Shown here: piece by piece, positions 1-64,000 of the stretch | How positions within the stretch are numbered: the stretch's first letter is position 1 | Layout: each line of letters starts with the position of its first letter | Translations under genes and position numbers: made by a program | Notes under the pieces: generated by a model | Told to the model about the DNA's origin: nothing | What the model saw: only the letters and a program-made list of their open reading frames with translations | Database searches by the model: none | Assembly (NCBI RefSeq): GCF_009725755.1 | Contig: NZ_WNIJ01000001.1 | Location: 372,001 to 436,000, forward strand | Direction of reading: 5' to 3' | DNA: 64,000 nucleotides | Origin: Bombella sp. ESL0385 | GTDB taxonomy: Bacteria > Pseudomonadota > Alphaproteobacteria > Acetobacterales > Acetobacteraceae

Positions 1-199
1 AATCCACAATATGGAGGTGGCGGCAGCCAGCGGCCTCAAAAAGTTTGGCTTGTGCTGGCGGGTCATCTGAATAATGGGTGGCATCATTCATCTCACCTTG
101 GCGTAGGCGCACACAGGCCCCGCCTTTGAGGTCAATCGCAGGATAGAGGGTTAGTCCTGTAGAGGTAGGTGTAGGGGCCTGTGGCGTGTGATGAGGCAT
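1..199 (-). CDS. hisA: HisA from internal start (partial)
   Basis: HisA, 1-(5-phosphoribosyl)-5-[(5-phosphoribosylamino)methylideneamino]imidazole-4-carboxamide isomerase, a cytosolic TIM barrel. Only the first ~66 residues are present. [10 protein letters not shown] and VRLRQGEM are the first beta strand and phosphate-loop region of the family; the catalytic Asp is the one in AIDL. The ATG at 199 is preceded by GGAGGAG with 8 nt spacing, a far better start context than anything else in the frame, and it yields a normal-length N-terminus. The same frame continues upstream without a stop into a GNAT domain, so this start is a reinitiation site or the remnant of a once separate gene. Confidence 0.7.
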
Positions 200-787
200 A
201 GTTGTGGCTCCTCCTGCTGCTTGCCATTGGATTGTGCCGCCTTCTGGGACCAGAAGTTTGGAGAAGAATAATCCGCGCACTGTCCGGTCTCCGATTCGTG
301 CAAAATAGGGGTGCGTGCCCCAATGGGTGAAGCCCAATGATGTAAGTAGGGCAATAGCATCGGGTAGAGTTTCCCGCACGCGACAATCCAGCACATGCGC
401 CCCACCAGCGCGTGCGCAGGCGATGACCTTATGCAGGAGTAGCGTTCCTAGCCCTTTATTGCGCTCATAGGGAACGATGAAAAAGGCGGTGATGGTTGCA
501 CTAGCTCCGTAAAGCTCGGAGCGTGCTGTAGCATGGGCTAAAATGGCGGCCCCGCAAATGCTGTTATCTGGGGCACGGACGATGAACAGGTCTCGCTCTG
601 GGACGAGGAGCAACCCTTGGAAGAAACGGCGTAACACCCCTGCCTCTGGCGGGGTATGCCAATTAAAAACACCTTCATTGAGAATAGCGGCTGTTGTGCT
701 TTCTATGAGGCTTTCTAGGTCGTCTTCCTCAATCGTATCATGCAGACGTTCCGCTTTATATTGGGCGGGTGGGTCAAATAAGGGCAT
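1..787 (-). CDS. GNAT acetyltransferase domain joined in frame to HisA (partial, runs off left edge)
   Basis: The reading frame from the ATG at 787 stays open to the window edge (at least 262 codons). The first ~165 residues have a GNAT N-acetyltransferase pattern: a substrate half, then the acetyl-CoA loop around [13 protein letters not shown] and a C-terminal GLFFSK strand. From about residue 215 the same frame reads [15 protein letters not shown], the start of HisA (ProFAR isomerase, histidine step 4). No stop lies between the two parts. The frame begins 7 bp after hisH, so it belongs to the his operon. An internal ATG at 199 with a strong Shine-Dalgarno may start hisA separately, so the product could be a fusion, two proteins, or both. 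The acetyl acceptor is unknown. I verified the frame codon by codon. Confidence 0.75.
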
Positions 788-794
788 AGTGATA

Positions 795-1439
795 TCACCT
801 AGCCTGCCAGAGGAGGAAATTACCAAGAATGGTCAGCCCAACCTCTTGGCTTTTCTCAACATGGAATTGCGTACCACAGCGATTCCCCTTCGCTACGATG
901 GCAGGTATAGTCATGCCGTAATCCGCTGTGGCGATGACCTCATCCTCATGGGCTTCTTTTAGAGCGTAGGAATGGACAAAATAGCCATGCTCCCCCGGCT
1001 GCAACCCTTCTGTCAGGGGGTGGGCACCGGGGGTGAAGCTAAGGGTGTTCCACCCCATATGAGGGAGCTGCAATCCCGCTTTTGCGCTCTCATCCATAGG
1101 GGCGATATGCCCATCAATCCAGCCTAGGCCTTCTGTACGGCCATGTTCTAGCCCATAGCGAGCCATGAGCTGCATCCCCACACAAATGCCCAAAAAGGGT
1201 GTGCCTTCCGCTGTAGCTTTCTCCAATAAGGGGCGGAGATTGCCAGTATCCAGCCCATGAGCGCAATTTGCAAACGCCCCTTGCCCAGGTAGGATGAGCC
1301 GGTCCGCGCTGAGGATGTCCGCTTCCTCACGGCTGATGAGGATATCGGCCTTAATCCCTCGCAGAGCTGCGGCGCGGCGGGCAGCTTGTGCAGCGGAGGC
1401 CAGATTGCCGCCATTATAGTCGATTACGACAACGCGCAT
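795..1439 (-). CDS. hisH: Imidazole glycerol phosphate synthase subunit HisH
   Basis: Glutaminase subunit of IGP synthase, which supplies ammonia from glutamine to HisF at histidine step 5. It is a class I glutamine amidotransferase of about 214 residues, usual family length. The nucleophile elbow GICVGMQ places the catalytic Cys near residue 86; near the C-terminus FHVEKSQ supplies the catalytic His and Glu. The N-terminus [11 protein letters not shown] is typical. I chose ATG 1439 rather than 1445 because GAGGGGGA is then correctly spaced. It lies between hisB (88 bp upstream) and the GNAT-HisA frame (7 bp downstream), a his operon order usual for alphaproteobacteria except for the acetyltransferase. 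Confidence 0.95.
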
Positions 1440-1527
1440 GAACATTTCCCCCTCAGCCTACGAGACACTTGCTTTTCTTTCAGGCATGTGAGGGCGGTAA
1501 AGCAAGCAAAAATTATATAAGGTTTTT

Positions 1528-2130
1528 TTATAATACACCTTTTGTGGAGGGGATGCGCCCTGCACTGCGCGGGTCACGGGCTAAGGCCATGCGGAGGGCA
1601 CGGGCAAAAGCTTTAAAGGCACTCTCGGCAATATGGTGGGCATTAGTCCCTGCACGGCCATTCATATGGACGGTAATGCGCGCTGCCATACAGAGGGCGC
1701 GGAAGAACTCCTCCACCATTTCGGTTGCCATTGTGCCAATTATCTCGCGGGGGAAGGTGATGTTCCACGCAAGGAAGGGCCGGCCAGAAATATCGACCAC
1801 CGCTTCGCACAAGGCTTCATCAAGCGGGACGAGGGCAAAGCCAAAACGTTCGATTCCTCGTTTATCGCCAAGGGCACGATAAATGGCCTCCCCTAAGGTG
1901 ATGCCGACATCCTCAATGGTGTGATGGTCATCAATATGCAGGTCCCCTTTGACGCGCACCTCAAGGTCTAACCCACCATGACGGGCAAGGGCCTCTAACA
2001 TATGGTCAAAAAAGCCAATCCCAGTCTGGATGGAGCTTTTCCCTTCTCCATCGAGGGAGAGTGAGAGGGCGATGTCTGTCTCGTTTGTTTGGCGATTCAG
2101 CGTAGCGGTGCGGGGTGTCTGTGTTGTCAT
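1528..2130 (-). CDS. hisB: Imidazoleglycerol-phosphate dehydratase
   Basis: HisB converts imidazole glycerol phosphate to imidazole acetol phosphate (histidine step 6). At 200 residues it is the monofunctional form without the phosphatase domain found in enterics. The two manganese-binding motifs are visible: GFFDHMLEALARHG and DLHIDDHHTIEDVGI in the first half, and the repeat-related FFRALCMAARITVHM and GTNAHHIAESAFKAFARAL in the second. First gene of the minus-strand his cluster; upstream of it lies a ~110 bp divergent gap shared with the plus-strand nitroreductase gene, which probably holds both promoters. Confidence 0.96.
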   Translation of the reverse strand: MTTQTPRTATLNRQTNETDIALSLSLDGEGKSSIQTGIGFFDHMLEALARHGGLDLEVRVKGDLHIDDHHTIEDVGITLGEAIYRALGDKRGIERFGFALVPLDEALCEAVVDISGRPFLAWNITFPREIIGTMATEMVEEFFRALCMAARITVHMNGRAGTNAHHIAESAFKAFARALRMALARDPRSAGRIPSTKGVL

Positions 2131-2240
2131 GCGTCCTAATTAAACCAGTTTCGGGCGTAATCCAAACTTGCTTATCGCGCTCGTCTGGGGGAGAGTGTTT
2201 TGTATCTGATATTCTTATGACGATGGAGAGGGTTAATATC

Positions 2241-2858
2241 ATGACACAGGCTATATCTGATTCGCCTCTCTCTGCGCTATTGGGGCGGTCCTCCACGGGG
2301 GACCTTATCGCACCTGCCCCAGAAGGCGATGTGTTGATGCGTATTTTATCCGCAGGTCTTTGCGCGCCTGACCACGGCCATTTATGCCCGTGGCGTTATA
2401 TTGTCATCACCGGGGCGGAACGGCCCGCTTTTGCTGCGCATGTGGTGGAGGCTGTAGCCCGGCAAGAGCCTGATGCGCCAGAGAAAAAGCGTGAGAAACG
2501 CCGCACGCGTTTTAGCGAAACCCCCATGATTATTGCCCTTGGGATGCATATACGCCCCAAACATAAAGTCCCCGTCATAGAGCAAGAAATGGCCGTGGCG
2601 GCTGGGGCTATGAATGTGCTGAATGCCTTGCATATGGAGGGCTTTGGTGGGGTATGGATTAGCGGGGCTTTTTGTGAGGACCGCCCCTTACTCCGTCACT
2701 TAGGGTTGAAGAAGCCGCATCGTCTGGCAGGTTTCTTATTAGTCGGTACGCCAGAAAAACCAGGCAAGCTTCATAAACGGCCTGATATTGCTGATTATAT
2801 GGCGATATGGGAGGCGGAACATCCTGTTACATTCCGGGCGGATGAGGAGTCGCATTAA
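2241..2858 (+). CDS. YdjA-like nitroreductase family protein
   Basis: An FMN-dependent nitroreductase-fold protein of 205 residues, most like the small YdjA group: an N-terminal arginine/serine FMN-phosphate region (LLGRSSTGDL), SAGLCAPDHGHLCPWRY, a central LNALHMEGFGGVWISGAF and C-terminal GFLLVGTPEKPG. Such enzymes reduce nitro or quinone compounds with NAD(P)H; the physiological substrate is usually unknown. The frame is open further upstream, but ATG 2241 has GGAGAGGG at 8 nt and gives the family N-terminus. The next gene, a FAD monooxygenase, begins 10 bp after its stop, so the two are probably cotranscribed. Confidence 0.85.
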   Translation: MTQAISDSPLSALLGRSSTGDLIAPAPEGDVLMRILSAGLCAPDHGHLCPWRYIVITGAERPAFAAHVVEAVARQEPDAPEKKREKRRTRFSETPMIIALGMHIRPKHKVPVIEQEMAVAAGAMNVLNALHMEGFGGVWISGAFCEDRPLLRHLGLKKPHRLAGFLLVGTPEKPGKLHKRPDIADYMAIWEAEHPVTFRADEESH

Positions 2859-2868
2859 GGTGAGCGTG

Positions 2869-4077
2869 ATGCAGCAGACTGTAATGAGCGATGTTGTTAT
2901 TGCAGGCGGTGGCCCTGCGGGTTTAGCCGCAGCTTTATCCTTCGCGCGGGAGGGCTGGGCCGTGCATGTGGTGGAGCCTGCCCCTCATACAGTGCTGGCG
3001 TCCCCTGCCTTTGATGGGCGTGAAATCGCCCTCACTCATCATACCGTCCATTGGTTGAAGCAATATGGTGTGTGGGAGGAGATTCCTGCTGAGGCAATTT
3101 GTCCCTTAGATGTTGCGCGGGTGGAGAGTGGCAGCCTTGGTGGCCCACCCTTAATCTTCCATGCCCCTCAACAATCTGAAGCAACCCCAGAGGGTGAGCC
3201 GCTGGGCTATCTTGTGGCTAATCATTTGATTCGCCGTGCGCTTTATCATGTTGTACGGCGCACAGCGGGCATTACGCTTTGTTGTCAGGAGCGCGTAGCG
3301 GGCTATCACACCACGCGTGAGGCCGCACATATTCAGCTTGCTAGCGGGGGTACTATACAAGCGCGGCTTTTAGTGGGAGCGGATGGGCGGTTCTCAGCCG
3401 TGCGCGAGATGGCCGGGATTGGGGCTATCGTGCATGATTTTGGCATGAGCATCCTTGTCTGCCGGATGCGACATCTCACACCGCATGACAATACCGCCTT
3501 GCAATGGTTCTCTGAGAAGCAAACCATCGCTTTGCTGCCTGTTGCATCAGATGGCGGGATGGGGGATGTGTCCTCTCTGGTCTTGACCCTTCCGCCCGAT
3601 GAGATTGCCCGCCTCCGCAGCGCAGCGGATGAGGCGTTTAACGCAGAAATCACCCAACGTACGGATGAGCGGCTCGGCCTTTTGCGTGTTGTGAGTGACC
3701 GCATCACCTACCCCCTTAAAGCGGTTTATGCGCACCGTTTCCACGGGCCGCGTGTGGCTTTGATTGGTGATGCCGCTGTGGGGATGCACCCTATTACCGC
3801 TCATGGCTTCAATTTTGGGATTCGCGGGCAAGAATGTTTGGTGCAGGAGTTGAGCGCAGGCTCTGGTGACCCGGGTGAGGCAGCAGCGTTGCGGCGGTTT
3901 GAGCAACGGCATCGCCGGGCGACCTTCCCGCTCTTTACCGCAACAAACGCGATTGCTGTGGCCTATACGCGTGATGATGGGCCTTTTCCTCTCGCGCGCC
4001 GGGCGGGGTTGATGCTGGCTAACCGTCTCACCCCCTTTAAGCGGGCCGTAACGCGGATGCTTATGGACCCTATATAG
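2869..4077 (+). CDS. UbiH/UbiF/Coq6-family FAD-dependent monooxygenase
   Basis: Flavoprotein aromatic hydroxylase of the ubiquinone-biosynthesis type, about 402 residues. The three landmark motifs are in order: the N-terminal Rossmann loop AGGGPAGLAAA, the middle VGADGRFSAVRE (DG motif), and ALIGDAAVGMHPITAHGFN (GD motif that binds the FAD ribityl). C-terminal helices carry RRFEQRHR. It probably hydroxylates a polyprenylated ring in ubiquinone synthesis, though which position cannot be told from sequence. The frame extends upstream into the nitroreductase gene, but ATG 2869 (with AAGG 8 nt upstream) or ATG 2884 fits the family start. Confidence 0.88.
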   Translation: MQQTVMSDVVIAGGGPAGLAAALSFAREGWAVHVVEPAPHTVLASPAFDGREIALTHHTVHWLKQYGVWEEIPAEAICPLDVARVESGSLGGPPLIFHAPQQSEATPEGEPLGYLVANHLIRRALYHVVRRTAGITLCCQERVAGYHTTREAAHIQLASGGTIQARLLVGADGRFSAVREMAGIGAIVHDFGMSILVCRMRHLTPHDNTALQWFSEKQTIALLPVASDGGMGDVSSLVLTLPPDEIARLRSAADEAFNAEITQRTDERLGLLRVVSDRITYPLKAVYAHRFHGPRVALIGDAAVGMHPITAHGFNFGIRGQECLVQELSAGSGDPGEAAALRRFEQRHRRATFPLFTATNAIAVAYTRDDGPFPLARRAGLMLANRLTPFKRAVTRMLMDPI

Positions 4078-4082
4078 GGGGA

Positions 4083-4799
4083 TTAGAGCTTATAATTCTG
4101 CAAGAAAGCGTCCATCTGCTCATGATGCGCTATGGCATGGATGCGGCGATGAGGGGCTGTATGAGCCGTGCCATCCTCTAGCGGGAGTGGTACATCTAAG
4201 GAGCGTGCTAGTAAGGCGAGGGGTGCGGTGGCCTCTGCTCGACCATAAAGGTGGTCGCCTATAATAGGTGTCCCTAATGCGGCACAATGCACCCGTGCTT
4301 GATGTGTTTTGCCTGTATGGAGGGTGAGTTCAAGCAGGCTTGTGCTGCCATCATGGGCTAAAACCCGCCATGATGTACGAGCAAGTGCCGCAGCCTTTGT
4401 GCCCTCATGGGGAGCTTCACAAACCATCTTCCAACCTTGTTGAGGGGAGGAGACGCGCTTTATAGCGGTGGTGAGGCTACCTGTTGGCTCTGTTGGTTTG
4501 CCAGAGACTAACGCCCAATAATGTTTGGTGGTTTGATGGGTGGCAAAGGCCTTTTGTGCAGCAATTAAAGCCGTTTTGCGGAGGGCTACCAGCAAACAGC
4601 CCGCTGTATCAGTATCTAAACGATGGACGAGCCATGGCCCTCCACGTTTTTGCGGTGTGAGGCGGCTCTCCACACTATCGCGCGTTTGCGGCCCGGGGTG
4701 GACGGCTAGACCTGCGGGCTTATTGATGACGATAAAATGCCGGTCCTCCCATAAGAGGGGTAAGGCGAATCCGGGGCGGAAAAGGGGAGGAGGAGCCAT
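4083..4799 (-). CDS. RluA-family RNA pseudouridine synthase
   Basis: Converts specific uridines in rRNA or tRNA to pseudouridine. The 238-residue protein has the catalytic motif HRLDTDTAGCLLVA (Asp is the nucleophile) at about residues 60-73, preceded by FIVINKPAGLAVHPGP and followed by HTGKTHQARVHCAALG near the C-terminus. There is no N-terminal S4 domain, unlike RluD, so it is closer to the RluA/TruC/short RluC-like type. Its start lies 3 bp after the ftsK stop, so it is the last gene of the minus-strand rluB-rsmD-ftsK operon. It ends 5 bp from the convergent FAD monooxygenase. Confidence 0.9.
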   Translation of the reverse strand: MAPPPLFRPGFALPLLWEDRHFIVINKPAGLAVHPGPQTRDSVESRLTPQKRGGPWLVHRLDTDTAGCLLVALRKTALIAAQKAFATHQTTKHYWALVSGKPTEPTGSLTTAIKRVSSPQQGWKMVCEAPHEGTKAAALARTSWRVLAHDGSTSLLELTLHTGKTHQARVHCAALGTPIIGDHLYGRAEATAPLALLARSLDVPLPLEDGTAHTAPHRRIHAIAHHEQMDAFLQNYKL

Positions 4800-4802
4800 A
4801 GG

Positions 4803-7667
4803 TTAGGCATCATCCTCATCATCATAATCAGCGGTGAGAGACTCCTTGCTTGCGAGGACATCACGTTTGCCCACATGGTTTGCAGCACTGATGATGCCTT
4901 CGCGCTCCATTTGGTCGATGATATTAGCGGCGCGATTATACCCAATGCGGAGATGGCGTTGGACAAAGCTTGTGGAGGCCCGTTGCGCGCGGATGACAAG
5001 CTCCGTGGCCTGCTCATAAAGGGCGGCGTCTTGGTCATCATCTGTAGCGCGATTCCCCTTGCTGGGGGCTTGCTCTTCTTCATCCGTCTCATCAGCGAGG
5101 ACTTCCGTATTATAAACGGGTGCCCCTTTGGAGCGAAGGTCCGCCACCACAGCTTCAACCTCTTCATCGCTGATGAACGGCCCATGCACGCGGGTAATAC
5201 GCGCACCGCCTTGCATAAAGAGCATATCCCCACGGCCGAGGAGCTGCTCTGCCCCTTGTTCACCTAGGATGGTTCGGCTGTCATATTTATTGGTAACTTG
5301 GAAAGAAATACGCGTTGGGAAGTTCGCTTTAATCGTCCCTGTGATGACATCAACAGAGGGCCGTTGTGTTGCCATGATGACATGCACACCCGCCGCACGG
5401 GCCTTTTGGGCCAGTCGGAGGACGGAGGCTTCAATCTCTTTACCGGCAACCATCATCAAATCGGCCATTTCATCAATGACGATGACGATATAAGGCAGAT
5501 GCTCGAGGGGGAGGCGATGCTCATCAAAAACGGGATGGCCCGTCTCTGGGTCATAGCCGGTTTGGATGCGCCGTGTTGGGGTTTCCCCTGTCGCTTTAAG
5601 ATGACGGATGCGGTCATTATAGCTGCTGATATTACGCACCCCGTGGTCCGCCATAAGCCGATAGCGGCGGTCCATCTCTTGCACAGCCCATTTGAGGGCA
5701 CTGACGGCTTTAGGCGGCTCCGTTACAACTGGGGTCATCAAATGAGGGATACCCTCATAGATGGAAAGCTCTAGGATTTTCGGGTCAATGAGGATGAGGC
5801 GGCAATGCTCTGGGCTTAGCCGGTAAAGCAGTGAGAGGATCATCGCATTAATCCCCACCGATTTACCAGAGCCTGTTGTCCCAGCCACAAGGAGATGAGG
5901 CATCCGGGCGAGGTCTGCAAAAATAGGCTCCCCAGCAATATCTTTCCCTAAAGCGAGGGGTAGTTTACCGCGATGCTCCTTCCAGGCGGAGGAGAGAAGA
6001 AGTTCGGGGAAATAGACCGTCTCACGCGTAGCGTTGGGGACTTCTATCCCAATGACATTACGCCCCGGTACGGTGGCAATGCGGACGCTCAATACCGCAA
6101 GCGTGCGGGCAATATCATCGGCTAAGCCAATTACGCGGGAGGAGCGTATGCCGGGGGCTGGCTCTAGCTCATAAAGCGTGACAACAGGCCCGGCGCGGTA
6201 ATCTGTGATGGTCCCTTGCACGCCATAATCATCAAGCACCTTTTCCAGCATTTGCGCATTAGCTTGTAAGGCTTCGTCAGAAGGCCCAGTCTCATTATGG
6301 TCTGGCAATGGGTTGAGGAGGCTGACAGCAGGAGGAAGCCATGTTGAGGGTGCCGTCATACCCGTTATAGGGGCATGAGGGGCCGCAGAGGGCTGCGATG
6401 GTACAGGAACCGGCCCGTTGAATGAGGGTGAAGCATGGCCAGCAAGGGGGGCGGTGGGGGTTATAAGGGGTTCCGCTGCTTTATGACTGTCTGGCACAGA
6501 GGTAAAAGATGTTGCTACAGGCTGTGTAGGATGAGGCGGCATTGTTACATGATGCGTAATATCCTCTAGCTCATGGGCCTCATGCAGCTTTTGGGCTTGT
6601 TGGGTTCGGCCGGGGTCATGGCGAATATGGGCAAGCATTCGCGCATAGGGGTTGTCGGCCTCTGCTGCATCGGGTGTGGGGTCTGCCTCAGTCTGTGGTG
6701 CAGGGGGGGGCGCAGGGGGGTGTTGTGGTTGGGTTGAGAGCGGCTTTTGCCACGGAGCGACATTATGCGGGGGCAGAGCCTCTGCTTGGCGGTTAAGATT
6801 ACGTATAATAAAGCCAGATGGACGAGGCCCATTGCCGGGCACGGGGCGGTTATAGCGGACAGGCCCTCCCATTGTGGAGGGATAGGCCGTCTCTGGCGTG
6901 GTGTCTTCTACTGGTTTGCGTGTGCGTAATAAGGCATGAAGCGGTATCACGATGATAGCACTCATCCCCTTGCCAAGGGACCGCCACTCTCGCCCACTTA
7001 ACCCCATAGTTAAAGGGCATAGAATAGCGAGCAGAATCAGAGTGAGGAAGGCAGCCACAATCCCCCCCATGCTGCCTGTTTCCTGCGTGGTTAGGGCGAG
7101 GAGCTTGCGGGCAAAGAAGACACCGCTCTCCCCTCCTAATCCGCTACTTGTCGGCCATGGGACATCACAACCGGGCAAGGTGAGTTGGAGCAGACCAATC
7201 ATCATCGCGGCCGTGGGGAGGAAGATGATTGCCCCAACTAATCGTAAAAGAGGCAGGCCTAAATGGTGGTAACGTAAGAGCTGCCATGTCCATGCTAGTA
7301 GGATGAGTACTGGTAGGATGCCAGAAAGCCCTAGGAGCTGGGTAAGAGCATCGGCAATCGTCGCGCCAAAACGGCCGAGTAAATTGGTTGGCTCCGTTCC
7401 CGTTGCGGTGTTGAAGGAGGGGTCATGCGGGTTAAAGCTAAAGAGCGAAGCAGCAATGGCAAGAGCCATAGCAAGTAAAATAACGCCCAGTACCTCCATC
7501 ATCCGCGCGGAGAGGATGCGCGAGAGGGGAGATTCATGCCATGCAGGAATCTCCTCATCATCTGCTATCATACCCCCTAGGGGCGGCTCAATCGTGCCAT
7601 TGCTTCCCCGTAAAGAGGATGGCAGCAAAGAGCGCAGCTTAGGAGATAAACGAAAGCGAGAAAGCAC
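4803..7667 (-). CDS. ftsK: DNA translocase FtsK
   Basis: Septal DNA pump that clears the chromosome terminus during division and activates XerCD at dif. At 954 residues, the parts are in order: four or so membrane segments within residues 55-225, a Pro/Ala/His-rich linker to about 430, the beta/alpha motor with Walker A GTTGSGKS near residue 594 and Walker B IVIVIDEMADLMM near 720, and a winged-helix gamma domain (VQRHLRIGYNRAANIIDQM) near 890-910 that reads the KOPS polarity signal. The linker is shorter than in E. coli, usual for alphaproteobacteria. The C-terminal ~15 residues are acidic. It sits between rsmD (92 bp upstream) and a pseudouridine synthase (3 bp downstream). Confidence 0.97.
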   Translation of the reverse strand: MLSRFRLSPKLRSLLPSSLRGSNGTIEPPLGGMIADDEEIPAWHESPLSRILSARMMEVLGVILLAMALAIAASLFSFNPHDPSFNTATGTEPTNLLGRFGATIADALTQLLGLSGILPVLILLAWTWQLLRYHHLGLPLLRLVGAIIFLPTAAMMIGLLQLTLPGCDVPWPTSSGLGGESGVFFARKLLALTTQETGSMGGIVAAFLTLILLAILCPLTMGLSGREWRSLGKGMSAIIVIPLHALLRTRKPVEDTTPETAYPSTMGGPVRYNRPVPGNGPRPSGFIIRNLNRQAEALPPHNVAPWQKPLSTQPQHPPAPPPAPQTEADPTPDAAEADNPYARMLAHIRHDPGRTQQAQKLHEAHELEDITHHVTMPPHPTQPVATSFTSVPDSHKAAEPLITPTAPLAGHASPSFNGPVPVPSQPSAAPHAPITGMTAPSTWLPPAVSLLNPLPDHNETGPSDEALQANAQMLEKVLDDYGVQGTITDYRAGPVVTLYELEPAPGIRSSRVIGLADDIARTLAVLSVRIATVPGRNVIGIEVPNATRETVYFPELLLSSAWKEHRGKLPLALGKDIAGEPIFADLARMPHLLVAGTTGSGKSVGINAMILSLLYRLSPEHCRLILIDPKILELSIYEGIPHLMTPVVTEPPKAVSALKWAVQEMDRRYRLMADHGVRNISSYNDRIRHLKATGETPTRRIQTGYDPETGHPVFDEHRLPLEHLPYIVIVIDEMADLMMVAGKEIEASVLRLAQKARAAGVHVIMATQRPSVDVITGTIKANFPTRISFQVTNKYDSRTILGEQGAEQLLGRGDMLFMQGGARITRVHGPFISDEEVEAVVADLRSKGAPVYNTEVLADETDEEEQAPSKGNRATDDDQDAALYEQATELVIRAQRASTSFVQRHLRIGYNRAANIIDQMEREGIISAANHVGKRDVLASKESLTADYDDEDDA

Positions 7668-7759
7668 AGGGGCGTATCCTCTGGCAGGCTATAGGCATGG
7701 TATGAGGGAGCAAGGATAACCTATTTTACCTGATTCTGAAATAATGAACCCCTCAGACC

Positions 7760-8413
7760 CTATAAAGGTAGCGGAGGGCGGGTCCCTGTTGCGCTATTAT
7801 CATGCCGCCAAATATGTATGCTCGCCGCCCCGAAGCTTCGTTGTGCAAGTAGCGGGGGCGGTAGTGCGGTGAGGCTGGGTAAAAGATGGGCATGGAAGGG
7901 CTGGAAAGGCTCTTCTGGCTCTTTGCCATCCGGGGTGAGGGGCGCACTTTCTGTCTCTGCGATAATGAGGGCCCCATCAGCTACCCATCCAGCACGCCAT
8001 AAGGCCCGCAATCCCTTTTGCACCAAGCCTTTATGATAAGGCGGGTCGAGGAAAATGAGCGTATGAGGCTGCGGGGCCTTAGGCGGGCGTGTTACATCAC
8101 AATGGCGCAGCCTTGCGCGTTGTGTCATGCCGCAGGCTTGGAGATTATGTTGTAAGGCTGCAATGCCGGGGCGGCTACCTTCCATAAAGGTAGCAAATTG
8201 TGCCCCGCGGGAGAGAGCTTCCAACCCCAGCGCACCAGTACCGGCAAAACTATCCAACACAATGGCTTGCTCTAAAGCATCGCGACCAAACCATGGGGCG
8301 TGCATGAGCATATCAAATAAGGTCTGCCGCGCGCGCTGGGCTGTCGGGCGGGTCGTAAGGCCGGGCGGTGCTTGTAGGCGGCGATTACGGGCTGTACCAG
8401 CGATGATTCTCAT
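7760..8413 (-). CDS. rsmD: 16S rRNA (guanine966-N2)-methyltransferase RsmD
   Basis: Methylates G966 of 16S rRNA with S-adenosylmethionine. The N-terminus MRIIAGTARNRRLQAP and RPTAQRARQTLFDML are family signatures; VLDSFAGTGALGLEALSRG is the SAM-binding loop and LIFLDPPYHKG the catalytic DPPY motif. About 217 residues, slightly longer than average because of a Pro-rich C-terminus. ATG 8413 is preferred to the adjacent GTG 8416. It starts 4 bp after the end of the rRNA pseudouridine synthase gene, evidence for a shared transcript of RNA-modification genes with ftsK. Confidence 0.94.
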   Translation of the reverse strand: MRIIAGTARNRRLQAPPGLTTRPTAQRARQTLFDMLMHAPWFGRDALEQAIVLDSFAGTGALGLEALSRGAQFATFMEGSRPGIAALQHNLQACGMTQRARLRHCDVTRPPKAPQPHTLIFLDPPYHKGLVQKGLRALWRAGWVADGALIIAETESAPLTPDGKEPEEPFQPFHAHLLPSLTALPPPLLAQRSFGAASIHIWRHDNSATGTRPPLPL

Positions 8414-8417
8414 CACC

Positions 8418-9230
8418 TTAGGACCGTGCCTTCTTTGGCTTTAAGGAGGGGATTTGGTCTATCAGCGTTTTATGAGCCACTTCCTCAAGCTCATGCGGCT
8501 TGAGATTACCAAGAGCAAACGGGCCATAAGAGAGGCGGATGAGCCGGCTGACATGGAGGTTCATCCCCATCATCACCTTACGAATCTCACGGTTCTTCCC
8601 CTCGCGGAGGCTTACGGTCAGCCAGGAATTATCCCCTTTGGTGGAATCCAGCGTAGCGTCAATGGGGCCATAATGCACACCCTCTATTACACAGCCTTTA
8701 GCAAGGGCTTGGAGTTTCTTTTCATCCACAAGGCCAAAGACGCGCACCCGATAACGGCGTATCCATTGGCGGGAGGGGAGTTCTAACTCACGGGCGAGGC
8801 TACCATCATTGGTGAGGAGCAATAACCCTTCGGAGTTCAGGTCCAACCGCCCCACGCTGACAACACGCGGCATAGCTTTGGGGAGGGAGGCAAAAACAGT
8901 GCGGCGGTCCTCAGGGTCATGATGCGTGGTCACTAACCCCGCTGGCTTGTGGTAACGCCATAGGCGCGTCCGTTGAGGCGGGTCTATTGGTTTGCCATCA
9001 ACACAAACATGGTCATGGGGGAGGATGAAGGTAGCCGGATGGGTCACGGGCTTACCATCAAGGGTAATGCGCCCTTCCTCAATCATACGCTCAATATCAC
9101 GGCGGCTCGCTACACCACGGCGGGCTAGGGCTTTAGCGATGCGCTCGCCACGTTGCGTTGAGGGGGGAGAGGAGAGGTCGTCAGTCATATTATGCGACAT
9201 ACCGCGCTGAGCCTTTTCTTGGCAATCCAT
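8418..9230 (-). CDS. RsuA/RluB-family rRNA pseudouridine synthase
   Basis: Introduces pseudouridine in ribosomal RNA. An N-terminal S4 RNA-binding domain (RIAKALARRGVASRRDIERMIEEGRI, shown in part as RGVASRRDIERMI) is followed by the catalytic domain with VGRLDLNSEGLLLLTNDG, where the Asp after RL is the nucleophile, and REGKNREIRKVMMGM near the end. The length of 270 residues and the S4 layout fit RluB (23S U2605) better than RsuA. The start is either ATG 9230 or ATG 9200. First gene of the operon with rsmD, ftsK and an RluA-type synthase; divergent from tadA across ~60 bp. Confidence 0.9.
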   Translation of the reverse strand: MDCQEKAQRGMSHNMTDDLSSPPSTQRGERIAKALARRGVASRRDIERMIEEGRITLDGKPVTHPATFILPHDHVCVDGKPIDPPQRTRLWRYHKPAGLVTTHHDPEDRRTVFASLPKAMPRVVSVGRLDLNSEGLLLLTNDGSLARELELPSRQWIRRYRVRVFGLVDEKKLQALAKGCVIEGVHYGPIDATLDSTKGDNSWLTVSLREGKNREIRKVMMGMNLHVSRLIRLSYGPFALGNLKPHELEEVAHKTLIDQIPSLKPKKARS

Positions 9231-9291
9231 TTACAGCAGGATAAAGCAGCTTTACAGCCATTATTATCCTCATTCTCCGTATGATAAAGCG

Positions 9292-9777
9292 ATGAGCCAA
9301 GCCGAGATGCCCCCTGTGCAGGTTATGACCATAAGCCAAGCGATGCACCATGCCCTTACCTTAGCGGAGGAGGCGGCTCGTGCGGGGGAGGTGCCCGTAG
9401 GGGCGGTGGTGCTGGATGAACAAGGCCAGATGCTCGCGGCGGCGCGCAACCGTGTGGAAGAAGATTGTGATGCCAGTGCCCATGCCGAGCTATTAGCGAT
9501 GAGAGAGGCCGCGCAATATTGTGGCTCCTCTCGTCTGATGGATTGTACCGTGATTGTGACGTTAGAGCCTTGCCCGATGTGCGCTGCGGCGATGAGCCAT
9601 TTTCGTATTCGGCGGCTCGTATATGGCGCGTATGACCCTAAGGGAGGGGCAGTGGATCACGGGGCACGGCATTTTCAACAACCCGGCTGTTTGCACCGGC
9701 CAGCAGAGATTATTAGCGGGCTGCAAGAGCGTAAGGCAGCGGCCCAATTAAGGGCTTTCTTCCAAGCCTTACGATAG
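9292..9777 (+). CDS. tadA: tRNA-specific adenosine deaminase TadA
   Basis: Deaminates A34 to inosine in the anticodon of tRNA-Arg(ACG). The zinc site is complete: HAELLAM (His ligand plus catalytic Glu) and PCPMCAAA (two Cys ligands). At 161 residues it is normal for the family. ATG 9292 or the internal ATG 9328 could be the start; the conserved core begins at HALTLAEEAA. Its C-terminal gene end faces the azlD gene 8 bp away. Confidence 0.93.
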   Translation: MSQAEMPPVQVMTISQAMHHALTLAEEAARAGEVPVGAVVLDEQGQMLAAARNRVEEDCDASAHAELLAMREAAQYCGSSRLMDCTVIVTLEPCPMCAAAMSHFRIRRLVYGAYDPKGGAVDHGARHFQQPGCLHRPAEIISGLQERKAAAQLRAFFQALR

Positions 9778-9785
9778 TTGTGTGC

Positions 9786-10088
9786 TTATCCCAGCAAAGC
9801 GCGGCAAACCCCTGTAACGATAATGCCGCAAAGCATAGTGGGCAGGAGAGAAAAACGCGTTGCCGCTAACATGGTGGCAACAAGGCCCAGTAATTCTGCT
9901 GGACGACCAGAGGCAAAACTAGGAGCCAGAACAGCGACCAACACACAACCGGGGATGAGGTCCATAATCGCCGTAGCGCGTGGGGAGAGGGACCGCCCAG
10001 CAAGGAGAAAATAGCCCGAAATACGTGTGAGATAGGTCACAAAAGCCATAGCGAGAATGGCGATGAGAGCGGAGAGATGGATGGTCAT
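9786..10088 (-). CDS. azlD: AzlD-family branched-chain amino acid exporter subunit
   Basis: Small four-segment inner-membrane protein of 100 residues, partner of AzlC in export of branched-chain amino acids (AzlCD/YgaZH type). LIAILAMAFVTYLTRISGYFLL, quoted in part as MAFVTYLTRISGY, is the typical first helix and loop. Its start overlaps the azlC stop by 4 bp (ATGA), so the two are translationally coupled, as is usual for this pair. Confidence 0.88.
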   Translation of the reverse strand: MTIHLSALIAILAMAFVTYLTRISGYFLLAGRSLSPRATAIMDLIPGCVLVAVLAPSFASGRPAELLGLVATMLAATRFSLLPTMLCGIIVTGVCRALLG

Positions 10089-10816
10089 GCCTCTTCTTGC
10101 TCCTTATCCACGACAAGGATGGTCATGCCAATGCCCGCTAATGTGCCAAGGGGAACATACCATGCACCGGGTATGAGACGATAAGCCAGTACAGCAACAA
10201 CGAGGCTCATGGCCCAAGGCATAGCGTTGCGTGCGCCCCGCCACATGCCTTTAAGGAGCATGATAAAAACAGCGGGGAAGGCCATATCTATACCATAGCG
10301 TGTTAGGTCTCCCAGTAGATTACCCGTACGTGCGCCGATAAAGGTAAAAATCACCCAACAGAGGTAAAGGCAGACTGTAATACCAATATAAAATCCGGGG
10401 CTGAATCGCTTATTAGTACGGCTTTGGAGGTCTGTGAGCGTTAGAGCCCAAACCTCATCACAGAGGAAGAAAAGAAGGATGCAGACTTTCCAACGAGGGA
10501 GATGCCGCAGATAGGGCGTTAAGGCCGCTCCCATGAGGATATGACGGCTATTGATGAGGAATGTCACACTCGCTAGGAGCATAATCGCCGGGGGGATAGA
10601 CCATAACCCTACCGCTGCAAACTCAGAGCCTCCCGCAAAATTAAGCCCCGTCAATAAAGGGACTTCTAAAGCGGAGAATCCCTGTTGGACAGCCTGACTC
10701 CCAAGGAGGAGGCCAAAGGGAATAAATGCGATGAGGAGCGGTAAGGAGGCCTTCACACCACGGATGACCTCCGTGAGGAACGCTCCCTTCCCAGAGGGGG
10801 GAGATGTGGTCTGCAT
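10085..10816 (-). CDS. azlC: AzlC-family branched-chain amino acid exporter subunit
   Basis: Large subunit of the AzlCD/YgaZH exporter. Many hydrophobic helices, and family motifs IAFIPFGLLLGSQA, GLNFAGGSEFAAVGLW and INSRHILMGAAL are present. The frame is open to a TTG at 10852, but ATG 10816 gives the usual N-terminus, although neither has a clear Shine-Dalgarno. Probably transcribed with azlD from the divergent region before the DegP-like gene. Confidence 0.88.
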   Translation of the reverse strand: MQTTSPPSGKGAFLTEVIRGVKASLPLLIAFIPFGLLLGSQAVQQGFSALEVPLLTGLNFAGGSEFAAVGLWSIPPAIMLLASVTFLINSRHILMGAALTPYLRHLPRWKVCILLFFLCDEVWALTLTDLQSRTNKRFSPGFYIGITVCLYLCWVIFTFIGARTGNLLGDLTRYGIDMAFPAVFIMLLKGMWRGARNAMPWAMSLVVAVLAYRLIPGAWYVPLGTLAGIGMTILVVDKEQEEA

Positions 10817-10902
10817 GAGAGTGAGTGTAAAAGTCTGTCGTTTAATCAGCAAGAGGAGAATGGGGAGAGACCTGCCTTACATATCTTTTAGGTACTGCTT
10901 TC

Positions 10903-10931
10903 TTGCAGAATAGGGCATTTCATCCTTATTT
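10903..10931 (+). promoter_or_regulatory. Candidate sigma70 promoter for the DegP-like gene
   Basis: TTGCAG at 10903-10908 and TTATTT at 10926-10931 are separated by 17 bp, about 55 bp before the chosen start. The -35 element is good and the -10 weak. It lies in the only non-coding gap between azlC and the protease gene. Call rests on pattern alone. Confidence 0.3.
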
Positions 10932-10987
10932 TAATGGCGCGTTTTGGTGATGTACCTTTTAATTTAGAGTGTCAGGATTATCCCTTT

Positions 10988-12523
10988 ATGATGATGCCTT
11001 CTCGTTTTTCTTTGGCGTGTCTAGCGGCTTTGCCTGTCATTGGGCTGGCAGCTTCGCCCTTGCCAGCTATGGCGCAGGCAACTCCTATCCGCCCGCAAAT
11101 GTCTGGCGGGCAGGGTATTCCAGACTTCGTGCAAATCGTAAAGCAAGTAAAGCCAGCGGTGGTTTCCATCACAGCGCGTATTCGTGAGGGGATGGATGAT
11201 GACGATAATGGCGAGATGAATGGCGGTGGTAGTGGCCCGCAAGGATTCTCGTTTTCTTTCCCTTTTCCATTTCAGATGATGCCGGGAGCCCCGTCTAACC
11301 GTATGGTTGAGGCGCGTGGTTCAGGGTTTATTATCTCTGCTGATGGGTACATCGTTACAAATAACCATGTGATTAACGGGGCTACGAAGGTCACGGTTAA
11401 ATTAGATGACGGTACTGCCCTGCCTGCTAAAGTCATCGGTCATGATGCTAAGACAGACATCGCCTTGTTGCGCGTTAAGGCGGATCATCTCCCTTATGTA
11501 GAGCTTGGTAATTCTGATGATGTACAGCCGGGGCAATGGGTTGTCGCGGTTGGGAACCCTTATGGCCTCGGGGGCACGGTAACAGCAGGCATTATCTCTG
11601 CCTTAGGCCGTGATCTTCATTCTGGTGCGTATAATGATTTTATTCAGGTTGATGCGCCTATCAATCGTGGTAATTCCGGCGGGCCGCTCATTACGTTAGA
11701 TGGGAAGGTGATTGGCGTAAACTCCATGATTATGTCGCCAAATGGGGGCGGCTCGATCGGTATTGGCTTTGCGATTCCTTCCGCTACGGTGCGTGCTGTG
11801 GTGGAGCAGTTACGGACAACGGGCCATGTTGTGCGGGGCTTTATTGGGGTAGAGACGCAAGACATCACACCCACAATGGCCCGTGCCCTTGGGTTAAATG
11901 GTGACCATCCGGGGGCTCCGGCTCATGGGGCATTGGTGGCAAATCTCATCAAAGGTGGCCCAGCGGATAAGGCTGGGTTAAAGAGCGGCGATGTGGTTCT
12001 CGCTTTGAATGGTCATGATGTCCATAGCGCGCATGACCTCGCCGTGAAGGTCGTTGCTCTAGCTCCCGGCGCACAGGGGACATTCAGCATTTTGCGTGAT
12101 GGTAAACCTCAAAGCGTGACCATTACTATCGGTAATCAAACACGCAACGGGCAAGAGGGGAGTGATGGTAGCACGAATGCTGAGGCCCCATCTGGCAAGC
12201 TTGGCCTTGCTTTGGGGGTTCTAACACCGCGTATCCGGCAGGAGTTGGGGTTGGATGATAGCGTGCAAGGCTGTGTTGTAGCCGATGTTACACAAGGCAG
12301 CCCCGCGGACCATGCCGGGATTCGCCCCGGTGATATTATCGTGGCTGTGGGTAATCAGCTCACCGCTAATCCTCATGCCGTAGTGGCCTTGGTGCAAAAG
12401 GCCCTTAAACAACACCAGCCTCCTTTGTTGCGTATCCTACGGGACGGACAACAACTCTTTGTCGCTGTCTCCCCTAATGGAGGGGCTGATGGTGATGATG
12501 ATAGTGATGGCGATACCCCCTAA
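10988..12523 (+). CDS. DegP/HtrA-family periplasmic serine protease
   Basis: Periplasmic protease/chaperone for misfolded envelope proteins. Signal peptide ending near SPLPAMAQA; then a trypsin-like domain with catalytic His127 (NNHVING), Asp157 (KTDIALL) and Ser230 (RGNSGGPL), followed by two PDZ domains (about 300-390 and 415-500). About 511 residues from ATG 10988, chosen because it starts the signal peptide; the frame is open back to 10934. Between the signal and the protease core is a Gly/Asp/Phe-rich loop resembling the LA loop of DegP. The C-terminus is acidic (DGDDDSDGD). Gene name among degP/mucD/degQ cannot be fixed. Confidence 0.92.
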   Translation: MMMPSRFSLACLAALPVIGLAASPLPAMAQATPIRPQMSGGQGIPDFVQIVKQVKPAVVSITARIREGMDDDDNGEMNGGGSGPQGFSFSFPFPFQMMPGAPSNRMVEARGSGFIISADGYIVTNNHVINGATKVTVKLDDGTALPAKVIGHDAKTDIALLRVKADHLPYVELGNSDDVQPGQWVVAVGNPYGLGGTVTAGIISALGRDLHSGAYNDFIQVDAPINRGNSGGPLITLDGKVIGVNSMIMSPNGGGSIGIGFAIPSATVRAVVEQLRTTGHVVRGFIGVETQDITPTMARALGLNGDHPGAPAHGALVANLIKGGPADKAGLKSGDVVLALNGHDVHSAHDLAVKVVALAPGAQGTFSILRDGKPQSVTITIGNQTRNGQEGSDGSTNAEAPSGKLGLALGVLTPRIRQELGLDDSVQGCVVADVTQGSPADHAGIRPGDIIVAVGNQLTANPHAVVALVQKALKQHQPPLLRILRDGQQLFVAVSPNGGADGDDDSDGDTP

Positions 12524-12545
12524 GGGGGTAGGCCATGCGCCAGCC

Positions 12546-13610
12546 TCAGCTTACGAGGCTGGTTAGCAAAGCATCAACATCCTCGGAGCGTGTGTAGAAG
12601 CTTGTGACGAAGCGGACGAGCTTGCCCGGCACGCCCTGTGGTGTAGGATAGGTATAAAACTGATAGCCCTCCTCGCGGAGGGAGTCGAGTTGAGGCTCCG
12701 GCAGCACAACGAATATTTCGTTACTTTCCGTTGCAAAAGGGAGATGCGCCGCAGGATGTTTATGCAGCCCATGGAGCAGCCTTTGGCACATAATATTGGC
12801 GTGGCGACAATTCTCTAGCCAGACGTCATTATCTATCAAAGCGAGTAATTGTGCTGCGAGGAAGCGTTGCTTCGACCAAGAATGACCGCTGCGTTTAATA
12901 CGATGAGCCATACTAGCGACCATCGGGCGCGTCCGCTCATTGAGGAAGAAGATAATCGCCTCGGCAGCCATTGCGCCAGCTTTTGTGCCACCAAAACTTA
13001 AAACATCAATCCCTGCTTGCCATGTGGTCTCAGCAGGTGTGCAATCAAGAAAAGCAATCGCATTGCCCAAGCGAGAGCCATCCATATGGACTGTTAACCC
13101 ATATTCATGCGCGATGCTGGCGAGTTGAGTAATGGTCTTGCAAGGATAAGTCGTGCCCCACTCTGTCGCTTGGGTGAGGGAGAGTGCCGCAAAAGGCGGA
13201 GCAAGGACACCCTTTTCGCGATTATGTTGTAGAACGGGGGGCAGGGCTTGGGGGTCCATCCGGCCCTCTGGGGAGGGAATCCCAATAAGCTTTGCCCCTT
13301 GTGTGAAGAACTCCGGCGCGCCGCCTTCCTCTGTGTTGATATGCGCACTTTGGTCGCATAATACAGCCCCATAAGGTGGCACCATGGCTGAGAGCGCGAG
13401 GGAGTTTGTAGCGGTCCCCGTGGCAACGGGAAAAACTGCAACTTCCGCCCCAAAAACCTCACCAAAACGTTGGTTTAAGGTAAGAGAGAGCGTATCATGG
13501 CCATAGGAGGGAACATTGCCCACATTAGCATCAGCGATGGCCTGCATAACAGCGGGGCAGGCGGGGGTTACATTATCGCTGGCAAAGTTTTTGCGTATAT
13601 CATCACGCAC
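12546..13610 (-). CDS. Low-specificity L-threonine aldolase family protein
   Basis: PLP-dependent beta-eliminating lyase of fold type I, cleaving L-threonine or allo-threonine to glycine and acetaldehyde. 354 residues. DGSRLGNAIAFLDCTP carries the PLP-ring Asp, and SFGGTKAGAMAAEAI contains the lysine that forms the Schiff base. VPSYGHDTLSLTLNQRF at the N-terminus is also typical. It converges with the protease gene, the two ends being 22 bp apart, and diverges from folD, another one-carbon/glycine enzyme, across ~110 bp. Confidence 0.9.
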   Translation of the reverse strand: MRDDIRKNFASDNVTPACPAVMQAIADANVGNVPSYGHDTLSLTLNQRFGEVFGAEVAVFPVATGTATNSLALSAMVPPYGAVLCDQSAHINTEEGGAPEFFTQGAKLIGIPSPEGRMDPQALPPVLQHNREKGVLAPPFAALSLTQATEWGTTYPCKTITQLASIAHEYGLTVHMDGSRLGNAIAFLDCTPAETTWQAGIDVLSFGGTKAGAMAAEAIIFFLNERTRPMVASMAHRIKRSGHSWSKQRFLAAQLLALIDNDVWLENCRHANIMCQRLLHGLHKHPAAHLPFATESNEIFVVLPEPQLDSLREEGYQFYTYPTPQGVPGKLVRFVTSFYTRSEDVDALLTSLVS

Positions 13611-13720
13611 GGGGGTATTCCTTCATCCTTATTTGAGAGGGGGCCTCTTTAAGTTTCTGTCTCTAGCGGAAAGAACGGGGCTTGTCATGTCTTGTCCAAT
13701 AAGCATAGAGAGGCGGGATT

Positions 13721-14659
13721 ATGGGTTTGGCGGAGATTATGAGCATGACAGCACCAACATCTACCGAGCAGTCAGGCAGAACAGCTAAGTTAATTGATGG
13801 CAAGGCGATGGCCGCGCAGATGACGGCGGAGATTCGTCAGCAGGTGGAACAGCTTGTCGAGCAAGGGCACGAGCTTCCCGGCCTTGCTGTTGTCCTTGTG
13901 GGTAATGACCCCGCCTCGGAAGTCTATGTGAAGAATAAGGCCATCCAAACCCATCGCGCGGGGATGAAATCCTTCATGCAGATGATGCCCGAAAGCACCT
14001 CGCAGGAGGAGCTTTTGGCGTTAATCAAGGAGCTGAATGAGAATTCTAAGGTAGATGGGATTCTTGTCCAGTTGCCTTTACCGCCCCAAATTGATGCCGC
14101 TACGGTTACCAATGCCATTCATCCTGATAAAGATGTAGATGGACTAGGTGAGGTGAATACTGGGCGGCTGGCCTTGGGGATGAATAACGGTATTGTTCCC
14201 TGCACACCGCTGGGCTGTCTCAAATTGCTTCAGTCTGTTCATAAAGATATGACGGGCTTACATGCCGTTATTATCGGGGCGTCTAATTTGGTGGGGCGGC
14301 CCATGGCGCAGCTTCTCCTTAGAGAGAATTGTACCGTTACGGTAGCGCATATTCACACACGCGAGATTGAGAAAATCGCGCGCGAGGCAGATATTCTCGT
14401 TGTAGCAACGGGGAAAGCTGGGCTGGTGAAGGGCAGTTGGATTAAACCGGGGGCAACGGTGATTGATGTCGGCATTACCCGCATCCAAACCCCGGAGGGC
14501 AAAAGCCGCCTCGTAGGGGATGTTGTGTTTGAGGATGCGTGTCGGGTGGCAGGTCATATCACGCCCGTGCCGGGTGGTGTGGGACCGATGACGATTGCGT
14601 GCCTCTTGCATAATACCTTCCAAACGGCAAGCCGTCATAAGATGAAGCCTGAGGGTTAA
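13721..14659 (+). CDS. folD: Bifunctional methylenetetrahydrofolate dehydrogenase/cyclohydrolase FolD
   Basis: Interconverts 5,10-methylene-, methenyl- and 10-formyl-tetrahydrofolate with NADP. Motifs: VLVGNDPASEVYVKNK (with the catalytic Lys), GILVQLPLPPQI, PCTPLGCLKLL, the NADP loop IIGASNLVGRPMA, and HITPVPGGVGPMT. 312 residues, with ~20 extra residues before the conserved core. ATG 13721 has GAGG 7 nt upstream; ATG 13739 is an alternative. Divergent from threonine aldolase, which feeds glycine into the same one-carbon pool. Confidence 0.95.
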   Translation: MGLAEIMSMTAPTSTEQSGRTAKLIDGKAMAAQMTAEIRQQVEQLVEQGHELPGLAVVLVGNDPASEVYVKNKAIQTHRAGMKSFMQMMPESTSQEELLALIKELNENSKVDGILVQLPLPPQIDAATVTNAIHPDKDVDGLGEVNTGRLALGMNNGIVPCTPLGCLKLLQSVHKDMTGLHAVIIGASNLVGRPMAQLLLRENCTVTVAHIHTREIEKIAREADILVVATGKAGLVKGSWIKPGATVIDVGITRIQTPEGKSRLVGDVVFEDACRVAGHITPVPGGVGPMTIACLLHNTFQTASRHKMKPEG

Positions 14660-14700
14660 GCACGCCTTTTAGCGCGATTTTATGGCGTAAGAGCGTATGA

Positions 14701-14728
14701 GATAGAACAATCTCTTGATTGTTCTATC
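14701..14728. repeat. Perfect 12-bp inverted repeat downstream of folD
   Basis: GATAGAACAATC (14701-14712) and its exact reverse complement (14717-14728) flank a TCTT loop. The RNA hairpin would be stable, but no T run follows on either strand, so it is only a weak terminator candidate for folD. Its closeness to the pump operator at 14756 also allows a regulatory role. Confidence 0.6.
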
Positions 14729-14755
14729 AAGTTGGTATATCGCCTTTCTAGTCAG

Positions 14756-14773
14756 AATGACCGACTGGTCATT
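14756..14773. promoter_or_regulatory. Probable TetR-family operator before the efflux operon
   Basis: AATGACC-GACT-GGTCATT is a perfect 7+4+7 palindrome 93 bp before the adaptor start and the only such site in this intergenic gap. Size and shape fit TetR-family operators, and a TetR gene lies inside the pump cluster. No second copy was seen near the tetR or NodT starts. Confidence 0.6.
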
Positions 14774-14865
14774 TTCTTTTTAGCATATTCGTACAATCTG
14801 GCACGGCTTTGGTGATGGAGCCCATCTAGGCCATCATGCCAGTTTCATTGATATTTGAGGGCATT

Positions 14866-16008
14866 ATGGCGCAGTCCGATACACAGTCTGGCACTCACTC
14901 TGCGGCACAAAAGGGTGCAGGGGGCCAGCAGGCACAGGCGGGGCAGGGGAAAGCAGCCTCTAAACCGTTTAAGGACCGTGGGGCACGGAAGATTCTTCTG
15001 GTGCTTATTCTGGTTATGGCTGTGCTGGGTATTGCGCTTTACCTCTTTTTCAATCGCAATCATGTGGAAACGGACGATGCTTACGTAACAGGGCGTAAAA
15101 TCTCCATAGCGGCTCATGTGAGTGGGTATGTGGAGCATCTTTATGTGGATGATAACCAGTTTGTCCATAAAGGGGATTTGTTAGCGCAAATTGATGGGCG
15201 GGATTATATCGCCCAGCTTCATCAAGCCGAGGCGGCCGTAGCACAGGCGCAAGCGGATATGATGTCCTATAATCTGGCTTATGCTGTTGCACAGAAGAAC
15301 TTCCCCGGTCAGTTGATGGCCGCACAAGGGGCGTTGGATGATGCAAAAGCGCGGCTCTTTCGGGCGCAAACAGATTATACCCGCCAACATCGGGTTGAGC
15401 GTGCAGCAACAACCCAACAAGATATCGATTATGCCCGCGCAGCGTTGGATGAGGCCAAAGCAGCCGTCATCCAAGCGCAAGGTCAATTAACACAGGCCGA
15501 GCCGGTGGATGCCAATATCGGCAATGCCTATGCGCATTACAGCCAAGCTGAAGCCTCCCTTAAAGCAGCCCAAGCCCAATTAGAGCTTGCACGGCAGAAT
15601 GTTGCTTGGATGGATATTCGCGCCCCGCGTGATGGTTGGGTCTCTCAACGTACCGTGGAGCAAGGCAATTTTGTGCAGATTGGCCAAGAGATGTTCTCCA
15701 TCGTTGCAAAAGATGTGTGGATTGTCGCTAATTACAAAGAGACGCAACTTGCTGATATGCGACCGGGACAGAAGGCCGAGATCGAGGTTGATGCCTATCC
15801 GCAACTACGTCTTAAAGGGCATGTGGATAGTATCCAAAAAGGCTCTGGTGAATCCTTTAGTGCCTTCCCACCGGAGAATGCGACCGGCAATTTTGTAAAG
15901 ACGGTGCAGCGTATTCCCGTTAAGATTCTTATTGATGATGGGTTAGATGATAAGCTGCCCCTCTCTTTGGGGATGTCGGTTGAGCCAACTGTGTATGTGG
16001 GTGAGTGA
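14866..16008 (+). CDS. HlyD/EmrA-family efflux membrane-fusion protein
   Basis: Periplasmic adaptor that links the inner-membrane transporter to an outer-membrane channel. About 380 residues: a Gln/Ala-rich cytoplasmic start, one membrane helix (ILLVLILVMAVLGIALYLFF region, residues ~45-65), the lipoyl half-motif with DDAYVTGRKISIAAHVSGYV, a long alpha-helical hairpin rich in Ala/Gln (~90-240), and the second lipoyl and beta-barrel parts (APRDGWVSQRTVEQGNFV). ATG 14866 has GAGGG upstream and replaces the earlier in-frame ATG 14836. It precedes the DHA2 transporter, whose ATG lies 8 bp past its stop. Confidence 0.9.
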   Translation: MAQSDTQSGTHSAAQKGAGGQQAQAGQGKAASKPFKDRGARKILLVLILVMAVLGIALYLFFNRNHVETDDAYVTGRKISIAAHVSGYVEHLYVDDNQFVHKGDLLAQIDGRDYIAQLHQAEAAVAQAQADMMSYNLAYAVAQKNFPGQLMAAQGALDDAKARLFRAQTDYTRQHRVERAATTQQDIDYARAALDEAKAAVIQAQGQLTQAEPVDANIGNAYAHYSQAEASLKAAQAQLELARQNVAWMDIRAPRDGWVSQRTVEQGNFVQIGQEMFSIVAKDVWIVANYKETQLADMRPGQKAEIEVDAYPQLRLKGHVDSIQKGSGESFSAFPPENATGNFVKTVQRIPVKILIDDGLDDKLPLSLGMSVEPTVYVGE

Positions 16009-16016
16009 GGCCCGCT

Positions 16017-17597
16017 ATGGCTGAGCAATCCCCCCCTATCGACCATGATAGCTGGCGGCCACGCCATAACCCTTGGCTTGTGGCTGTCGTGGTCACCTTG
16101 GCTGCGTTTATGGAGGTGCTTGATACCACCATCGTAAATGTGGCCCTCCCGCATATTGCAGGCTCTTTAGGGAGTTCCTACGATGATGCTACATGGGCAC
16201 TGACCTCCTATCTTGTGGCGAATGGGATTGTGCTGACCATTTCAAGCTGGTTGTCAAAACGCTTTGGGCGGAAGCGTTATTTCCTCATTTGCGTGGCGAT
16301 GTTCACCCTTTCCTCCTTTTTATGCGGGTTATCGACCTCATTGCCTATGTTGGTGATTTTCCGCTTAATGCAGGGTTTCTTTGGGGGAGGGCTACAACCA
16401 GTCCAACAAGCCATCATTTTGGATATTTTCCCACCGGAAAAACGTAGTGCCGCTTTTGGGCTAACAGCTCTGGCTATTGTGGTCGGGCCTGTCCTTGGCC
16501 CGCTTGTAGGTGGGTGGCTGACGGATACTTATTCATGGCGGTGGATTTTTTACGTTAATGTGCCCTTTGGGATTATTACCGTCATTGCTGTCATTGCTTT
16601 GGTGGAAGACCCGCCATGGCTCAAACCCACTAAAGAGCAGGTCGATGTTATTGGCATTAGCCTTATCTCATTAGGGTTGGGCTGTTTAGAGATTATGGCT
16701 GACCGTGGGGAGGATGATGATTGGTTTGGCTCATCCTTTATCACCACGATGGCTCTTATTGGGGGTATTTGTACGATTGGGGCCATTATTTGGTTGTTAA
16801 AGACCAAAAAGCCCCTCCTCCATCTTACTGTCTTGAAGGACCGTAACTTCGCCCTTGGGACCTTCATGATAGGCGCGGTAGGCGTGTTGCTTTACGCCTC
16901 GGCAGTGCTTGTGCCGCAATTTGCCCAGCAGGTGCAGGGCTATACGGCTACCATTGCTGGTCAGCTTATGGCACCGGGTGGTATGGCTGTGATGGTGCTT
17001 ATCCCCTTTGTGGGGATGCTGATGAAGCATATGCAGGTGCGCTATATCATCGCGCTAGGCTTTTTTTTCATGGCACTATCCTGCTTCTTTGCAGCAACCC
17101 TCTATGCGGATGTGGATTTTTGGTATCTGGTGCTATGCCGCGTGCGGCAAACGGCCCCGCTGGCCTTTTTGTTCGTGCCCATTTCCACCATTGCCTATTC
17201 CACCCTCCCGCGCGAGTTGAATGGTGATGCATCGGCCTTATTCAGCATGGTGCGGAATTATTTTGGTTCACAGGCTATCTCTCTCTCCACAGCGGCTCTC
17301 ACGGAGATGCGGCAGGTCCAACAAACTGATGTCTCCGCCCATGCGATTGCCGCGAAGCCAGAGTTCCGCGCTTATATTTTCCAGATGCAAAAGCTGGCTG
17401 AGGCGCATGGCCTGGCTCCTTTACGGGCTCATGCCTTTGCGATTACGCATATGTATCAGGACTTCCTAAAGCAAGTGGCGATGCTAGCTTATAATCAGCT
17501 CTTTAACGTGCTGGGGATTATGGCTTTGTGCGTGGTGCCCTTCTGCTTCCTGCTCTCCCCGATGAAAGGGAGTGGCCATAGTGGGGGAGGGCATTAA
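16017..17597 (+). CDS. DHA2/EmrB-family MFS drug transporter
   Basis: Proton-driven 14-helix drug:H+ antiporter, about 526 residues. Motif AFMEVLDTTIVNVALPHIAG lies in the first helix (family motif D1), SWLSKRFGRKRYF in the loop between helices 2 and 3 (motif A) and GPVLGPLVGGWLTD in helix 5 (motif C). ATG 16017 has GAGG 6 nt upstream. Together with the HlyD adaptor before it and the NodT channel beyond tetR it forms a complete EmrAB-TolC-like system. Substrates cannot be read from sequence. Confidence 0.92.
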   Translation: MAEQSPPIDHDSWRPRHNPWLVAVVVTLAAFMEVLDTTIVNVALPHIAGSLGSSYDDATWALTSYLVANGIVLTISSWLSKRFGRKRYFLICVAMFTLSSFLCGLSTSLPMLVIFRLMQGFFGGGLQPVQQAIILDIFPPEKRSAAFGLTALAIVVGPVLGPLVGGWLTDTYSWRWIFYVNVPFGIITVIAVIALVEDPPWLKPTKEQVDVIGISLISLGLGCLEIMADRGEDDDWFGSSFITTMALIGGICTIGAIIWLLKTKKPLLHLTVLKDRNFALGTFMIGAVGVLLYASAVLVPQFAQQVQGYTATIAGQLMAPGGMAVMVLIPFVGMLMKHMQVRYIIALGFFFMALSCFFAATLYADVDFWYLVLCRVRQTAPLAFLFVPISTIAYSTLPRELNGDASALFSMVRNYFGSQAISLSTAALTEMRQVQQTDVSAHAIAAKPEFRAYIFQMQKLAEAHGLAPLRAHAFAITHMYQDFLKQVAMLAYNQLFNVLGIMALCVVPFCFLLSPMKGSGHSGGGH

Positions 17598-17638
17598 TGA
17601 TGCAGTCTCCCCTTTATAAGAGCCGCTTCATACAGCCC

Positions 17639-18346
17639 TCATGGCGCGTATATTTTGAGGAAATGGTCCGCCACCGCACTGGCGACACGGTTAATGTTCT
17701 CTGGGCTGCGATCAACCGGCAAGGACAAGCGCGTGCGTTGGACAATACGCGTCTGGCTCATCATCAAGAATTGCTCAGCGGCAAAAGCGGCATCATCAAC
17801 CTTCAGCAAACCCGCCTCATGCTTGTGGGTAAACCATTCTGTGAGACTGCTCAGCGTGCGGGAGAAGCCATAATGCCAGAGCGTATCAGCCAGATGGGGG
17901 AACTCATTTGCCTCCGCGACAACAATGCGATACAGCCCGATAGCCTCGTGGTCGATCAGCAGTGTAATAATGGTCGATGCGGCTTGGATGAGGGCGGTAC
18001 GCAAATCCGGTTGGGGGGTGCGGGATACCGCTTTGAGCGTATCAAGCCGTGTGCGGCTGCGTTCTTCAAAAAAGGCAGTGAACAAATCGGCTTTATTCTC
18101 AAAATGATTATAGAGCGAGCCTTTAGAGACCCCCGCCAGCTGTGCAATTTGGGACATGGAGGTCCGCTCATATCCTTGTTGGAGGAAAAGCTGCCCTGCA
18201 CTGGTGAGGATTTGCTCACATTTACGGGGGGCATTTTTCCCCTTGTTTGGGACAAGGCGGTGTTGGATTGGACTGGTCTTAGGGGCCGGTTTGGTAGGCT
18301 GTGTCATTACTTTAGGGGAGGGTTGTTCCTGCTCATAAGGGGGCAT
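17639..18346 (-). CDS. TetR-family transcriptional regulator
   Basis: Probable repressor of the surrounding pump genes. 235 residues with an unusually long Pro/Lys-rich N-terminal extension (~40 residues) before the helix-turn-helix: AGQLFLQQGYERTSMSQIAQ and LAGVSKGSLYNHFENKADLF are the TetR DNA-binding signature. The rest is a helical ligand-binding domain (TetR_C type). Encoded on the opposite strand between transporter and channel genes. ATG 18307 inside the frame is an alternative start. The palindrome at 14756-14773 is the likeliest target. A long plus-strand frame over the same bases is a shadow. Confidence 0.9.
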   Translation of the reverse strand: MPPYEQEQPSPKVMTQPTKPAPKTSPIQHRLVPNKGKNAPRKCEQILTSAGQLFLQQGYERTSMSQIAQLAGVSKGSLYNHFENKADLFTAFFEERSRTRLDTLKAVSRTPQPDLRTALIQAASTIITLLIDHEAIGLYRIVVAEANEFPHLADTLWHYGFSRTLSSLTEWFTHKHEAGLLKVDDAAFAAEQFLMMSQTRIVQRTRLSLPVDRSPENINRVASAVADHFLKIYAP

Positions 18347-18477
18347 GATAAGCCGCGCGGGGGGAGGGGTCCATATAGGAGCCTCATTTCTTCTTTGTTT
18401 TTTAGTGATGATTACGCAGGAGCTGCACTGTGAAAGACGCTCATTCCCTTCGTTCCGTCCGTCCTAAAGGTGGGGTC

Positions 18478-20103
18478 ATGTTTCTATCGCAGTTTAGCCG
18501 GCATTTATTATGTGGGGTTGCCTCGCTTGGTTTAGCGGGTTGCTTAATGGTCGGGCCAAAATATCATCAACCCAAGGATTGGGCCCCACCGCATTATGAC
18601 CTCCATAATGGGAAGAATCAGCCCTCGCCGAAAAGCACGCAAGCGGGCCCGCACGGGGCTAATGCCGCCCCAGAGGATAAAACACAGGCAAAAGCCTCGC
18701 CGTCCTCCATCGTGACAGAATTGCCGATGGCCGATAAATGGTGGACCTCCTTCCATGACCAAGAGCTCACCTCTTTGGAAGAGCGTGTAGCCATCCAGAA
18801 CTTATCCTTCCTCTTAGCGACGGAAAATCTAGCCCAAAGCCGCGCACAAATGCTGATTGCCGGGGCAGAACGCTTCCCCAATCTCTCCGCAACGGGGACG
18901 TATGTTCGTTCGCAGCATAGCTCCAAGCAATTACAGGAGATTTTTAAACGCGTTGGTAAAGGTGTTCCTGATCTTCCCTCACAAGAGGCGAATTTTCTTC
19001 AAGCCTCGCAGGAAGCCTCTGTTCCTTTGCTGAATCAATGGCAGGATAAAATTGACGCGACTTACGAAATCGACCTCTGGGGTCGGGTGGCGTATCAATA
19101 TCGCGCGGCAAAATATTTGATGAAGATGAGCGAGGAGGAAAGGCGTAGCATCCTTATTGCCCGCCAAGCCGATATGGCGCGTGATTATCTGGAGCTACGC
19201 GGGGACCAAACACGCCAGCGCATTTTAGCAAATAGTCATGCAACCGTGCAAAATCTGCTCTCGTTAGCGCAAAGCCGCTATAAGAGTGGTCTGGTGACCG
19301 AGCTTGATGTCGATAGTCTTAAAGCGCGTCTGCATGGTGTAGAAGCCCAGCAGGCTAATTTGGATGAGACTGTCGCGCGGGAACAAAATGCCATCGCCTT
19401 ACTGCTTGGCCAACCCCCTCAGAGCTTGAATGAGGAGCTAGGCCGTACAGCAACCGTGCCGACTGTGCCGCCTTTTGTGCCCGCTGGCTTGCCGTCAGAA
19501 CTCGCCCATCGCCGCCCCGATATTCGTGAAGCAGAGGACCATCTGCGTGAAGCTGTGGCAGAGGTTGGTGAAGCTACAGCGGATTTCTACCCTAAAGTGA
19601 CGGTCACGGCGGATTTTGGCTTCCAGACCTTATCGTTTCGTGACCTTGGTTTTTGGAATGCACGGGCTTGGAATGTCGGGCCGAGTATTTCTCTGCCTAT
19701 TTTCCAAGGTGGGCGGCTTTATGGGCAGTTGAAGTTGAAAAAGGCCGCCCAACGCGCTGCCGCTGTGGAATATCGCCAAACAGTCTTACAAGCGTGGAAT
19801 GAGGTCGATAACGCGTTACAAGCTTATCATGATGAACAAGTCCGTCGTGAGGGCCTCTCCCGCACTGTAGAGGACCAACAGCGCGCGCTTGCTTTGGCAA
19901 CCAGCCAATATAAAGCTGGTCTTGCTACTTATCTTGCTGTTTTGGAGGCTCAAGAACGGTTGCAAAATGCTCAACTCGACCTCGCAGGTAGTGATGTTGC
20001 CTTCGCAACAGACCTTGCACGTCTTTATAACGCTCTGGGGGGTGGTTGGTCTGATGTGTTGCCTGATGCAGAAAAGGAAAAAGCATCATCATCACAGCCC
20101 TGA
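18478..20103 (+). CDS. NodT-family outer-membrane efflux channel lipoprotein
   Basis: TolC-like outer-membrane channel for the HlyD/DHA2 pump. The N-terminus is a lipoprotein signal with lipobox LAGC (Cys about residue 22), then MVGPKYHQP, the usual start of NodT/OprM mature proteins. A low-complexity Lys/Pro/Ala insert (~30-75) precedes two TolC repeats; RRPDIREAEDHLREAVAEVG and SLPIFQGGRL are diagnostic. About 541 residues from ATG 18478, which has AAAGGTGGGG upstream and starts the signal peptide; the frame is open to GTG 18430. Separated from the transporter gene by the reversed tetR. Confidence 0.92.
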   Translation: MFLSQFSRHLLCGVASLGLAGCLMVGPKYHQPKDWAPPHYDLHNGKNQPSPKSTQAGPHGANAAPEDKTQAKASPSSIVTELPMADKWWTSFHDQELTSLEERVAIQNLSFLLATENLAQSRAQMLIAGAERFPNLSATGTYVRSQHSSKQLQEIFKRVGKGVPDLPSQEANFLQASQEASVPLLNQWQDKIDATYEIDLWGRVAYQYRAAKYLMKMSEEERRSILIARQADMARDYLELRGDQTRQRILANSHATVQNLLSLAQSRYKSGLVTELDVDSLKARLHGVEAQQANLDETVAREQNAIALLLGQPPQSLNEELGRTATVPTVPPFVPAGLPSELAHRRPDIREAEDHLREAVAEVGEATADFYPKVTVTADFGFQTLSFRDLGFWNARAWNVGPSISLPIFQGGRLYGQLKLKKAAQRAAAVEYRQTVLQAWNEVDNALQAYHDEQVRREGLSRTVEDQQRALALATSQYKAGLATYLAVLEAQERLQNAQLDLAGSDVAFATDLARLYNALGGGWSDVLPDAEKEKASSSQP

Positions 20104-20294
20104 TGGCGGGTTATAGAGAGAGCGACTCCTTAGTTTTGCAAAGGAGACTCGTTGTCAAGGGTAGTAAGTTTGTGCACAAGGTTTTCCACAGGCCTACGGC
20201 GCAGAAAACCGCCCTTCTTGTTAAGAAATGAGTAGGATTATCCCCAAATGAGGGTAGTATGGATATGCCTTATGGGGATGATTTAGGGGACTAT

Positions 20295-20329
20295 AAAAAA
20301 AACCGGCACGACGAGAGTGCCGGTTTTTT
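20295..20329. terminator. Bidirectional intrinsic terminator
   Basis: CCGGCAC / GTGCCGG (20303-20309, 20317-20323) form a stem flanked by an A run on the left and TTTTTT on the right, so it works on both strands. It stands between the converging NodT and YfdX genes. The rest of the 273-bp gap (20104-20376) shows nothing else that I can identify. Confidence 0.85.
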
Positions 20330-20376
20330 AGTAAAGAACTCATAGGGATGAGTATCCCCATAGAGGAAAGAGCGTT

Positions 20377-21084
20377 TTACTTCTGAGTGGCTGTTGTTGC
20401 TTCTGTCACCACAGTCTCGGAGACGAAGACAAGGCTATCAATCGCATCATTTAAAGCCACAGCTGCCGCTTCAGGGTGATGGCCTTGGGCAAAAATAAGC
20501 GCGCGATTGACATAACCTTGAAGCTGGGAGAGCGGTGCCAGGGCGATGACAAAGTCAATATCCTGCCCAACAATTTGTAGCGTTTGGGCGGCTTGGTCGG
20601 TCTGGCCAGCTTTAAGCTGAGCATTTGCCGTAGCAATGGCACTTTTCTTGGCTGGCTCTAGCTCTGTTGTAGCGATGACCTCACCCCCAACCGGAATCCA
20701 ATCCGTCGGGCCTGCCACTGTGTGGTTTTTGGGGAGTGGATGCTGCGGGGCTGGGTGCAAGTCTGCCTCTGCTGCGGTGAATTGCTCACGCGCTTTAGCG
20801 GCTAAATCCAAATGGGAGAGGGCTGCGTTGAGGGCAGGGATAGCCTTCTCATCTTGACCTGCGGCGAGCAGATGCTGAGCATCCACAATCTTCACCATCG
20901 CCTTCTGCCCGTGGTCGGAGAGATGATGGAAAGCGCGATGCTCTTTGCGTTCCTCAGCATGCTCTTTGTGCAGGCTTTTATGGTCCTGTGCTGCTGTTGC
21001 ATCAGCGGCAAAAGCAGACCCAGCCAGAAGGCTTACTCCTAAAGCGGAGAGGGTCAGACCCCGTGATAGCGTGGTAAACTGCAT
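20377..21084 (-). CDS. YfdX-family exported protein
   Basis: Exported protein of about 235 residues with a clear signal peptide (SALGVSLLAGSAFA). Mature part starts with a His/Glu/Lys-rich helical stretch (HKSLHKEHAEERKEHRAF), then helical repeats related to the YfdX family: KIVDAQHLLAAGQDEKAIPAL, WIPVGGEVIATTEL and QDIDFVIALAPLSQL. In E. coli yfdX belongs to the EvgA acid-response regulon; the molecular role is unsettled. Start at ATG 21084 (AAAGGA 8 nt upstream) rather than 21138. Convergent with NodT and in the same direction as the porin gene upstream. Confidence 0.82.
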   Translation of the reverse strand: MQFTTLSRGLTLSALGVSLLAGSAFAADATAAQDHKSLHKEHAEERKEHRAFHHLSDHGQKAMVKIVDAQHLLAAGQDEKAIPALNAALSHLDLAAKAREQFTAAEADLHPAPQHPLPKNHTVAGPTDWIPVGGEVIATTELEPAKKSAIATANAQLKAGQTDQAAQTLQIVGQDIDFVIALAPLSQLQGYVNRALIFAQGHHPEAAAVALNDAIDSLVFVSETVVTEATTATQK

Positions 21085-21207
21085 GTGATTATCCTTTCTA
21101 TTAGATAGTCGGGGAGCCCCCCTTATCACCACTCTCATGAGAGCCTAAGCCTTATAAAGGTGCAAGGGAAGGAACCGGGAAGCTGCTATGTTGTTTTTTG
21201 CTGTGCT

Positions 21208-22731
21208 TTAAAAGATTTCAACATGGCTTTTAAAACCAAGCAAAGCGGCATCGCGTAAATTACCCTGCCCATTGGGGCGAAAGAAATATTCCATCAAAGG
21301 CTGGAAGATAACGCCGCGATAAACATGGATAGCGTAGTTGACCTCCAAAACCGCTGCATGACGTTGCACACCTGTGGCATGATTAGGGAGACGGTTATAT
21401 TGTGCATTATCTAGCATCATTGTTTCGGTTGCTTGTACACCGGGAGCAATTTTCTCATAAGTAAAAGAGATGCCAAGCGTATCAAAGGGGCGGGAGCGGA
21501 TAAGCCCGCGATCGATGACCCCTCCATAGGCCTCCCATTCACGCAGGGCGATGCGTTTATCGTTATAGAGGAAGCCCCAAAGTGCCGTAATACCGCGCTT
21601 GCTGTCTTTATAATGGTTCAGGAGATGCTGGTCAGCCATAAACCAAGCTCCATAACCATCGTGGTGGAGATCTGCTCTGCGATGGGTTAAGGCATAAGGC
21701 TGACCATTAACATCATAATAATTATCAGGATTAGGGGCCGTCATTAAGACGCCACCAATTTTATAATGGCCGGGATGATTTTTGCCGAAGATGGGCTCCC
21801 ATCCCATCTCATAAGGCAGGCGGAATCCATTGATATTCCCGCCATTAAACTTAAAGCCCGTACGGTGCTGCTCGTTTTTATAAATCCCATTCTCCCCCGC
21901 ATAGAGGCCAAGCTCCATATAGAGGAAGCGGGACGGACGGCCGCGTATACGTCCCCCCCATACAGCGGCGGGGTAGCCACTGGTAAAGCTGCTATCTGTT
22001 GCTGCTTTAGGACGGCCGCAAATACTACCATTTTGGAAGTTACAAAAGAGCGGGCTGTTCTGGAAGTCTGACATCTCAGACATACGCCCTGCTGCGATGG
22101 AGAGACGTCCCCCGAACAGGGTTTCCTCCCCATAGGCCATGACGAGATGGACTACTACGTTACCACCCCCGCCATAATCTTCCGAGGCGTGGTTAAGCCA
22201 ATCACCGAACATACGGTTTGCCGTTGTTCCGTACCGCCCTACAATAATGCTATGGGTGGAGAAGCCGCGTAAGCCGATGAGCTGCTCCCAGTTGACATTA
22301 ACAGAGGCTGCATATTGCCCAGCATTACTCGCCCCTTGCTTATAACGGGCAAAATGCTGGGAGTTGGGGTAGGACTTCGTAGGGGGGGTAATAGCCCCGG
22401 CAAATTCGTTCGTATTATCAAGGAGGAAGGCGATTCCCCGTTTGCGGAGCCAGTCAGTCATGCCAAACCCGCGCGGGAACAAAGCTTCAGGCCGGGCAAA
22501 AGGTGGGACGGAGGTTGTATAGTCAGCACGGGCAGGCAAGGGCGTATCCACGCGGAGCATTGGCTCATTGCCGATAATCTCATCTAAAACCTGTGCCTTG
22601 GCAGAAGGGACAGCGAGCCATGCACACCCTACCCATAGAGTAGATAATGCAATATGCTTTATAAGCTTGATATATGAGCGTGAGGGGCGAGAGGGCTTCA
22701 TGCCATTAAGGCGTAAAGGATACATCGTCAT
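21208..22731 (-). CDS. OprB-family carbohydrate-selective porin
   Basis: Outer-membrane 16-stranded sugar porin, 507 residues. A signal peptide lies within residues ~20-46 (ending PSAKAQ), followed by WLRKRGIAFLLDNTNEFAGA, typical of OprB starts, and a chain of aromatic beta strands ending with the C-terminal Phe expected for outer-membrane assembly (SHVEIF). Acetic-acid bacteria often carry several OprB porins for glucose and polyol uptake. ATG 22731 has GGGAG 5 nt upstream; ATG 22701 is possible. A 123-bp gap separates it from yfdX. Confidence 0.9.
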   Translation of the reverse strand: MTMYPLRLNGMKPSRPSRSYIKLIKHIALSTLWVGCAWLAVPSAKAQVLDEIIGNEPMLRVDTPLPARADYTTSVPPFARPEALFPRGFGMTDWLRKRGIAFLLDNTNEFAGAITPPTKSYPNSQHFARYKQGASNAGQYAASVNVNWEQLIGLRGFSTHSIIVGRYGTTANRMFGDWLNHASEDYGGGGNVVVHLVMAYGEETLFGGRLSIAAGRMSEMSDFQNSPLFCNFQNGSICGRPKAATDSSFTSGYPAAVWGGRIRGRPSRFLYMELGLYAGENGIYKNEQHRTGFKFNGGNINGFRLPYEMGWEPIFGKNHPGHYKIGGVLMTAPNPDNYYDVNGQPYALTHRRADLHHDGYGAWFMADQHLLNHYKDSKRGITALWGFLYNDKRIALREWEAYGGVIDRGLIRSRPFDTLGISFTYEKIAPGVQATETMMLDNAQYNRLPNHATGVQRHAAVLEVNYAIHVYRGVIFQPLMEYFFRPNGQGNLRDAALLGFKSHVEIF

Positions 22732-22866
22732 GAAGGCTCCCGGTATTGTAAAGACGCTGTTTAGGCATTGATGACTAACATAAAACGCTCTCTGAAGAGC
22801 TAAAGAATTTTAACAGGAAGATCAAAGCTTATCTGTTTGTTATGGCGACATAATTATGAAAATCTA

Positions 22867-22883
22867 GCCAGCAGAGAGCTGGC
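22867..22883. repeat. Hairpin in the leader of the cytosine permease gene
   Basis: GCCAGC-AGAGA-GCTGGC is a perfect 6-bp stem ending 31 bp before the start codon. It could be a regulator site or an mRNA hairpin. No known purine riboswitch core is visible around it. Confidence 0.45.
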
Positions 22884-22914
22884 AAAATTATGAGTAGTGT
22901 GGGAGAAGTGAGCT

Positions 22915-24270
22915 ATGACGACCCATTTGGAAACCCACACGATTCACCCCATCCCCCACACGCACCGTTATGGGCGGGTGGCAGACCTCTTTTCTGTATG
23001 GTTTAGCGCGAATATGACGCTGCTAACGGTCGTTACAGGGGCTCTAGGCCCAGCTGTTTTTGGGCTTTCATTTTTCTGGTCTGTTTTAGCGTTGCTGTTA
23101 GGCAACATGGTGGGGGCTATCTTTATGGCCCTCCACGCAGCCCAAGGCCCTAGGCTTGGCGTTCCTCAAATGGTGCAAAGTCGCGGGCAGTTCGGCATTT
23201 ACGGGTCAGTGCCGATCATTTTGCTCGTTGTGTTGATGTATATTGGTTTTGCGGCGTCTAACTGCGTGGTTGGGGGGGGAGCCCTAGCACATGTTCTTCC
23301 AGTTTTTAGCGGGAGCAAAGGGGTGTGGTTGGTCGCTATCTTAACGCTCGTCCCTTGCGTGATGGGCTATCGTGCGATTCACATATGTTCTCGTTTTGCG
23401 AGCTGGGTCTCTATCATTGCGGTTGTATATGCGATTGGCTGCGGGCTTGGTGGTTTCTCGCGTAGTTTGCTGGCGGATACGCATGGCTCCTTAGCGGGCT
23501 TTTTTGGGGCTTTTTCAGTCTCAGCATTGTGGCAGATAGCTTACGCGCCTTATGTCTCTGATTCATCACGTTATTTACCGGATGAGGCAAGTTCTGGTCG
23601 GCGGGCATTTTGGGCAACCTATGGGGGGACTGTTATCGGGGCTGTTTTGCCTATGGTCTTGGGGAGTTTGCTCTCTTTAAGCTATCCCTCACTTCCTCTT
23701 GCTGGGGCTTTGGCCCATGCTGGTGGACGGGTGGGTAATCTTGTAGTGTTGGTGTTGGCTTTGGCCATCCCTCTTGCTAATGCGATGAGTGTGTATTGCG
23801 GCGCATTATGCAGCCTAACCCTTGTGCAAACCTTCCGCCCTGCTTGGCGTTCTGGTTTAGGGGGACGGTTATTGATGACCTTTCTCTTGCTCGCCATCGC
23901 GCTGATAATGAGCCTCGGCATGATGGGGGATTTCCTAAAGGCCTATACGTCCTTTCTGGATATTCTTATGGCTGTTCTCGTACCGTGGACGTCGATTAAT
24001 CTATGCGATTACTATATATTGCGCGATGGTCAATATGATGTTGCCGCGTTTTTTGCCGCTGATGGCGGGCCTTACGGGCGGTTTAATGGTCTTGCCGTGG
24101 CGGTTTATGTATTAGGTGTCTTTGTTGAGCTTCCCTTTATGAAGACAGGCCCTTACACGGGTCCTCTAGTGCCTTTGCTTCATGGCGTGGATATCTCTTG
24201 GATTGTTAGTTTGGTTGTAACAGGCGGGGCCTATTATAGGTTTGTACGTCACCTTCAGCGCAAGGCCTAA
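22915..24270 (+). CDS. NCS1-family cytosine/purine permease (CodB-like)
   Basis: Inner-membrane nucleobase symporter of the NCS1 family, 451 residues with about 12 helices. YGRVADLFSVWFSANMTLLT is the conserved first helix with the SANM motif, PQMVQSRGQFGIYGS follows helix 3, and APYVSDSSRYLPDE is the helix-6 signature. SINLCDYYILRDGQYDVAAFF is the loop before helix 11. ATG 22915 follows GGAGAAGTGAGCT. There is no cytosine deaminase next to it, so the substrate (cytosine, hydroxymethylpyrimidine or a purine) stays open. Confidence 0.87.
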   Translation: MTTHLETHTIHPIPHTHRYGRVADLFSVWFSANMTLLTVVTGALGPAVFGLSFFWSVLALLLGNMVGAIFMALHAAQGPRLGVPQMVQSRGQFGIYGSVPIILLVVLMYIGFAASNCVVGGGALAHVLPVFSGSKGVWLVAILTLVPCVMGYRAIHICSRFASWVSIIAVVYAIGCGLGGFSRSLLADTHGSLAGFFGAFSVSALWQIAYAPYVSDSSRYLPDEASSGRRAFWATYGGTVIGAVLPMVLGSLLSLSYPSLPLAGALAHAGGRVGNLVVLVLALAIPLANAMSVYCGALCSLTLVQTFRPAWRSGLGGRLLMTFLLLAIALIMSLGMMGDFLKAYTSFLDILMAVLVPWTSINLCDYYILRDGQYDVAAFFAADGGPYGRFNGLAVAVYVLGVFVELPFMKTGPYTGPLVPLLHGVDISWIVSLVVTGGAYYRFVRHLQRKA

Positions 24271-24387
24271 ATCTGAGAGGCTAATAAGGACTGATAAGGT
24301 ACATTTATATTTATGATTAGCCTATCTTGTTAAGAGGGCGATACTTCTTTTATAGAGTGAGAGACGCTGTGAGCGGAGTATCGCTTT

Positions 24388-25317
24388 ATGAGGGGGAGCC
24401 GCGTGCTGTGTGGGAGAGTATCACGTCCGTGGCTTAGTGTTGTATGGGGGGTCATCCTTCTATCAACCATTATGCGGGTGTCTTGCGCGAAAGCTGCGGA
24501 TATAACATTTGCTGTTATTGGCCCGCATGAATATGATCTACCGGTTGATTTTAAGCCGTTTAATGTCTTTGTGCAGTATGGGGACGGTAATGCGGCCACC
24601 TTCCATTATGATGGCCAAGGGGCGCGTCATTCCGGCCAAGGGGCTCATACATGGTCAGGGATGAGCAAATATGTTCATTTCTGGACGTTTAAATCCATTC
24701 CTAAAATTGGCTTTGCTTATGAGGTGATTCAGACAGAGAGCTATCAGCTTGCCAATGGGACTAATTTTGGTGGGTTAGGCCCAACTATTAGCGGCCCTGC
24801 CGTGTGGTTTAAGCCGAACGCTCATAGCACCTTCGGGATACAGACCTTTATGCAAACCCCAAGTGCGACACGGGACCGCCTCAACCCTAATTATTGGTCC
24901 AATCTTTCAAGCTTTATGTTCGATTATGAATGGAAGCATTTCGGCTTTGATGGTGATTTAGGGGCGGTTGTGGCGTCTACGTTGCATAATAAAGGCCAAC
25001 ATTCCTATCATCCGGGAACGGCCTTCCATAGCAATTTGCGCTTTAGCTGGAAGGCCTCCCCACATTGGGAGCCATTCTTTGGGTTGGATTGGCAGAATAA
25101 TGCCGGCTTGCGCGATAATACATTACGGCATTATGTAGCCAATACAAGCAGCCGTGAAGTCGCTTTGGGTGTTGGGCTGATGTGGAATATTAATAGCGCG
25201 TGGAATATAACAGCCCGTTATTCCCATTCAGTAGAAGGGCGTAATATAGCGGAGACAAACGCTTATTATCTAAAGTTAGCTTATTTATTCCAAGGGGAAA
25301 TATTCTCTCATTATTAA
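24388..25317 (+). CDS. Outer-membrane beta-barrel protein, MetA-phenol-degradation/transporter-like family
   Basis: 309 residues with a signal peptide (SVVWGVILLSTIMRVSCAKA region) and alternating aromatic beta strands: FNVFVQYGDG, FWTFKSIPKIGFAYE, EVALGVGLMWNINSAWNITARYSHS (read in part). This layout fits the outer-membrane family named after a phenol-degradation gene, which has no proven transport role. The C-terminus is short (FSHY) and does not end in Phe. It follows the permease by 117 bp on the same strand. The exact family call is tentative; a Tsx-like nucleoside channel is the main alternative and would suit the neighbour. Confidence 0.6.
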   Translation: MRGSRVLCGRVSRPWLSVVWGVILLSTIMRVSCAKAADITFAVIGPHEYDLPVDFKPFNVFVQYGDGNAATFHYDGQGARHSGQGAHTWSGMSKYVHFWTFKSIPKIGFAYEVIQTESYQLANGTNFGGLGPTISGPAVWFKPNAHSTFGIQTFMQTPSATRDRLNPNYWSNLSSFMFDYEWKHFGFDGDLGAVVASTLHNKGQHSYHPGTAFHSNLRFSWKASPHWEPFFGLDWQNNAGLRDNTLRHYVANTSSREVALGVGLMWNINSAWNITARYSHSVEGRNIAETNAYYLKLAYLFQGEIFSHY

Positions 25318-25362
25318 CCTGATAAGGGGCGTTGGTAGGGTTCATGTCGTAATGTTAAGTAT

Positions 25363-26544
25363 ATGTGCATGATGCAGAAAGCATGGTGGCGAACAGCCGA
25401 TATAGCTGGCCCGTTCCTTTTGCTATTTATGGCGATTGCAGGCCTCATAGCGGCGAACTCGCCTTGGCAGGCTAACTACGCATTATTGGCTCACCCTATG
25501 GGGGATGTGCACATTACCGGATGGAACGGGCGCACATGGTCCCTCACATTACCTAGCGTTATTGAAGCCATCACGCTTGGCCCGATGACATTATTTTTTC
25601 TGCTTATCACTTTAGAGCTTAAAAAGGAGCTTGTTAGCGGGCATTTATCGCAATTACGTCAGTGCTTATTACCATGTGTCTCCGCACTCGGTGGGGTCGT
25701 TGTGCCCGCTCTTTTATACAGAGTAATTGCCGCGTCAGAGCCTGCTTTGCAGGCAGGCTGGGCTATCCCGATAGCAACGGATGCCGCTTTTACGGTGCCG
25801 ATTTTATTGGCATTGGGACGATATGTTTCCGAGGGAGGGCGTGTTTGGCTCATGGCCCTTGCTATTTTTGATGATGTTTTAGGGATTCTGATCATCGCAT
25901 TATTTTATGGCGGTACGTTAAGGTGCGGGCCCTTAGTCGTTAGTGCGGTATTGGTGGGATGCTTGGTCTATTGGGGGAGGCGTGGGATTAGTGCTCTTTG
26001 GCCGTATAGCGTGGCGGGATGTTTGTTGTGGGGGTGTTTGTTGGTCTCAGGGGTGCATCCTACCATAGCGGGCGTTGTTGTAGGCTTGTGCCTCCCTGCA
26101 CGAGTGAAGACGCTTCCCTCGCCTGTAGAGCGTATGGAGCATTACGTCACACCATGGGTGAGATGGGTGATTCTGCCTATATTTGGCTTTGTGATTATGG
26201 GGATACCGTTACTGACCCTTCCTCTCCATGCGGTAAATGTACGTTTGGTTTGTGCTGTAGCGGTCGGGTTGGTTATGGGTAAGACAACGGGCATTTTCAG
26301 TGCAACATGGCTAGCTGTGCGTTGCCGGTTGAGCCCTCTGCCCCGCCAGACATCATGGTATATGGTGTTTGGTTTATCTATGCTGTGCGGTATTGGCTTC
26401 ACCGTTAGTCTTTTTATGGCCTCCCTTTCATTTGCTGGGTCTAATTTACTCTTATCCGCAAAGCTTGGTATTCTGAGCGGCTCTCTCATGGCGGCCTTGA
26501 TGGGCTGGATATGGCTGCGAGCAGGCGTTACGGTCTCTGAGTAA
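25363..26544 (+). CDS. nhaA: Na+/H+ antiporter NhaA
   Basis: Exchanges two protons for one sodium ion across the inner membrane in pH and salt balance. 393 residues, ~12 helices. GWAIPIATDAAFTVPI carries the helix-4 Asp and MALAIFDDVLGILIIALFYGG the Asp pair of helix 5 that binds sodium (D163/D164 in E. coli numbering). The N-terminal ANSPWQANY loop and the TLPLHAVNVRL region near helix 9 are also family features. Starts at ATG 25363 or one of the next two ATGs. Confidence 0.95.
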   Translation: MCMMQKAWWRTADIAGPFLLLFMAIAGLIAANSPWQANYALLAHPMGDVHITGWNGRTWSLTLPSVIEAITLGPMTLFFLLITLELKKELVSGHLSQLRQCLLPCVSALGGVVVPALLYRVIAASEPALQAGWAIPIATDAAFTVPILLALGRYVSEGGRVWLMALAIFDDVLGILIIALFYGGTLRCGPLVVSAVLVGCLVYWGRRGISALWPYSVAGCLLWGCLLVSGVHPTIAGVVVGLCLPARVKTLPSPVERMEHYVTPWVRWVILPIFGFVIMGIPLLTLPLHAVNVRLVCAVAVGLVMGKTTGIFSATWLAVRCRLSPLPRQTSWYMVFGLSMLCGIGFTVSLFMASLSFAGSNLLLSAKLGILSGSLMAALMGWIWLRAGVTVSE

Positions 26545-26632
26545 GAGATTTGTTTTCATATCGTAACGAGATGACTAAAAAATAAACCATGGAGCATAGA
26601 GTGCTGCTCGACAGCATGGTCCATTCTTTAGT

Positions 26633-27391
26633 ATGGCAAAGCATATGAGTGATAATGAAGTGGAGAGCATGATGGTGGAGGAAGCAGCGGCCAAACGCGG
26701 CTATGCGGCGCGGCGTAATCGCCGGAAGGGGCCTCAGCTATTACCATCAGGCCGTCAGCAACTTCAGCCCCCCGGTGGGCAAAAAAAGGTCTTGCTACAT
26801 TCTTGCTGTGCGCCGTGTTCTGGCGAAGTGATGGAAGCCATGACGGAATCCGGGATTGATTATACCATCTTCTTTTATAATCCGAATATTCATCCAGAGC
26901 GGGAATATCTTTTACGCAAAGATGAGAATATCCGCTTCGCAGATGCCCATAATATTCCGTTTATTGATGCTGATTATGATAAAGATAATTGGTTCGAGCG
27001 TGCAAAAGGGATGGAGTGGGAGCCAGAACGAGGCATACGCTGTACGATGTGTTTTGATATGCGCTTTGAGCGTACAGCACTGTACGCGCATGAGCATGGC
27101 TTCCCTGTTATGACCAGTTCCCTTGGTATTTCTCGTTGGAAGAATATGACCCAGATTAATGAGTGCGGTGCGCGCGCTGTAGCTCCCTATGAAGGGTTAG
27201 AATATTGGGATTTTAATTGGCGTAAAGGCGGCGGCTCTGCTCGGATGATTGAGATTAGCAAGCGCGAGCGTTTTTATAAGCAAGAATATTGTGGATGTGC
27301 TTATTCTTTGCGGGATACAAATAATTTCCGCCGCTCAAAAGGTCGCCCGGCGATTGTTTTGGGAGAGGAGTTTTATGGTGAGGATGATTAA
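26633..27391 (+). CDS. queH: Epoxyqueuosine reductase QueH
   Basis: Last step of queuosine biosynthesis: reduction of epoxyqueuosine in tRNA. QueH (DUF208) is the cobalamin-independent alternative to QueG. Cysteine motifs are complete: [17 protein letters not shown] (~70), [16 protein letters not shown] (~145) and [17 protein letters not shown] (~225), which bind an iron-sulfur cluster and metal. [13 protein letters not shown] is also conserved. 252 residues with a basic N-terminal extension of ~60 residues before the core. No Shine-Dalgarno is evident before ATG 26633; ATG 26645 is possible. Confidence 0.93.
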
Positions 27392-27448
27392 GGGCTGCAT
27401 CGTTTACGTTTCATAATCCCGCGCATGTGGTTGAAGGGATGAGCTGGC

Positions 27449-28600
27449 ATGAAGATTGCGATTGTATGTGATTCCTTTAAGGGTAGTCTTTCCACCTTAG
27501 AGGTCGCGCGGGAGATTAAAGCAGGATTTTCGCGTATTTTCCCTCATGCTGATTACCTTTGCCTCCCTATGGCAGATGGTGGAGAAGGCACAGTGGAGGC
27601 TTTTGCCCAGGGGACGGGTGGGCAGATAATGGCATGCAGCGTGACAGGGCCATTGGGCAAGCCTGTCTCTGCTTTTTGGGGCGTGAGCGGGGATGGGCGC
27701 ACCGCCGTGATCGAAATGGCCGCCGCGGCGGGCCTCCCTTTATTAAAACCGGATGAGTATGCACCATTACAGACAACAACCTATGGCGTGGGAGAGTTGG
27801 TGCGTGCTGCGTTGGATCATGGCTGCCAGCATATCATCATTGGGTTAGGCGGTAGTGCTACAAATGATGGTGGGGCTGGGTTTGCTCAGGCTCTGGGGGT
27901 AAGATTGTTAGACGAGCGAGGGCGTGATTTGCCTCCCGGTGGTGCTGCCTTGGCTCATCTCGCACAGATAGATGCTTCTGGCTTGGATGCTCGATTAGCG
28001 TATGTCACGCTGGAGGGAGCCTGTGACGTTACAAATCCTCTCACAGGCCCGCAGGGGGCTTCGGCGATATTTGGTCCACAAAAAGGGGCCTCCCCACGGG
28101 ATGTAGCACAGTTAGAGGCTGCCCTAACACATTATGCAACGCTCTTAGCATCTCAATCTGGACGTAATATCGCTCATATATCTGGGGCGGGGGCAGCAGG
28201 TGGCCTTGGTGGTGGGCTGTTGGCTTTTACACACGTAACCTTACGGCCGGGTGTGGAGATTATTGCTGAGCAGCTGCATTTAGCCGAGCATTTTGCAGAG
28301 ATGGACCTCATCATCACTGGTGAGGGGCGAATGGACGGGCAGACAGTTCATGGGAAGGCCCCTATGGGGGTTGCGCAGATTGCAAAACGCTTCGGCAAGC
28401 CGGTGATTGCTATTGTTGGCTCTACTGGGAAGGATGTAGAGCTTGTCCATCAGGTCGGTATTGATGCCATTTTTGATACGGTCTCATACCCAGCAGATTT
28501 AACAACGGTGTTGGAGGAAGCTCCATCCTCCCTCCGCCGGGTTGCTGAGAATGTAGCCATCATATTGAAGATGGGGCAGATGATGAAGAGATGTTCATAG
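27449..28600 (+). CDS. Glycerate kinase (GarK/GlxK family)
   Basis: Phosphorylates D-glycerate to 2-phosphoglycerate with ATP. 383 residues. MKIAIVCDSFKGSLS is the family N-terminus; ADGGEGTVEAF, LGGSATNDGGAGFAQALG and GEGRMDGQTVHGKAPMGVA are the Gly-rich catalytic signatures. Homologues act in glyoxylate/tartronate and serine-type carbon routes. No other gene of that pathway lies beside it. Confidence 0.92.
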   Translation: MKIAIVCDSFKGSLSTLEVAREIKAGFSRIFPHADYLCLPMADGGEGTVEAFAQGTGGQIMACSVTGPLGKPVSAFWGVSGDGRTAVIEMAAAAGLPLLKPDEYAPLQTTTYGVGELVRAALDHGCQHIIIGLGGSATNDGGAGFAQALGVRLLDERGRDLPPGGAALAHLAQIDASGLDARLAYVTLEGACDVTNPLTGPQGASAIFGPQKGASPRDVAQLEAALTHYATLLASQSGRNIAHISGAGAAGGLGGGLLAFTHVTLRPGVEIIAEQLHLAEHFAEMDLIITGEGRMDGQTVHGKAPMGVAQIAKRFGKPVIAIVGSTGKDVELVHQVGIDAIFDTVSYPADLTTVLEEAPSSLRRVAENVAIILKMGQMMKRCS

Positions 28601-28694
28601 AACGTCTGAACGCTTCACTCTTGTAAAAGAGCCTGCTAGGTTAACTTTATAGTCAGAAGCTGTGCAGCGCAGCGTATTAGTGGCAAGTGATTTT

Positions 28695-31082
28695 ATGAAT
28701 CGTTCTCCCCTCCCGCTTGTTATAGCTCGGTTATGGGCGTTATGTGGGCTTATTCTTGTGCTGGTTGTTCCTGCACAGGCAGCTTCCTCCATTGGAGCAG
28801 CGGACGCCGATAAAGCCGTTGCCAATACCGCCTCGCCTTTAGTTATTGGTACACCTGAAGGAGATTTTGGGTGGAATAATGTTGCAAGTGCTTTGCGGCT
28901 CCAGCTAGAGCAAGACCAAGCAACATTGCGGAGCATTGGGGAGGAGTTGTCTCGTGCAAAAACCCCTCTTAGTGGGAATGCTCTGGATGCTTATAGCGCG
29001 CAAGTTAAGGTTGTGCGGCAACATGTTACGGATGGCTTAGCCCAGATTCAATTTTATGAGGGTTCTATCACATCTTTGTTGCAGGTGCTCGGCACCAAGG
29101 CTGAAGATGGTGAGGATGCAACGATTACGCGTCAGCGCGGGGCAGCACGGAAGACATCATTAGGCATTGCGTCTTTGCAAGTGCGGATGCGAGTGTGTGA
29201 TTTGCAGACGCGCCAGTTGGAAGGCCAGCTAGATGGTTTGCGCCGCCGTGTGCAGCAAGGTGCGCTCGTTCGTCATGTGGAAACACCATTAAGTCTAGGT
29301 TTTTGGCAAACAATCGGGGCCGAGGGGTACGCCGCCTTTAAAGGTCTTACGCGGGATGAGTTAAATATCGTCCTTGGGGCTTTAGGGGTTATAGGGCTTG
29401 TTTCTGTTTTTGCAGAGGCTGTGCGCTGGTTAACAGGTAAAATGCTGAATACCACATTGGCTCGGATGCGGTGGGTTGCTGCTATTCGCACGCAACGCGC
29501 CGTAGGGAGTGTGGTGCTCGGTATTTTATGCGCTTTTTTAGCGGAGCTTCTTTGGCAAGGGTGGGGGTTTATTGCGTTTAGTGAGGATGGGATGCCTCTT
29601 TTATCGGGGCAGTATTTAACACGATCTTTACCGGTGTTTGGGTTTGTGATGGGAGCTGGCGTTTCGTTAAAACGCTCACTCCGCGGGAAGATTTGCCCTC
29701 TTTGCAGCTTATTATTAGGCACAGGGGTTCTCTTTTGTGGGGCGTTACGAACAGCCGAGCTGAATAAAAGCCTTGGGCCGGGGTTGGATGCCATATTGGG
29801 CGGCGTTTTGGCTCTTTCATCAGCGATTTTTCTTTATGTGCCTTGCCGTGTGGAGAAAAATCGTCAGCAACATGCCGGTGAGGATATAAGTGAGCTAGGT
29901 GGGGGAATGGCTCAGGATATTGGTGCAATGTTAATCCAATATTTGCCGCTTCATGGTGTTTCAGCATTGTTATTATTAGTAACGGGCCTAGCTGTATTAA
30001 GTGGTTATATTCCTTTTGCCTTTTTGTTGAATGACTGGGTGCTGACCCTGCTTTATGCTGCTGGTATTGTTATGTTGCTCATGCAGGCATGGCGGGATTG
30101 TGCGCAATTTGTGTTTTCGGCTCAAAGTCATTTAGGGCGTATTTGGAATGAGCTTGGCCTAAGCGCACGCCGTCTTGCACAGGTGGAGGTTATCAGCACG
30201 GCCCTTGTTGGTCTGGGGTTGGTGATGGTTTTTGTAGCCTTATTGCAGGGGAGAAATGGGGCCTCTTTTGGTGGTGCATGGGACGGTTTGCAACAGATTT
30301 TTGCGGGAGACATCTTTTTTGGGATTTCTTTTTCACCACGGATGTTGGTAAATGCCGCCCTGCTGATAATAGGCGTATTTTATGGCATTAAGTTTCTCCA
30401 ACAATGGTTAAATAATCGCCTGTTTCCCGTAACGTCATTAGATAATGGTGCGCGGACATCTATTCTAAGCATCATGACATATACATTATGGATTGTGGCA
30501 GGGTTGAAGTTGTTATCCATGATGGGGATTTCTGTTCAGAATCTAACATGGGTGGTGAGTGCGTTATCGGTCGGTGTGGGTTTTGGCCTACAATCCATCG
30601 TGAAGGACTTTATCTCTGGGTTGATTTTGCTAGCTGAGCGGCCTGCACAAGCGGGCGATAAAATTAGCATTAGTGGGACTACAGGTGTTATTCAGCGTGT
30701 GAATGTTCGGGCAACGGATATCCGCCTGAGCGATGGGACCACAGTGATTATGCCGAACTCTCAATTTATTACCTCCAACGTGCAAAATTGGAGTGCTGGG
30801 CAAAACCCTGTGAAGGTGAAGCTCGTTGTTGCTGTGCCGTCTAATGTTAGTCTGGATAAAATACAGGAGATTTTCATGCAGGTGGCTAATGAGCAACCGA
30901 ACATTCTGCGTGACCCTGCCCCGCAAACGTTGCTTGATCCTAGTGCAGGGGAGACAATCGGAGCTACACTGTCTGTTTATATAGCTCGCGGTACGAGTAG
31001 TGACGCGGTAACGACAGCGGTGATGGGGGCTTTGATGAACCGCTTTAACAGTGAGGGTATTTCTCTTATTCTGCCTTCGTAA
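28695..31082 (+). CDS. Large mechanosensitive channel, DUF3772 + MscS domains
   Basis: Inner-membrane channel that opens under hypo-osmotic tension. About 795 residues from ATG 28695. A signal peptide (ending VVPAQAAS) is followed by a periplasmic coiled-coil segment (DUF3772-like, ~50-180), then roughly ten or more helices, and the C-terminal MscS core: the pore helix VGVGFGLQSIVKDFISGLILL and the beta domain DKISISGTTGVIQRVNVRAT with PNSQFITSNVQNWS. The layout resembles YbdG/MscK-like giant channels. The frame extends upstream to a GTG at 28662, but only the ATG begins at the signal peptide. Confidence 0.9.
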   Translation: MNRSPLPLVIARLWALCGLILVLVVPAQAASSIGAADADKAVANTASPLVIGTPEGDFGWNNVASALRLQLEQDQATLRSIGEELSRAKTPLSGNALDAYSAQVKVVRQHVTDGLAQIQFYEGSITSLLQVLGTKAEDGEDATITRQRGAARKTSLGIASLQVRMRVCDLQTRQLEGQLDGLRRRVQQGALVRHVETPLSLGFWQTIGAEGYAAFKGLTRDELNIVLGALGVIGLVSVFAEAVRWLTGKMLNTTLARMRWVAAIRTQRAVGSVVLGILCAFLAELLWQGWGFIAFSEDGMPLLSGQYLTRSLPVFGFVMGAGVSLKRSLRGKICPLCSLLLGTGVLFCGALRTAELNKSLGPGLDAILGGVLALSSAIFLYVPCRVEKNRQQHAGEDISELGGGMAQDIGAMLIQYLPLHGVSALLLLVTGLAVLSGYIPFAFLLNDWVLTLLYAAGIVMLLMQAWRDCAQFVFSAQSHLGRIWNELGLSARRLAQVEVISTALVGLGLVMVFVALLQGRNGASFGGAWDGLQQIFAGDIFFGISFSPRMLVNAALLIIGVFYGIKFLQQWLNNRLFPVTSLDNGARTSILSIMTYTLWIVAGLKLLSMMGISVQNLTWVVSALSVGVGFGLQSIVKDFISGLILLAERPAQAGDKISISGTTGVIQRVNVRATDIRLSDGTTVIMPNSQFITSNVQNWSAGQNPVKVKLVVAVPSNVSLDKIQEIFMQVANEQPNILRDPAPQTLLDPSAGETIGATLSVYIARGTSSDAVTTAVMGALMNRFNSEGISLILPS

Positions 31083-31091
31083 AAGCTTATA

Positions 31092-31124
31092 AAAGCCGGA
31101 GCCTTATAAAAGGGCCCCGGCTTT
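31092..31124. terminator. Intrinsic terminator between converging genes
   Basis: AAAGCCGG (31092-31099) pairs with CCGGCTTT (31117-31124); further GC pairs are possible inside. Ends in CTTTAT on the plus strand and CTTTTATAAGC on the minus strand, so it can serve both the MscS gene and the small minus-strand gene. Confidence 0.7.
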
Positions 31125-31141
31125 ATAGAGCCGTTCTAGGC

Positions 31142-31306
31142 TTATTTGCCGTCAACAGAGCGTGCAATTTCGGAAACGAGCTTTGTTAGGTAAGCCCGGT
31201 CGATTTGTGTGTTAGGTCCCTCAATCCGTACAACATCTTGTACAAGAGCAAAGATGAGGTCTTCGCGTGTCATGTTACGAACGGGGTTTACATCGTTTTG
31301 TGCCAT
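31142..31306 (-). CDS. Small hypothetical protein, 54 aa
   Basis: Begins MAQNDVNPVRNMTRED and ends EIARSVDGK; soluble, mostly helical, no membrane or export signal. ATG 31306 has AAGGA upstream; the longer frame to 31378 adds an unlikely Cys/Trp-rich extension. Not recognised. It is isolated, with ~180 bp of non-coding DNA upstream and a terminator just downstream, which suggests its own promoter. Confidence 0.6.
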   Translation of the reverse strand: MAQNDVNPVRNMTREDLIFALVQDVVRIEGPNTQIDRAYLTKLVSEIARSVDGK

Positions 31307-31431
31307 AACGGTTTGTTCCTTCCATATAAACTGGCGATGATAGCAACCACACAGCACTGTTGGCTGCCCTGGGAGCATTTAGCAGGTTTTATAACGCTAG
31401 GTCACGCTTTGTTAAGAAGAAAAGTAAAGCT

Positions 31432-31460
31432 CTGGTAAAGAAATAGTGGGATGGTATAAT
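31432..31460 (+). promoter_or_regulatory. Candidate sigma70 promoter for the AI-2E family gene
   Basis: A perfect TATAAT at 31455-31460 lies 24 bp before the start codon, with a weak -35 (CTGGTA) 17 bp further upstream. The predicted transcript would have a leader of under 20 nt containing AAGGA. Confidence 0.4.
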
Positions 31461-31484
31461 GGAGCACACGGTTAAGGACAGGGT

Positions 31485-32612
31485 ATGATAACGCGGTTAA
31501 AGTCTTTTTTTACGCAGCCAGAGGCCAACTTCCAAGGTCAGCAAGCAGAGGGGCAGCTGAAGCCTGTTTTGACGGCCCTTGCGGTGGGGACGTTGCTGTT
31601 GGCGGCTTTATGGGTGCTCAAGCCTTTCTTACTGCCTATATTAGGGGCCATTACTATCTCGGTGACGTTCTGGCCTTTTGTGCTAAAATTGCACAAGCTG
31701 TTATTTGGTAGTCGTGTTGCCGCTGTATTTTGCACAGCCTTAGCCGCCTTGATTGTCTTTTTTATGCCCGTTGCGCTAATCGCTCTCATTTTTGCGCAAC
31801 ATGTTAAGGATGTTTCGCACTTAATTTCTATATTACCGTCATGGCAGTTACCAGCGGTTCCCGCGTGGGTGGGCCATATCCCGCATCTGGGAAGTCATAT
31901 TGTACCTCTGTGGGACCATCTGCGTGAAAATAGTCTGCCAAGTTTGCTGAAGCAGATTATCCCTCCTCCTGAGACGCTGATAAGCATGGTCCTTTCTTCG
32001 GCGGGAAGTTTTGGGTCTCTTTTGGTGGAGTTTGGCCTGACATTGATCGCTATGGTGATTATCCTCCTCCATGCAGAAAAGTTGATTGATGTGCTAGAGC
32101 GTATCAGCGTGCGCTTGGCAGGAGAGGCGGGTCGTCATTTTCTAAAACGTGCAGAAATCACAATGCGTGGTGTTGCGTTAGGGGTAACCTTAACCGCCAT
32201 TGTGGAATCTCTTTTTGGTTGGCTTGGCCTTATGCTGGCTGGTATGCCGATGGGTAGCGTTATTGCGGCGGTGATGTTTATATCATGCGTCTTACAATTT
32301 GGTGGTGCGTGGGTATTATTTGTTAGTACGATTTGGCTTTATTTTACAGCTCCTTTGTCTCACGCGCTGATTTTATTGGTCTTTGCGTTGATTGCCGTAG
32401 CGAATGACAATTTTTTACAAGCTTTGGTCATTCGTCGTTATGTGAGGATTTCGGTCATCACTATTATGTTTGGGGCCTTTGGTGGTATTGCTACATTAGG
32501 CTTTGCTGGTGTCTTTGTTGGTCCGACCCTGCTCTATCTTGTTGAATTTATGCTTCAGGAGTGGGTGGGTCTTTCACCGAAAGATGAGGCAGAAAAGACA
32601 TCCTCTTTGTAA
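31485..32612 (+). CDS. AI-2E family (PerM-like) membrane transporter
   Basis: 375 residues, about eight helices in the pattern of the AI-2 exporter superfamily (TqsA/PerM): paired N-terminal helices, a periplasmic amphipathic stretch (~105-160), FGLTLIAMVIILLHAEKL and the C-terminal GFAGVFVGPTLLYLVEFML. Family members export autoinducer-2 or couple sodium and proton movement; function here is not certain. The last 65 bp overlap the 3' end of the converging PepSY gene. Confidence 0.85.
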   Translation: MITRLKSFFTQPEANFQGQQAEGQLKPVLTALAVGTLLLAALWVLKPFLLPILGAITISVTFWPFVLKLHKLLFGSRVAAVFCTALAALIVFFMPVALIALIFAQHVKDVSHLISILPSWQLPAVPAWVGHIPHLGSHIVPLWDHLRENSLPSLLKQIIPPPETLISMVLSSAGSFGSLLVEFGLTLIAMVIILLHAEKLIDVLERISVRLAGEAGRHFLKRAEITMRGVALGVTLTAIVESLFGWLGLMLAGMPMGSVIAAVMFISCVLQFGGAWVLFVSTIWLYFTAPLSHALILLVFALIAVANDNFLQALVIRRYVRISVITIMFGAFGGIATLGFAGVFVGPTLLYLVEFMLQEWVGLSPKDEAEKTSSL

Positions 32613-34428
32613 GGATAAAGCCTGCACTCGCCCAGAGGCTTATGGTCGCTAGGGCGAGGGCTAGCGTTAGACTGCATGTTGCTGTGTTTTGCATGGCCGT
32701 GTGGCGTAGCGTTACGATGGTAAGGGCTGTGGTCAGGAAGCTAGCTGATAAGATGAGTATAAGAACGCGGTAGATATAGCGTGGGAAAGTAGCACAACTT
32801 AGAATACTTAGAGCAAAACAAGTATAATAAAATAGTGTGATATGCTGATAAAGCCGCATCATAGATGTTTGGGCTATAGAGGGTAAGCTGGCCATTTTTG
32901 TAATATTCCCAAGGGGGATGAGGTGAGTGGTCAGGGGGCTAAGGGCGATAACCCCACATAAGCCAAGTAAACACCCCATGAGGCTTCCCTCTGTTATGCG
33001 GTCAAGCCATAATGTCATTGATGATTCAAGTCGGCTGCTTTTTTTCTTTATGGTTTTGCGATGTGTATTAAGCCATAGCTGATTGGCCGTATGGAAGAAC
33101 CCCACACCGCAGAGAGCTAATATAATATAGAGCCATCGAACAAACTCGCCCCCGAAACTTCCAAAATGTAAAGCAAGGCACCATGTGAGCAAACGTCGTG
33201 CAAGGCTTTGGTGGGAGGATAAGTTCGTCTCCTCCAAAACGCTCCCCGTATAAGGGTTCAGTGTGATGGAGGCACGATCCCGACCAATCATTGGGTTGTA
33301 AGTATCTATACCCTGTACAAATAAGAAAGGATAAGTTTGTAGAGGCTTAGATGAGAGAGGGTTAGGGCTATAGAGCGGGGCATGGAGCATGACACGTGCA
33401 GCTAATGTATCGGCGGTGATAGGGGAGAGAATATAGTCTAAGCGGTAAGGTTGAAAATGAGGGGCATGAGTATGGAGCTGCGTTAGAACGCTCTCCGGTG
33501 AGATGAGGGAGTGGGTATTTTGTTTTGATTCCGAAACGATATGAGTGTCAGAGATACTGCAAAAGAGTGGGAAGAAGGCAAAGAGGGCCGTTGTCAAAGC
33601 GATAATGAGGTGAAATGGCATGGAGCAAAGGCCGAGTAAGCTATGTAAGTCCAGCCAACGCCGTCTTGCGCGCCCGTGTAAGCGAACGGTCATAAGGTTA
33701 CGCCACATGCCGGGTAGTAGTAAAATGACGCCTGATAGCAGTGCCAGCCCATAAAAGAGGCATATAATCCCTATAATGGGCATCGCCCAAGGCTCTGGTA
33801 GCGGGAGCCCCATGCGGCGATGTAACCCACCAATAAAGCTAGGGGCTGGTGTAGGGGCAAGATAATAAAGGGAGGAAGTGTGAGGGGAGGTTTGATGTAT
33901 AAGAATCTGAGCAGCTGGTAAAGCTAAGGGGAGTTCTGGTGCAAGGGGGAGGCTTAGCTGCGCTGTGGTAGGGCTGGTTAATGTGATGCGATATTGTAAG
34001 GGGGTGTGCACCCCTAATGTATCTAATGTCGTCTTATCAAGAGGTAAGAGAGATGTTTCAAGAGGTGAGGGAGGAGGTAGGCGGGCTATGCTCCATTGCT
34101 GTAATGGGGCTGCAAATAATGTAAGAGCTCCAGCAAGGAACCCCATTGCTAAGAGGCTGCCTGTGGTAATGCCAATCCATCCATGGAGTGTTTGATAACG
34201 GCGCGCGATACGATGGATATTACGCCCTACCCCAGTGCCAATGAGGGCTGTAAGGCCCATAAGGGCGATAAAGCAGCTGCTGAGGAGAAATAGGGAGCTA
34301 CCAGTGACATCATAATGATGAGGGATGTTCAACCATGTTGCTATAGGGATGCTCCCTCCTATGATGAAGGTGCAACATGCTATCCCGATGGTGATACGCC
34401 GCCATAAAGGAGTGTTAGGCGTCGTCAT
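32548..34428 (-). CDS. PepSY-domain inner-membrane protein
   Basis: 626 residues with an N-terminal helix and large loop, the PepSY_TM core (GRARRRWLDLHSLLGLCSMPFHLIIALTT region, read in part as RRRWLDLHSLLG), and several C-terminal helices. Conserved membrane His residues (DLHSLLG, ALHFGSFGGEFVRWLYI) suggest the haem- or iron-reductase-like activity proposed for this family, usually linked to siderophore uptake. Its start overlaps the small membrane gene upstream by 4 bp. No TonB receptor is adjacent. Codon 626 ends inside the AI-2E gene. Confidence 0.82.
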   Translation of the reverse strand: MTTPNTPLWRRITIGIACCTFIIGGSIPIATWLNIPHHYDVTGSSLFLLSSCFIALMGLTALIGTGVGRNIHRIARRYQTLHGWIGITTGSLLAMGFLAGALTLFAAPLQQWSIARLPPPSPLETSLLPLDKTTLDTLGVHTPLQYRITLTSPTTAQLSLPLAPELPLALPAAQILIHQTSPHTSSLYYLAPTPAPSFIGGLHRRMGLPLPEPWAMPIIGIICLFYGLALLSGVILLLPGMWRNLMTVRLHGRARRRWLDLHSLLGLCSMPFHLIIALTTALFAFFPLFCSISDTHIVSESKQNTHSLISPESVLTQLHTHAPHFQPYRLDYILSPITADTLAARVMLHAPLYSPNPLSSKPLQTYPFLFVQGIDTYNPMIGRDRASITLNPYTGSVLEETNLSSHQSLARRLLTWCLALHFGSFGGEFVRWLYIILALCGVGFFHTANQLWLNTHRKTIKKKSSRLESSMTLWLDRITEGSLMGCLLGLCGVIALSPLTTHLIPLGNITKMASLPSIAQTSMMRLYQHITLFYYTCFALSILSCATFPRYIYRVLILILSASFLTTALTIVTLRHTAMQNTATCSLTLALALATISLWASAGFILTKRMSFLPHLSVKDPPTPEA

Positions 34429-34724
34429 GAGGAGAGCGATGAGCGATAGGTGTCAAGAATAGCCCAGCAAATGGGGAGTAGGCATAAGAGGGCCATAGTC
34501 AGGCCACCGAGGCAGAAGAATGCACCAATCGGGCCGAAAATATAGGCCCAAAGGCTCCATGCAAGCAGGGCCGTTACGCCCAGCAAACCCTTGGCTAACG
34601 TGGGGTTGAGGTAAGATATTTGAGGCGTCTGACCGGGGAGTTGAAGCCATAATAGAATAGCGGAGAAACTGCCGAGACCTAAGCCACCTGCAAAGAGGCT
34701 GAAAGTCGTATCAATGAATGGCAC
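34425..34724 (-). CDS. Small membrane protein coupled to the PepSY gene
   Basis: 99 residues with three hydrophobic segments (~7-28, 45-63, 66-92). Stop overlaps the PepSY start as ATGA, so translation is coupled. In related bacteria such small proteins (DUF3325/DUF3649 type) accompany PepSY proteins in iron-uptake clusters; I cannot say which family this one belongs to. The 253-bp gap upstream (34725-34977), shared with the divergent GNAT gene, must hold both promoters; I see no clear Fur box in it. Confidence 0.65.
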   Translation of the reverse strand: MPFIDTTFSLFAGGLGLGSFSAILLWLQLPGQTPQISYLNPTLAKGLLGVTALLAWSLWAYIFGPIGAFFCLGGLTMALLCLLPICWAILDTYRSSLSS

Positions 34725-34977
34725 TCTCTTTCTCCCCGTATTATGTCTTTGTTATGCAAGACCATGGTTATCTGTGAGGGGATTTTATGGGGAATCAGTG
34801 CAAGGCGTCAAACCTGTATTATTAATGCAGGATATAAATTGTTCTGATAATCATATCCTTCTTGTGAGGGTGCGAAGGGATTTATCAAGTTTCTATGAGA
34901 GGTCATAAGATATGTTCTACCCTCATAGGTAAAAGCAGCATAAACTGAGACAGTTTTAGAGGGGAGTGGAGGGCATA

Positions 34978-35490
34978 ATGGATATTCGTCACGCCATAGA
35001 GGATGATCTTCCCATTATTACGGAGATTTATAATCACGCTGTGAGGACAACGACAGCGATATGGAACGATCGCGTTGTGGATGTAGCGAATAGGGCAGCA
35101 TGGTTAAAGGCTCATGATGAAGCGGATTTGCCAGTCTTGGTGAGTGTGGATGATGATGGCGTGGTGAATGGTTATGCCACTTTTGGGCCGTGGCGTGCGT
35201 GGGATGGCTATAAATATACGGTAGAACATTCCGTCTATGTGCATAAAGCTGCACAACGTAAGGGGGTCGGGAAAGCTCTTATGCACGCTTTGATGGAGGC
35301 TGCGCGTGAGCGAGGGTATCACGTTATGATTGCGGGTATTGAATCGGGGAATGTAGGGTCATTACGCCTACATGAGCAATTAGGCTTCCAAAAAGTGGGG
35401 GAGTGCCCTCAGGTAGGGTGTAAGTTCGGGCGGTGGTTGGATTTGACCTTCATGCAAGTCACATTTGAGGGATGTCCTTTGCCAAAATGA
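34978..35490 (+). CDS. GNAT acetyltransferase, phosphinothricin/methionine-sulfoximine type
   Basis: 170 residues. The N-terminus IRHAIEDDLPIITEIYNHAV, the VNGYATFGPWRAWDGYKYTVEHSVYV strand run, and the acetyl-CoA loop QRKGVGKALMHALMEAARERG are typical of the Pat/MddA/YncA group, which acetylates methionine sulfoximine-like amino acids. ESGNVGSLRLHEQLGF is the expected C-terminal signature. ATG 34978 has GGAGGG upstream; the longer GTG start at 34966 is less likely. Confidence 0.87.
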   Translation: MDIRHAIEDDLPIITEIYNHAVRTTTAIWNDRVVDVANRAAWLKAHDEADLPVLVSVDDDGVVNGYATFGPWRAWDGYKYTVEHSVYVHKAAQRKGVGKALMHALMEAARERGYHVMIAGIESGNVGSLRLHEQLGFQKVGECPQVGCKFGRWLDLTFMQVTFEGCPLPK

Positions 35491-35550
35491 ACTTGCTATA
35501 ATAGCAGTTTTTTGTTCTTGTATCAGAATGAAAATATGAGGAGAAACACC

Positions 35551-36057
35551 ATGTTGGGTTGTAAGAGGGATGGGGTAATATGGAGCCGTGCATGGTCCAT
35601 GATGGCTTTACTAGTTGGGGGTATGGCTCTTGCAACGCCTGCATGGGCTGAAGGCTTGGACCGTGTTTATGAGGTGCAAGCGCAGCTGGCTCCAACAACT
35701 TTGGTGGTGGGGAAGGACCAAGCCCCTACCGATGTGCTAAAAACGAATCTAGGGCCGAATATCCGCCGTGGGCAAGTCCAGAAGACGGTTGAAATTGGGC
35801 ATAATGCTTACCGCTTGGGACAATATCGGATGCAAGTTCGTTTACGTCCCGGCCCGCATGGTGGGTATGATAATGGTACGATGAGTTATACTGTCTCGGC
35901 GTCATTAAACCGTGTAGCGAATAATCATACGGTCTCTATTTTTACACGCGTAAAAGGGGTGGTGAAACTGCAAGACGGTCAGGCCGTAACACCCCTCCCA
36001 GCGAACCGTTATTTTACGGGAACGATGCAGATTCATGCCATTGCAGCAGGGTTCTGA
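35551..36057 (+). CDS. Exported hypothetical protein, 168 aa
   Basis: Signal peptide MMALLVGGMALATPAWA preceded by a basic N-region; the mature ~125 residues look all-beta (alternating hydrophobic strands such as YRMQVRLRPG, MSYTVSASLN, HTVSIFTRVKGVVKL). No Cys in the mature part. ATG 35551 has GAGGAG 7 nt upstream. Not recognised. Starts a tight plus-strand group with the next gene 22 bp on. Confidence 0.65.
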   Translation: MLGCKRDGVIWSRAWSMMALLVGGMALATPAWAEGLDRVYEVQAQLAPTTLVVGKDQAPTDVLKTNLGPNIRRGQVQKTVEIGHNAYRLGQYRMQVRLRPGPHGGYDNGTMSYTVSASLNRVANNHTVSIFTRVKGVVKLQDGQAVTPLPANRYFTGTMQIHAIAAGF

Positions 36058-36079
36058 AGACAAAGGAAGGTGTGGCTGG

Positions 36080-36466
36080 ATGAGGATGTGGCTAAAAGGG
36101 CGATCGGGCTTTTTGGAAGGGCTGGTAGTTGGGGCGATAAGTTTTTTTTATATGGGGAATATCGCGGTGGCGGGCGCACTTTCATTCCCGGAATCGGGTG
36201 TGAAGGCTCCGTATAGTCCTTTGGCCATTCCAACTTATTTTCAGCCTATTGATGTATCGTTAGAGGCTTTGTTGGATCAGCATTACACGATTATATCCGC
36301 CCATGAAGCAGGTGGAGAGGAGATAGTGGTTTTAGCGCGAAAAGAAGGCCCTATGGAGGCGCGTCTTCATGCTATATGTGCGTTGACGATGCCGAATGTT
36401 GAGACGGATCAAACCGTGGTAACATCGCGTTGTTGGGCATTAAATCATCCTCGTAAGGGGGAATAA
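36080..36466 (+). CDS. Hypothetical protein with N-terminal membrane anchor, 128 aa
   Basis: One hydrophobic segment (FLEGLVVGAISFFYMGNIAVAG, read in part) that may be a signal or anchor, then a compact domain with EEIVVLARKEGPMEARLHAIC and two Cys (HAIC, SRCW) about 21 residues apart. AAGGAAGG precedes ATG 36080. Not recognised. Same direction as its neighbours and probably cotranscribed with the exported protein upstream. Confidence 0.6.
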   Translation: MRMWLKGRSGFLEGLVVGAISFFYMGNIAVAGALSFPESGVKAPYSPLAIPTYFQPIDVSLEALLDQHYTIISAHEAGGEEIVVLARKEGPMEARLHAICALTMPNVETDQTVVTSRCWALNHPRKGE

Positions 36467-36529
36467 TCTTATGCGTGTTAGTACCGAATTATGGTATGGG
36501 CAGCATAATATGTTTGCGGGAGGGGTGTT

Positions 36530-36970
36530 ATGACGGATTCAGTATATAGTTTGCTCGGTTATGAGGATGAGGTCCGCCAACTTGGTAAAAAGATTGGTCG
36601 TCTCTCCAAACATGAGCTTTTTTCACAGGATTTGACGCCTTTTCCGAAGGGGAACCCTAAAGTAACCCCACGGCACGAGGCATTTTATTGTGAGATTGAG
36701 GCATCGCATCAATTTTATAAACAGATGGTTAGTTCCATGGAAAGGGAGTTCCATGAGCTATGTGACCGTTTCTCATCGGAGCGTTATTATTCTGTAGATG
36801 CTGATTTTAACCGTTTGATGGTGCAGTTTAATGGTAATTCTGCCAATGATACGTTGGCATCTATGCGGTTTATGAATCGGTTTCTTCTATGTGTGAAGAA
36901 GAATATGCCTTTTGGTGAAGATGATGCCCATGTTCTTTTTGCAAATTATGGCCGCTTGATTACGCGTTGA
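36530..36970 (+). CDS. Hypothetical cytosolic protein, 146 aa
   Basis: Soluble, helical and charged, with no signal or membrane segment. Features: HEAFYCEIEASHQFYKQMV, an amphipathic middle, and MRFMNRFLLCVKK. A GGAGGGGTGTT sequence precedes the ATG. Not recognised; its separation of 63 bp from the previous gene and 36 bp from the next leaves operon membership open. Confidence 0.55.
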   Translation: MTDSVYSLLGYEDEVRQLGKKIGRLSKHELFSQDLTPFPKGNPKVTPRHEAFYCEIEASHQFYKQMVSSMEREFHELCDRFSSERYYSVDADFNRLMVQFNGNSANDTLASMRFMNRFLLCVKKNMPFGEDDAHVLFANYGRLITR

Positions 36971-37006
36971 GATATAGAGACCTAAACGTAGCATGAAGGC
37001 AGCAGC

Positions 37007-37624
37007 GTGACGTTTGATCTGTACACTATATTATATATCATCGCGATAATTGCCGAAGCTATGACCGCTGCCCTTTTGGCTGGAAAATTAGAGATGGACC
37101 TTGTGGGCGTTTTTCTTTTGGGCTGGGTAACGGCCTTAGGGGGTGGGTCTATTCGGGATGTATTGCTAAATCATTATCCATTGTCATGGGTGCGGCATCC
37201 AAGTTATTCTTTAATAACAGGTTTTGCAGCTTTAGCGACTATTGTTGTTGCACGACATATGCATAAATTGCGTAAGTTATTTTTATTTCTCGATGCGATT
37301 GGATTGGTTGTTTTTACAGTAATTGGGTGCCAGATAGCAATAGTAGGGCATTTGTCGCTTATATGTGTAGTTATATCTGGTATGATTACGGGATGTATGG
37401 GGGGTGTTTTGCGGGATATATTATGTAACGATGTCCCGCTTTTGTTTCGTTCTGAATTATATGGGACGGTGTCGGTAAGTACGGCTATTGTCTTTTTGTT
37501 ATGCTCTCATTATATAGATAATAAAAATATTGAACTTATTATAGCTATGATATTTGGTATTACATTTCGGTTATTATCTATTCGATATAATTGGACATTA
37601 CCTCGCTTTACATATCGGTCTTAG
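37007..37624 (+). CDS. UPF0126/TRIC-family membrane protein
   Basis: 205 residues and seven helices in two inverted repeats, each with a glycine/arginine motif: TALGGGSIRDVLLN in the first and GMITGCMGGVLRDILCN in the second. This is the bacterial TRIC/UPF0126 (YadS/YicG) family, homotrimeric monovalent-cation channels. Start is GTG 37007, preceded by AAGGCAGCA. AT content in its second half is higher than in its neighbours. Confidence 0.88.
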   Translation: MTFDLYTILYIIAIIAEAMTAALLAGKLEMDLVGVFLLGWVTALGGGSIRDVLLNHYPLSWVRHPSYSLITGFAALATIVVARHMHKLRKLFLFLDAIGLVVFTVIGCQIAIVGHLSLICVVISGMITGCMGGVLRDILCNDVPLLFRSELYGTVSVSTAIVFLLCSHYIDNKNIELIIAMIFGITFRLLSIRYNWTLPRFTYRS

Positions 37625-37636
37625 AGGAGATTGCGC

Positions 37637-37978
37637 CTAGGTGTGGTTATGGGGGGCGCATAAGATAATAGTAGCACCGCTTAGACAGAGGCTTGCACCG
37701 GCGATATCCCATATGTCGGGTATTGTATGCTCTATGAGCCAGCTCCAAACTAGGCTTATAACAATATAGATTCCGCCATAAAGTGCGTAAGCACGTCCAG
37801 CATGGTCGGAAGGGCTCAATGTTAGTAGAAAAGCAAAGAGACTCAAGGAGAGGCTGCCGGGAATGAGCCATAGGGGGTTTTTATGAAGTTTAATCCATGC
37901 CCAAAATGAAAAACATCCAGCGATTTCAGCACAGGCTGTGAGGCTATAGAGCAATATAGAGCTGAACAGGAGAGGCAT
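37637..37978 (-). CDS. YnfA-family (UPF0060) small membrane protein
   Basis: 113 residues, four helices. The pattern [49 protein letters not shown] and [19 protein letters not shown] (read in parts) is that of YnfA, an SMR-like protein suspected of drug export. Last chromosomal gene before the prophage; converges with the UPF0126 gene 12 bp away. Confidence 0.88.
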
Positions 37979-38063
37979 AAAAGAGACATAACCAATAAGG
38001 ATGAGGAGGTTTATTATGTAGATACCTTCTTTGTAAAAAGATTGCTATCATGGACGTGGAAGC

Positions 38064-38097
38064 CCGCACTGGACGCTACGGTGTTTGCCCAGTGCGG
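38064..38097. terminator. Hairpin at the prophage left end
   Basis: CCGCACTGG (38064-38072) and CCAGTGCGG (38089-38097) form a perfect 9-bp stem 13 bp beyond the stop of the last phage gene. There is no strong T run on the minus strand, so termination is inferred mostly from position. Confidence 0.5.
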
Positions 38098-38110
38098 AGG
38101 TGGGAGCTAT

Positions 38111-38419
38111 TTAGCGGGGGACGTTGTTGGAGCTAGGCACTGTTGTGGGGTTGGAGACGGTGGACGCCGTGGCTTCTGGGCGTTTTTTCAGGCCGGCTAG
38201 CACTAGGGCCGTGCCGGTGAGGATAGCGGTTGCGCCTGCGATGACCTTGGCGAGGTCGAATTTGACCTTGTTTTCTACAGTCGGGAGCAAGCCGTCTGCG
38301 ACGGAGGAGATTCCCGCCGTGACTTTATCCACATTCGCGGAGCTTTTGCCTGTTGCTGCGGTGAACACGCTCTCACCAGCGGCGATGAGGGCGGAGAGGG
38401 AGGGGGTTGTGTCGGCCAT
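38111..38419 (-). CDS. Phage protein with one membrane helix (holin-like candidate)
   Basis: 102 residues: a small polar N-terminus, a single hydrophobic helix near residues 58-76 (VIAGATAILTGTALVLAGL) and a Ser/Thr/Pro-rich tail. Last gene of the late minus-strand region, next to another small membrane protein. Either could be the holin; this assignment rests on size, membrane helix and position only. Confidence 0.5.
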   Translation of the reverse strand: MADTTPSLSALIAAGESVFTAATGKSSANVDKVTAGISSVADGLLPTVENKVKFDLAKVIAGATAILTGTALVLAGLKKRPEATASTVSNPTTVPSSNNVPR

Positions 38420-38467
38420 GATAGGCTCCTGTTCAATTCTAGTGAGTGATGGTTGGTGAGGGTTCAG

Positions 38468-38716
38468 TCAATGCGGCGGGGAGTCCCGTGCATTGCTGCT
38501 ATTGGCCCGATTGTTGGGTAGGTGGTTGGTCGCCCAGCCTATGTTGAAGGCAAGGATGTTCATCAGCCGGTATGGGACCGTCCAACGCGACCCCGCAGCG
38601 GGTGGGCGGATGATGGTAGAAAGTGCGGCGCATACGATGATGAGTAACGCCGCATAGCCCTGCACGCTATTGGGCAGAGCAGAGAGGATGGATGAGAAAT
38701 CCACACAATCCTCCAA
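38468..38716 (-). CDS. Phage small membrane protein (holin candidate)
   Basis: 82 residues with a hydrophobic segment GYAALLIIVCAALSTII, a short basic loop, then a second weaker one (MNILAFNIGWA) and a polar C-terminus. Class II holin topology is possible. Separated from the upstream fibre-chaperone gene by a terminator, so it may have its own promoter. Confidence 0.5.
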   Translation of the reverse strand: MEDCVDFSSILSALPNSVQGYAALLIIVCAALSTIIRPPAAGSRWTVPYRLMNILAFNIGWATNHLPNNRANSSNARDSPPH

Positions 38717-38721
38717 TGATG

Positions 38722-38755
38722 AAAAGGCCGCCCCTATACGGAGCGGCCCTTTTTA
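38722..38755. terminator. Intrinsic terminator inside the late region
   Basis: GGCCGC (38726-38731) and GCGGCC (38743-38748), extended by AAA/TTT, with CTTTTT on the plus side and CTTTTCATC on the minus side. It would stop transcripts leaving the fibre-chaperone gene at 38759. Confidence 0.75.
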
Positions 38756-38758
38756 TGG

Positions 38759-39367
38759 TCAGGATGGGTTAAGGTCAGCTGGGGCCTCTGGTAAGGCTGT
38801 GCTGGTCGTATCCTTACCCTTGGCGATGGCCGTTAGGGCGCGGATGTAAGCGACACAATCATCAGGCGTATCCTCATTGAAGATGCCGTAATTATTGTAA
38901 ATCTGCATCCGTGCGACGCTTAGTACGGATAAAGCTTGCTGCTTGAGTGCATTAGCAACGGCGGCTTTATCGACAACCCATTGTTGCGTGCTGTCATCCC
39001 AATGGCCGTAAAGGGCTGGTGGAGCGACTGTGACAACATCCGCTGGCAGCGGCCCCGGCTTGGAGATTTGGAAGGCATTCGCATCGGCCTTGCGCCATAC
39101 GGTCTGGCCGATATGGCTCTCCAGCACATTCCATTTCTTATTGACGTTATCGAACACAGCGACTTGGCCGTCATTCGCTGTAGGGGGAGCAAAGCGTGTG
39201 CTGCCAGCGGGCTCGGTAGAGTAGATTTGCACCCAGCCTTCCCATGAGCCTTTATAGACGCCGGTATAAGGGTCGAAGGCATAGAGTGTAATATAGCCGC
39301 TATTTACGGTGAAGCCGTCATCACCGAAGCTAGCGCGTGGTTGGGGCTTGTTGGTATCGTTTGTCAT
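38759..39367 (-). CDS. Tail fibre assembly protein, second cassette
   Basis: 202 residues. The N-terminal half is beta-rich (YITLYAFDPYTGVYKGSWEGW) and the C-terminal ~60 residues are helical: ARMQIYNNYGIFNEDTPDD, then VAYIRALTAIAKGKDTTS. That C-terminus is shared with the protein at 42087-42509, so both are probably tail fibre chaperones, each encoded just after a fibre gene. Its start overlaps the fibre stop by 4 bp. Confidence 0.7.
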   Translation of the reverse strand: MTNDTNKPQPRASFGDDGFTVNSGYITLYAFDPYTGVYKGSWEGWVQIYSTEPAGSTRFAPPTANDGQVAVFDNVNKKWNVLESHIGQTVWRKADANAFQISKPGPLPADVVTVAPPALYGHWDDSTQQWVVDKAAVANALKQQALSVLSVARMQIYNNYGIFNEDTPDDCVAYIRALTAIAKGKDTTSTALPEAPADLNPS

Positions 39368-40380
39368 TTAACGGGTAATCCTGCATAGATGATGGGTAAG
39401 TAATTGCGGTTTTTAGGCCGCGTCACAGCCACCTGCGCCCATGCGTTATCTGGGGCGGGGGTGTGAATATCGAAGAAGCTGCTTTGGAAAGGGTTAGAGA
39501 CACCCGGTTTGCTGGGGTAATGGCCAGCGGCTGGTTGCTCTAACCCGGCTGCTCGGAAGTCGCCGGAGAAGAATACCGGGATGCCCACCCGGCCCCCAAT
39601 GGTGGAGGTGCCAGCGGCGGCGGAGCCTTCCTGATAAGAGGCAAAGCCGCGCGTTGGGCCGTCTGGGTCGTTATAACCGCTAGGGTCGTACCCGCGGATG
39701 AAGAGCCCGCAATCATTGGGGAGGAAGCCGCTTGGGTAGATTTTAGCAAGCTCGGGATAGACGTCCATCGGAAAGGATGAGCCATCACGCACGCGCCAGT
39801 TCTCCGGTGGGCTTGTGCCAGCAAAATAGGCGATAACCCCCGCAGCAAGGCCACCAGTGGAGGGCGCAGGAGGTTCAGCAAGTTTCTGCTCCACGCTGCT
39901 CATGCGCTGGGTCAGGGCGGTATCTGCCTGCTCCCGCGCGGTGGTCTCGGTTGTGAGGTCGGTTTGCTTTGCGTAGCCTGAAAGGTCCGGGGGAGCCGGG
40001 ATAGTGGCACTCACCTGATTGATGCGTTGCTCAAGAGCAGTATCAGCGGCCTGGCGTGCGGTTGCCTCGGTGGTTAAGTCGGCTTGTTTAGCTAATCCCT
40101 CAATGGAGGGAAGCTGAATCCCCTCAATCGCCTGCGTTATATGTTGGGCGAGCTGTTGGGATGTAACAAGGCCGGATATATCGGGGAGGTCGCTCTTTTT
40201 GGCGTAAGCGGAGAGGTCTGGAGCTGCTATGTTGCCCCCGCCCAGAGAGCTAGCGGGGAACAGCCCGACCACGCTGCCTTGGAGGCCAAGCACGCGGTCC
40301 CCGGCCTGAGGTGCGCTCAAGGTTGGCAGGTCCGGCACGCGGACGCGCCCGCCTTCATTGCTGACGGTCATGCTCGTCAT
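39364..40380 (-). CDS. Tail fibre protein with collar-type C-terminus, second cassette
   Basis: 338 residues. Residues ~60-165 contain coiled-coil repeats with DLTTEATARQAADTALEQRI and a second near copy (TTETTAREQADTALTQRM). The C-terminal half has the phage tail-collar pattern: AYFAGTSPPENWRVRDGSSF, PNDCGLFIRGYDPSG and GFASYQEGSAAAG. Such proteins bind the host surface. Overlaps both neighbours by 4 bp. Confidence 0.8.
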   Translation of the reverse strand: MTSMTVSNEGGRVRVPDLPTLSAPQAGDRVLGLQGSVVGLFPASSLGGGNIAAPDLSAYAKKSDLPDISGLVTSQQLAQHITQAIEGIQLPSIEGLAKQADLTTEATARQAADTALEQRINQVSATIPAPPDLSGYAKQTDLTTETTAREQADTALTQRMSSVEQKLAEPPAPSTGGLAAGVIAYFAGTSPPENWRVRDGSSFPMDVYPELAKIYPSGFLPNDCGLFIRGYDPSGYNDPDGPTRGFASYQEGSAAAGTSTIGGRVGIPVFFSGDFRAAGLEQPAAGHYPSKPGVSNPFQSSFFDIHTPAPDNAWAQVAVTRPKNRNYLPIIYAGLPVK

Positions 40381-40805
40381 AGGGTGAGAATCCTTCCATC
40401 AGGGAGGGTGAGGTTATCGGGCTGGATGGCCGCATGGTCAGGCGGAGGAAGGCTGGCCTGCACAGCATCGACCGACCCGGCATCATCCAACACGGTGATG
40501 CGTAAGGTGCGGACATAACGGCGGCCTGTGCTGGTCTCGAGCGTCATGGTGATGCTCTGTGTGCCGGGGGTTCCCCCTTGCAGCCCGATGGTGGCGAGCG
40601 TGTTGGAGAGGGCGGACCATAATAATTTCAGCCCTGTCTCTTGCGGCACATCCACCGTAAGGCGGATGACCATCTCGCCCGGTTCGCAGCAGAACGGGCT
40701 AAGATAGAGGCTGTAATCCAACGCATCGCCACGGTTCTTGCTGGGGAAGCCTTGGATGATGGCCTCTTTAGAAGGGTAAAGGGAGCGCGCCGAACATGGC
40801 ATCAT
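40377..40805 (-). CDS. Phage fibre/tail adaptor-like protein
   Basis: 142 residues, begins MMPCSARSLYPSKEA; middle has DALDYSLYLSPFCCEPGEM, then a beta-rich half ending LPDGRILTL. Its place between the lysozyme-like gene and the fibre gene, with 4-bp overlaps on both sides, suggests a fibre-attachment or adaptor role. Family recognition is weak. Confidence 0.55.
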   Translation of the reverse strand: MMPCSARSLYPSKEAIIQGFPSKNRGDALDYSLYLSPFCCEPGEMVIRLTVDVPQETGLKLLWSALSNTLATIGLQGGTPGTQSITMTLETSTGRRYVRTLRITVLDDAGSVDAVQASLPPPDHAAIQPDNLTLPDGRILTL

Positions 40806-41215
40806 GTCATAACGTCCTTCTGCATGTCTGACGCCACTTGAAGCACCAAGCCACCATAGGGGTTCTGGCCGTTTTCGAAGCGGATAATGGCGTTCATGAG
40901 GCCAGAGAGTAAGCGGGGCGTGGGTTGTCCGAGCGTCTCATCAGGCTCCACGCCAAGCGCATGAGACACGCCCTCAATGTAAGATGAGGTGTCATTCTCG
41001 GTCGGGGGGGCCCACTTGCTGATGATGCCCGTTACGGTGTCGATATGGTAGCGCAGAATGTAGCGAATAAGCTGGTCACGCAGAGCCTCAAGCCCTGCCT
41101 CTGGCGTGGGGAAGCGTGCAAAGCGCGCGTTAGGCCCCGGCTCTAGCACCGCGCCGGGTTGGTGGGCAAAGTTGAGATTGCCGGGGTTGTTATTGCGGAT
41201 GCCGCGTGGTGTCAT
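40802..41215 (-). CDS. Lysozyme-like virion/endolysin protein
   Basis: 137 residues. The N-terminal RGIRNNNPGNLNFAHQPGA is the hallmark of the P5-type structural lytic protein family, followed by FARFPTPEAGLEALRDQL and TGIISKWAPPTENDTSSYI. These proteins cleave peptidoglycan or are degenerate lysozymes. The position between the spanin/coiled-coil genes and the fibres makes it the best endolysin candidate in the window. Confidence 0.72.
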   Translation of the reverse strand: MTPRGIRNNNPGNLNFAHQPGAVLEPGPNARFARFPTPEAGLEALRDQLIRYILRYHIDTVTGIISKWAPPTENDTSSYIEGVSHALGVEPDETLGQPTPRLLSGLMNAIIRFENGQNPYGGLVLQVASDMQKDVMT

Positions 41216-41216
41216 G

Positions 41217-41519
41217 TTACCCTCCGAAAAGATGAGGGTTGAGCGTATGAATAAGCTGATACAGCCCCACTGCTACGCCACCGCCAAAGGCCGCGCTGCC
41301 TGTGATGGCGGCGGTAATGAGGCGGGAGCGTGTGGAGATAGTGGCGGCAATCTGGTTGCTTAATGCCTCAATCCCTGCGCGTTGTTCACGGGCGAGATTG
41401 TCGATTTTGTCGCTAAGCTTTGTGATGTCGTCATCATGGCGTGCCTGTACGGCCTCTAACGCTGCCACGCGCTCATTAAGCGGCGCATAGGGCGGGGCCG
41501 TGGGGAGTTGGTCGGTCAT
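41217..41519 (-). CDS. Coiled-coil membrane protein, XhlA-like
   Basis: 100 residues: a coiled coil (LNERVAALEAVQARHDDDIT... about 15-65) and a C-terminal membrane helix (ITGSAAFGGGVAVGLYQLI). This layout resembles haemolysin XhlA-type holin partners found beside phage lysis genes. The lysozyme-like gene follows after 1 bp. Confidence 0.6.
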   Translation of the reverse strand: MTDQLPTAPPYAPLNERVAALEAVQARHDDDITKLSDKIDNLAREQRAGIEALSNQIAATISTRSRLITAAITGSAAFGGGVAVGLYQLIHTLNPHLFGG

Positions 41520-41541
41520 TTTATCCTCTTGCTATAAAAAA

Positions 41542-41560
41542 ACCGCCCTTGAAGGGCGGT
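41542..41560 (-). terminator. Strong intrinsic terminator after the spanin pair
   Basis: ACCGCCCTT-G-AAGGGCGGT is a perfect 9-bp stem. On the minus strand it is followed by a run of seven T, so it stops transcripts coming from the spanin and baseplate genes. The lysozyme/fibre genes beyond it need read-through, antitermination or their own promoter. Confidence 0.85.
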
Positions 41561-41586
41561 CTGTATCGTCTGGCAGGGTGGTGTGT

Positions 41587-41841
41587 TTATGGGGGGCAAG
41601 CCGCGCGTAGCTCTTTGCGCTCATTTGCGTAATCGGTGAGGAAGAGCGGCACTTCTGTGAGGTCGGGATGAGTGCGTAGCTCGCGCGCTAGAGCGGCTTG
41701 TTCTTGGGGCGTGTAGGCTACAAGGGGCGGGCAAAGCGGGCGCAATGTGGGTTGGGCTGCGCATCCGCCTAACAGAGCGCATACTACTGCTGCGATGAGG
41801 GCTGCTACTGCCAGAGCGGGGGCGTAATCACGCTTGGGCAT
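41587..41841 (-). CDS. Rz1-like outer-membrane spanin lipoprotein
   Basis: 84 residues with a hydrophobic signal and lipobox LLGGCAAQ (Cys about residue 27), then a Pro-containing mature part (PTLRPLCPPLVAYTPQEQ). Its ATG overlaps the stop of the gene before (TAATG), as in Rz/Rz1 pairs. Together they would fuse inner and outer membranes during lysis. Confidence 0.65.
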   Translation of the reverse strand: MPKRDYAPALAVAALIAAVVCALLGGCAAQPTLRPLCPPLVAYTPQEQAALARELRTHPDLTEVPLFLTDYANERKELRAACPP

Positions 41842-42074
41842 TAGAAGGCTCCTTTATCCAGCGTATCGAGTAGCTGATTATCGGTGCGGATGCCATTGGT
41901 GCGGGCATTGAGCATGGCGTGTGCGGCCTGCGTGGCCGCATTGGCGTTGGCCGTGGTGCGCTGGCTTGTATCCACGCGCGCGCTATTACGCCCCGCCCGG
42001 TTAGCGTACCAAATCAACCCGCCCAAAAAGCCCAGCACCGCCAGCAGGAAGCTACAGGCAGCGTAGAGATTCAT
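41841..42074 (-). CDS. Short Rz-like inner-membrane spanin candidate
   Basis: 77 residues: an N-terminal helix (ACSFLLAVLGFLGGLIWYA) and an Ala/Asn/Thr-rich helical periplasmic part. It pairs with the Rz1-like lipoprotein by overlap. It is shorter than most Rz proteins, so the call is tentative. Confidence 0.55.
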   Translation of the reverse strand: MNLYAACSFLLAVLGFLGGLIWYANRAGRNSARVDTSQRTTANANAATQAAHAMLNARTNGIRTDNQLLDTLDKGAF

Positions 42075-42086
42075 GGGGGTTCCTTG

Positions 42087-42509
42087 TTATGCTGTTGGTT
42101 CGCTAGGGGCTGTGGGGAGGGTTTTGCTGGTGGTGTCGGTGCCGTTCACAATAGCCATTAAGGCTTTTATGTAGGCGACCCAGTTATCAGGCGTAGGCTC
42201 ACCAATGATGCCGTAATTGTTATAAACAATCTGGCGTGCGGCTTGCAGAGCGGAGGTCGCTTGGGCTTTGAGCGGCGGCGGCGGCGGCACATACGGAACA
42301 ATCTTGCCATCTTGCACAGCCTGCCCGCACGGTTGCCGCGCTTCCCATTGCGCTGGCGTGAGAGGGAGTAGCTCTGAGGCGGGTGGGAACCCGTCTAAAT
42401 TGCTGTAAAATCCCATGTCAAACCACCCCGTAACAGGGGTCGGCTGGGTGGCCGAGTGGTCGTAACTGGCGTAATAACGCGCCGGATAAAGATTCTGATA
42501 ATTGCTCAT
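42087..42509 (-). CDS. Tail fibre assembly protein, first cassette
   Basis: About 140 residues from ATG 42509, which overlaps the fibre stop as ATGA. N-terminal beta part with YDHSATQPTPVTGWFDMG, a PPPPP hinge (VPYVPPPPPLKAQA) and the C-terminal helical unit ARQIVYNNYGIIGEPTPDN / VAYIKALMAIVNGTDTTS shared with the second cassette chaperone at 38759. Probably folds the fibre encoded just upstream. Confidence 0.75.
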   Translation of the reverse strand: MSNYQNLYPARYYASYDHSATQPTPVTGWFDMGFYSNLDGFPPASELLPLTPAQWEARQPCGQAVQDGKIVPYVPPPPPLKAQATSALQAARQIVYNNYGIIGEPTPDNWVAYIKALMAIVNGTDTTSKTLPTAPSEPTA

Positions 42510-43372
42510 TGCATAACTCCTATTGCGATAACCTGTAACGTCCACTGAGCACCGGAGGTATTAACCTCCCCGCCTTTGGCGTAGGCGGGTTGAAAGGAAA
42601 ATCCAGTATTATTGATATGCGGCGTGGCGGTGTTGAGATAAACGCCTATCGGAGCGAAACGGGAGACGTAATTCCCACCCGTTTCGCGGGTAATTGCGAT
42701 TGAAATTACAGGGATAGTGCCCGGTGTGAATGAAGCCGGGAACGAAACCCACGCCTCGTTACCGTAGCCTACGCCGGTTTGTCCTGTAGCCACAAACGCC
42801 TGAATCACCACACGGCCCGTTAAGTTCGGTCCAATCACCTCTGGCAACACGCCACCTCCGGCGCGGTTAATCGGCCCGGTGATAGTGCCGCCAGAGAGGG
42901 GCAGCAACCCCGCCTCTGCCGCCTGTGCCCGCTGCGTCTCCTGTTGAAGGGCGGCGGCTGTGGCGTAATTTCCTAGCGGGTCTAGCCAGCCATTCATGCT
43001 CTGGCTGGGGTCGTTGGTGTTATTGTCTGCCGTGCAGATGAGAAAACGCCCTGCGATGGTAGGGTGTGCGATGGTTGCACCTACAGGATAGCCGTTAATA
43101 GTGGCGGCATAATCGGCAGAGAAAGGGTGTAACATCCCTAGTTCTGCTGTGCGGGCCGCGCGTGAGAGCATATTGAGGATGCCATTCATGTCCTCGCCAT
43201 AAGGCGGCACGCCACCGGCGGCAATGGGGGTCATGGTCGCTTTGGGGAAGCCCAGAGCCATGCTCGCTCGGCCAATAGTGGTTGCTGATTGCGGAATGGT
43301 CGCAATGGTGGAGCTATCGGCCTGCTCTGCCCACGGGGTGGCGAAGAGGGGCCGGGTATCGGTCTGTTTCAT
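42506..43372 (-). CDS. Tail fibre protein, first cassette
   Basis: 288 residues. The N-terminal 100 residues (PLFATPWAEQADSSTIATIP, GGVPPYGEDMNGILNMLSRA) are the phage-attachment part common in tail fibres that follow DUF2612 proteins. A helix with QQETQRAQAAEAGLLPLSGG leads to a beta-rich distal half with no known receptor-binding fold. Overlaps DUF2612 and the chaperone by 4 bp each. Confidence 0.78.
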   Translation of the reverse strand: MKQTDTRPLFATPWAEQADSSTIATIPQSATTIGRASMALGFPKATMTPIAAGGVPPYGEDMNGILNMLSRAARTAELGMLHPFSADYAATINGYPVGATIAHPTIAGRFLICTADNNTNDPSQSMNGWLDPLGNYATAAALQQETQRAQAAEAGLLPLSGGTITGPINRAGGGVLPEVIGPNLTGRVVIQAFVATGQTGVGYGNEAWVSFPASFTPGTIPVISIAITRETGGNYVSRFAPIGVYLNTATPHINNTGFSFQPAYAKGGEVNTSGAQWTLQVIAIGVMQ

Positions 43373-44058
43373 GGAATGTAAACTCGCTGATAAAGGATGT
43401 GGACACCTGCGGGGCGGGGGAGGGCGCCGCTTTGCTGGATAAGGGTGACATCAAGGGGAGAGAGGTCCCAGTTGTGGCAAATCGTCATCGTACCATTGGC
43501 AGACCCTAAGGAGCTGTCGCCGAAAAAGATGCCGTTTTCGAAGGTTTGAGGGCCTTTGGTAGGGCCGTGCGCCTCTGTAAAGCCGAGATAGTCATCGGCG
43601 GGAGTACCCTCGGAGAGGTAAATGACCTTACCATTCCCGCCAAAGAGGCGCATGAGGATGGCATTACTTTGCGCGATGGAGCCGTTGGAGATGTTAGCCG
43701 CCGCCTTGGCGAAGATAAGCCGCCGGAAGGCCTCATCAGTGAGGGCATAATTCTCGGTGATGCTCTTGCCGGTATAAAAGATGCCATCTTCAAAAGGGCG
43801 TGCTGAATTGGTGCCGTCATCAGCCTCATCAAAGCCGATGAATTGCGGTTGACTGACCTTCTGGACGCGCTGGGCTCCAACAATGCGGCCCCATACATCC
43901 AGCCCCCATCCTGTGGCGGTAAGGGGGTTCCAGACGCGTTGTTGGAAGGTCTCAATGAGGCTCTGTGGGTCTATGGCCGCATTGAAGTAACCAATAATGC
44001 CGGTGAGGGCGGGGCTGTTGGCATATTGCGCTAAGATGGTCTCGCGTATGTCGATCAT
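43369..44058 (-). CDS. DUF2612 baseplate/tail protein
   Basis: 229 residues. ILAQYANSPALTGIIGYFNAA at the start, LDVWGRIVGAQRVQ and FRRLIFAKAAANISNGSIAQ are DUF2612 features (gpI-like wedge protein linking gpJ to fibres). Overlaps gpJ by 4 bp. Intact. Confidence 0.87.
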   Translation of the reverse strand: MIDIRETILAQYANSPALTGIIGYFNAAIDPQSLIETFQQRVWNPLTATGWGLDVWGRIVGAQRVQKVSQPQFIGFDEADDGTNSARPFEDGIFYTGKSITENYALTDEAFRRLIFAKAAANISNGSIAQSNAILMRLFGGNGKVIYLSEGTPADDYLGFTEAHGPTKGPQTFENGIFFGDSSLGSANGTMTICHNWDLSPLDVTLIQQSGALPRPAGVHILYQRVYIP

Positions 44059-45296
44059 GTCACCACCTGTACGCTGATTGTATCGGCTGTGACGGTGGGG
44101 AGCTGGTTAATCGGTAGGGTGAGCCTGTTCTGGCCCGCATTGGCGTCCGTGCCGATAGAGAGCGTTAGCACCTCTGCCCAGTCACCTAACCCATCCACAA
44201 CCGCTGAGAGGCGCGAGGCGTAGAGCGTCTTGCCGATGCGGATGCGTGTTGTCCCCGTTGTGAGATAGCTCATGATGGCTTGCTGAATAAGCTGTGCTGC
44301 GTTGTTCGGCACCGTGTCAGACGCGGCAATCTCCATAGTTACATAGACAGCCACCGGGGTGGGGCGGTCATAATGGAAGGAGTAAGACGGCTGGTTCCCC
44401 GCATAAACCGGGTTGGTATCCTGAACGGTGGCGATATGCGTGCCAACAGTTGCAATGCCGGGGGGCTTTTTATTGAGGATGGCCCGTCCGATATCTGTCG
44501 GATTGCCGCCCTCAACAAGGATATATTGCGCCCCTGCTGGGATGGTCACACCCTGTTGCGTCATGTCCGTTTGGGAGGGGTTATCCGTCACAAAGGCATC
44601 TGTTACGCCCGGGAGTGCAAGCAATGCGCCCATGAGAGAGGCGTTCTGGCCGATGCTGTTGGCCGCCACACTCGCTTGACGCCGCGCCTCGAAGTCCGTG
44701 CGGTTTTCGGCATCGGCTCCCGTAGCACCGGGGGCGGCGTTAGAGAGGGCTGCAATCCCCAGCCCTGCTTGATAGAGCGTTAAGCTATTGGCGGGGCATG
44801 TAATGGCCCCTGCTGTTTGGCATGAAAGCTCTAAATTAGCAGTGTTGGTGTTGGGGAGGGTAATATCCTGCGGGGCGGCATAGAGGTTGCCATCGCTACC
44901 CTGTGCGACGATTGTCCCAGCTTTGATGACCTGTCCGGGAGCGTTCACCGTGGCTTGCACGGTAACAGTGGTCGCGGTGGCGGGGCGGCGTTCCATAAAG
45001 TAAATGCGCCCGATAGCATCTTGCATCCGCCCGGAGGCTGAGGCGGGGTCCACGCCATTAAAGACGGCTAGCATGACCGATAGAAAATCGCCAAGAATAG
45101 CGGTTTCTGAAATGGCAATTTGCCCTTGAGGGGTGGAGAGGGCTGTATTAGCCCCGCCACCGAGGGCGGTGTTCATGTCCGCTAGCACGCCGGTGAGGAT
45201 GTCTTGCTCAGAAGGAGCGGTGAAGCCTGCATCGGTGAGGGTGGGAGCAGGGACGTTCGTTATGAAGTCAGAATTGGGCATAATCCGTGCTTCCAT
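44055..45296 (-). CDS. Baseplate J-like protein
   Basis: 413 residues. Baseplate wedge protein of the gpJ/gp47 family: DMNTALGGGANTALSTPQGQ, the Ala/Gly-rich core GTIVAQGSDGNLYAAPQDI, EARRQASVAANSIGQNASL and the C-terminal part with LYASRLSAVVDGLGDWAEV. The frame overlaps the gp25 gene; ATG 45281 inside it gives MPNSDFITN and may be the true start. Confidence 0.9.
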   Translation of the reverse strand: MEARIMPNSDFITNVPAPTLTDAGFTAPSEQDILTGVLADMNTALGGGANTALSTPQGQIAISETAILGDFLSVMLAVFNGVDPASASGRMQDAIGRIYFMERRPATATTVTVQATVNAPGQVIKAGTIVAQGSDGNLYAAPQDITLPNTNTANLELSCQTAGAITCPANSLTLYQAGLGIAALSNAAPGATGADAENRTDFEARRQASVAANSIGQNASLMGALLALPGVTDAFVTDNPSQTDMTQQGVTIPAGAQYILVEGGNPTDIGRAILNKKPPGIATVGTHIATVQDTNPVYAGNQPSYSFHYDRPTPVAVYVTMEIAASDTVPNNAAQLIQQAIMSYLTTGTTRIRIGKTLYASRLSAVVDGLGDWAEVLTLSIGTDANAGQNRLTLPINQLPTVTADTISVQVVT

Positions 45297-45618
45297 CAGT
45301 GAAGGTTACGAGGATAACGCCGCGTAATTGGCGTTCTTTTGTGGGATTGGCGAGGTGGCAGGTCGCAGCGGCAACGCCGGGGACGGAGAGCGCGGCATCC
45401 TCGACCTCGGAGGCGTAGAAGGAGATATCCACTTCTGAATTGAGGATGTCTGTATCGTAGGGGATGCCTTGCCCGGTGTCGTACAGCACCTCCCCCAGCC
45501 ATGTGCGGGCGGCAGAGCAGACATCTTGTAAAATGGCAGTTTTATCAGACAGCACAACGAGATTGCCGGTGCTATCAAGCGATAAGTCCCAATCAGAGGT
45601 AAGGGAGAGGGTTTTCAT
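45268..45618 (-). CDS. gp25-like baseplate wedge protein
   Basis: 116 residues: DWDLSLDSTGNLVVLSDKTAI, AARTWLGEVLYDTGQGIPY and the C-terminal strand RGVILVTFTDGS. This is the short GPW/gp25-like form common in simple myoviruses. First gene after the reversed island of plus-strand genes; upstream of it on its own strand lies the spike gene 1.7 kb away. Confidence 0.83.
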   Translation of the reverse strand: MKTLSLTSDWDLSLDSTGNLVVLSDKTAILQDVCSAARTWLGEVLYDTGQGIPYDTDILNSEVDISFYASEVEDAALSVPGVAAATCHLANPTKERQLRGVILVTFTDGSTDYAQF

Positions 45619-45664
45619 GCGGCGTCCTGTGAGGTAGCAGGTGAGGAAAGGTGAAGGAGGGCTT

Positions 45665-46021
45665 ATGATGCGTTTATTGGTGGTCGTGATGGCGGGGTTG
45701 GCGTTGTTTGGCGTGGCGCGAGCAGAGGAGCGTTTTGTCCGTGGGAGTGGTGGAACCTTTATGGTGGACCCTCAGCGGGCTTATGAGTTTCTACATGCTG
45801 CGTATTCGGAAAAAAGGATTGCTGATAACGCGTATGATGTTCTCATCAATAAAAGGCGTGGGCCTTGCTATGATGCTGTTATCCATATGTTTACCTACTA
45901 TGATGATGGTGGGGGGAATGTTACAAAATATTGCTACAAACCAGACTTAGAGAGTGATAACGCTGTTACTGGAGAGCATCCGGCTTATGCTCCTGCCTTG
46001 CCGGCGGTGCCTCCTCAATAA
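45665..46021 (+). CDS. Exported one-module cysteine-pair protein (unrecognised family), 118 aa
   Basis: Signal peptide MAGLALFGVARA; mature ~98 residues. One helical module ends with AYDVLINKRRGPCYDAV, matching the module ends of the proteins at 46034, 48062 and 50056; Cys68 is followed by a second Cys at 90 (KYCYKP), then a Pro-rich tail. ATG 45665 follows AAGGAGG. It runs opposite to the tail operon and starts the plus-strand island. No family recognised. Confidence 0.7.
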   Translation: MMRLLVVVMAGLALFGVARAEERFVRGSGGTFMVDPQRAYEFLHAAYSEKRIADNAYDVLINKRRGPCYDAVIHMFTYYDDGGGNVTKYCYKPDLESDNAVTGEHPAYAPALPAVPPQ

Positions 46022-46033
46022 GGAACTTTGTGT

Positions 46034-46417
46034 ATGACTTATCGTGCGTTTATGTGTGTTGCGGCTCTTATGATGTTTGGAGAGGCGCACGCGGATATGT
46101 TGAGCCATCAGCCTGAGCCTACAGAGTCGTTGTCTCAGGCACTGCATGATAATGCTGTTGCTGCTCATCATCGTGGGCATAGTGAGCAGGGCTTGCAGTT
46201 TGATGAGCAAAATCTGCGCCGTTTGGGGTTGTCGGAAAGGACGGCAAAGGATGGCCTATGGGCTGTGGTTCATCGTCCGCGTTCGCAATGTGCGCAATAT
46301 GTTCGTCAGCTTGCAGCGGATGCGAAAGGGGCCTCTGAGGCGTTTGTCCAAAGTGACCAACGTGTGGTGGTTTATCTAGAGAACTCCGGTATTTGTGAGC
46401 GGGAAAATCTACGGTAA
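46034..46417 (+). CDS. Exported one-module cysteine-pair protein (unrecognised family), 127 aa
   Basis: Signal peptide ending GEAHA near residue 20. The module LRRLGLSERTAKDGLWAV then RSQCAQYVRQL closely follows module 1 of the three-module proteins (RMGLSASLARQALWGA then SMCAQHVSLL). Mature cysteines at 86 and 121; the second, in YLENSGICEREN, corresponds to YDIEQVHICSK of the larger proteins. Thus this gene equals one repeat of them. 12 bp after the previous stop, AAGGA upstream; cotranscribed. Confidence 0.72.
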   Translation: MTYRAFMCVAALMMFGEAHADMLSHQPEPTESLSQALHDNAVAAHHRGHSEQGLQFDEQNLRRLGLSERTAKDGLWAVVHRPRSQCAQYVRQLAADAKGASEAFVQSDQRVVVYLENSGICERENLR

Positions 46418-46551
46418 GTTTTTCCTTTTCGTGGGAAGGGTTGGGCTTACTGCAAAGCAGTCTTGCAGGATTATGGTAGGTTGCGGCTTGATCTCCTTTT
46501 GGGAAGGGGCCAGCTGAGGGGCACCTTGATATACAGTAAGGAGATAGGAAT

Positions 46552-46707
46552 ATGGCTGATAAGTCAGATAGTAAGAATGCACCGCTCAAACCTACCCATG
46601 AAGTGATTAAGGAATTGCATCCTGAGGAGCGGCCAGCTGCGCGGGAGCGGCATTATGAGGTGATTGATGAGGTCTCTAGCGATGAAGCTGAGGATGTGAC
46701 GCAGTAA
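46552..46707 (+). CDS. Small charged protein, 51 aa
   Basis: ATG 46552 is preceded by AAGGAG at 8 nt. The product begins MADKSDSKNAPLKPTHEV and ends SSDEAEDVTQ: hydrophilic, acidic at the C-terminus, with no export signal, probably partly disordered. It lies between two exported-protein genes of the plus-strand island, 14 bp before the next start. Not recognised. Confidence 0.55.
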   Translation: MADKSDSKNAPLKPTHEVIKELHPEERPAARERHYEVIDEVSSDEAEDVTQ

Positions 46708-46721
46708 AGAGGAGGGCGGAG

Positions 46722-47312
46722 ATGGTACGAGGGGCCTTAAAGCTAAAACGCTTAGCTGTGAGAATGGGGATGCTAGGGGTAGGGTGTTGCATAGCAGGGG
46801 GGATCGCCCATGCGCAGGCCCCTCTTGAGGTGGGGCAAGATGGGCATGTAACGACCAATGGCATAGCGGCTATTGGTGTGTCTGCGCAGGAGGGGCAGCG
46901 TCTTGCTCAGGTGGGGAAGTGGCAGATGTTGGAGTTGGAACATACTCTGACGGCTTTGCTGGCTGAGGATGATGTAATGTTGTCCTTTTCTCCACGCCGT
47001 GGCGGAGATGTGTTTTTGATGTTCGTGCTGAAAGGTCAAGAGGTTAAGGACCCGGCTTTATCTGTACGTTTTTCGAACGGTCTGGAGGTAAAGAGCTTCC
47101 ATTATACCGGCATTATTAACCGAGGCACGCAATGGGGCTGTTATGTTAGTGAGGCAGAAGGGAAGGCCCTGTTCGCGGCATTGGCGCAAAGTCATGCTGT
47201 GACGATGGTGTGGAGTGGTGGGCAAAAGCAGGTTGAGTTTGCTCAAGGAGCTGAGTTTGTGCAGAATATGCGCGAGACTGCACAGCATGGGCATATGCCT
47301 TTCCCTCAATGA
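46722..47312 (+). CDS. Exported hypothetical protein, 196 aa
   Basis: Basic N-region then a signal peptide (MGMLGVGCCIAGGIAHAQA). The mature ~164 residues are beta-rich: WQMLELEHTLTALL, VMLSFSPRRGGDVFLMFVL, GLEVKSFHYTGIINRG, then WGCYVSEAEGKALFAALAQ and VTMVWSGGQKQVEFA. The last part faintly recalls exported IalB/DUF1176-type proteins, but I would not assign it. Only one mature Cys, so it is not a member of the cysteine-pair family. GAGGAGGGCGGAG upstream; its stop is 3 bp from the convergent spike gene. Confidence 0.65.
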   Translation: MVRGALKLKRLAVRMGMLGVGCCIAGGIAHAQAPLEVGQDGHVTTNGIAAIGVSAQEGQRLAQVGKWQMLELEHTLTALLAEDDVMLSFSPRRGGDVFLMFVLKGQEVKDPALSVRFSNGLEVKSFHYTGIINRGTQWGCYVSEAEGKALFAALAQSHAVTMVWSGGQKQVEFAQGAEFVQNMRETAQHGHMPFPQ

Positions 47313-47315
47313 TAA

Positions 47316-47981
47316 TTATCGGGGGGGACCGGTATCGCCGGAGCCGGGTTGTACCCCGTTATGGGTGTGTTGTGTAAGGGATATGCTGCCGGCTTTTACG
47401 TCACCATTTGTTACGATATCGCAATTTGCTGATAATTTTGCAGCATTGATAGTCACCTCGCCTTGGGCCTCAATAGAAACTGTCCCCGGTGTTACGATGC
47501 GCCAGCCTTGCTCTGTGGCCTGAATGAATTGATTTGGCCCGTTATTGAGAAAGCCACCCACATAAACGCAATCCTGTAGAGCAAATTGCCGGAATGAGGC
47601 AGGTGGGGATGGCTGACGGGTTGTTACGGCATGGGTGTGGTCGCGCCCGGATATGATGATGAAGCCAATATCGCCCGGTTTGGGGTCGATGATGAGGGCC
47701 GATGTGCCACCTTGGATGCGTAGGTAGGGCACATTATGGATGATATCATGCGCTAAAGGGCGTGATAGGGCGTCTTGTTGTTGGACCATGGGGCGGACGG
47801 TGACTTTGCCGGTGATAGAGGCTGGTTCTGCCGAGACATCCACGACTTGAACCAACATAGAAGGTCCAATTTGGCTAATGTGGCTGGCAATAAGGCTATC
47901 TAGCGCGCCTTTAATGTTATTTTTCCCCGTCGTAGGGCGAAGATAAGGGGTGTTGGTGGGGAGAGGCATAGTAGGCTCCAT
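47316..47981 (-). CDS. Gp138-family membrane-puncturing spike
   Basis: 221 residues. Trimeric tip of the contractile tail: the N-terminal OB-fold domain (VQVVDVSAEPASITGKVTVRP, IIDPKPGDIGFIIISGRDH) and a C-terminal beta-helix (TPGTVSIEAQGEVTINAAKL) ending in a metal-binding apex, HTHNGVQPGSGDTGPP. Normally follows the hub directly; here 3.1 kb of duplicated DNA separates it from the complete hub gene. ATG 47981 or 47969. Confidence 0.9.
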   Translation of the reverse strand: MEPTMPLPTNTPYLRPTTGKNNIKGALDSLIASHISQIGPSMLVQVVDVSAEPASITGKVTVRPMVQQQDALSRPLAHDIIHNVPYLRIQGGTSALIIDPKPGDIGFIIISGRDHTHAVTTRQPSPPASFRQFALQDCVYVGGFLNNGPNQFIQATEQGWRIVTPGTVSIEAQGEVTINAAKLSANCDIVTNGDVKAGSISLTQHTHNGVQPGSGDTGPPR

Positions 47982-48061
47982 ATTCTGGCGATGTGTTAAG
48001 GTGACAATTTGGTTTATTTGTTGATAGGGTGGTTTTGACTTTGTGATTATTGGGGGTAGTG

Positions 48062-49108
48062 ATGCGGGGCATTGTTGCGGGGATTTTGAGTTTTGTGGCG
48101 TTTGTTTTGATGCCGGGTTTGGGTGTTTGTGCTGATGGGATACCGCCTATAGAGGAGGGGTTGAAGATGGTTGCGGCGCAGCAGCAATATGCGTTGCAGC
48201 GGATGGGCTTGAGTGCGTCGTTAGCGCGGCAGGCTTTGTGGGGGGCGAAGTATAAGCCTGAGTCTATGTGCGCGCAGCATGTGAGTTTGCTGTTGAGCGG
48301 GTATGATGCGTTGCATCCTGAGTTCCCTGATGATGGGCCTCCGGATAAGGATAGGCAGGAGCGTATTCGCTTAGCGAATTCTGGGTCATGGCGATTTGTT
48401 TACGATATTGAGCAGGTACATATTTGTAGCAAGGCTTTTTTGGATAAGACGCCTGCGAAGCCTGTAGTTCGTAATCATGCAGGGATGGTTGCAAGGGACT
48501 TTCTAACCGATCGCCAAGGGACGATTAAGGCAATGATTGACGCTGGTGTAGAAAAAGGTGTTGCGGAGAGTGCAGCTGTTCTTTTAACGACTCAAAAAGG
48601 AAGGTTTGAAGCCTGTGCTGTGACAGTAGACCTTTTATTGCACGCTCATCAACCGTTGATGGGGCTGGATACGGATATTGCCCGGGAGTTGAATGCTCGG
48701 AGTTTTGAAACAGCGGAAACAGATTGTGACATTGGGCGGATGTATCAAGACCCGAATGCAGAAGACCCTTATGCGCCATCGATTGAGCGGTTATTGAAGG
48801 CTTTTCGGGAGGACCGGAAGGGGACGATTAAGAGGTTGAAGAAAGTGGGCGTCCGATGGGATCATGCTGAGGATGCGGCAGATTTAGTTCTTTCCCAGAA
48901 GGGGCGTTATTGGCGTTGCGCGGTTATTGTAGGGGGGTTGTTGGATAATATGGGGTATGAATGGGGAGATATTACCCATCATGTAGATGCGATAAATAAG
49001 GGGTATTATACCATTGGGGGCTATCCTAATGGTGGTGGTGGTAGTGGTGTTGGTGATGGGGTTTGTGATGTGGATAATATGAATCATGACCCGCGGGAGG
49101 GATGGTAG
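48062..49108 (+). CDS. Exported three-module cysteine-pair protein, copy 1 (unrecognised family), 348 aa
   Basis: Signal peptide (GILSFVAFVLMPGLGVCA) cut before DGIPPIEEG. Three related helical modules at about residues 42-80, 153-193 and 252-295, each ending K-x-(G/P)-R/E...C-A-x-x-V-x-x-LL (SMCAQHVSLLL, EACAVTVDLLL, WRCAVIVGGLL). Module cysteines 70, 185 and 286 are each followed 37-52 residues later by another (122, 222, 335), six in all, suggesting three disulfides in the periplasm or outside. C-terminus is Gly-rich. ATG 48062 starts the signal peptide; GGGGGT is a weak ribosome site. Reversed relative to the tail genes. Its stop is 9 bp from the truncated hub. Confidence 0.75.
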   Translation: MRGIVAGILSFVAFVLMPGLGVCADGIPPIEEGLKMVAAQQQYALQRMGLSASLARQALWGAKYKPESMCAQHVSLLLSGYDALHPEFPDDGPPDKDRQERIRLANSGSWRFVYDIEQVHICSKAFLDKTPAKPVVRNHAGMVARDFLTDRQGTIKAMIDAGVEKGVAESAAVLLTTQKGRFEACAVTVDLLLHAHQPLMGLDTDIARELNARSFETAETDCDIGRMYQDPNAEDPYAPSIERLLKAFREDRKGTIKRLKKVGVRWDHAEDAADLVLSQKGRYWRCAVIVGGLLDNMGYEWGDITHHVDAINKGYYTIGGYPNGGGGSGVGDGVCDVDNMNHDPREGW

Positions 49109-49117
49109 AGCAAGGGG

Positions 49118-49951
49118 TTAGGTTGCTCCGTTGTGAGGTGGTTTTTGGCCGAGATTGGTGCGGATGCAATCGATGGTTGTGTGCCATTTGCCTTCCGCTA
49201 TTTCTGTTGAGACTTCATGTTGGATGGCAATGGGGAGCCATAGGCCATCCCAAGGGGCTTTGCTGATAAGCTGGTGACTTTGGTTGGTGAGGCTATTTGG
49301 CTTATTTTCTGGGGGGAGCCAGTTTTGAGGGATGTACTTGCTATCTAGGGTGAATGGTTGCCAGAAGGCGATGTCTGGGCGGAGGAGTGTTGTGATGGTT
49401 GTTCCGGCCTCGTTATATTTGGGATAGCCAACCATACCATTTTGGGCAGAGATGATGGGTATTGATTTTGCTTGCCCATTTGGAGGGGTGCCAGTGTAGG
49501 AGCCGCCCCAGATTTCAACCACCCCTAGATGGGCTGTTGTTTGGGAGATTTGCTGCTTGTAGCTGTTGGGGAGGTTGTTAGTCTCGTCTTGCGTAATGGG
49601 GGTGTAAGGTCGGATATTATATTTGATATGTGTTGCGTTTACGACCCCCTTTATTTGGTCTAGCGCAGTCCCAGAGCGGTAATGGTTGGTGAGGGTTTGG
49701 TGATGATCCCAACCGCCATAATTGAGGAGTTGGAGTTTTGCTGCGTAGCAGATGTCTTGCAGGATGGAGAGGGCGGGGTAAGGGCCTTTATAGCCTTTTG
49801 CGGGGATGAGAATGCCAGCGGGGATTGTGTTTGTCATGGCATGGATTTGGAAGGGTGTGTCTGGGTCGTTATAATCCGTATAGGCGTCGTTAATTTGCCC
49901 GATAAAGAGGGTTGTGAGGGGGGCGTTATTATCATCGCTCACAGAGAGCAT
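49118..49951 (-). pseudogene. Truncated duplicate of the baseplate hub gene
   Basis: Matches the complete hub at 51088-52212 but lacks the first ~96 codons; homology stops at 49985 in the duplication junction. An internal ATG at 49951 (MLSVSDDNNAPL) would allow a 277-residue product, and the frame upstream is open into the neighbouring plus-strand gene, though without a good start. The copy is not otherwise broken, yet differs from the full hub near its C-terminus (KYIPQNWLPPENKPNS against KYAPQNWLPSPNQPNS). It could be dead, or a donor or variant C-terminal part. Confidence 0.85.
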
Positions 49952-49987
49952 GATGGTGGTGCGCCCGGGGAGAACGTGGTTGAGGAA

Positions 49988-51958
49988 TGTTAAGGTGACA
50001 ATATGGTTTATTTGTTGATAGGGTGGCTTTGGCTTTGTGATTATTGGGGGTTGTGATGCGGGGATTTGTTGCGGGGATTTTGAGTTTTGTGGCGTTTGTT
50101 TTTGTGCCGGGTTTGGGTGTTTGTGCTGATGGGATACCGCCTATAGAGGAGGGGTTGAAGATGGTTGCGGCGCAGCAGCAATATGCGTTGCAGCGGATGG
50201 GCTTGAGTGCGTCGTTAGCGCGGCAGGCTTTGTGGGGGGCGAAGTATAAGCCTGAGTCTATGTGCGCGCAGCATGTGAGTTTGCTGTTGAGCGGGTATGA
50301 TGCGTTGCATCCTGAGTTCCCTGATGATGGGCCGCCGGATAAGGATAGGCAGGAGCGTATTCGCTTAGCGAATTCTGGGTCATGGCGATTTGTTTACGAT
50401 ATTGAGCAGGTACATATTTGTAGCAAGGCTTTTTTGGATAAGACGCCTGCGAAGCCTGTAGTTCGTAATCATGCAGGGATGGTTGCAAGGGACTTTCTAA
50501 CCGATCGCCAAGGGACGATTAAGGCAATGATTGACGCTGGTGTAGAAAAAGGTGTTGCGGAGAGTGCAGCTGTTCTTTTAACGACTCAAAAAGGAAGGTT
50601 TGAAGCCTGTGCTGTGACAGTAGACCTTTTATTGCACGCTCATCAACCGTTGATGGGGCTGGATACGGATATTGCCCGGGAGTTGAATGCTCGGAGTTTT
50701 GAAACAGCGGAAACAGATTGTGACATTGGGCGGATGTATCAAGACCCGAATGCGGAATATCCTTATGCGCCATCGATTGAGCGGTTGCAGAAGGCTTTTC
50801 GGGAGGATCGGAAAGGGACGATTGAGCGGTTGGTACAGGCGGGTGTTAGGCGTGTATGGGCGGAGAATGCAGCGGATTTAGTTCTTTCCCAGAAGGGGCG
50901 GTATGGCCCCTGTGCTATTATCATGGGGGGATTGTTGGATAATATGGGGTATGAGTGGGGGGATATTACCCATCATGTTAAAGCTATTAATGATGGGATT
51001 TATTATGGGAAAGGGTTGGGGACTGGAGTTTGTGATGCGGAGAATGCAGAAGAAGCCCCTGAGTCCGGTGCATTGCGCTGGTAGGTATTAGGATAGTGCT
51101 TTGTTATGAGGTGGTTTTTGGCCGAGATTGGTGCGGATGCACTCTATGGTTGTGTGCCATTTGCCCTCCGCTATTTCTGTTGAGACTTCATGTTGGATGG
51201 CAATGGGTAGCCATAGGCCATCCCAAGGGGCTTTGCTGATAAGCTGGTGACTTTGGTTGGTGAGGCTGTTCGGTTGGTTGGGGGAAGGAAGCCAATTTTG
51301 AGGGGCGTATTTGCTCTCTAATATAAGAGGTTGCCAGAAGGCGATGTCTGGGCGGAGTAGTGTTGTGATGGTTGTTCCGGCCTCGTTATATTTGGGGTAG
51401 CCAACCATACCATTTTGGGCAGAGATGATGGGTATTGATTTTTCTTGCCCATTTGGAGGGGTGCCAGTGTAGGAGCCGCCCCAGATTTCAACCACCCCTA
51501 GATGGGCTGTTGTTTGGGAGATTTGCTGCTTGTAGCTGTTGGGGAGGTTGTTGGCCTCGTCTTGCGTAATGGGGGTGTAAGGTCGGATATTATATTTGAT
51601 ATGTGTTGCGTTTACGACCCCCTTTATTTGGTCTAGCGCAGTCCCAGAGCGGTAATGGTTGGTGAGGGTTTGGTGATGATCCCAACCGCCATAATTGAGA
51701 AGTTGGAGTTTGGCTGCGTAGCAGATGTCTTGCAGGATGGAGAGGGCGGGGTAAGGGCCTTTATAGCCTTTTGCGGGGATGAGAATGCCAGCGGGGATTG
51801 TGTTTGTCATGGCATGGATTTGGAAGGGTGTGTCTGGGTCGTTATAATCCGTATAGGCGTCGTTAATCTGCCCGATAAAGAGTGTTGTGAGGGGGGCGTT
51901 ATTATCATCGCTCACAGAGAGCATGATGGTGGTGCGGCCGGGAAGAACGTGGTTGAGG
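49988..51958. repeat. Tandem duplication, copy 2
   Basis: Second unit of the 1,994-bp-period repeat. Starts TGTTAAGGTGACAAT at 49988 and ends CGTGGTTGAGG at 51958, inside the complete hub gene. Only 2 bp separate the two copies. Copy 2 keeps the original link to the hub 5' end, while copy 1 keeps the original link to the spike. Confidence 0.93.
50056..51084 (+). CDS. Exported three-module cysteine-pair protein, copy 2 (unrecognised family), 342 aa
   Basis: Same protein as the one at 48062 for the first ~235 residues (three substitutions in the signal peptide region), including modules 1 and 2 and their cysteines. The third module and tail differ: GTIERLVQAGVRRVWAENAA and GRYGPCAIIMGGLL replace GTIKRLKKVGVRWDHAEDAA and GRYWRCAVIVGGLL, and the tail is acidic (CDAENAEEAPESGALRW) instead of Gly-rich. 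The cysteine pattern is kept, which suggests both copies are functional. Its stop is 3 bp from the hub stop. Confidence 0.75.
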   Translation: MRGFVAGILSFVAFVFVPGLGVCADGIPPIEEGLKMVAAQQQYALQRMGLSASLARQALWGAKYKPESMCAQHVSLLLSGYDALHPEFPDDGPPDKDRQERIRLANSGSWRFVYDIEQVHICSKAFLDKTPAKPVVRNHAGMVARDFLTDRQGTIKAMIDAGVEKGVAESAAVLLTTQKGRFEACAVTVDLLLHAHQPLMGLDTDIARELNARSFETAETDCDIGRMYQDPNAEYPYAPSIERLQKAFREDRKGTIERLVQAGVRRVWAENAADLVLSQKGRYGPCAIIMGGLLDNMGYEWGDITHHVKAINDGIYYGKGLGTGVCDAENAEEAPESGALRW

Positions 51959-52212
51959 TCGTCCACCATAGGGTAATCGGGCACGATAGAGAAATCTTCG
52001 CGTGTTTTCTTGAAAAGCCCTTTAATGGTGATGTCAGCCTCGGAACCGAGTGCGACGCCTGCATGTTTGATGAGGGCATGGATGGCGTGGTCTTGCCCAA
52101 TGGTGATATTGGAAAAAGACCCATCCGCTTGTGGTGTGTAAAAGGTGATGATGATTTGTTTATGGGTAAAGCTGTTGGCTTTGGGGGGCGTAGCAGAGGC
52201 GGTGTAGGTCAT
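51088..52212 (-). CDS. Baseplate hub protein (complete copy)
   Basis: 374 residues, beta-rich. Position between the baseplate plug and (ancestrally) the Gp138 spike, and features such as GSEADITIKGLFKKTREDF, SVSDDNNAPLTTLFIGQIN and LQDICYAAKLQLLNYGGWDH, fit a gp27/gp44-type hub that holds the spike and the tail tube. Its start overlaps the plug gene by 4 bp. The last ~75% is duplicated at 49118. Confidence 0.8.
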   Translation of the reverse strand: MTYTASATPPKANSFTHKQIIITFYTPQADGSFSNITIGQDHAIHALIKHAGVALGSEADITIKGLFKKTREDFSIVPDYPMVDDLNHVLPGRTTIMLSVSDDNNAPLTTLFIGQINDAYTDYNDPDTPFQIHAMTNTIPAGILIPAKGYKGPYPALSILQDICYAAKLQLLNYGGWDHHQTLTNHYRSGTALDQIKGVVNATHIKYNIRPYTPITQDEANNLPNSYKQQISQTTAHLGVVEIWGGSYTGTPPNGQEKSIPIISAQNGMVGYPKYNEAGTTITTLLRPDIAFWQPLILESKYAPQNWLPSPNQPNSLTNQSHQLISKAPWDGLWLPIAIQHEVSTEIAEGKWHTTIECIRTNLGQKPPHNKALS

Positions 52213-52508
52213 GATGAGTTGTCCTCATAATAAAGGAGGAAGCGGGAGCCGAGGGCTGTGAAGTCAGGGTCTGATGTGCCGGCGTTGTCCCCAAAATAGA
52301 GGGTACCAGGCAGGGGGCTGAGGGGGGAGCGAAGGAGGTCTGTCCCATTTTGGCAGAGGGTGCCAAGGAGGAGGGGAGTGTTGTTTGCGGTGATATCTAT
52401 ATACAAGCCGGAGGCAAGTTGGCGGAGCCAGAATTGGCATTGTAACCCGGCGATGGGGCAGGTGAGGCTTTGGGCGGGAATTGGGGAGAGGGGGATGGTG
52501 TAGAGCAT
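52209..52508 (-). CDS. Baseplate plug protein
   Basis: 99 residues. LTCPIAGLQCQFWLRQLASG, then LYIDITANNTPLLLGTLCQNG and LPGTLYFGDNAG, ending LGSRFLLYYEDN: the short beta-barrel plug (Pam3 gp18-like) that sits between Dit-like protein and hub in simple myovirus baseplates. 3 bp after the Dit-like gene and overlapping the hub by 4 bp. Confidence 0.75.
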   Translation of the reverse strand: MLYTIPLSPIPAQSLTCPIAGLQCQFWLRQLASGLYIDITANNTPLLLGTLCQNGTDLLRSPLSPLPGTLYFGDNAGTSDPDFTALGSRFLLYYEDNSS

Positions 52509-52511
52509 GAA

Positions 52512-53207
52512 TTAACCCTTCCCGGAATTGAGGTTGGTAGTGCCTGTATTTTGTGTAGGTGCCCCTTGGGGGTATCGTGTTGCCGAGGAGGGGAAGGTGT
52601 TGCTTTGTCGAACCTCTTGGAGGGTGATGTCTGCCATGATGAGGTCTGCTGTGTTACTGTCTGCTGAGCGGGTAATTTTATAGTTGACGATGTTGGCGTC
52701 AGGATAGTTACGTTCCGGCGTAATAACGTAATAAAGGTTAGTGTCTTTGACTAACTCGGTTAGTTTATCGGCAAATTTGCTTTTTACTGTATCTGGTCCG
52801 ACGCCGAGGGCCCCACGTAAAAAGCCTGGGAGGAGGTTTTCTGCTAGATTGCCGGTTTCTGACCCATCGCAGATCATCCGAATGGTGGCAGTGTAGGGGG
52901 CGGCAACCTTATTATAGCTGGTGAAAGAGGTGTTCTCCTGTGGGGCAGTGCAGATAGAGGATTTTTCTTCTATTTGTAGGGAAACGACATGGGCGGCGGT
53001 TAGTACGGGTTCTGGGCCTTTTTTGAAAAGGGTGGTGACGTCATTGCCTAGCAGTTTGGTGGCGGTGGTTTGCCAGCCTTTTTTTGCTTCGGCTTTGGGG
53101 TTGGTGAAAATGCCCCATTGGCGGGCGGCGCGTTGGATGGCCCAGTTCTCCAACGCGTCCCCCCCAAAGCTGGAGGCCGTGGCCCGGAGGGATGTAAGGG
53201 CGGACAT
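52512..53207 (-). CDS. Dit-like phage tail protein
   Basis: 231 residues. ALENWAIQRAARQWGIFTNP at the start, TAAHVVSLQIEEKSSICTAP and TSFTSYNKVAAPYTATIRM are the pattern of the Dit-like N-terminal domain of myovirus baseplates (a Ser-Tyr-Asn-Lys-Val strand followed by a membrane-distal barrel). The C-terminus is Asn/Gly/Thr-rich. Located between tape measure and plug, as expected. Confidence 0.7.
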   Translation of the reverse strand: MSALTSLRATASSFGGDALENWAIQRAARQWGIFTNPKAEAKKGWQTTATKLLGNDVTTLFKKGPEPVLTAAHVVSLQIEEKSSICTAPQENTSFTSYNKVAAPYTATIRMICDGSETGNLAENLLPGFLRGALGVGPDTVKSKFADKLTELVKDTNLYYVITPERNYPDANIVNYKITRSADSNTADLIMADITLQEVRQSNTFPSSATRYPQGAPTQNTGTTNLNSGKG

Positions 53208-53239
53208 GGGGGTTCCTCTCTTTTCTGGCCCGCTGTGGT

Positions 53240-54478
53240 CTAGCTGATATGGGCGAGTGTGTAGCGGGTGATGGTTTTGGCAATGCTCGCTTCTACCGCG
53301 CGGGCGATTTCCGCTGGGTGTTGTGAGTTTGCCTTCACGGTGATGTTAATAGTGGGGCTGTGGGTTGTGTTGTTGTGGGTGGTGGTGTGCCGTGGTTGGG
53401 CGGTGTCCATCGCTTGCACAATTTGGGTGATGGCGTGTGTGTTGCTCAATTGTGGCGGGGTTGTGTTGCTGTGCTGTTGGGGAAGGTGGTGTTGGGCGAG
53501 TGCAGCACTTGCTTGGGTTAACGCATGGGTGAGGCGTACCCAGTGTGTTGAGGTTTCGTCTCGTTCTGATAGGTGGGGTGAGGCTGGTGGGTTCGGGTTA
53601 AATGATGGTGTGGGGTGGTAGGGTGGGGAAGCTGGTGTAAGGGGGGTGTTTGTCGCTTGTGAGGCGGCGGCGGTGCGTGTTGTAAGGTCGGGTTGTGGGG
53701 CATTGGGTGTGTGTGGTTTGGCCGCTGGTGGCGTGTAAAATGGGGGTTCTGCCGTGCGGGAGGGGGGTGAGTGTGGTGGTGTGTGTGTGGCTAGGATGGT
53801 GCGGGTGGTCAGCAAAGCGGAGAGGTCTTGCACCATAGCCAGAGGGTTGTTGGCTGGGGCGTCAGCGTTGGGGTGTTGTTTGCGCTGGTGGAGCCGGGCG
53901 AGGGCTTGCTCGGCATTATGGAGGGTGGGCTCGACCTCTTGGAGGGCTTGGCGTGTGAGCTGATTGGCGCGTGAGAGGAGGTTTGCCCATTCCTGCACAG
54001 CGCGGTTAGGGGATGGCGAGGTGTGTGTGAGGGGAGAGGGGATTGGGGATGTTGGGGTCTGGGAGGTGGCGGTGTGGGTGTGGTCTTGCGGGGTGTGTGG
54101 TGTGAGGGGTGTGTCTTCCAGCGAGGAGGTGGGGTGTTGAGAGAGGGGGGCTAGAGCTTGTTGGAGGGTGTTGAGCTGTGGCGGGGTGGCTGTTAGCTGT
54201 TGGCCAAGGGTGCTGAGAGCCTGAGTGGCGTGGGTGATGTCTTGGCCAAATGTGGAGAGGGAGCGGCCCCCGGTAAAGAGGGCGAGGGCCCCCATGGCTT
54301 CTTGCCGGAAGGTGCGGAAGGCATCGGCCCCTTGTTGGCCTGTTTGGGCAAGGGTTTGAGCGGTGTTGTTTGCGTGTTGCTCTAGTGTCGTGAGGTTTTG
54401 GTGGGCTTGTGCGGCCCCTTGGGCGAGGCCGGAGCTATCTAGCCCGAGTTGGATGATGAGGGTATCAAGAATTGCCAT
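53240..54478 (-). CDS. Tail tape-measure protein (short)
   Basis: 412 residues, only a third to a half of usual tape-measure length, implying a short tail. The N-terminus AILDTLIIQLGLDSSGLAQGA is the family start; then a helical region and a ~250-residue stretch rich in Thr, Pro, His, Ser and Gln. The C-terminus SPTINITVKANSQHPAEIARA is the conserved tape-measure end. The coding strand is extremely C+A rich here. The start lies inside the preceding small frame. Confidence 0.82.
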   Translation of the reverse strand: MAILDTLIIQLGLDSSGLAQGAAQAHQNLTTLEQHANNTAQTLAQTGQQGADAFRTFRQEAMGALALFTGGRSLSTFGQDITHATQALSTLGQQLTATPPQLNTLQQALAPLSQHPTSSLEDTPLTPHTPQDHTHTATSQTPTSPIPSPLTHTSPSPNRAVQEWANLLSRANQLTRQALQEVEPTLHNAEQALARLHQRKQHPNADAPANNPLAMVQDLSALLTTRTILATHTPPHSPPSRTAEPPFYTPPAAKPHTPNAPQPDLTTRTAAASQATNTPLTPASPPYHPTPSFNPNPPASPHLSERDETSTHWVRLTHALTQASAALAQHHLPQQHSNTTPPQLSNTHAITQIVQAMDTAQPRHTTTHNNTTHSPTINITVKANSQHPAEIARAVEASIAKTITRYTLAHIS

Positions 54479-54587
54479 TTACGCGCTCCACTGCCGCGAC
54501 TTCCCAGAGGAGCCACATATCCTCGCTGTCATAAAGTGTTTTCAGCTCGTGTAATGTGGCTAAGCCTGCCCCGATGACAAAGGCCAT
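54465..54587 (-). CDS. Small frame between chaperone and tape measure (T-like)
   Basis: 40 residues, MAFVIGAGLATLHELKTLYD...VERVNGNS. It begins 15 bp after the chaperone stop, in its -1 frame, and ends inside the tape-measure start. In many phages this slot holds the second half of a frameshifted chaperone (G-T of lambda). The -1 frame is open back across the chaperone C-terminus, so a fused product is possible, although I see no classic slippery heptamer. Confidence 0.5.
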   Translation of the reverse strand: MAFVIGAGLATLHELKTLYDSEDMWLLWEVAAVERVNGNS

Positions 54588-54601
54588 TGGGGTTGAGAGG
54601 T

Positions 54602-55066
54602 TTACGCAGCGGGTGGGGCTGCGTCCTCCGGCTGTGTCTCCCTCAATATGGCGATGAGAGGGTAGATCTGGTAAATCGCGGCCTTGAAAAAATCCACATT
54701 AAGCCGGAAGGCCTCCGCCCGAAGAGCGGGTAATGTGTTGGGGTCTGAGATGTCGGCCTCGATGAGGGGGGCGGGGTCGATGGCCTGATTATGCGGGTCG
54801 CGGCGGATTTTGACGCAATCAAGCAGGCCGGAGAAGGCTTTGTCGCAGTCCTCGTCACTCATATGGCCGAATAGAGCCATACTTTGGCCGGAAAGACCGA
54901 CAATGCCGCTTTGTAGGGCCTCGCGCGGGGTGTTTGCGCCCGCGCGGGCGAGGGCACGAACAACATGCCGTGCCCAATGGTCCGCCGTAAAGGCGGACAT
55001 GCGGGAGATGACAAAGCATTTGCCTGCATCTGACCCGTCTTTTGGGGTCCATTCAATGGATTTCAC
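54602..55066 (-). CDS. Tail assembly chaperone
   Basis: 154 residues from GTG 55066, which has AAGGA at 8 nt; the longer frame to 55108 runs into the tube gene. Begins KSIEWTPKDGSDAGKCFVIS and contains SAFTADHWARHVVRAL and LNVDFFKAAIYQIYPLIAIL. It lies between tube and tape measure, the place of the gpE/G-type chaperone that coats the tape measure. Confidence 0.75.
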   Translation of the reverse strand: MKSIEWTPKDGSDAGKCFVISRMSAFTADHWARHVVRALARAGANTPREALQSGIVGLSGQSMALFGHMSDEDCDKAFSGLLDCVKIRRDPHNQAIDPAPLIEADISDPNTLPALRAEAFRLNVDFFKAAIYQIYPLIAILRETQPEDAAPPAA

Positions 55067-55077
55067 GAAGGGGGTCC

Positions 55078-55521
55078 TTATAAGCCAGCGGGGAGGACAT
55101 TCTCCCATGTGATGGTCACGCTGCGGTCGCCTAAGGTTGTTTTGCCGGCGGGGACGGGGTCGTAATCCGTCAGGCAGCCATTGGTGAAGGTGTAACGCCG
55201 CCCTAACCCGTGTAGGAGGAGCTCGCCATTGAGTTCATATACCGTGCGGGCCTGACGTGAGGCCGTGGCGATGGCATCAAAAACCAGCAAGGAGTTGGAG
55301 CCTGCTGAGAAGGTGAGTACCATGGGATAAAGGGAAGGGATGTAGCCTTTATTCATCTTGCCATCGAGGGAGAGTGTTGTGGCGGCGAGTTTTACTTTCT
55401 GCCCACTGCTCCATGAATTTTCGGTGGCCCAGTTCTCCAATGTGATGGGGGTGTTGAACAGAGTTTTGACCGTGAGGGTGAATACGGCATCTGCTGCTGT
55501 AATGAGTGCGTTGCCTGACAT
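55078..55521 (-). CDS. Tail tube protein (DUF3277)
   Basis: 147 residues. TVKTLFNTPITLENWATENSW, LSLDGKMNKGYIPSLYPM and RYTFTNGCLTDYDPVPAG fit DUF3277, the tail tube of myoviruses that carry a DUF3383 sheath. It starts 2 bp after the sheath gene ends. Confidence 0.82.
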   Translation of the reverse strand: MSGNALITAADAVFTLTVKTLFNTPITLENWATENSWSSGQKVKLAATTLSLDGKMNKGYIPSLYPMVLTFSAGSNSLLVFDAIATASRQARTVYELNGELLLHGLGRRYTFTNGCLTDYDPVPAGKTTLGDRSVTITWENVLPAGL

Positions 55522-55523
55522 GA

Positions 55524-56693
55524 TTATTGGACCTCAATAGACGCAAGGTTGATGGATTGAACGGATTGGCCATCCGTGTACCAGAAGCGGCAGGGCGGGC
55601 TTTTGCGAGCCACGCGAATATCTGCCGGGGAGGTAGAGGCGTTAGGTTGGAAGTACCAGCCGCGTGTCTGCACTGTGTCGCTGATGGTTGTGCCTGCTGC
55701 GAGGTCGATTTGCTGTTTTTGCAGGGATGTAAGCTGGATGCCGGGGCGGATGGCCCCAAAGCGCAGGGCTTGGTTGATGGTATCCTGCACGCTCGCGGAG
55801 ATGAGCCCGTCCCCTGTGACGTTATAGGGGATTTGGCCCACATTAAGCAGGAGATTTACAAGGTCGGATTGGAAGGAGGCGTTAAGCCAAATCTGGTTGA
55901 TGTAGCTATCAGCCCAGAGGAACGCGCCAGAGACATGGCCATCCTCTAGCCATTGGAAGCGTCCTAGGCCGTTAGCGTAAGCCCCGTAGAAGTTATAGCC
56001 ATTAGCACGCAATGTGGAAGCGGTTACGGCATCTGTTACGGTAGGGGCAAGCAATCCGCTGCGGCGGAAGCATAGATTGGTGCGTCCAGATGTTGCGCTG
56101 AAATCCAAAGATGCCATCCAGCCTAGGCAGAAAGCACATGCTAAGGGGTCTTGGTAGAGCAGGGTTGTGCCGTCAATATTCTGGTTTTGTAACCATGTGC
56201 CGAAGCTGGTGCTATTCTGGCTGTTGAGGGCTTGTGCATCTGTATCAAAAGGGACGTACCAGTAGCGGTCTGCTTGGCTTGCGGTCCAGTTCGCGAAGGC
56301 CTGCTTCTGGGTTAATGTGGGTTCCCATGTGGTGGTAAAGCCAGCGAAGTTTTGCGTTTGGCTGGTGATGAGGTCCATCAAGTCGGCTGGGCTGGCTTGG
56401 TGGGCGGCATCAGCCATGTAGATGAGCAAGGTAGAGGGGCTTTGGGTGGCGTCCTCAAAGCCGCTGAAATAGACGGACGCCATGCGGGCTTCAAGGCTTG
56501 TGGCGGGGAAGTCTTTTGTGACGTCTTCCAAAGAGGTGTAGGTTTTGAGCTGCCCAGCGGTGAGGGTGGATGTGTCGCCCGGTGTGGTGATGAATAACCC
56601 GTTGATGAAGGGGACGCCGCTAGCGGCTCCAATCGTGCCGGGGTTGATGGTGACAATTTGGGAAAGGGGGATGGTGCTTGTAAGGGATGCCAT
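55524..56693 (-). CDS. Tail sheath protein (DUF3383)
   Basis: 389 residues. SLTSTIPLSQIVTINPGTIG, DVTKDFPATSLEARMASVYFSGF and TLLIYMADAAHQ are the sheath N-terminal pattern; the C-terminal third, with ADIRVARKSPPCRFWYTDGQ, carries the strands that link neighbouring subunits. Contractile sheath of the tail, so the phage is a myovirus. Confidence 0.87.
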   Translation of the reverse strand: MASLTSTIPLSQIVTINPGTIGAASGVPFINGLFITTPGDTSTLTAGQLKTYTSLEDVTKDFPATSLEARMASVYFSGFEDATQSPSTLLIYMADAAHQASPADLMDLITSQTQNFAGFTTTWEPTLTQKQAFANWTASQADRYWYVPFDTDAQALNSQNSTSFGTWLQNQNIDGTTLLYQDPLACAFCLGWMASLDFSATSGRTNLCFRRSGLLAPTVTDAVTASTLRANGYNFYGAYANGLGRFQWLEDGHVSGAFLWADSYINQIWLNASFQSDLVNLLLNVGQIPYNVTGDGLISASVQDTINQALRFGAIRPGIQLTSLQKQQIDLAAGTTISDTVQTRGWYFQPNASTSPADIRVARKSPPCRFWYTDGQSVQSINLASIEVQ

Positions 56694-56732
56694 GAGATGG
56701 GGTCCTTAATGTTAGGGGGGAGAGAGGAAGCG

Positions 56733-57314
56733 TTAGGAAATGGGGGAGAGAGGCTGAGATGGCAGATCGACCTCCCGTATGGAGGACATGGAGAGTGCCA
56801 AGGCAGTTTCAGCAGAGCGGCAGAGGCGGGTTTGTATGATAAGGAGGAGCGTTAATATGGCTGAATCCTCGTATTGTTGCTCTGCGGTGATAAAGCTGTG
56901 CTGCATAATGGACCCTGTGTTGAGGGGGGCCATGTCGTCTCGTTTTTGTTGGAACCAACTGACCGCGGCAGGATCGCGCCAGAGGGTGCTGATGGTCCCG
57001 AGGGTTGTGATGGCATCATCACCATAGGCAGTAAGCTGAATGGTGAGTTCTACCGGTTGGGTGATGGTGGTTGTGGTAGGATCATAAACATGCCGATTGG
57101 TTGCGAGAGGGCGGCGTGTGATGGTCTGCATGACCATAAAACGTTGCGCTGGAGGGGCGAGGCGGTTTTGCTGCCCCTGAATGAGAGCCCAATCTGCTGG
57201 GAGGGCGACTTCTGTAAGCCAATCTCCCACCATGTGCATGATGGTGCTTTCTGTTGGGATTAGTTGGGTTGTGACCTCTGTGGGGTCTGGCGTGTGACTA
57301 TCAGGCGGCACCAT
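56733..57314 (-). CDS. Neck/tail terminator protein (LIC_12616-like)
   Basis: 193 residues. LTEVALPADWALIQGQQNRL, FMVMQTITRRPLATNRHVYD and ELTIQLTAYGDDA are features of the LIC_12616/neck terminator family that caps the tail before head joining. It overlaps the upstream gene by 55 bp if ATG 57314 is used. Confidence 0.75.
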   Translation of the reverse strand: MVPPDSHTPDPTEVTTQLIPTESTIMHMVGDWLTEVALPADWALIQGQQNRLAPPAQRFMVMQTITRRPLATNRHVYDPTTTTITQPVELTIQLTAYGDDAITTLGTISTLWRDPAAVSWFQQKRDDMAPLNTGSIMQHSFITAEQQYEDSAILTLLLIIQTRLCRSAETALALSMSSIREVDLPSQPLSPIS

Positions 57315-57649
57315 TCATTGGGTCCCCATTGTTCGAGTATTTTTGTGATGAGCCATTCGGAGCCTTCAAAAATGAGGCTGTCTCCCCCGCTTTGGAGCGG
57401 GCGGCTGAGGGTATGAGCGTTACCGCGTAGATAAACTGTGCGGTTTTCGCTTTGTTGGGCGATATTGCCGATGAGCTGTAGGGCATTGCTAGGGGCTGGT
57501 TGGATGTCGATCATGACGGGGATATCCTCATAAAGAGGAGTGGTGCTGTAATCGGCAGCGTGTTTTGTCCCGGTCATGCGGCGGAGTTTGGCGGGTTGGA
57601 GTGGGTTGAGGGCTGCGGTTACGTCCGCGGTGAGGGAGAAGAGATTCAT
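57260..57649 (-). CDS. Phage neck/head-closure protein, hypothetical
   Basis: 129 residues, mixed alpha/beta: MNLFSLTADVTAALNPLQPA, YEDIPVMIDIQPAPSNALQL and RSGGDSLIFEGSEW-like strand order ending KILEQWGPNEWCRLIVTRQ. It takes the slot between the gp10-like and tail terminator genes, where head-closure proteins sit. No firm family. Confidence 0.65.
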   Translation of the reverse strand: MNLFSLTADVTAALNPLQPAKLRRMTGTKHAADYSTTPLYEDIPVMIDIQPAPSNALQLIGNIAQQSENRTVYLRGNAHTLSRPLQSGGDSLIFEGSEWLITKILEQWGPNEWCRLIVTRQTPQRSQPN

Positions 57650-57668
57650 AGGAGAGGCCTGTTGAGGG

Positions 57669-58130
57669 TTACTCTTGAGTGAGTTGCGAGCGGAGGCTGC
57701 TGCGAAGGAGGCCCGTATCGATGAGTGGTTTTTGTGGTTGGGGGCGATGATGTTGTGTTTTGTGTGAGATTGTAGTGGGTTTGAGTGGTGGGGTTGTGAT
57801 GTGGTCTATTGTGGTTTGAATATCCGTGACGATGGTTTGGCCAAGGGTTGTGAGGGCCTTTTGGGGGGATGTGTCGGGATTTTGGAGTAGCTGGCGGGCT
57901 TGTTGTGCCCAGGCGGTTTGGCGGTTGGCAATTGTAGAGCGGAGGAAGGGACGAGTGGGAATGGTGGTGGTGCCATATTCTTGCACGCTTGCGATTTGGG
58001 CTAAGGGGGTGCCGTCTGGATAGTGGTCTTGTGGGAAATAGCCGACCGAAACGTTTGTTTTTGTGGCGGATTGGGTGAGTTTTAGGAGCAAAGAATGGGC
58101 TTTTTGGCCCCCTTTAAGGGCAGACGGCAT
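57669..58130 (-). CDS. Tail completion/virion morphogenesis protein (gp10/gpG-like)
   Basis: About 153 residues from ATG 58130 (frame open to 58202). NVSVGYFPQDHYPDGTPLAQ and SVQEYGTTTIPTRPFLRSTI are the shared core of HK97 gp10- and Mu gpG-like completion proteins; ends IDTGLLRSSLRSQLTQE. Placed between DUF4054 and the neck proteins as usual. Confidence 0.75.
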   Translation of the reverse strand: MPSALKGGQKAHSLLLKLTQSATKTNVSVGYFPQDHYPDGTPLAQIASVQEYGTTTIPTRPFLRSTIANRQTAWAQQARQLLQNPDTSPQKALTTLGQTIVTDIQTTIDHITTPPLKPTTISHKTQHHRPQPQKPLIDTGLLRSSLRSQLTQE

Positions 58131-58272
58131 AATGTGGAGGTCCTGTATATTATATGAGGGGGACGGGCTGTTTTGATTGACGAAAGGGGAGCACTCCGCC
58201 ACTTTAAGGCTGTATAAGTGACCGGGCTATTGGGTATATCGTGGCTTGGTAGATGTAAGGAGGTAGGTGTCT

Positions 58273-58467
58273 ATGTATGGTGCTGTGACAGGCAAGGTTG
58301 TGTTGTTTGCGGTGGTGGTGATTTTGTGTTTGCTCTCTTTAACACGGACCATCTTTTTAATGGTACGTTCTGGCGGGGAGGGAGAGGGCCTTACGGTACG
58401 CATGATTGTGCGGTTGTTAGTGCCCTTTATTTTGATTTATGCGGTTTGGTGGCTGCTTTGGGGTTAA
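58273..58467 (+). CDS. Small two-helix membrane protein on the plus strand
   Basis: 64 residues: two hydrophobic helices ([20 protein letters not shown] and [18 protein letters not shown], about residues 9-28 and 43-60) with a short Gly/Arg loop between. A near-perfect AAGGAGGT stands 8 nt before ATG 58273. It resembles DUF2909-type twin-membrane proteins, but that is tentative. Opposite to the head genes, its stop overlaps the stop of DUF4054 by 4 bp; a candidate moron. Confidence 0.6.
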
Positions 58468-58928
58468 GGCCACAGGCGAGGGGGATGGGTTCGCCCCGGT
58501 AGGAAGCGCATTTGCCGCAATGGTGCGGTAGCCTGCCAGAACATAAGACCATATTGTGTTTGGTTGAACCATCCTGCTTGTTTGGGGAGGGCACTGCCAT
58601 CAAAGCTGATGGATACGGATCCGCGTGTGGCGGAGGCGATGCGCCCAACAGGTGGGGTGGTAGGAGAGGATGCGTTAGCATCATACGCTTTGTTATTGGC
58701 AAAAAGCTGTGCCTGATGAGCTACGAGCAGCCAGAGGAGTGTTCGCCGTTGTGTGAGGCTCTGAATAGGGGAGCGGGCCGTGTTATTGAGGATAAGCTCG
58801 GCAAGGTGAAAGAAGCTCTCGGCTTGTGGGGCGGTGATGGTTTCGGAAAAGGAAGGGTACGCCGCTAACCAATCCGTATAGGAAAAGGGAACAATGCCGG
58901 GGGATGTCATCGGTGGTTCTGGGGTCAT
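58464..58928 (-). CDS. DUF4054 head-tail connector protein
   Basis: About 154 residues from ATG 58928 (AAGGA at 7 nt). [33 protein letters not shown], the [20 protein letters not shown] strand and [20 protein letters not shown] are DUF4054 features. This adaptor sits under the portal in myoviruses of this type. Confidence 0.85.
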
Positions 58929-59005
58929 GCGGGTGTCCTTACAAGGAAATGAGCCGAGAGGCTGCCTTCCCCTCATAAAGACGGGAAGGCAGAATATAGG
59001 GAGGT

Positions 59006-59419
59006 TTATGCAGCAGAGTGCAGTGGGGTGACGCCCTCAACCAAGGATGTATGTTCGGCTCCTTCAAGGCCGGTACGTTCTTTGGCGAGTTCGTTCATGG
59101 CGTTATCAGCGCGGGCGGCTGTGGTTTCGGCAAAAACGAGTTTCTGGGTGACGAGGCTGGAGGTTTTGTTTTGTTCTAGCCATGCTTTCCAAAAATCTGT
59201 GGGGACATTGGTGCGACCAGCGCGGCCAAGGAGCCGGTTTTCCAACGGATGGTAGTGTGGGTCTTGCCGGATGCCGTTGAGTGTGATGGATGCACGGGCC
59301 TGTGGAGGGGCCATAATAGGGGCACTAGCCTGAGCGCGTTCGCTCAGGCTAGGCAGGTCGTGCAGCTCGAGCCGGATGCCGGATGGGAGGCGGCAGAGAA
59401 CGGTGACATGATCGGCCAT
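59006..59419 (-). CDS. Phage head-associated protein, hypothetical
   Basis: 137 residues. The N-terminal strand [15 protein letters not shown], then [20 protein letters not shown] and [15 protein letters not shown], and a helical C-terminus. Found between the major capsid and DUF4054 genes; role unknown. Starts 3 bp after the capsid gene ends. Confidence 0.65.
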
Positions 59420-59422
59420 AGG

Positions 59423-60445
59423 TTAGATTCCTGTCATGGTGACGCAGGCGACGGGGTAGAACCAGATGGTCCCCCAGCTGCCTTGCGATTTCTTTTGGCG
59501 GATGTAGGAGCTGTAGCGTTCTACCGTGTGAGCGCGGAGTTTCTCGGTGAAGGCGGTAGTGACGCTCTCTTGCCCATCAACTTCGCGTAGGAAGAGTTGC
59601 AGCTGCGTGACCTTTGTCTGACCGCCCGAAAGTGTGCTTCCGGCTTCTGGCAGGGTTTCGATCTTCAAGTTCGGTAGGTTTTCGCGCAGTAAATCGCGGA
59701 GGGATGTGCGGTATTGGTTGCTATAAAGCAAGCATTGCTGACGCTCTGTCGGGATGACGAGTGTCAATGGGCTTTCTAACGTGACATTGCCGCCCATCTG
59801 CTCGGAGAGCTGCTGGAAGGCTTTGAGGATGTCGTTATAGACCTGCACCGGGTCGGTCATGCTCAGCCAGTCATTGCTGCCTGTGGCAGTGCCGGAAGGG
59901 CCGATTTTGGGGCTAGGTTGGATGGCCGGTGGTAGGGCGGTGTCATTGAGGGCACCGCGCAGCTGTAGGCCTTCCATACCGAATAGGCTGATGCGGTTGC
60001 TTGTTTTATTAAGGACAGAGATGGAGGCCTCATTCTTACGGGAGACCCAGTCTAGTCGGGCAGCCCCCATGCGTTCTGCTTCACGCTCACCCCATTTTGT
60101 CCATGTCTGGAAGTGGAAGGATTGACGTTGGACCCAGTTAGCGTTGGCGTCACTATCGCCGGAGCTATCATAATCGCCGTAGGAGGCTGTCTGGCCGGAG
60201 AGTTCTACGAAGGGGAATTGGGCGGTGTCTGTCAGCCAGTCGCCCTTTTGCCCCTGACCATAGATGGCTTCGGCGCGGATAGGGGTGATGATCGCTTTGA
60301 TCGTGCGGGGGTCTGTATAGGTGGAGAAAATGCTCGGAATCCCTGAGTTAGGGGCCGTAGCGTTGTCGAAGGCTAAGTTATGGTCAAGGATGCCATGGAC
60401 GCCGAAATCGCGTTGAAGCATGGCAGGGGAGATGGAGTAGGTCAT
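59423..60445 (-). CDS. Major capsid protein (DUF2184)
   Basis: 340 residues of HK97-fold type. SIFSTYTDPRTIKAIITPIR, FPFVELSGQTASYGDYDSSG, WGEREAERMGAARLDWVSRK and the C-terminal RYSSYIRQKKSQGSWGTIWF match DUF2184 capsids. Complete frame, separated from the cement protein gene by 47 bp. Confidence 0.87.
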   Translation of the reverse strand: MTYSISPAMLQRDFGVHGILDHNLAFDNATAPNSGIPSIFSTYTDPRTIKAIITPIRAEAIYGQGQKGDWLTDTAQFPFVELSGQTASYGDYDSSGDSDANANWVQRQSFHFQTWTKWGEREAERMGAARLDWVSRKNEASISVLNKTSNRISLFGMEGLQLRGALNDTALPPAIQPSPKIGPSGTATGSNDWLSMTDPVQVYNDILKAFQQLSEQMGGNVTLESPLTLVIPTERQQCLLYSNQYRTSLRDLLRENLPNLKIETLPEAGSTLSGGQTKVTQLQLFLREVDGQESVTTAFTEKLRAHTVERYSSYIRQKKSQGSWGTIWFYPVACVTMTGI

Positions 60446-60492
60446 GCGAATGCCTTAATGAGTTTTTGGGGTATAGAGATATGACAGCGCAA

Positions 60493-60993
60493 TTAGGCCG
60501 CTACAGGGTGCATTGGGCCGGAGATGATGATGAGTTCTCCCGCTGCACCACCGCGAGAGACGACCCAGCCTGTTGGAACGGTGCCCTGTGGTGTGTTGGA
60601 TGGAGAAGCGGTTTGTAAGCTGCCATCGGTTGTATTGGCGTAAACGGCTTGGCCAGCATTGGAAGCTGTTGTGGCGAGTGCCCAGAAGTCACCACCTTCT
60701 GCAAGGCTTGCGGCAAAGCCTGCGGGGAGTGTCATTGTGGCGGATTGGAGATATTGTGTCATCACGCCTTGCTGGCTGCGATAAAGGAAGCCTGCCGGTG
60801 CGGTCGTGCCGCTGTTGCTCAGGGTAATGCTGTCATCATTGCGCCATGCGAAATGAGCGATGGTGAGGCCATTATTACCCGCGACGAATCCGCCTTCTGG
60901 CGCGATGGAGGTGCGGATGGGGTTGGCACTAGCGGGGGCACCGGGGAAGCCTTGCGGCCATGTGTATGAGACTGTCTGTTGGAAATCGGACAT
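60493..60993 (-). CDS. Capsid cement protein (Gp24-like)
   Basis: 166 residues, all-beta: QQTVSYTWPQGFPGAPASAN, AWRNDDSITLSNSGTTAPAG and GFLYRSQQGVMTQYLQSATM, the pattern of capsid-decoration/cement proteins encoded between the protease and capsid in DUF2184 phages. Confidence 0.78.
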   Translation of the reverse strand: MSDFQQTVSYTWPQGFPGAPASANPIRTSIAPEGGFVAGNNGLTIAHFAWRNDDSITLSNSGTTAPAGFLYRSQQGVMTQYLQSATMTLPAGFAASLAEGGDFWALATTASNAGQAVYANTTDGSLQTASPSNTPQGTVPTGWVVSRGGAAGELIIISGPMHPVAA

Positions 60994-61027
60994 GGAAAAG
61001 ATTCCTGCTTATAGGATGGAGAGGTGA

Positions 61028-62065
61028 TTAATAACGGCGTGGTGCGCTATAGGAGGTGGAAGCTTTATCGGCTGCGAGGGGAGCGTGAGCCGCGTTATAA
61101 GCCGGTGGAGCCATAGTGGCGAGGCGTGCATGGACAAGTGCGCGCAAGCCCGCTTGATTAACCTCTGTGAGGCTATCGGCGGCCATACCAGAGTGTTGAA
61201 GAGCGTAGCGATAAACATCCTCTGCGCTATCCATACCGTGAACATCGCCAACGAGGGGACGAACGAGGCGGCAGGCTTCTTCTGTGGCGAGGCGTAAGGC
61301 GCGGTCGGCGGCGATGGCCTTTTGAATAGCGGCGTTGAGGGCGGCTTCTTTATCTTCAGCCGGATTTTCAGCCGGTAGGTCTGTTGGTTGATGTGTTTTG
61401 ATGGTTTCTGCCTCATTATGTGGCGGTGTGTTAGGAATGTCGCTCTCTATAGCGGGGGAATGTGCATCGGTTTTTGTCATGGTGGTGTGTGTCCTATTAT
61501 GTGAGGGGGAAGCCGGAGAGGGAGATGAATCGTGGACGAGGACATCTGGTCCGGCTCGACCTTTTGTTACGAGAGCAATATGATTGCCTCGAATGTTAAT
61601 CATGCGGCCATCATAAGGTTGGCCCCCATATGTGCCGGGTGTCATATCGGCCTCATAAGCGTAGCCGCAGGAAAGTTCTTTCTGCTCACCGGATTGGATG
61701 CGGGCGATGGCGGGGCCATCGAAAATGACCATGCCGACGGTCAGATAAGGGGCTTCAAAGAGGGCATTATCCATGGTGGCCCCAACGGTGAGTTCTCGTG
61801 GGTGGGCCTGGGCACTGGTGGGGATATGCTCCTCTAGAATAGGGAGAGAGTTAAAGCTGTCTGCTGCTTTTGCGAGTTCGTGAGGGTCACGCAGGAGGCG
61901 GTATGGCTGGTCTGGATGCAGGCCGAGTGTGTCGTAATGGGGGATTTCTCGGCCTTGATAAGTGCAGATATTAGCTTTGCTGATGGGGGTGCGCTCTACA
62001 CGTAGGCGGCCATTATCATCAAAGCTGCGGACAGAGCCGCTGCGGTCATAAGCGAGGATGGTCAT
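61028..62065 (-). CDS. DUF2213 capsid maturation protease/scaffold
   Basis: About 345 residues from ATG 62065, which overlaps the portal stop as ATGA. YDRSGSVRSFDDNGRLRVER, HPDQPYRLLRDPHELA, SGEQKELSCGYAYEADMTPG and GNHIALVTKGRAGPDV are the DUF2213 protease core (S78-like, Ser in KELSCGY). The second half is Glu/Ala-rich and helical, fitting a scaffold that is removed during head maturation. Confidence 0.85.
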   Translation of the reverse strand: MTILAYDRSGSVRSFDDNGRLRVERTPISKANICTYQGREIPHYDTLGLHPDQPYRLLRDPHELAKAADSFNSLPILEEHIPTSAQAHPRELTVGATMDNALFEAPYLTVGMVIFDGPAIARIQSGEQKELSCGYAYEADMTPGTYGGQPYDGRMINIRGNHIALVTKGRAGPDVLVHDSSPSPASPSHNRTHTTMTKTDAHSPAIESDIPNTPPHNEAETIKTHQPTDLPAENPAEDKEAALNAAIQKAIAADRALRLATEEACRLVRPLVGDVHGMDSAEDVYRYALQHSGMAADSLTEVNQAGLRALVHARLATMAPPAYNAAHAPLAADKASTSYSAPRRY

Positions 62066-63513
62066 GGGCTCTCTTTGGAAGAAGTTGGCTCTGGCGTGGC
62101 GGAGAGGTGCTGCCAAAGGGGGTTGAAGGTGATTTCTAAAGCGGGGTCGGTCGCCCCCCAGAGATTGAGTTGAAGGAGGGTGAGTAACCGCGTGAGAACG
62201 GGGCGCATATGAGCTTCTTGAAAGGCGGCGATTTCATCATAAAAAACACGGATTTCTCCTGCTGAGGAGGCGTTTAACCCGTTGGGTGTAATGCCAAAGA
62301 GTTTGACTAAGGGGATACCGGGGATGGAGGCCATGGCCTCCATAGCTTGTGCTTGGAGGTCTGCCAGCCCGGTGAGGGGCGTGGCAATGATGGAGATGTC
62401 CTCATTTTGGTGGTCGGCTACGATGATGTCTTGGCCTTCCGATATCTTCTGCATAAAGGAGGCGCGGCCTGTGATGGAGGTTGTGGGGTCTGCTTCATCA
62501 CTGGTGCCGGTGGCCATGAGGCCGCCCATGTCGGTTTTTAAAACCAGTTTGGAGAAGTTGGCGGTGATGTTGCTGATGCTGTTCCGTGTTCGTAAGAAAT
62601 TATGAACATACGGACGTAGCTGTTGGGTGAGGCTCATACCGCCAAAATTGAAGGAAGGTTTAAAAAGGTCTGACACGCCGTAGGGGATCATGCTGATGAG
62701 ACGGTCGCGATGGACGAGGCAGCCTTGCACCCACCAATTACGGGGGCGGTAATAATCATCTTGTAGGGGGGAGTCTGCATTATAGGCGTTGGGGGTTGTC
62801 CAAATGGGCTCGATTGTTTTTAGCCCGGCGAGTGTGCCTTTGCGGACGCCGTTGGAGGTGAGGGGGAGGGGGAGGGTTTGGCCGTATGTTGTGCGGGGTG
62901 TGTCAGCCATATTTAGCCAAATATGGCCGATGCCGTAGAGTAGGCTATCAAGGATTTGTTGGTGGAGGAGTTCGCGAATATTGAGTCGTTTCATTTCGAC
63001 TTCAAGCGCGTGGAGGCGGGTTGTAGGGTCTTGGGGGATTCCGGGAGGGGGACAATCGGCAGGATTATGTGTGCTAAGGCTAATCCATTCTCGCGTAGCT
63101 TCACGGGCGATGACATCGCAAGGTTTGCGGAATTCGGCGCGTTGGGCCATTTGAGCGAGGGTTGGGTAGCCAAGAAAGCCCAAACCATCGGCCATCCAAG
63201 AGGGTTGGGAGGTGGTTTGGCCCATAGCCCAACTGGTGATGTCTGCTGTGGTGCTAGGCGCGGCATCGGAGCCAAGAGGGGTGGGGCGGTTATAACCTTC
63301 TGGCACGATACCCGGTGGTGGTTGGTAGGGCATGAAGTGTGAGGTTGTGTTGGGGGAGAGGGTGGGTGGCTCGGTGCGTCTTAGGCGTTTGAGCCATGAG
63401 ACAGGCGTTTTATGAGGGGTAGTAGGGTGGCGTGGTGGAAGGGGGTCTTGCCTGTTATGAGAGGGGGTGGGCTGCTTCTTGGTAAAGAGGCGTGTTAGGG
63501 AGAAGCCGGACAT
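62062..63513 (-). CDS. Phage portal protein (DUF1073)
   Basis: 483 residues. A basic, Pro/Thr-rich N-terminus precedes the DUF1073 portal core: RKPCDVIAREATREWISLST, LLHQQILDSLLYGIGHIWLN, NFLRTRNSISNITANFSKLV and GLNASSAGEIRVFYDEIAAF. The dodecameric portal is the DNA channel of the head. DUF1073 shares its database name with anti-CBASS Acb1, but length and place make this a portal. Confidence 0.88.
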   Translation of the reverse strand: MSGFSLTRLFTKKQPTPSHNRQDPLPPRHPTTPHKTPVSWLKRLRRTEPPTLSPNTTSHFMPYQPPPGIVPEGYNRPTPLGSDAAPSTTADITSWAMGQTTSQPSWMADGLGFLGYPTLAQMAQRAEFRKPCDVIAREATREWISLSTHNPADCPPPGIPQDPTTRLHALEVEMKRLNIRELLHQQILDSLLYGIGHIWLNMADTPRTTYGQTLPLPLTSNGVRKGTLAGLKTIEPIWTTPNAYNADSPLQDDYYRPRNWWVQGCLVHRDRLISMIPYGVSDLFKPSFNFGGMSLTQQLRPYVHNFLRTRNSISNITANFSKLVLKTDMGGLMATGTSDEADPTTSITGRASFMQKISEGQDIIVADHQNEDISIIATPLTGLADLQAQAMEAMASIPGIPLVKLFGITPNGLNASSAGEIRVFYDEIAAFQEAHMRPVLTRLLTLLQLNLWGATDPALEITFNPLWQHLSATPEPTSSKESP

Positions 63514-63550
63514 GAGAAAGACCTATCTTTAACGGGGAGGACGTTGGTTT

Positions 63551-63685
63551 ATGGGATGGTTAGATTGGAAAGCGCCGCCGCAACGCATTGCAGCACGGAT
63601 GTTATGGTTGGCTGTTTGTGCTGGTGTGGTGTTGGGTGGGGCTGTGGGTGGTTTTATTTTATGGGGGATAATGGCTGGGCAGTGA
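63551..63685 (+). CDS. Possible 44-aa membrane peptide on the plus strand
   Basis: MGWLDWKAPPQRIAARMLWL... then a Gly/Val-rich helix (GVVLGGAVGGFILWGIM). GGAGG lies 10 nt before the ATG. It fills most of the 184-bp gap between terminase and portal on the strand opposite to both. Real coding is uncertain because it is short, but the position parallels the other reversed phage genes. Confidence 0.4.
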   Translation: MGWLDWKAPPQRIAARMLWLAVCAGVVLGGAVGGFILWGIMAGQ

Positions 63686-63697
63686 GGATTAGTGTGG

Positions 63698-64000
63698 CTA
63701 GGCAAAACGTGAGAAGTCCGGCAGGGGGGTGTGGTTGGTAATGAGGCCGTCCAACGCGTAGCGAAGCGCATCGATATAATGGTTATTGGCGTCTTCAATA
63801 TGGGGGAGGATGTCGCCGGTGAGAGGGTCAGTTTTATAGCGATAGAGGCGGAACTCCCGTGCGGTTTCTACGCAGCGTGGATGGATATGGATGGCGCGGA
63901 ATGATTTGAGACGCTCTATGCCGTCTTGCACGCTGCCGGGCCATTTTTTGGCGGATGTGATACGGAAGTGATGGCGGTTTTTGAGGTAATTGATGGTTTC
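63698..64000 (-). CDS. Terminase large subunit, C-terminal part (cut by window end)
   Basis: The last 100 residues of the DNA-packaging ATPase/nuclease. The frame is open to the window end (ETINYLKNRHHFRITSAKKW upstream of the first in-frame start). SVQDGIERLKSFRAIHIHP, EFRLYRYKTDPLTGDILPHI and the nuclease-end signature EDANNHYIDALRYALDGLI are those of RNase H-like terminases. First late gene in the window, followed by portal. Confidence 0.88.
   Translation of the reverse strand, partial: ETINYLKNRHHFRITSAKKWPGSVQDGIERLKSFRAIHIHPRCVETAREFRLYRYKTDPLTGDILPHIEDANNHYIDALRYALDGLITNHTPLPDFSRFA

What the first reader, a model, noticed from the sequence alone, without database searches (positions are those of the whole stretch)
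48760..49340. Divergence between the two copies is confined to where the two convergent genes end
The repeats match almost base for base except in 48760-49340 against 50755-51320, which holds the third module and tail of the exported protein and the C-terminal codons of the hub. The rest stays near identical, so simple drift does not explain it. Either recombination with another phage replaced this segment in one copy, or gene conversion homogenised the flanks while this part is under diversifying selection. Both copies keep the cysteines.
Basis: partly seen in the sequence, partly recalled or inferred. Interest (0 to 1): 0.6.

Follow-up and report, generated by a model that had tools for sequence, protein, structure and literature searches.

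The report
Module-swapping exported genes in phage-like element
The two copies differ where they do because this bee-associated bacterium carries a family of exported proteins that swap whole modules between copies by recombination; the genes are arrayed in a phage-like element and at two other chromosomal sites, and what the proteins do is unknown.

Summary
The two 2-kb tandem units match closely except in two blocks: 48760-49138 (third module and tail of the exported protein) and 49295-49362 (inside the hub gene), separated by a near-identical island. Unit 1's hub is a truncated fragment. The cause is recombination, not local diversification. The genome holds six copies of the exported gene, in pairs at three loci; three related genomes hold more. 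Fourteen full copies share a near-invariant first module (mean 97.8% nucleotide identity) but carry diverged versions of module 2, module 3 and tail (dS about 0.7-1.0, against 0.09 in module 1) in mixed combinations. Copies 1 and 2 have identical module 2 (0/252); copy 1's module 3 is identical (0/213) to a chromosomal copy in another strain whose module 2 differs at 125/249 sites; copy 2's module 3 groups with that strain's phage-locus copy. Six of eight array junctions read are the same. The surrounding phage-like element has the same flanks in the six genomes compared (one flank seen for one), so it looks vertically inherited. No family or fold was found for the exported protein. I suggest, unproven, a periplasmic recognition or immunity protein against tail tips.

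The parts
47994..49987 (.). tandem unit 1: exported gene (+) plus convergent truncated hub fragment (-)
49988..51960 (.). tandem unit 2: exported gene (+) plus 3' part of the complete hub gene (-)
48050..49108 (+). exported protein copy A1 (352 aa from the TTG; an ATG follows at codon 5): signal peptide read by eye, constant module 1, module 2, linker, module 3, tail
50044..51084 (+). exported protein copy A2 (346 aa), same module 2 as A1, different module 3 and tail
48760..49138 (.). divergent block 1 of unit 1 (linker, module 3, tail, last hub codons); counterpart 50754-51111
   Evidence: 95 of 352 columns differ
49295..49362 (.). divergent block 2 (hub residues about 296-316); counterpart 51268-51335
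   Evidence: 23 of 68 columns differ; synonymous proportion 0.589 here, 0.065 and 0.144 in the hub stretches on either side
49118..49951 (-). N-truncated hub fragment (277 codons, lacks residues 1-96), still an open frame
   Evidence: phrog_196 baseplate hub
49970..49990 (.). tandem junction (hub at about residue 86 joined to the exported gene's upstream region); the same join in six of eight array junctions read, the two in G010's triple array differ
51088..52212 (-). complete baseplate hub gene (374 aa)
   Evidence: phrog_196 E 9.9e-31; Pfam E217_GP41 above cut-off
45641..46021 (+). ex1, small exported protein; resemblance to the module judged by eye
   Evidence: relatives in sister genomes
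46028..46417 (+). ex2, one-module relative of the exported family
   Evidence: weak match E 4.8e-4; relatives
46722..47312 (+). ex3, exported protein beside the spike gene; no Pfam, PHROG or NCBIfam match, one weak PADLOC AbiEi match
47316..47981 (-). spike (Pfam GpV Apex motif)
38759..64000 (.). phage-like element, structural genes on the - strand; continues past the window with large and small terminase to about contig position 438800

Best explanation
Shown: the two units are a tandem duplication inside the tail region of a phage-like element, and their sequences carry the imprint of segmental recombination within a mosaic family of exported three-module proteins. The copies keep a near-identical first module and a conserved linker and carry one of several diverged, interchangeable versions of module 2, module 3 and tail. 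Units of exported gene plus hub 3' fragment also sit at two other chromosomal loci (B and C), and versions are found in combinations that cut across loci and strains. Inferred: ordinary homologous recombination (gene conversion or allelic replacement) makes the swaps, starting and ending in the constant stretches and the shared hub fragment. Inferred and weaker (about 0.3): the proteins act in the periplasm or at the cell surface as recognition or immunity proteins against phage or particle tail tips, and variation is kept because the targets vary.
For: Six full copies in the own genome at three loci. Five in G010 (one incomplete), four in G006 (two incomplete), three in IMG/VR contigs of a further genome (one incomplete). 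Mean nucleotide identity over 14 full copies: module 1 0.978, module 2 0.641, linker 0.881, module 3 0.800, tail 0.727; dS 0.086, 1.03, 0.36, 0.74, 0.75. A1-A2: module 2 0/252, module 3 50/186. A1-AS1_5: module 3 0/213, module 2 125/249. Own B1 and sac_590b, at different loci in different strains, differ at 1/258 in module 2 and at no site in linker, module 3 and tail. Trees: module 2 joins A1, A2 and C1 (100/99); module 3 plus tail joins A2 with AS1_P1 (98/96) and A1 with AS1_5, sac_590c, C1 and sac_525 (96/99); A1+A2 rejected at p-AU 4e-17. PHI-type statistic 0.431 against a mean of 0.663 in 2000 permutations. Module-1 dS (residues 45-138) is alike within genomes (0.079-0.129), between genomes (0.101-0.125) and in valS (0.055-0.119). 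The same junction occurs at the element and at loci B and C. Five of five sister genomes examined lack the exported gene at locus C. No reverse transcriptase was found.
Against: No exchange has been watched, and donor and recipient cannot be told apart. A1's tail has 5/63 differences from C1 and 8/63 from AS1_5, and A2's module 3 has 8/186 from AS1_P1, so several events or unsampled donors are needed. The background is uneven: manC (dS 0.52) and the TolC-like gene (1.7-1.8 between own and the other two) are far more diverged than valS, so the depth of the variable modules is not unique to them. Function has no direct support: no Pfam, PHROG, NCBIfam or PADLOC family at a usable score for the exported protein, no PDB sequence relative, a poor model (mean pLDDT 57) and no fold match. 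By eye, exported-tail class and hub-block class are not tightly linked, which speaks against a strict matched pair.
Confidence: 0.87

Rival explanations
1. Flanks were homogenised by gene conversion between the two tandem copies, while module 3 and the hub block diverged in place under diversifying selection.
For: Flanks are near identical and dN is raised in the tail (0.55).
Against: dS is higher than dN in the divergent block (1.31 in module 3, 0.81 in the tail; synonymous proportion 0.59 in the hub block), and the block sequences recur at other loci and in other strains.
Confidence: 0.05
2. A single import from an incoming phage replaced the segment in one copy, with no standing exchange within the family.
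For: A2's module 3 and tail are closest to the phage-locus copy of another strain.
Against: A1's module 3 is identical to a chromosomal locus-C copy, and module 2 shows the same mixing in other copies; tblastn found no relative in 50,697 phage or 72,556 plasmid records.
Confidence: 0.06
3. A programmed system (diversity-generating retroelement or invertase shufflon) makes the variation.
For: Constant and variable parts alternate.
Against: No reverse transcriptase in the genome; no inverted repeats of 40 bp or more in 40000-60000 (shorter ones not searched); the copies of each array face the same way.
Confidence: 0.02
4. Same recombination, other function: the proteins are secreted effectors or adhesins acting on the bee, on fungi or on rival bacteria, kept diverse by those targets.
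For: Exported by sequence, cysteine-conserving, lineage-restricted and diverse.
Against: Genes of this kind sit opposite hub and spike genes in several genomes, which fits a tail-related role better; no Pfam or NCBIfam match to any effector family.
Confidence: 0.3

Closest known systems
PE/PPE multigene families of mycobacteria (PMC4770551 and PMC13061034, search listings with abstract starts only)
   Same: Works alike: conserved N-terminal part, variable C-terminal part, variation spread by recombination or gene conversion.
   Different: No sequence relationship shown; different export route (recalled). Here the family lies in a phage-like tail locus and carries hub-gene fragments with it.
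Silent-cassette antigenic variation systems such as vls and pilE (recalled, no call)
   Same: Segmental recombination among homologous copies with constant flanks.
   Different: The six copies in this genome are all open frames with a start and a signal region; no single expression site was identified.
Prophage extra genes and prophage-encoded antiviral proteins (PMC11364771, PMC10884400, search listing with abstract starts only)
   Same: Extra genes on the opposite strand in a phage structural cluster.
   Different: No PADLOC match for the exported protein; copies also sit outside the element; product looks exported; modular mosaicism.
PBSX-like elements and gene transfer agents (PMC8987985, PMC3423380, search listing with abstract starts only)
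   Same: Phage structural cluster with the same flanks across a genus, no integrase among 37 proteins of the element and its edge scanned.
   Different: Packaging of host DNA, killing and gene transfer not tested; diversified exported gene array beside hub and spike.

Membership tests
Recombining mosaic multigene family | Several paralogues sharing constant segments and differing in exchangeable segments | tested here: met
Recombining mosaic multigene family | Conflicting phylogenies between segments | tested here: met
Recombining mosaic multigene family | Exchange seen within a lineage over time | not testable with these tools
   needs passaged or very closely related isolates
Diversity-generating retroelement | Reverse transcriptase in the genome | tested here: not met
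   0 of 1 genomes with PF00078; control positive in 3 of 14 named genomes
Shufflon | Invertible segments bounded by inverted repeats with a site-specific recombinase | tested here: inconclusive
   no inverted repeats of 40 bp or more in 40000-60000; shorter sites and recombinases not searched
Ordinary prophage | Own integrase and replication genes | tested here: inconclusive
   none among 37 proteins of the element and its edge scanned with PHROGs; short ORFs not scanned
Ordinary prophage | Insertion site that varies between strains | tested here: not met
   same flanking genes on both sides in own, G001, G002, G003, G009 and on the one side seen in G005
Gene transfer agent or PBSX-like element | Vertical inheritance at one locus | tested here: met
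   with the limit for G005
Gene transfer agent or PBSX-like element | Packages host DNA | not testable with these tools
   needs sequencing of DNA in particles
Known anti-phage defence protein | Match to a PADLOC model | tested here: not met
   0 matches at E 0.1 for both full copies, ex1, ex2 and the G150 relative; ex3 has one weak AbiEi match, E 0.0065

The most novel reading that the evidence does not exclude
A genus-wide, vertically inherited contractile phage-like particle has a built-in, module-shuffling exported repertoire next to its hub and spike genes, which lets lineages recognise or resist the particles of their kin; the repertoire is copied to other chromosomal sites together with hub fragments, and DNA carried by the particle may itself feed the shuffling.
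Probability: 0.15. Interest if true: 0.85.

Novelty: new variant of a known kind. Interest (0 to 1): 0.6.

Why it matters
It describes an exported protein family, unmatched in the libraries searched, that is shuffled by recombination inside a bacterial phage-like element and at two other chromosomal sites. If the proteins guard against particle tail tips, Bombella would offer a tractable bee-symbiont system for recognition between kin bacteria mediated by domesticated phage parts. It also warns that assemblies of this genus can break at these repeats: several copies here run off contig ends.

Tried and rejected
Rejected: sequencing error (variants recur in independent assemblies); in-place positive selection (dS too high); retroelement. 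Led nowhere: Pfam, PHROGs, NCBIfam, PADLOC and PDB sequence searches for the exported protein and relatives (only weak matches below any cut-off); AlphaFold2 model from 17 rows, mean pLDDT 57, Foldseek against PDB and BFVD with no match at E 0.001; tblastn against phages and plasmids; viral contigs with the G150 relative (23 pattern matches, none confirmed) and with the hub (13 pattern matches, three loci, the same two IMG/VR genomes). A matched-pair idea (exported-tail type with hub-block type) was not supported by the alignment, judged by eye. The empty-site test at locus B was weak: manC was found in the five sister genomes fetched, but the upstream neighbour genes did not match there.

Rows dropped: the trees, PHI test and identity table used 14 full copies; AS1_P2p, AS1_1p, vir_1bp and sac_Pp, which run off contig ends, were left out of those, but those long enough were used in the module-1 comparison. 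IMG/VR locus L060 covers a contig of the same length and range as L054 and was not counted again. Searches covered 11 genomes, seven of the genus (own and G001-G006); the empty sites were read in G001-G005 only, the remaining sister genomes were not looked at.

Full report
Observation. The tandem units 47994-49987 and 49988-51960 align over 1967 columns with 144 mismatches. These lie mostly in two blocks: 48760-49138 (95/352) and 49295-49362 (23/68). The island between has 4/156 and the outer parts 9/766 and 13/625. A 580-column window holds 122 mismatches against a maximum of 69 in 10,000 permutations. The hub gene is complete only in unit 2 (374 aa); unit 1 holds a 277-codon fragment. The second block is at about hub residues 296-316. 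Between fragment and hub the proportion of changed synonymous sites is 0.589 in the stretch with this block, 0.065 on its N-terminal side and 0.144 on its C-terminal side. Six mature cysteines are invariant in 14 of 14 full family members.

The gene family. The own genome (unnamed, 1.9 Mb, five contigs) has six full copies of the exported gene in three tandem pairs: in the window, at contig positions 933759 and 935531 (locus B), and at 1030275 and 1032020 (locus C). In the own genome B and C lie among ordinary genes (manC, PAP2, Sel1-repeat, efflux protein, valS), with decayed hub 3' fragments attached. In G010, however, an integrase gene and a transposase gene lie about 2-3.5 and 1-1.6 kb upstream of the locus-B copy (L056), so a mobile element may have had a part there. 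Of 100 genomes searched with the protein, 10 had a match at E 0.001, all of one genus; near full-length relatives were in G000, G006 and G010, the rest were short matches of the kind given by one-module proteins. By contig coordinates G006 corresponds to Parasaccharibacter apium AS1 and G010 to Bombella saccharophila TMW 2.2558, so the genus is inferred to be Bombella. Two IMG/VR contigs of a further genome add three copies. Loci B and C have matching flanks in G000, G006 and G010. A profile search of 299 genomes of the family found matches in 10, in three genera.

Constant and variable segments. Over 14 full copies mean nucleotide identity is 0.978 in module 1 (residues 28-138), 0.641 in module 2, 0.881 in the linker, 0.800 in module 3 and 0.727 in the tail; dS is 0.086, 1.03, 0.36, 0.74 and 0.75. 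Module-1 dS (residues 45-138) within genomes (0.079-0.129) is like that between genomes (0.101-0.125) and near valS (0.055-0.119). But manC (0.52, own against G010) and the TolC-like gene (1.7 and 1.8 between own and the other two, 0.03 between those two) show that the background is uneven. So module 1 behaves as one pool across loci and strains, and the variable modules are far more diverged than module 1 and valS, though not more than every host gene.

Mosaic evidence. A1 and A2 are identical in module 2 (0/252) and differ in module 3 (50/186, plus 27 gap positions). A1 and AS1_5, a locus-C copy of another strain, are identical in module 3 (0/213) and differ at 125/249 sites in module 2. Own B1 and sac_590b, at different loci, differ at 1/258 in module 2 and at none in linker, module 3 and tail. 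Module 2 and module 3 trees conflict with strong support, and A1+A2 is rejected for module 3 plus tail (p-AU 4e-17). The PHI-type statistic is 0.431 against a permutation mean of 0.663. A2's module 3 and tail are closest to AS1_P1 but with 8/186 and 2/72 differences, and A1's tail matches none of the copies compared exactly; more donors or events are needed.

How the copies arose. The join between the hub fragment (about residue 86) and the next exported gene's upstream region is the same in front of own A2, B2 and C2, AS1_P2 and two IMG/VR copies; in G010's triple array at locus C the two joins are different and the spacers shorter, so six of eight agree. A spacer deletion is shared by own B1, own C1 and vir_1. 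This fits one tandem duplication in the tail locus followed by copying of units to B and C (inference). At B and C five of six first copies begin at or near the start codon with unrelated upstream DNA; AS1_5 keeps some more of the upstream region. In G001-G005 the glucokinase-like and TolC-like genes lie close together at locus C without the exported gene (5 of 5). In another genus (G150, L083) four tandem units of exported gene plus hub copy occur, three of the hub copies cut at the corresponding place (one of these with stops in the cut part), with a constant first module and variable second module in three of the four exported copies. In other Bombella genomes exported genes of this kind face extra spike copies or fragments. 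G184 and G110 carry a two-module relative near TolC and valS without hub or spike matches in the 19 kb fetched; a terminase-like ORF lies nearby in G110, judged by eye.

The element. PHROGs hits give tail fibre, endolysin, baseplate, hub, a tail protein at the tape-measure position, a structural protein at the tube position, sheath, tail chaperone, neck, capsid, protease, portal and both terminase subunits, and a repressor-like protein at the far end. None of 37 proteins scanned matched an integrase; short ORFs were not scanned. The same flanking genes lie on both sides in the own genome, G001, G002, G003 and G009, and on the one side seen in G005. Against those genomes the capsid protein is about 91% identical, the hub about 46-48% and the tape-measure-like protein about 33-34%. 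I read this as a vertically inherited, possibly domesticated element; this is inference.

Function. No family or fold was found. The export signal is read by eye from the sequence. The position opposite hub and spike genes, the conserved cysteines and the spread of versions fit a periplasmic recognition or immunity role (about 0.3); an effector or adhesin role is about as open. The lack of tight linkage between exported-tail and hub-block types (by eye) is against a strict matched pair.

Literature. Passages of PMC9147383, PMC12282179 and PMC10259446 were seen; they report prophages in Bombella genomes (PHASTER in the first two) and CRISPR spacers against prophages, and the passages seen do not mention this family. 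Of the search listings seen (15 of 15 papers, 15 of 342, 15 of 32, 6 of 6, 12 of 310, 12 of 14, 10 of 29) no title or abstract start describes it.

Noticed in passing
38759-64000 and on to about contig position 438800: Phage-like structural cluster with the same flanks in the Bombella genomes compared and no integrase among 37 proteins scanned; candidate gene transfer agent or PBSX-like element.
   Followed up: partly
L083 5659-12443: Another genus has four tandem units of exported gene plus hub copy; three hub copies lack the N-terminus at nearly the same residue as in Bombella.
   Followed up: partly
L086 6253-7981, L087, L088, L091: In other Bombella genomes exported one-module genes face extra spike copies or spike 3' fragments; L086 holds a second near-complete spike.
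   Followed up: partly
L081 9628-10377, L082 9173-9892: A two-module relative lies near TolC and valS in another genus, close to where locus C lies in Bombella.
   Followed up: no
L056 4485-5894 and 6367-6939: Integrase and transposase genes upstream of the locus-B copy in G010.
   Followed up: partly
L009 11939-13426 against L057 and L058: TolC-like gene has dS 1.7-1.8 between the own genome and two sister strains while neighbouring valS has about 0.1, a sign of replacement of that gene.
   Followed up: no
L009 6707-8143, L057 4991-6616: A Sel1-repeat gene lies beside locus C in two of the three strains, with different lengths.
   Followed up: no
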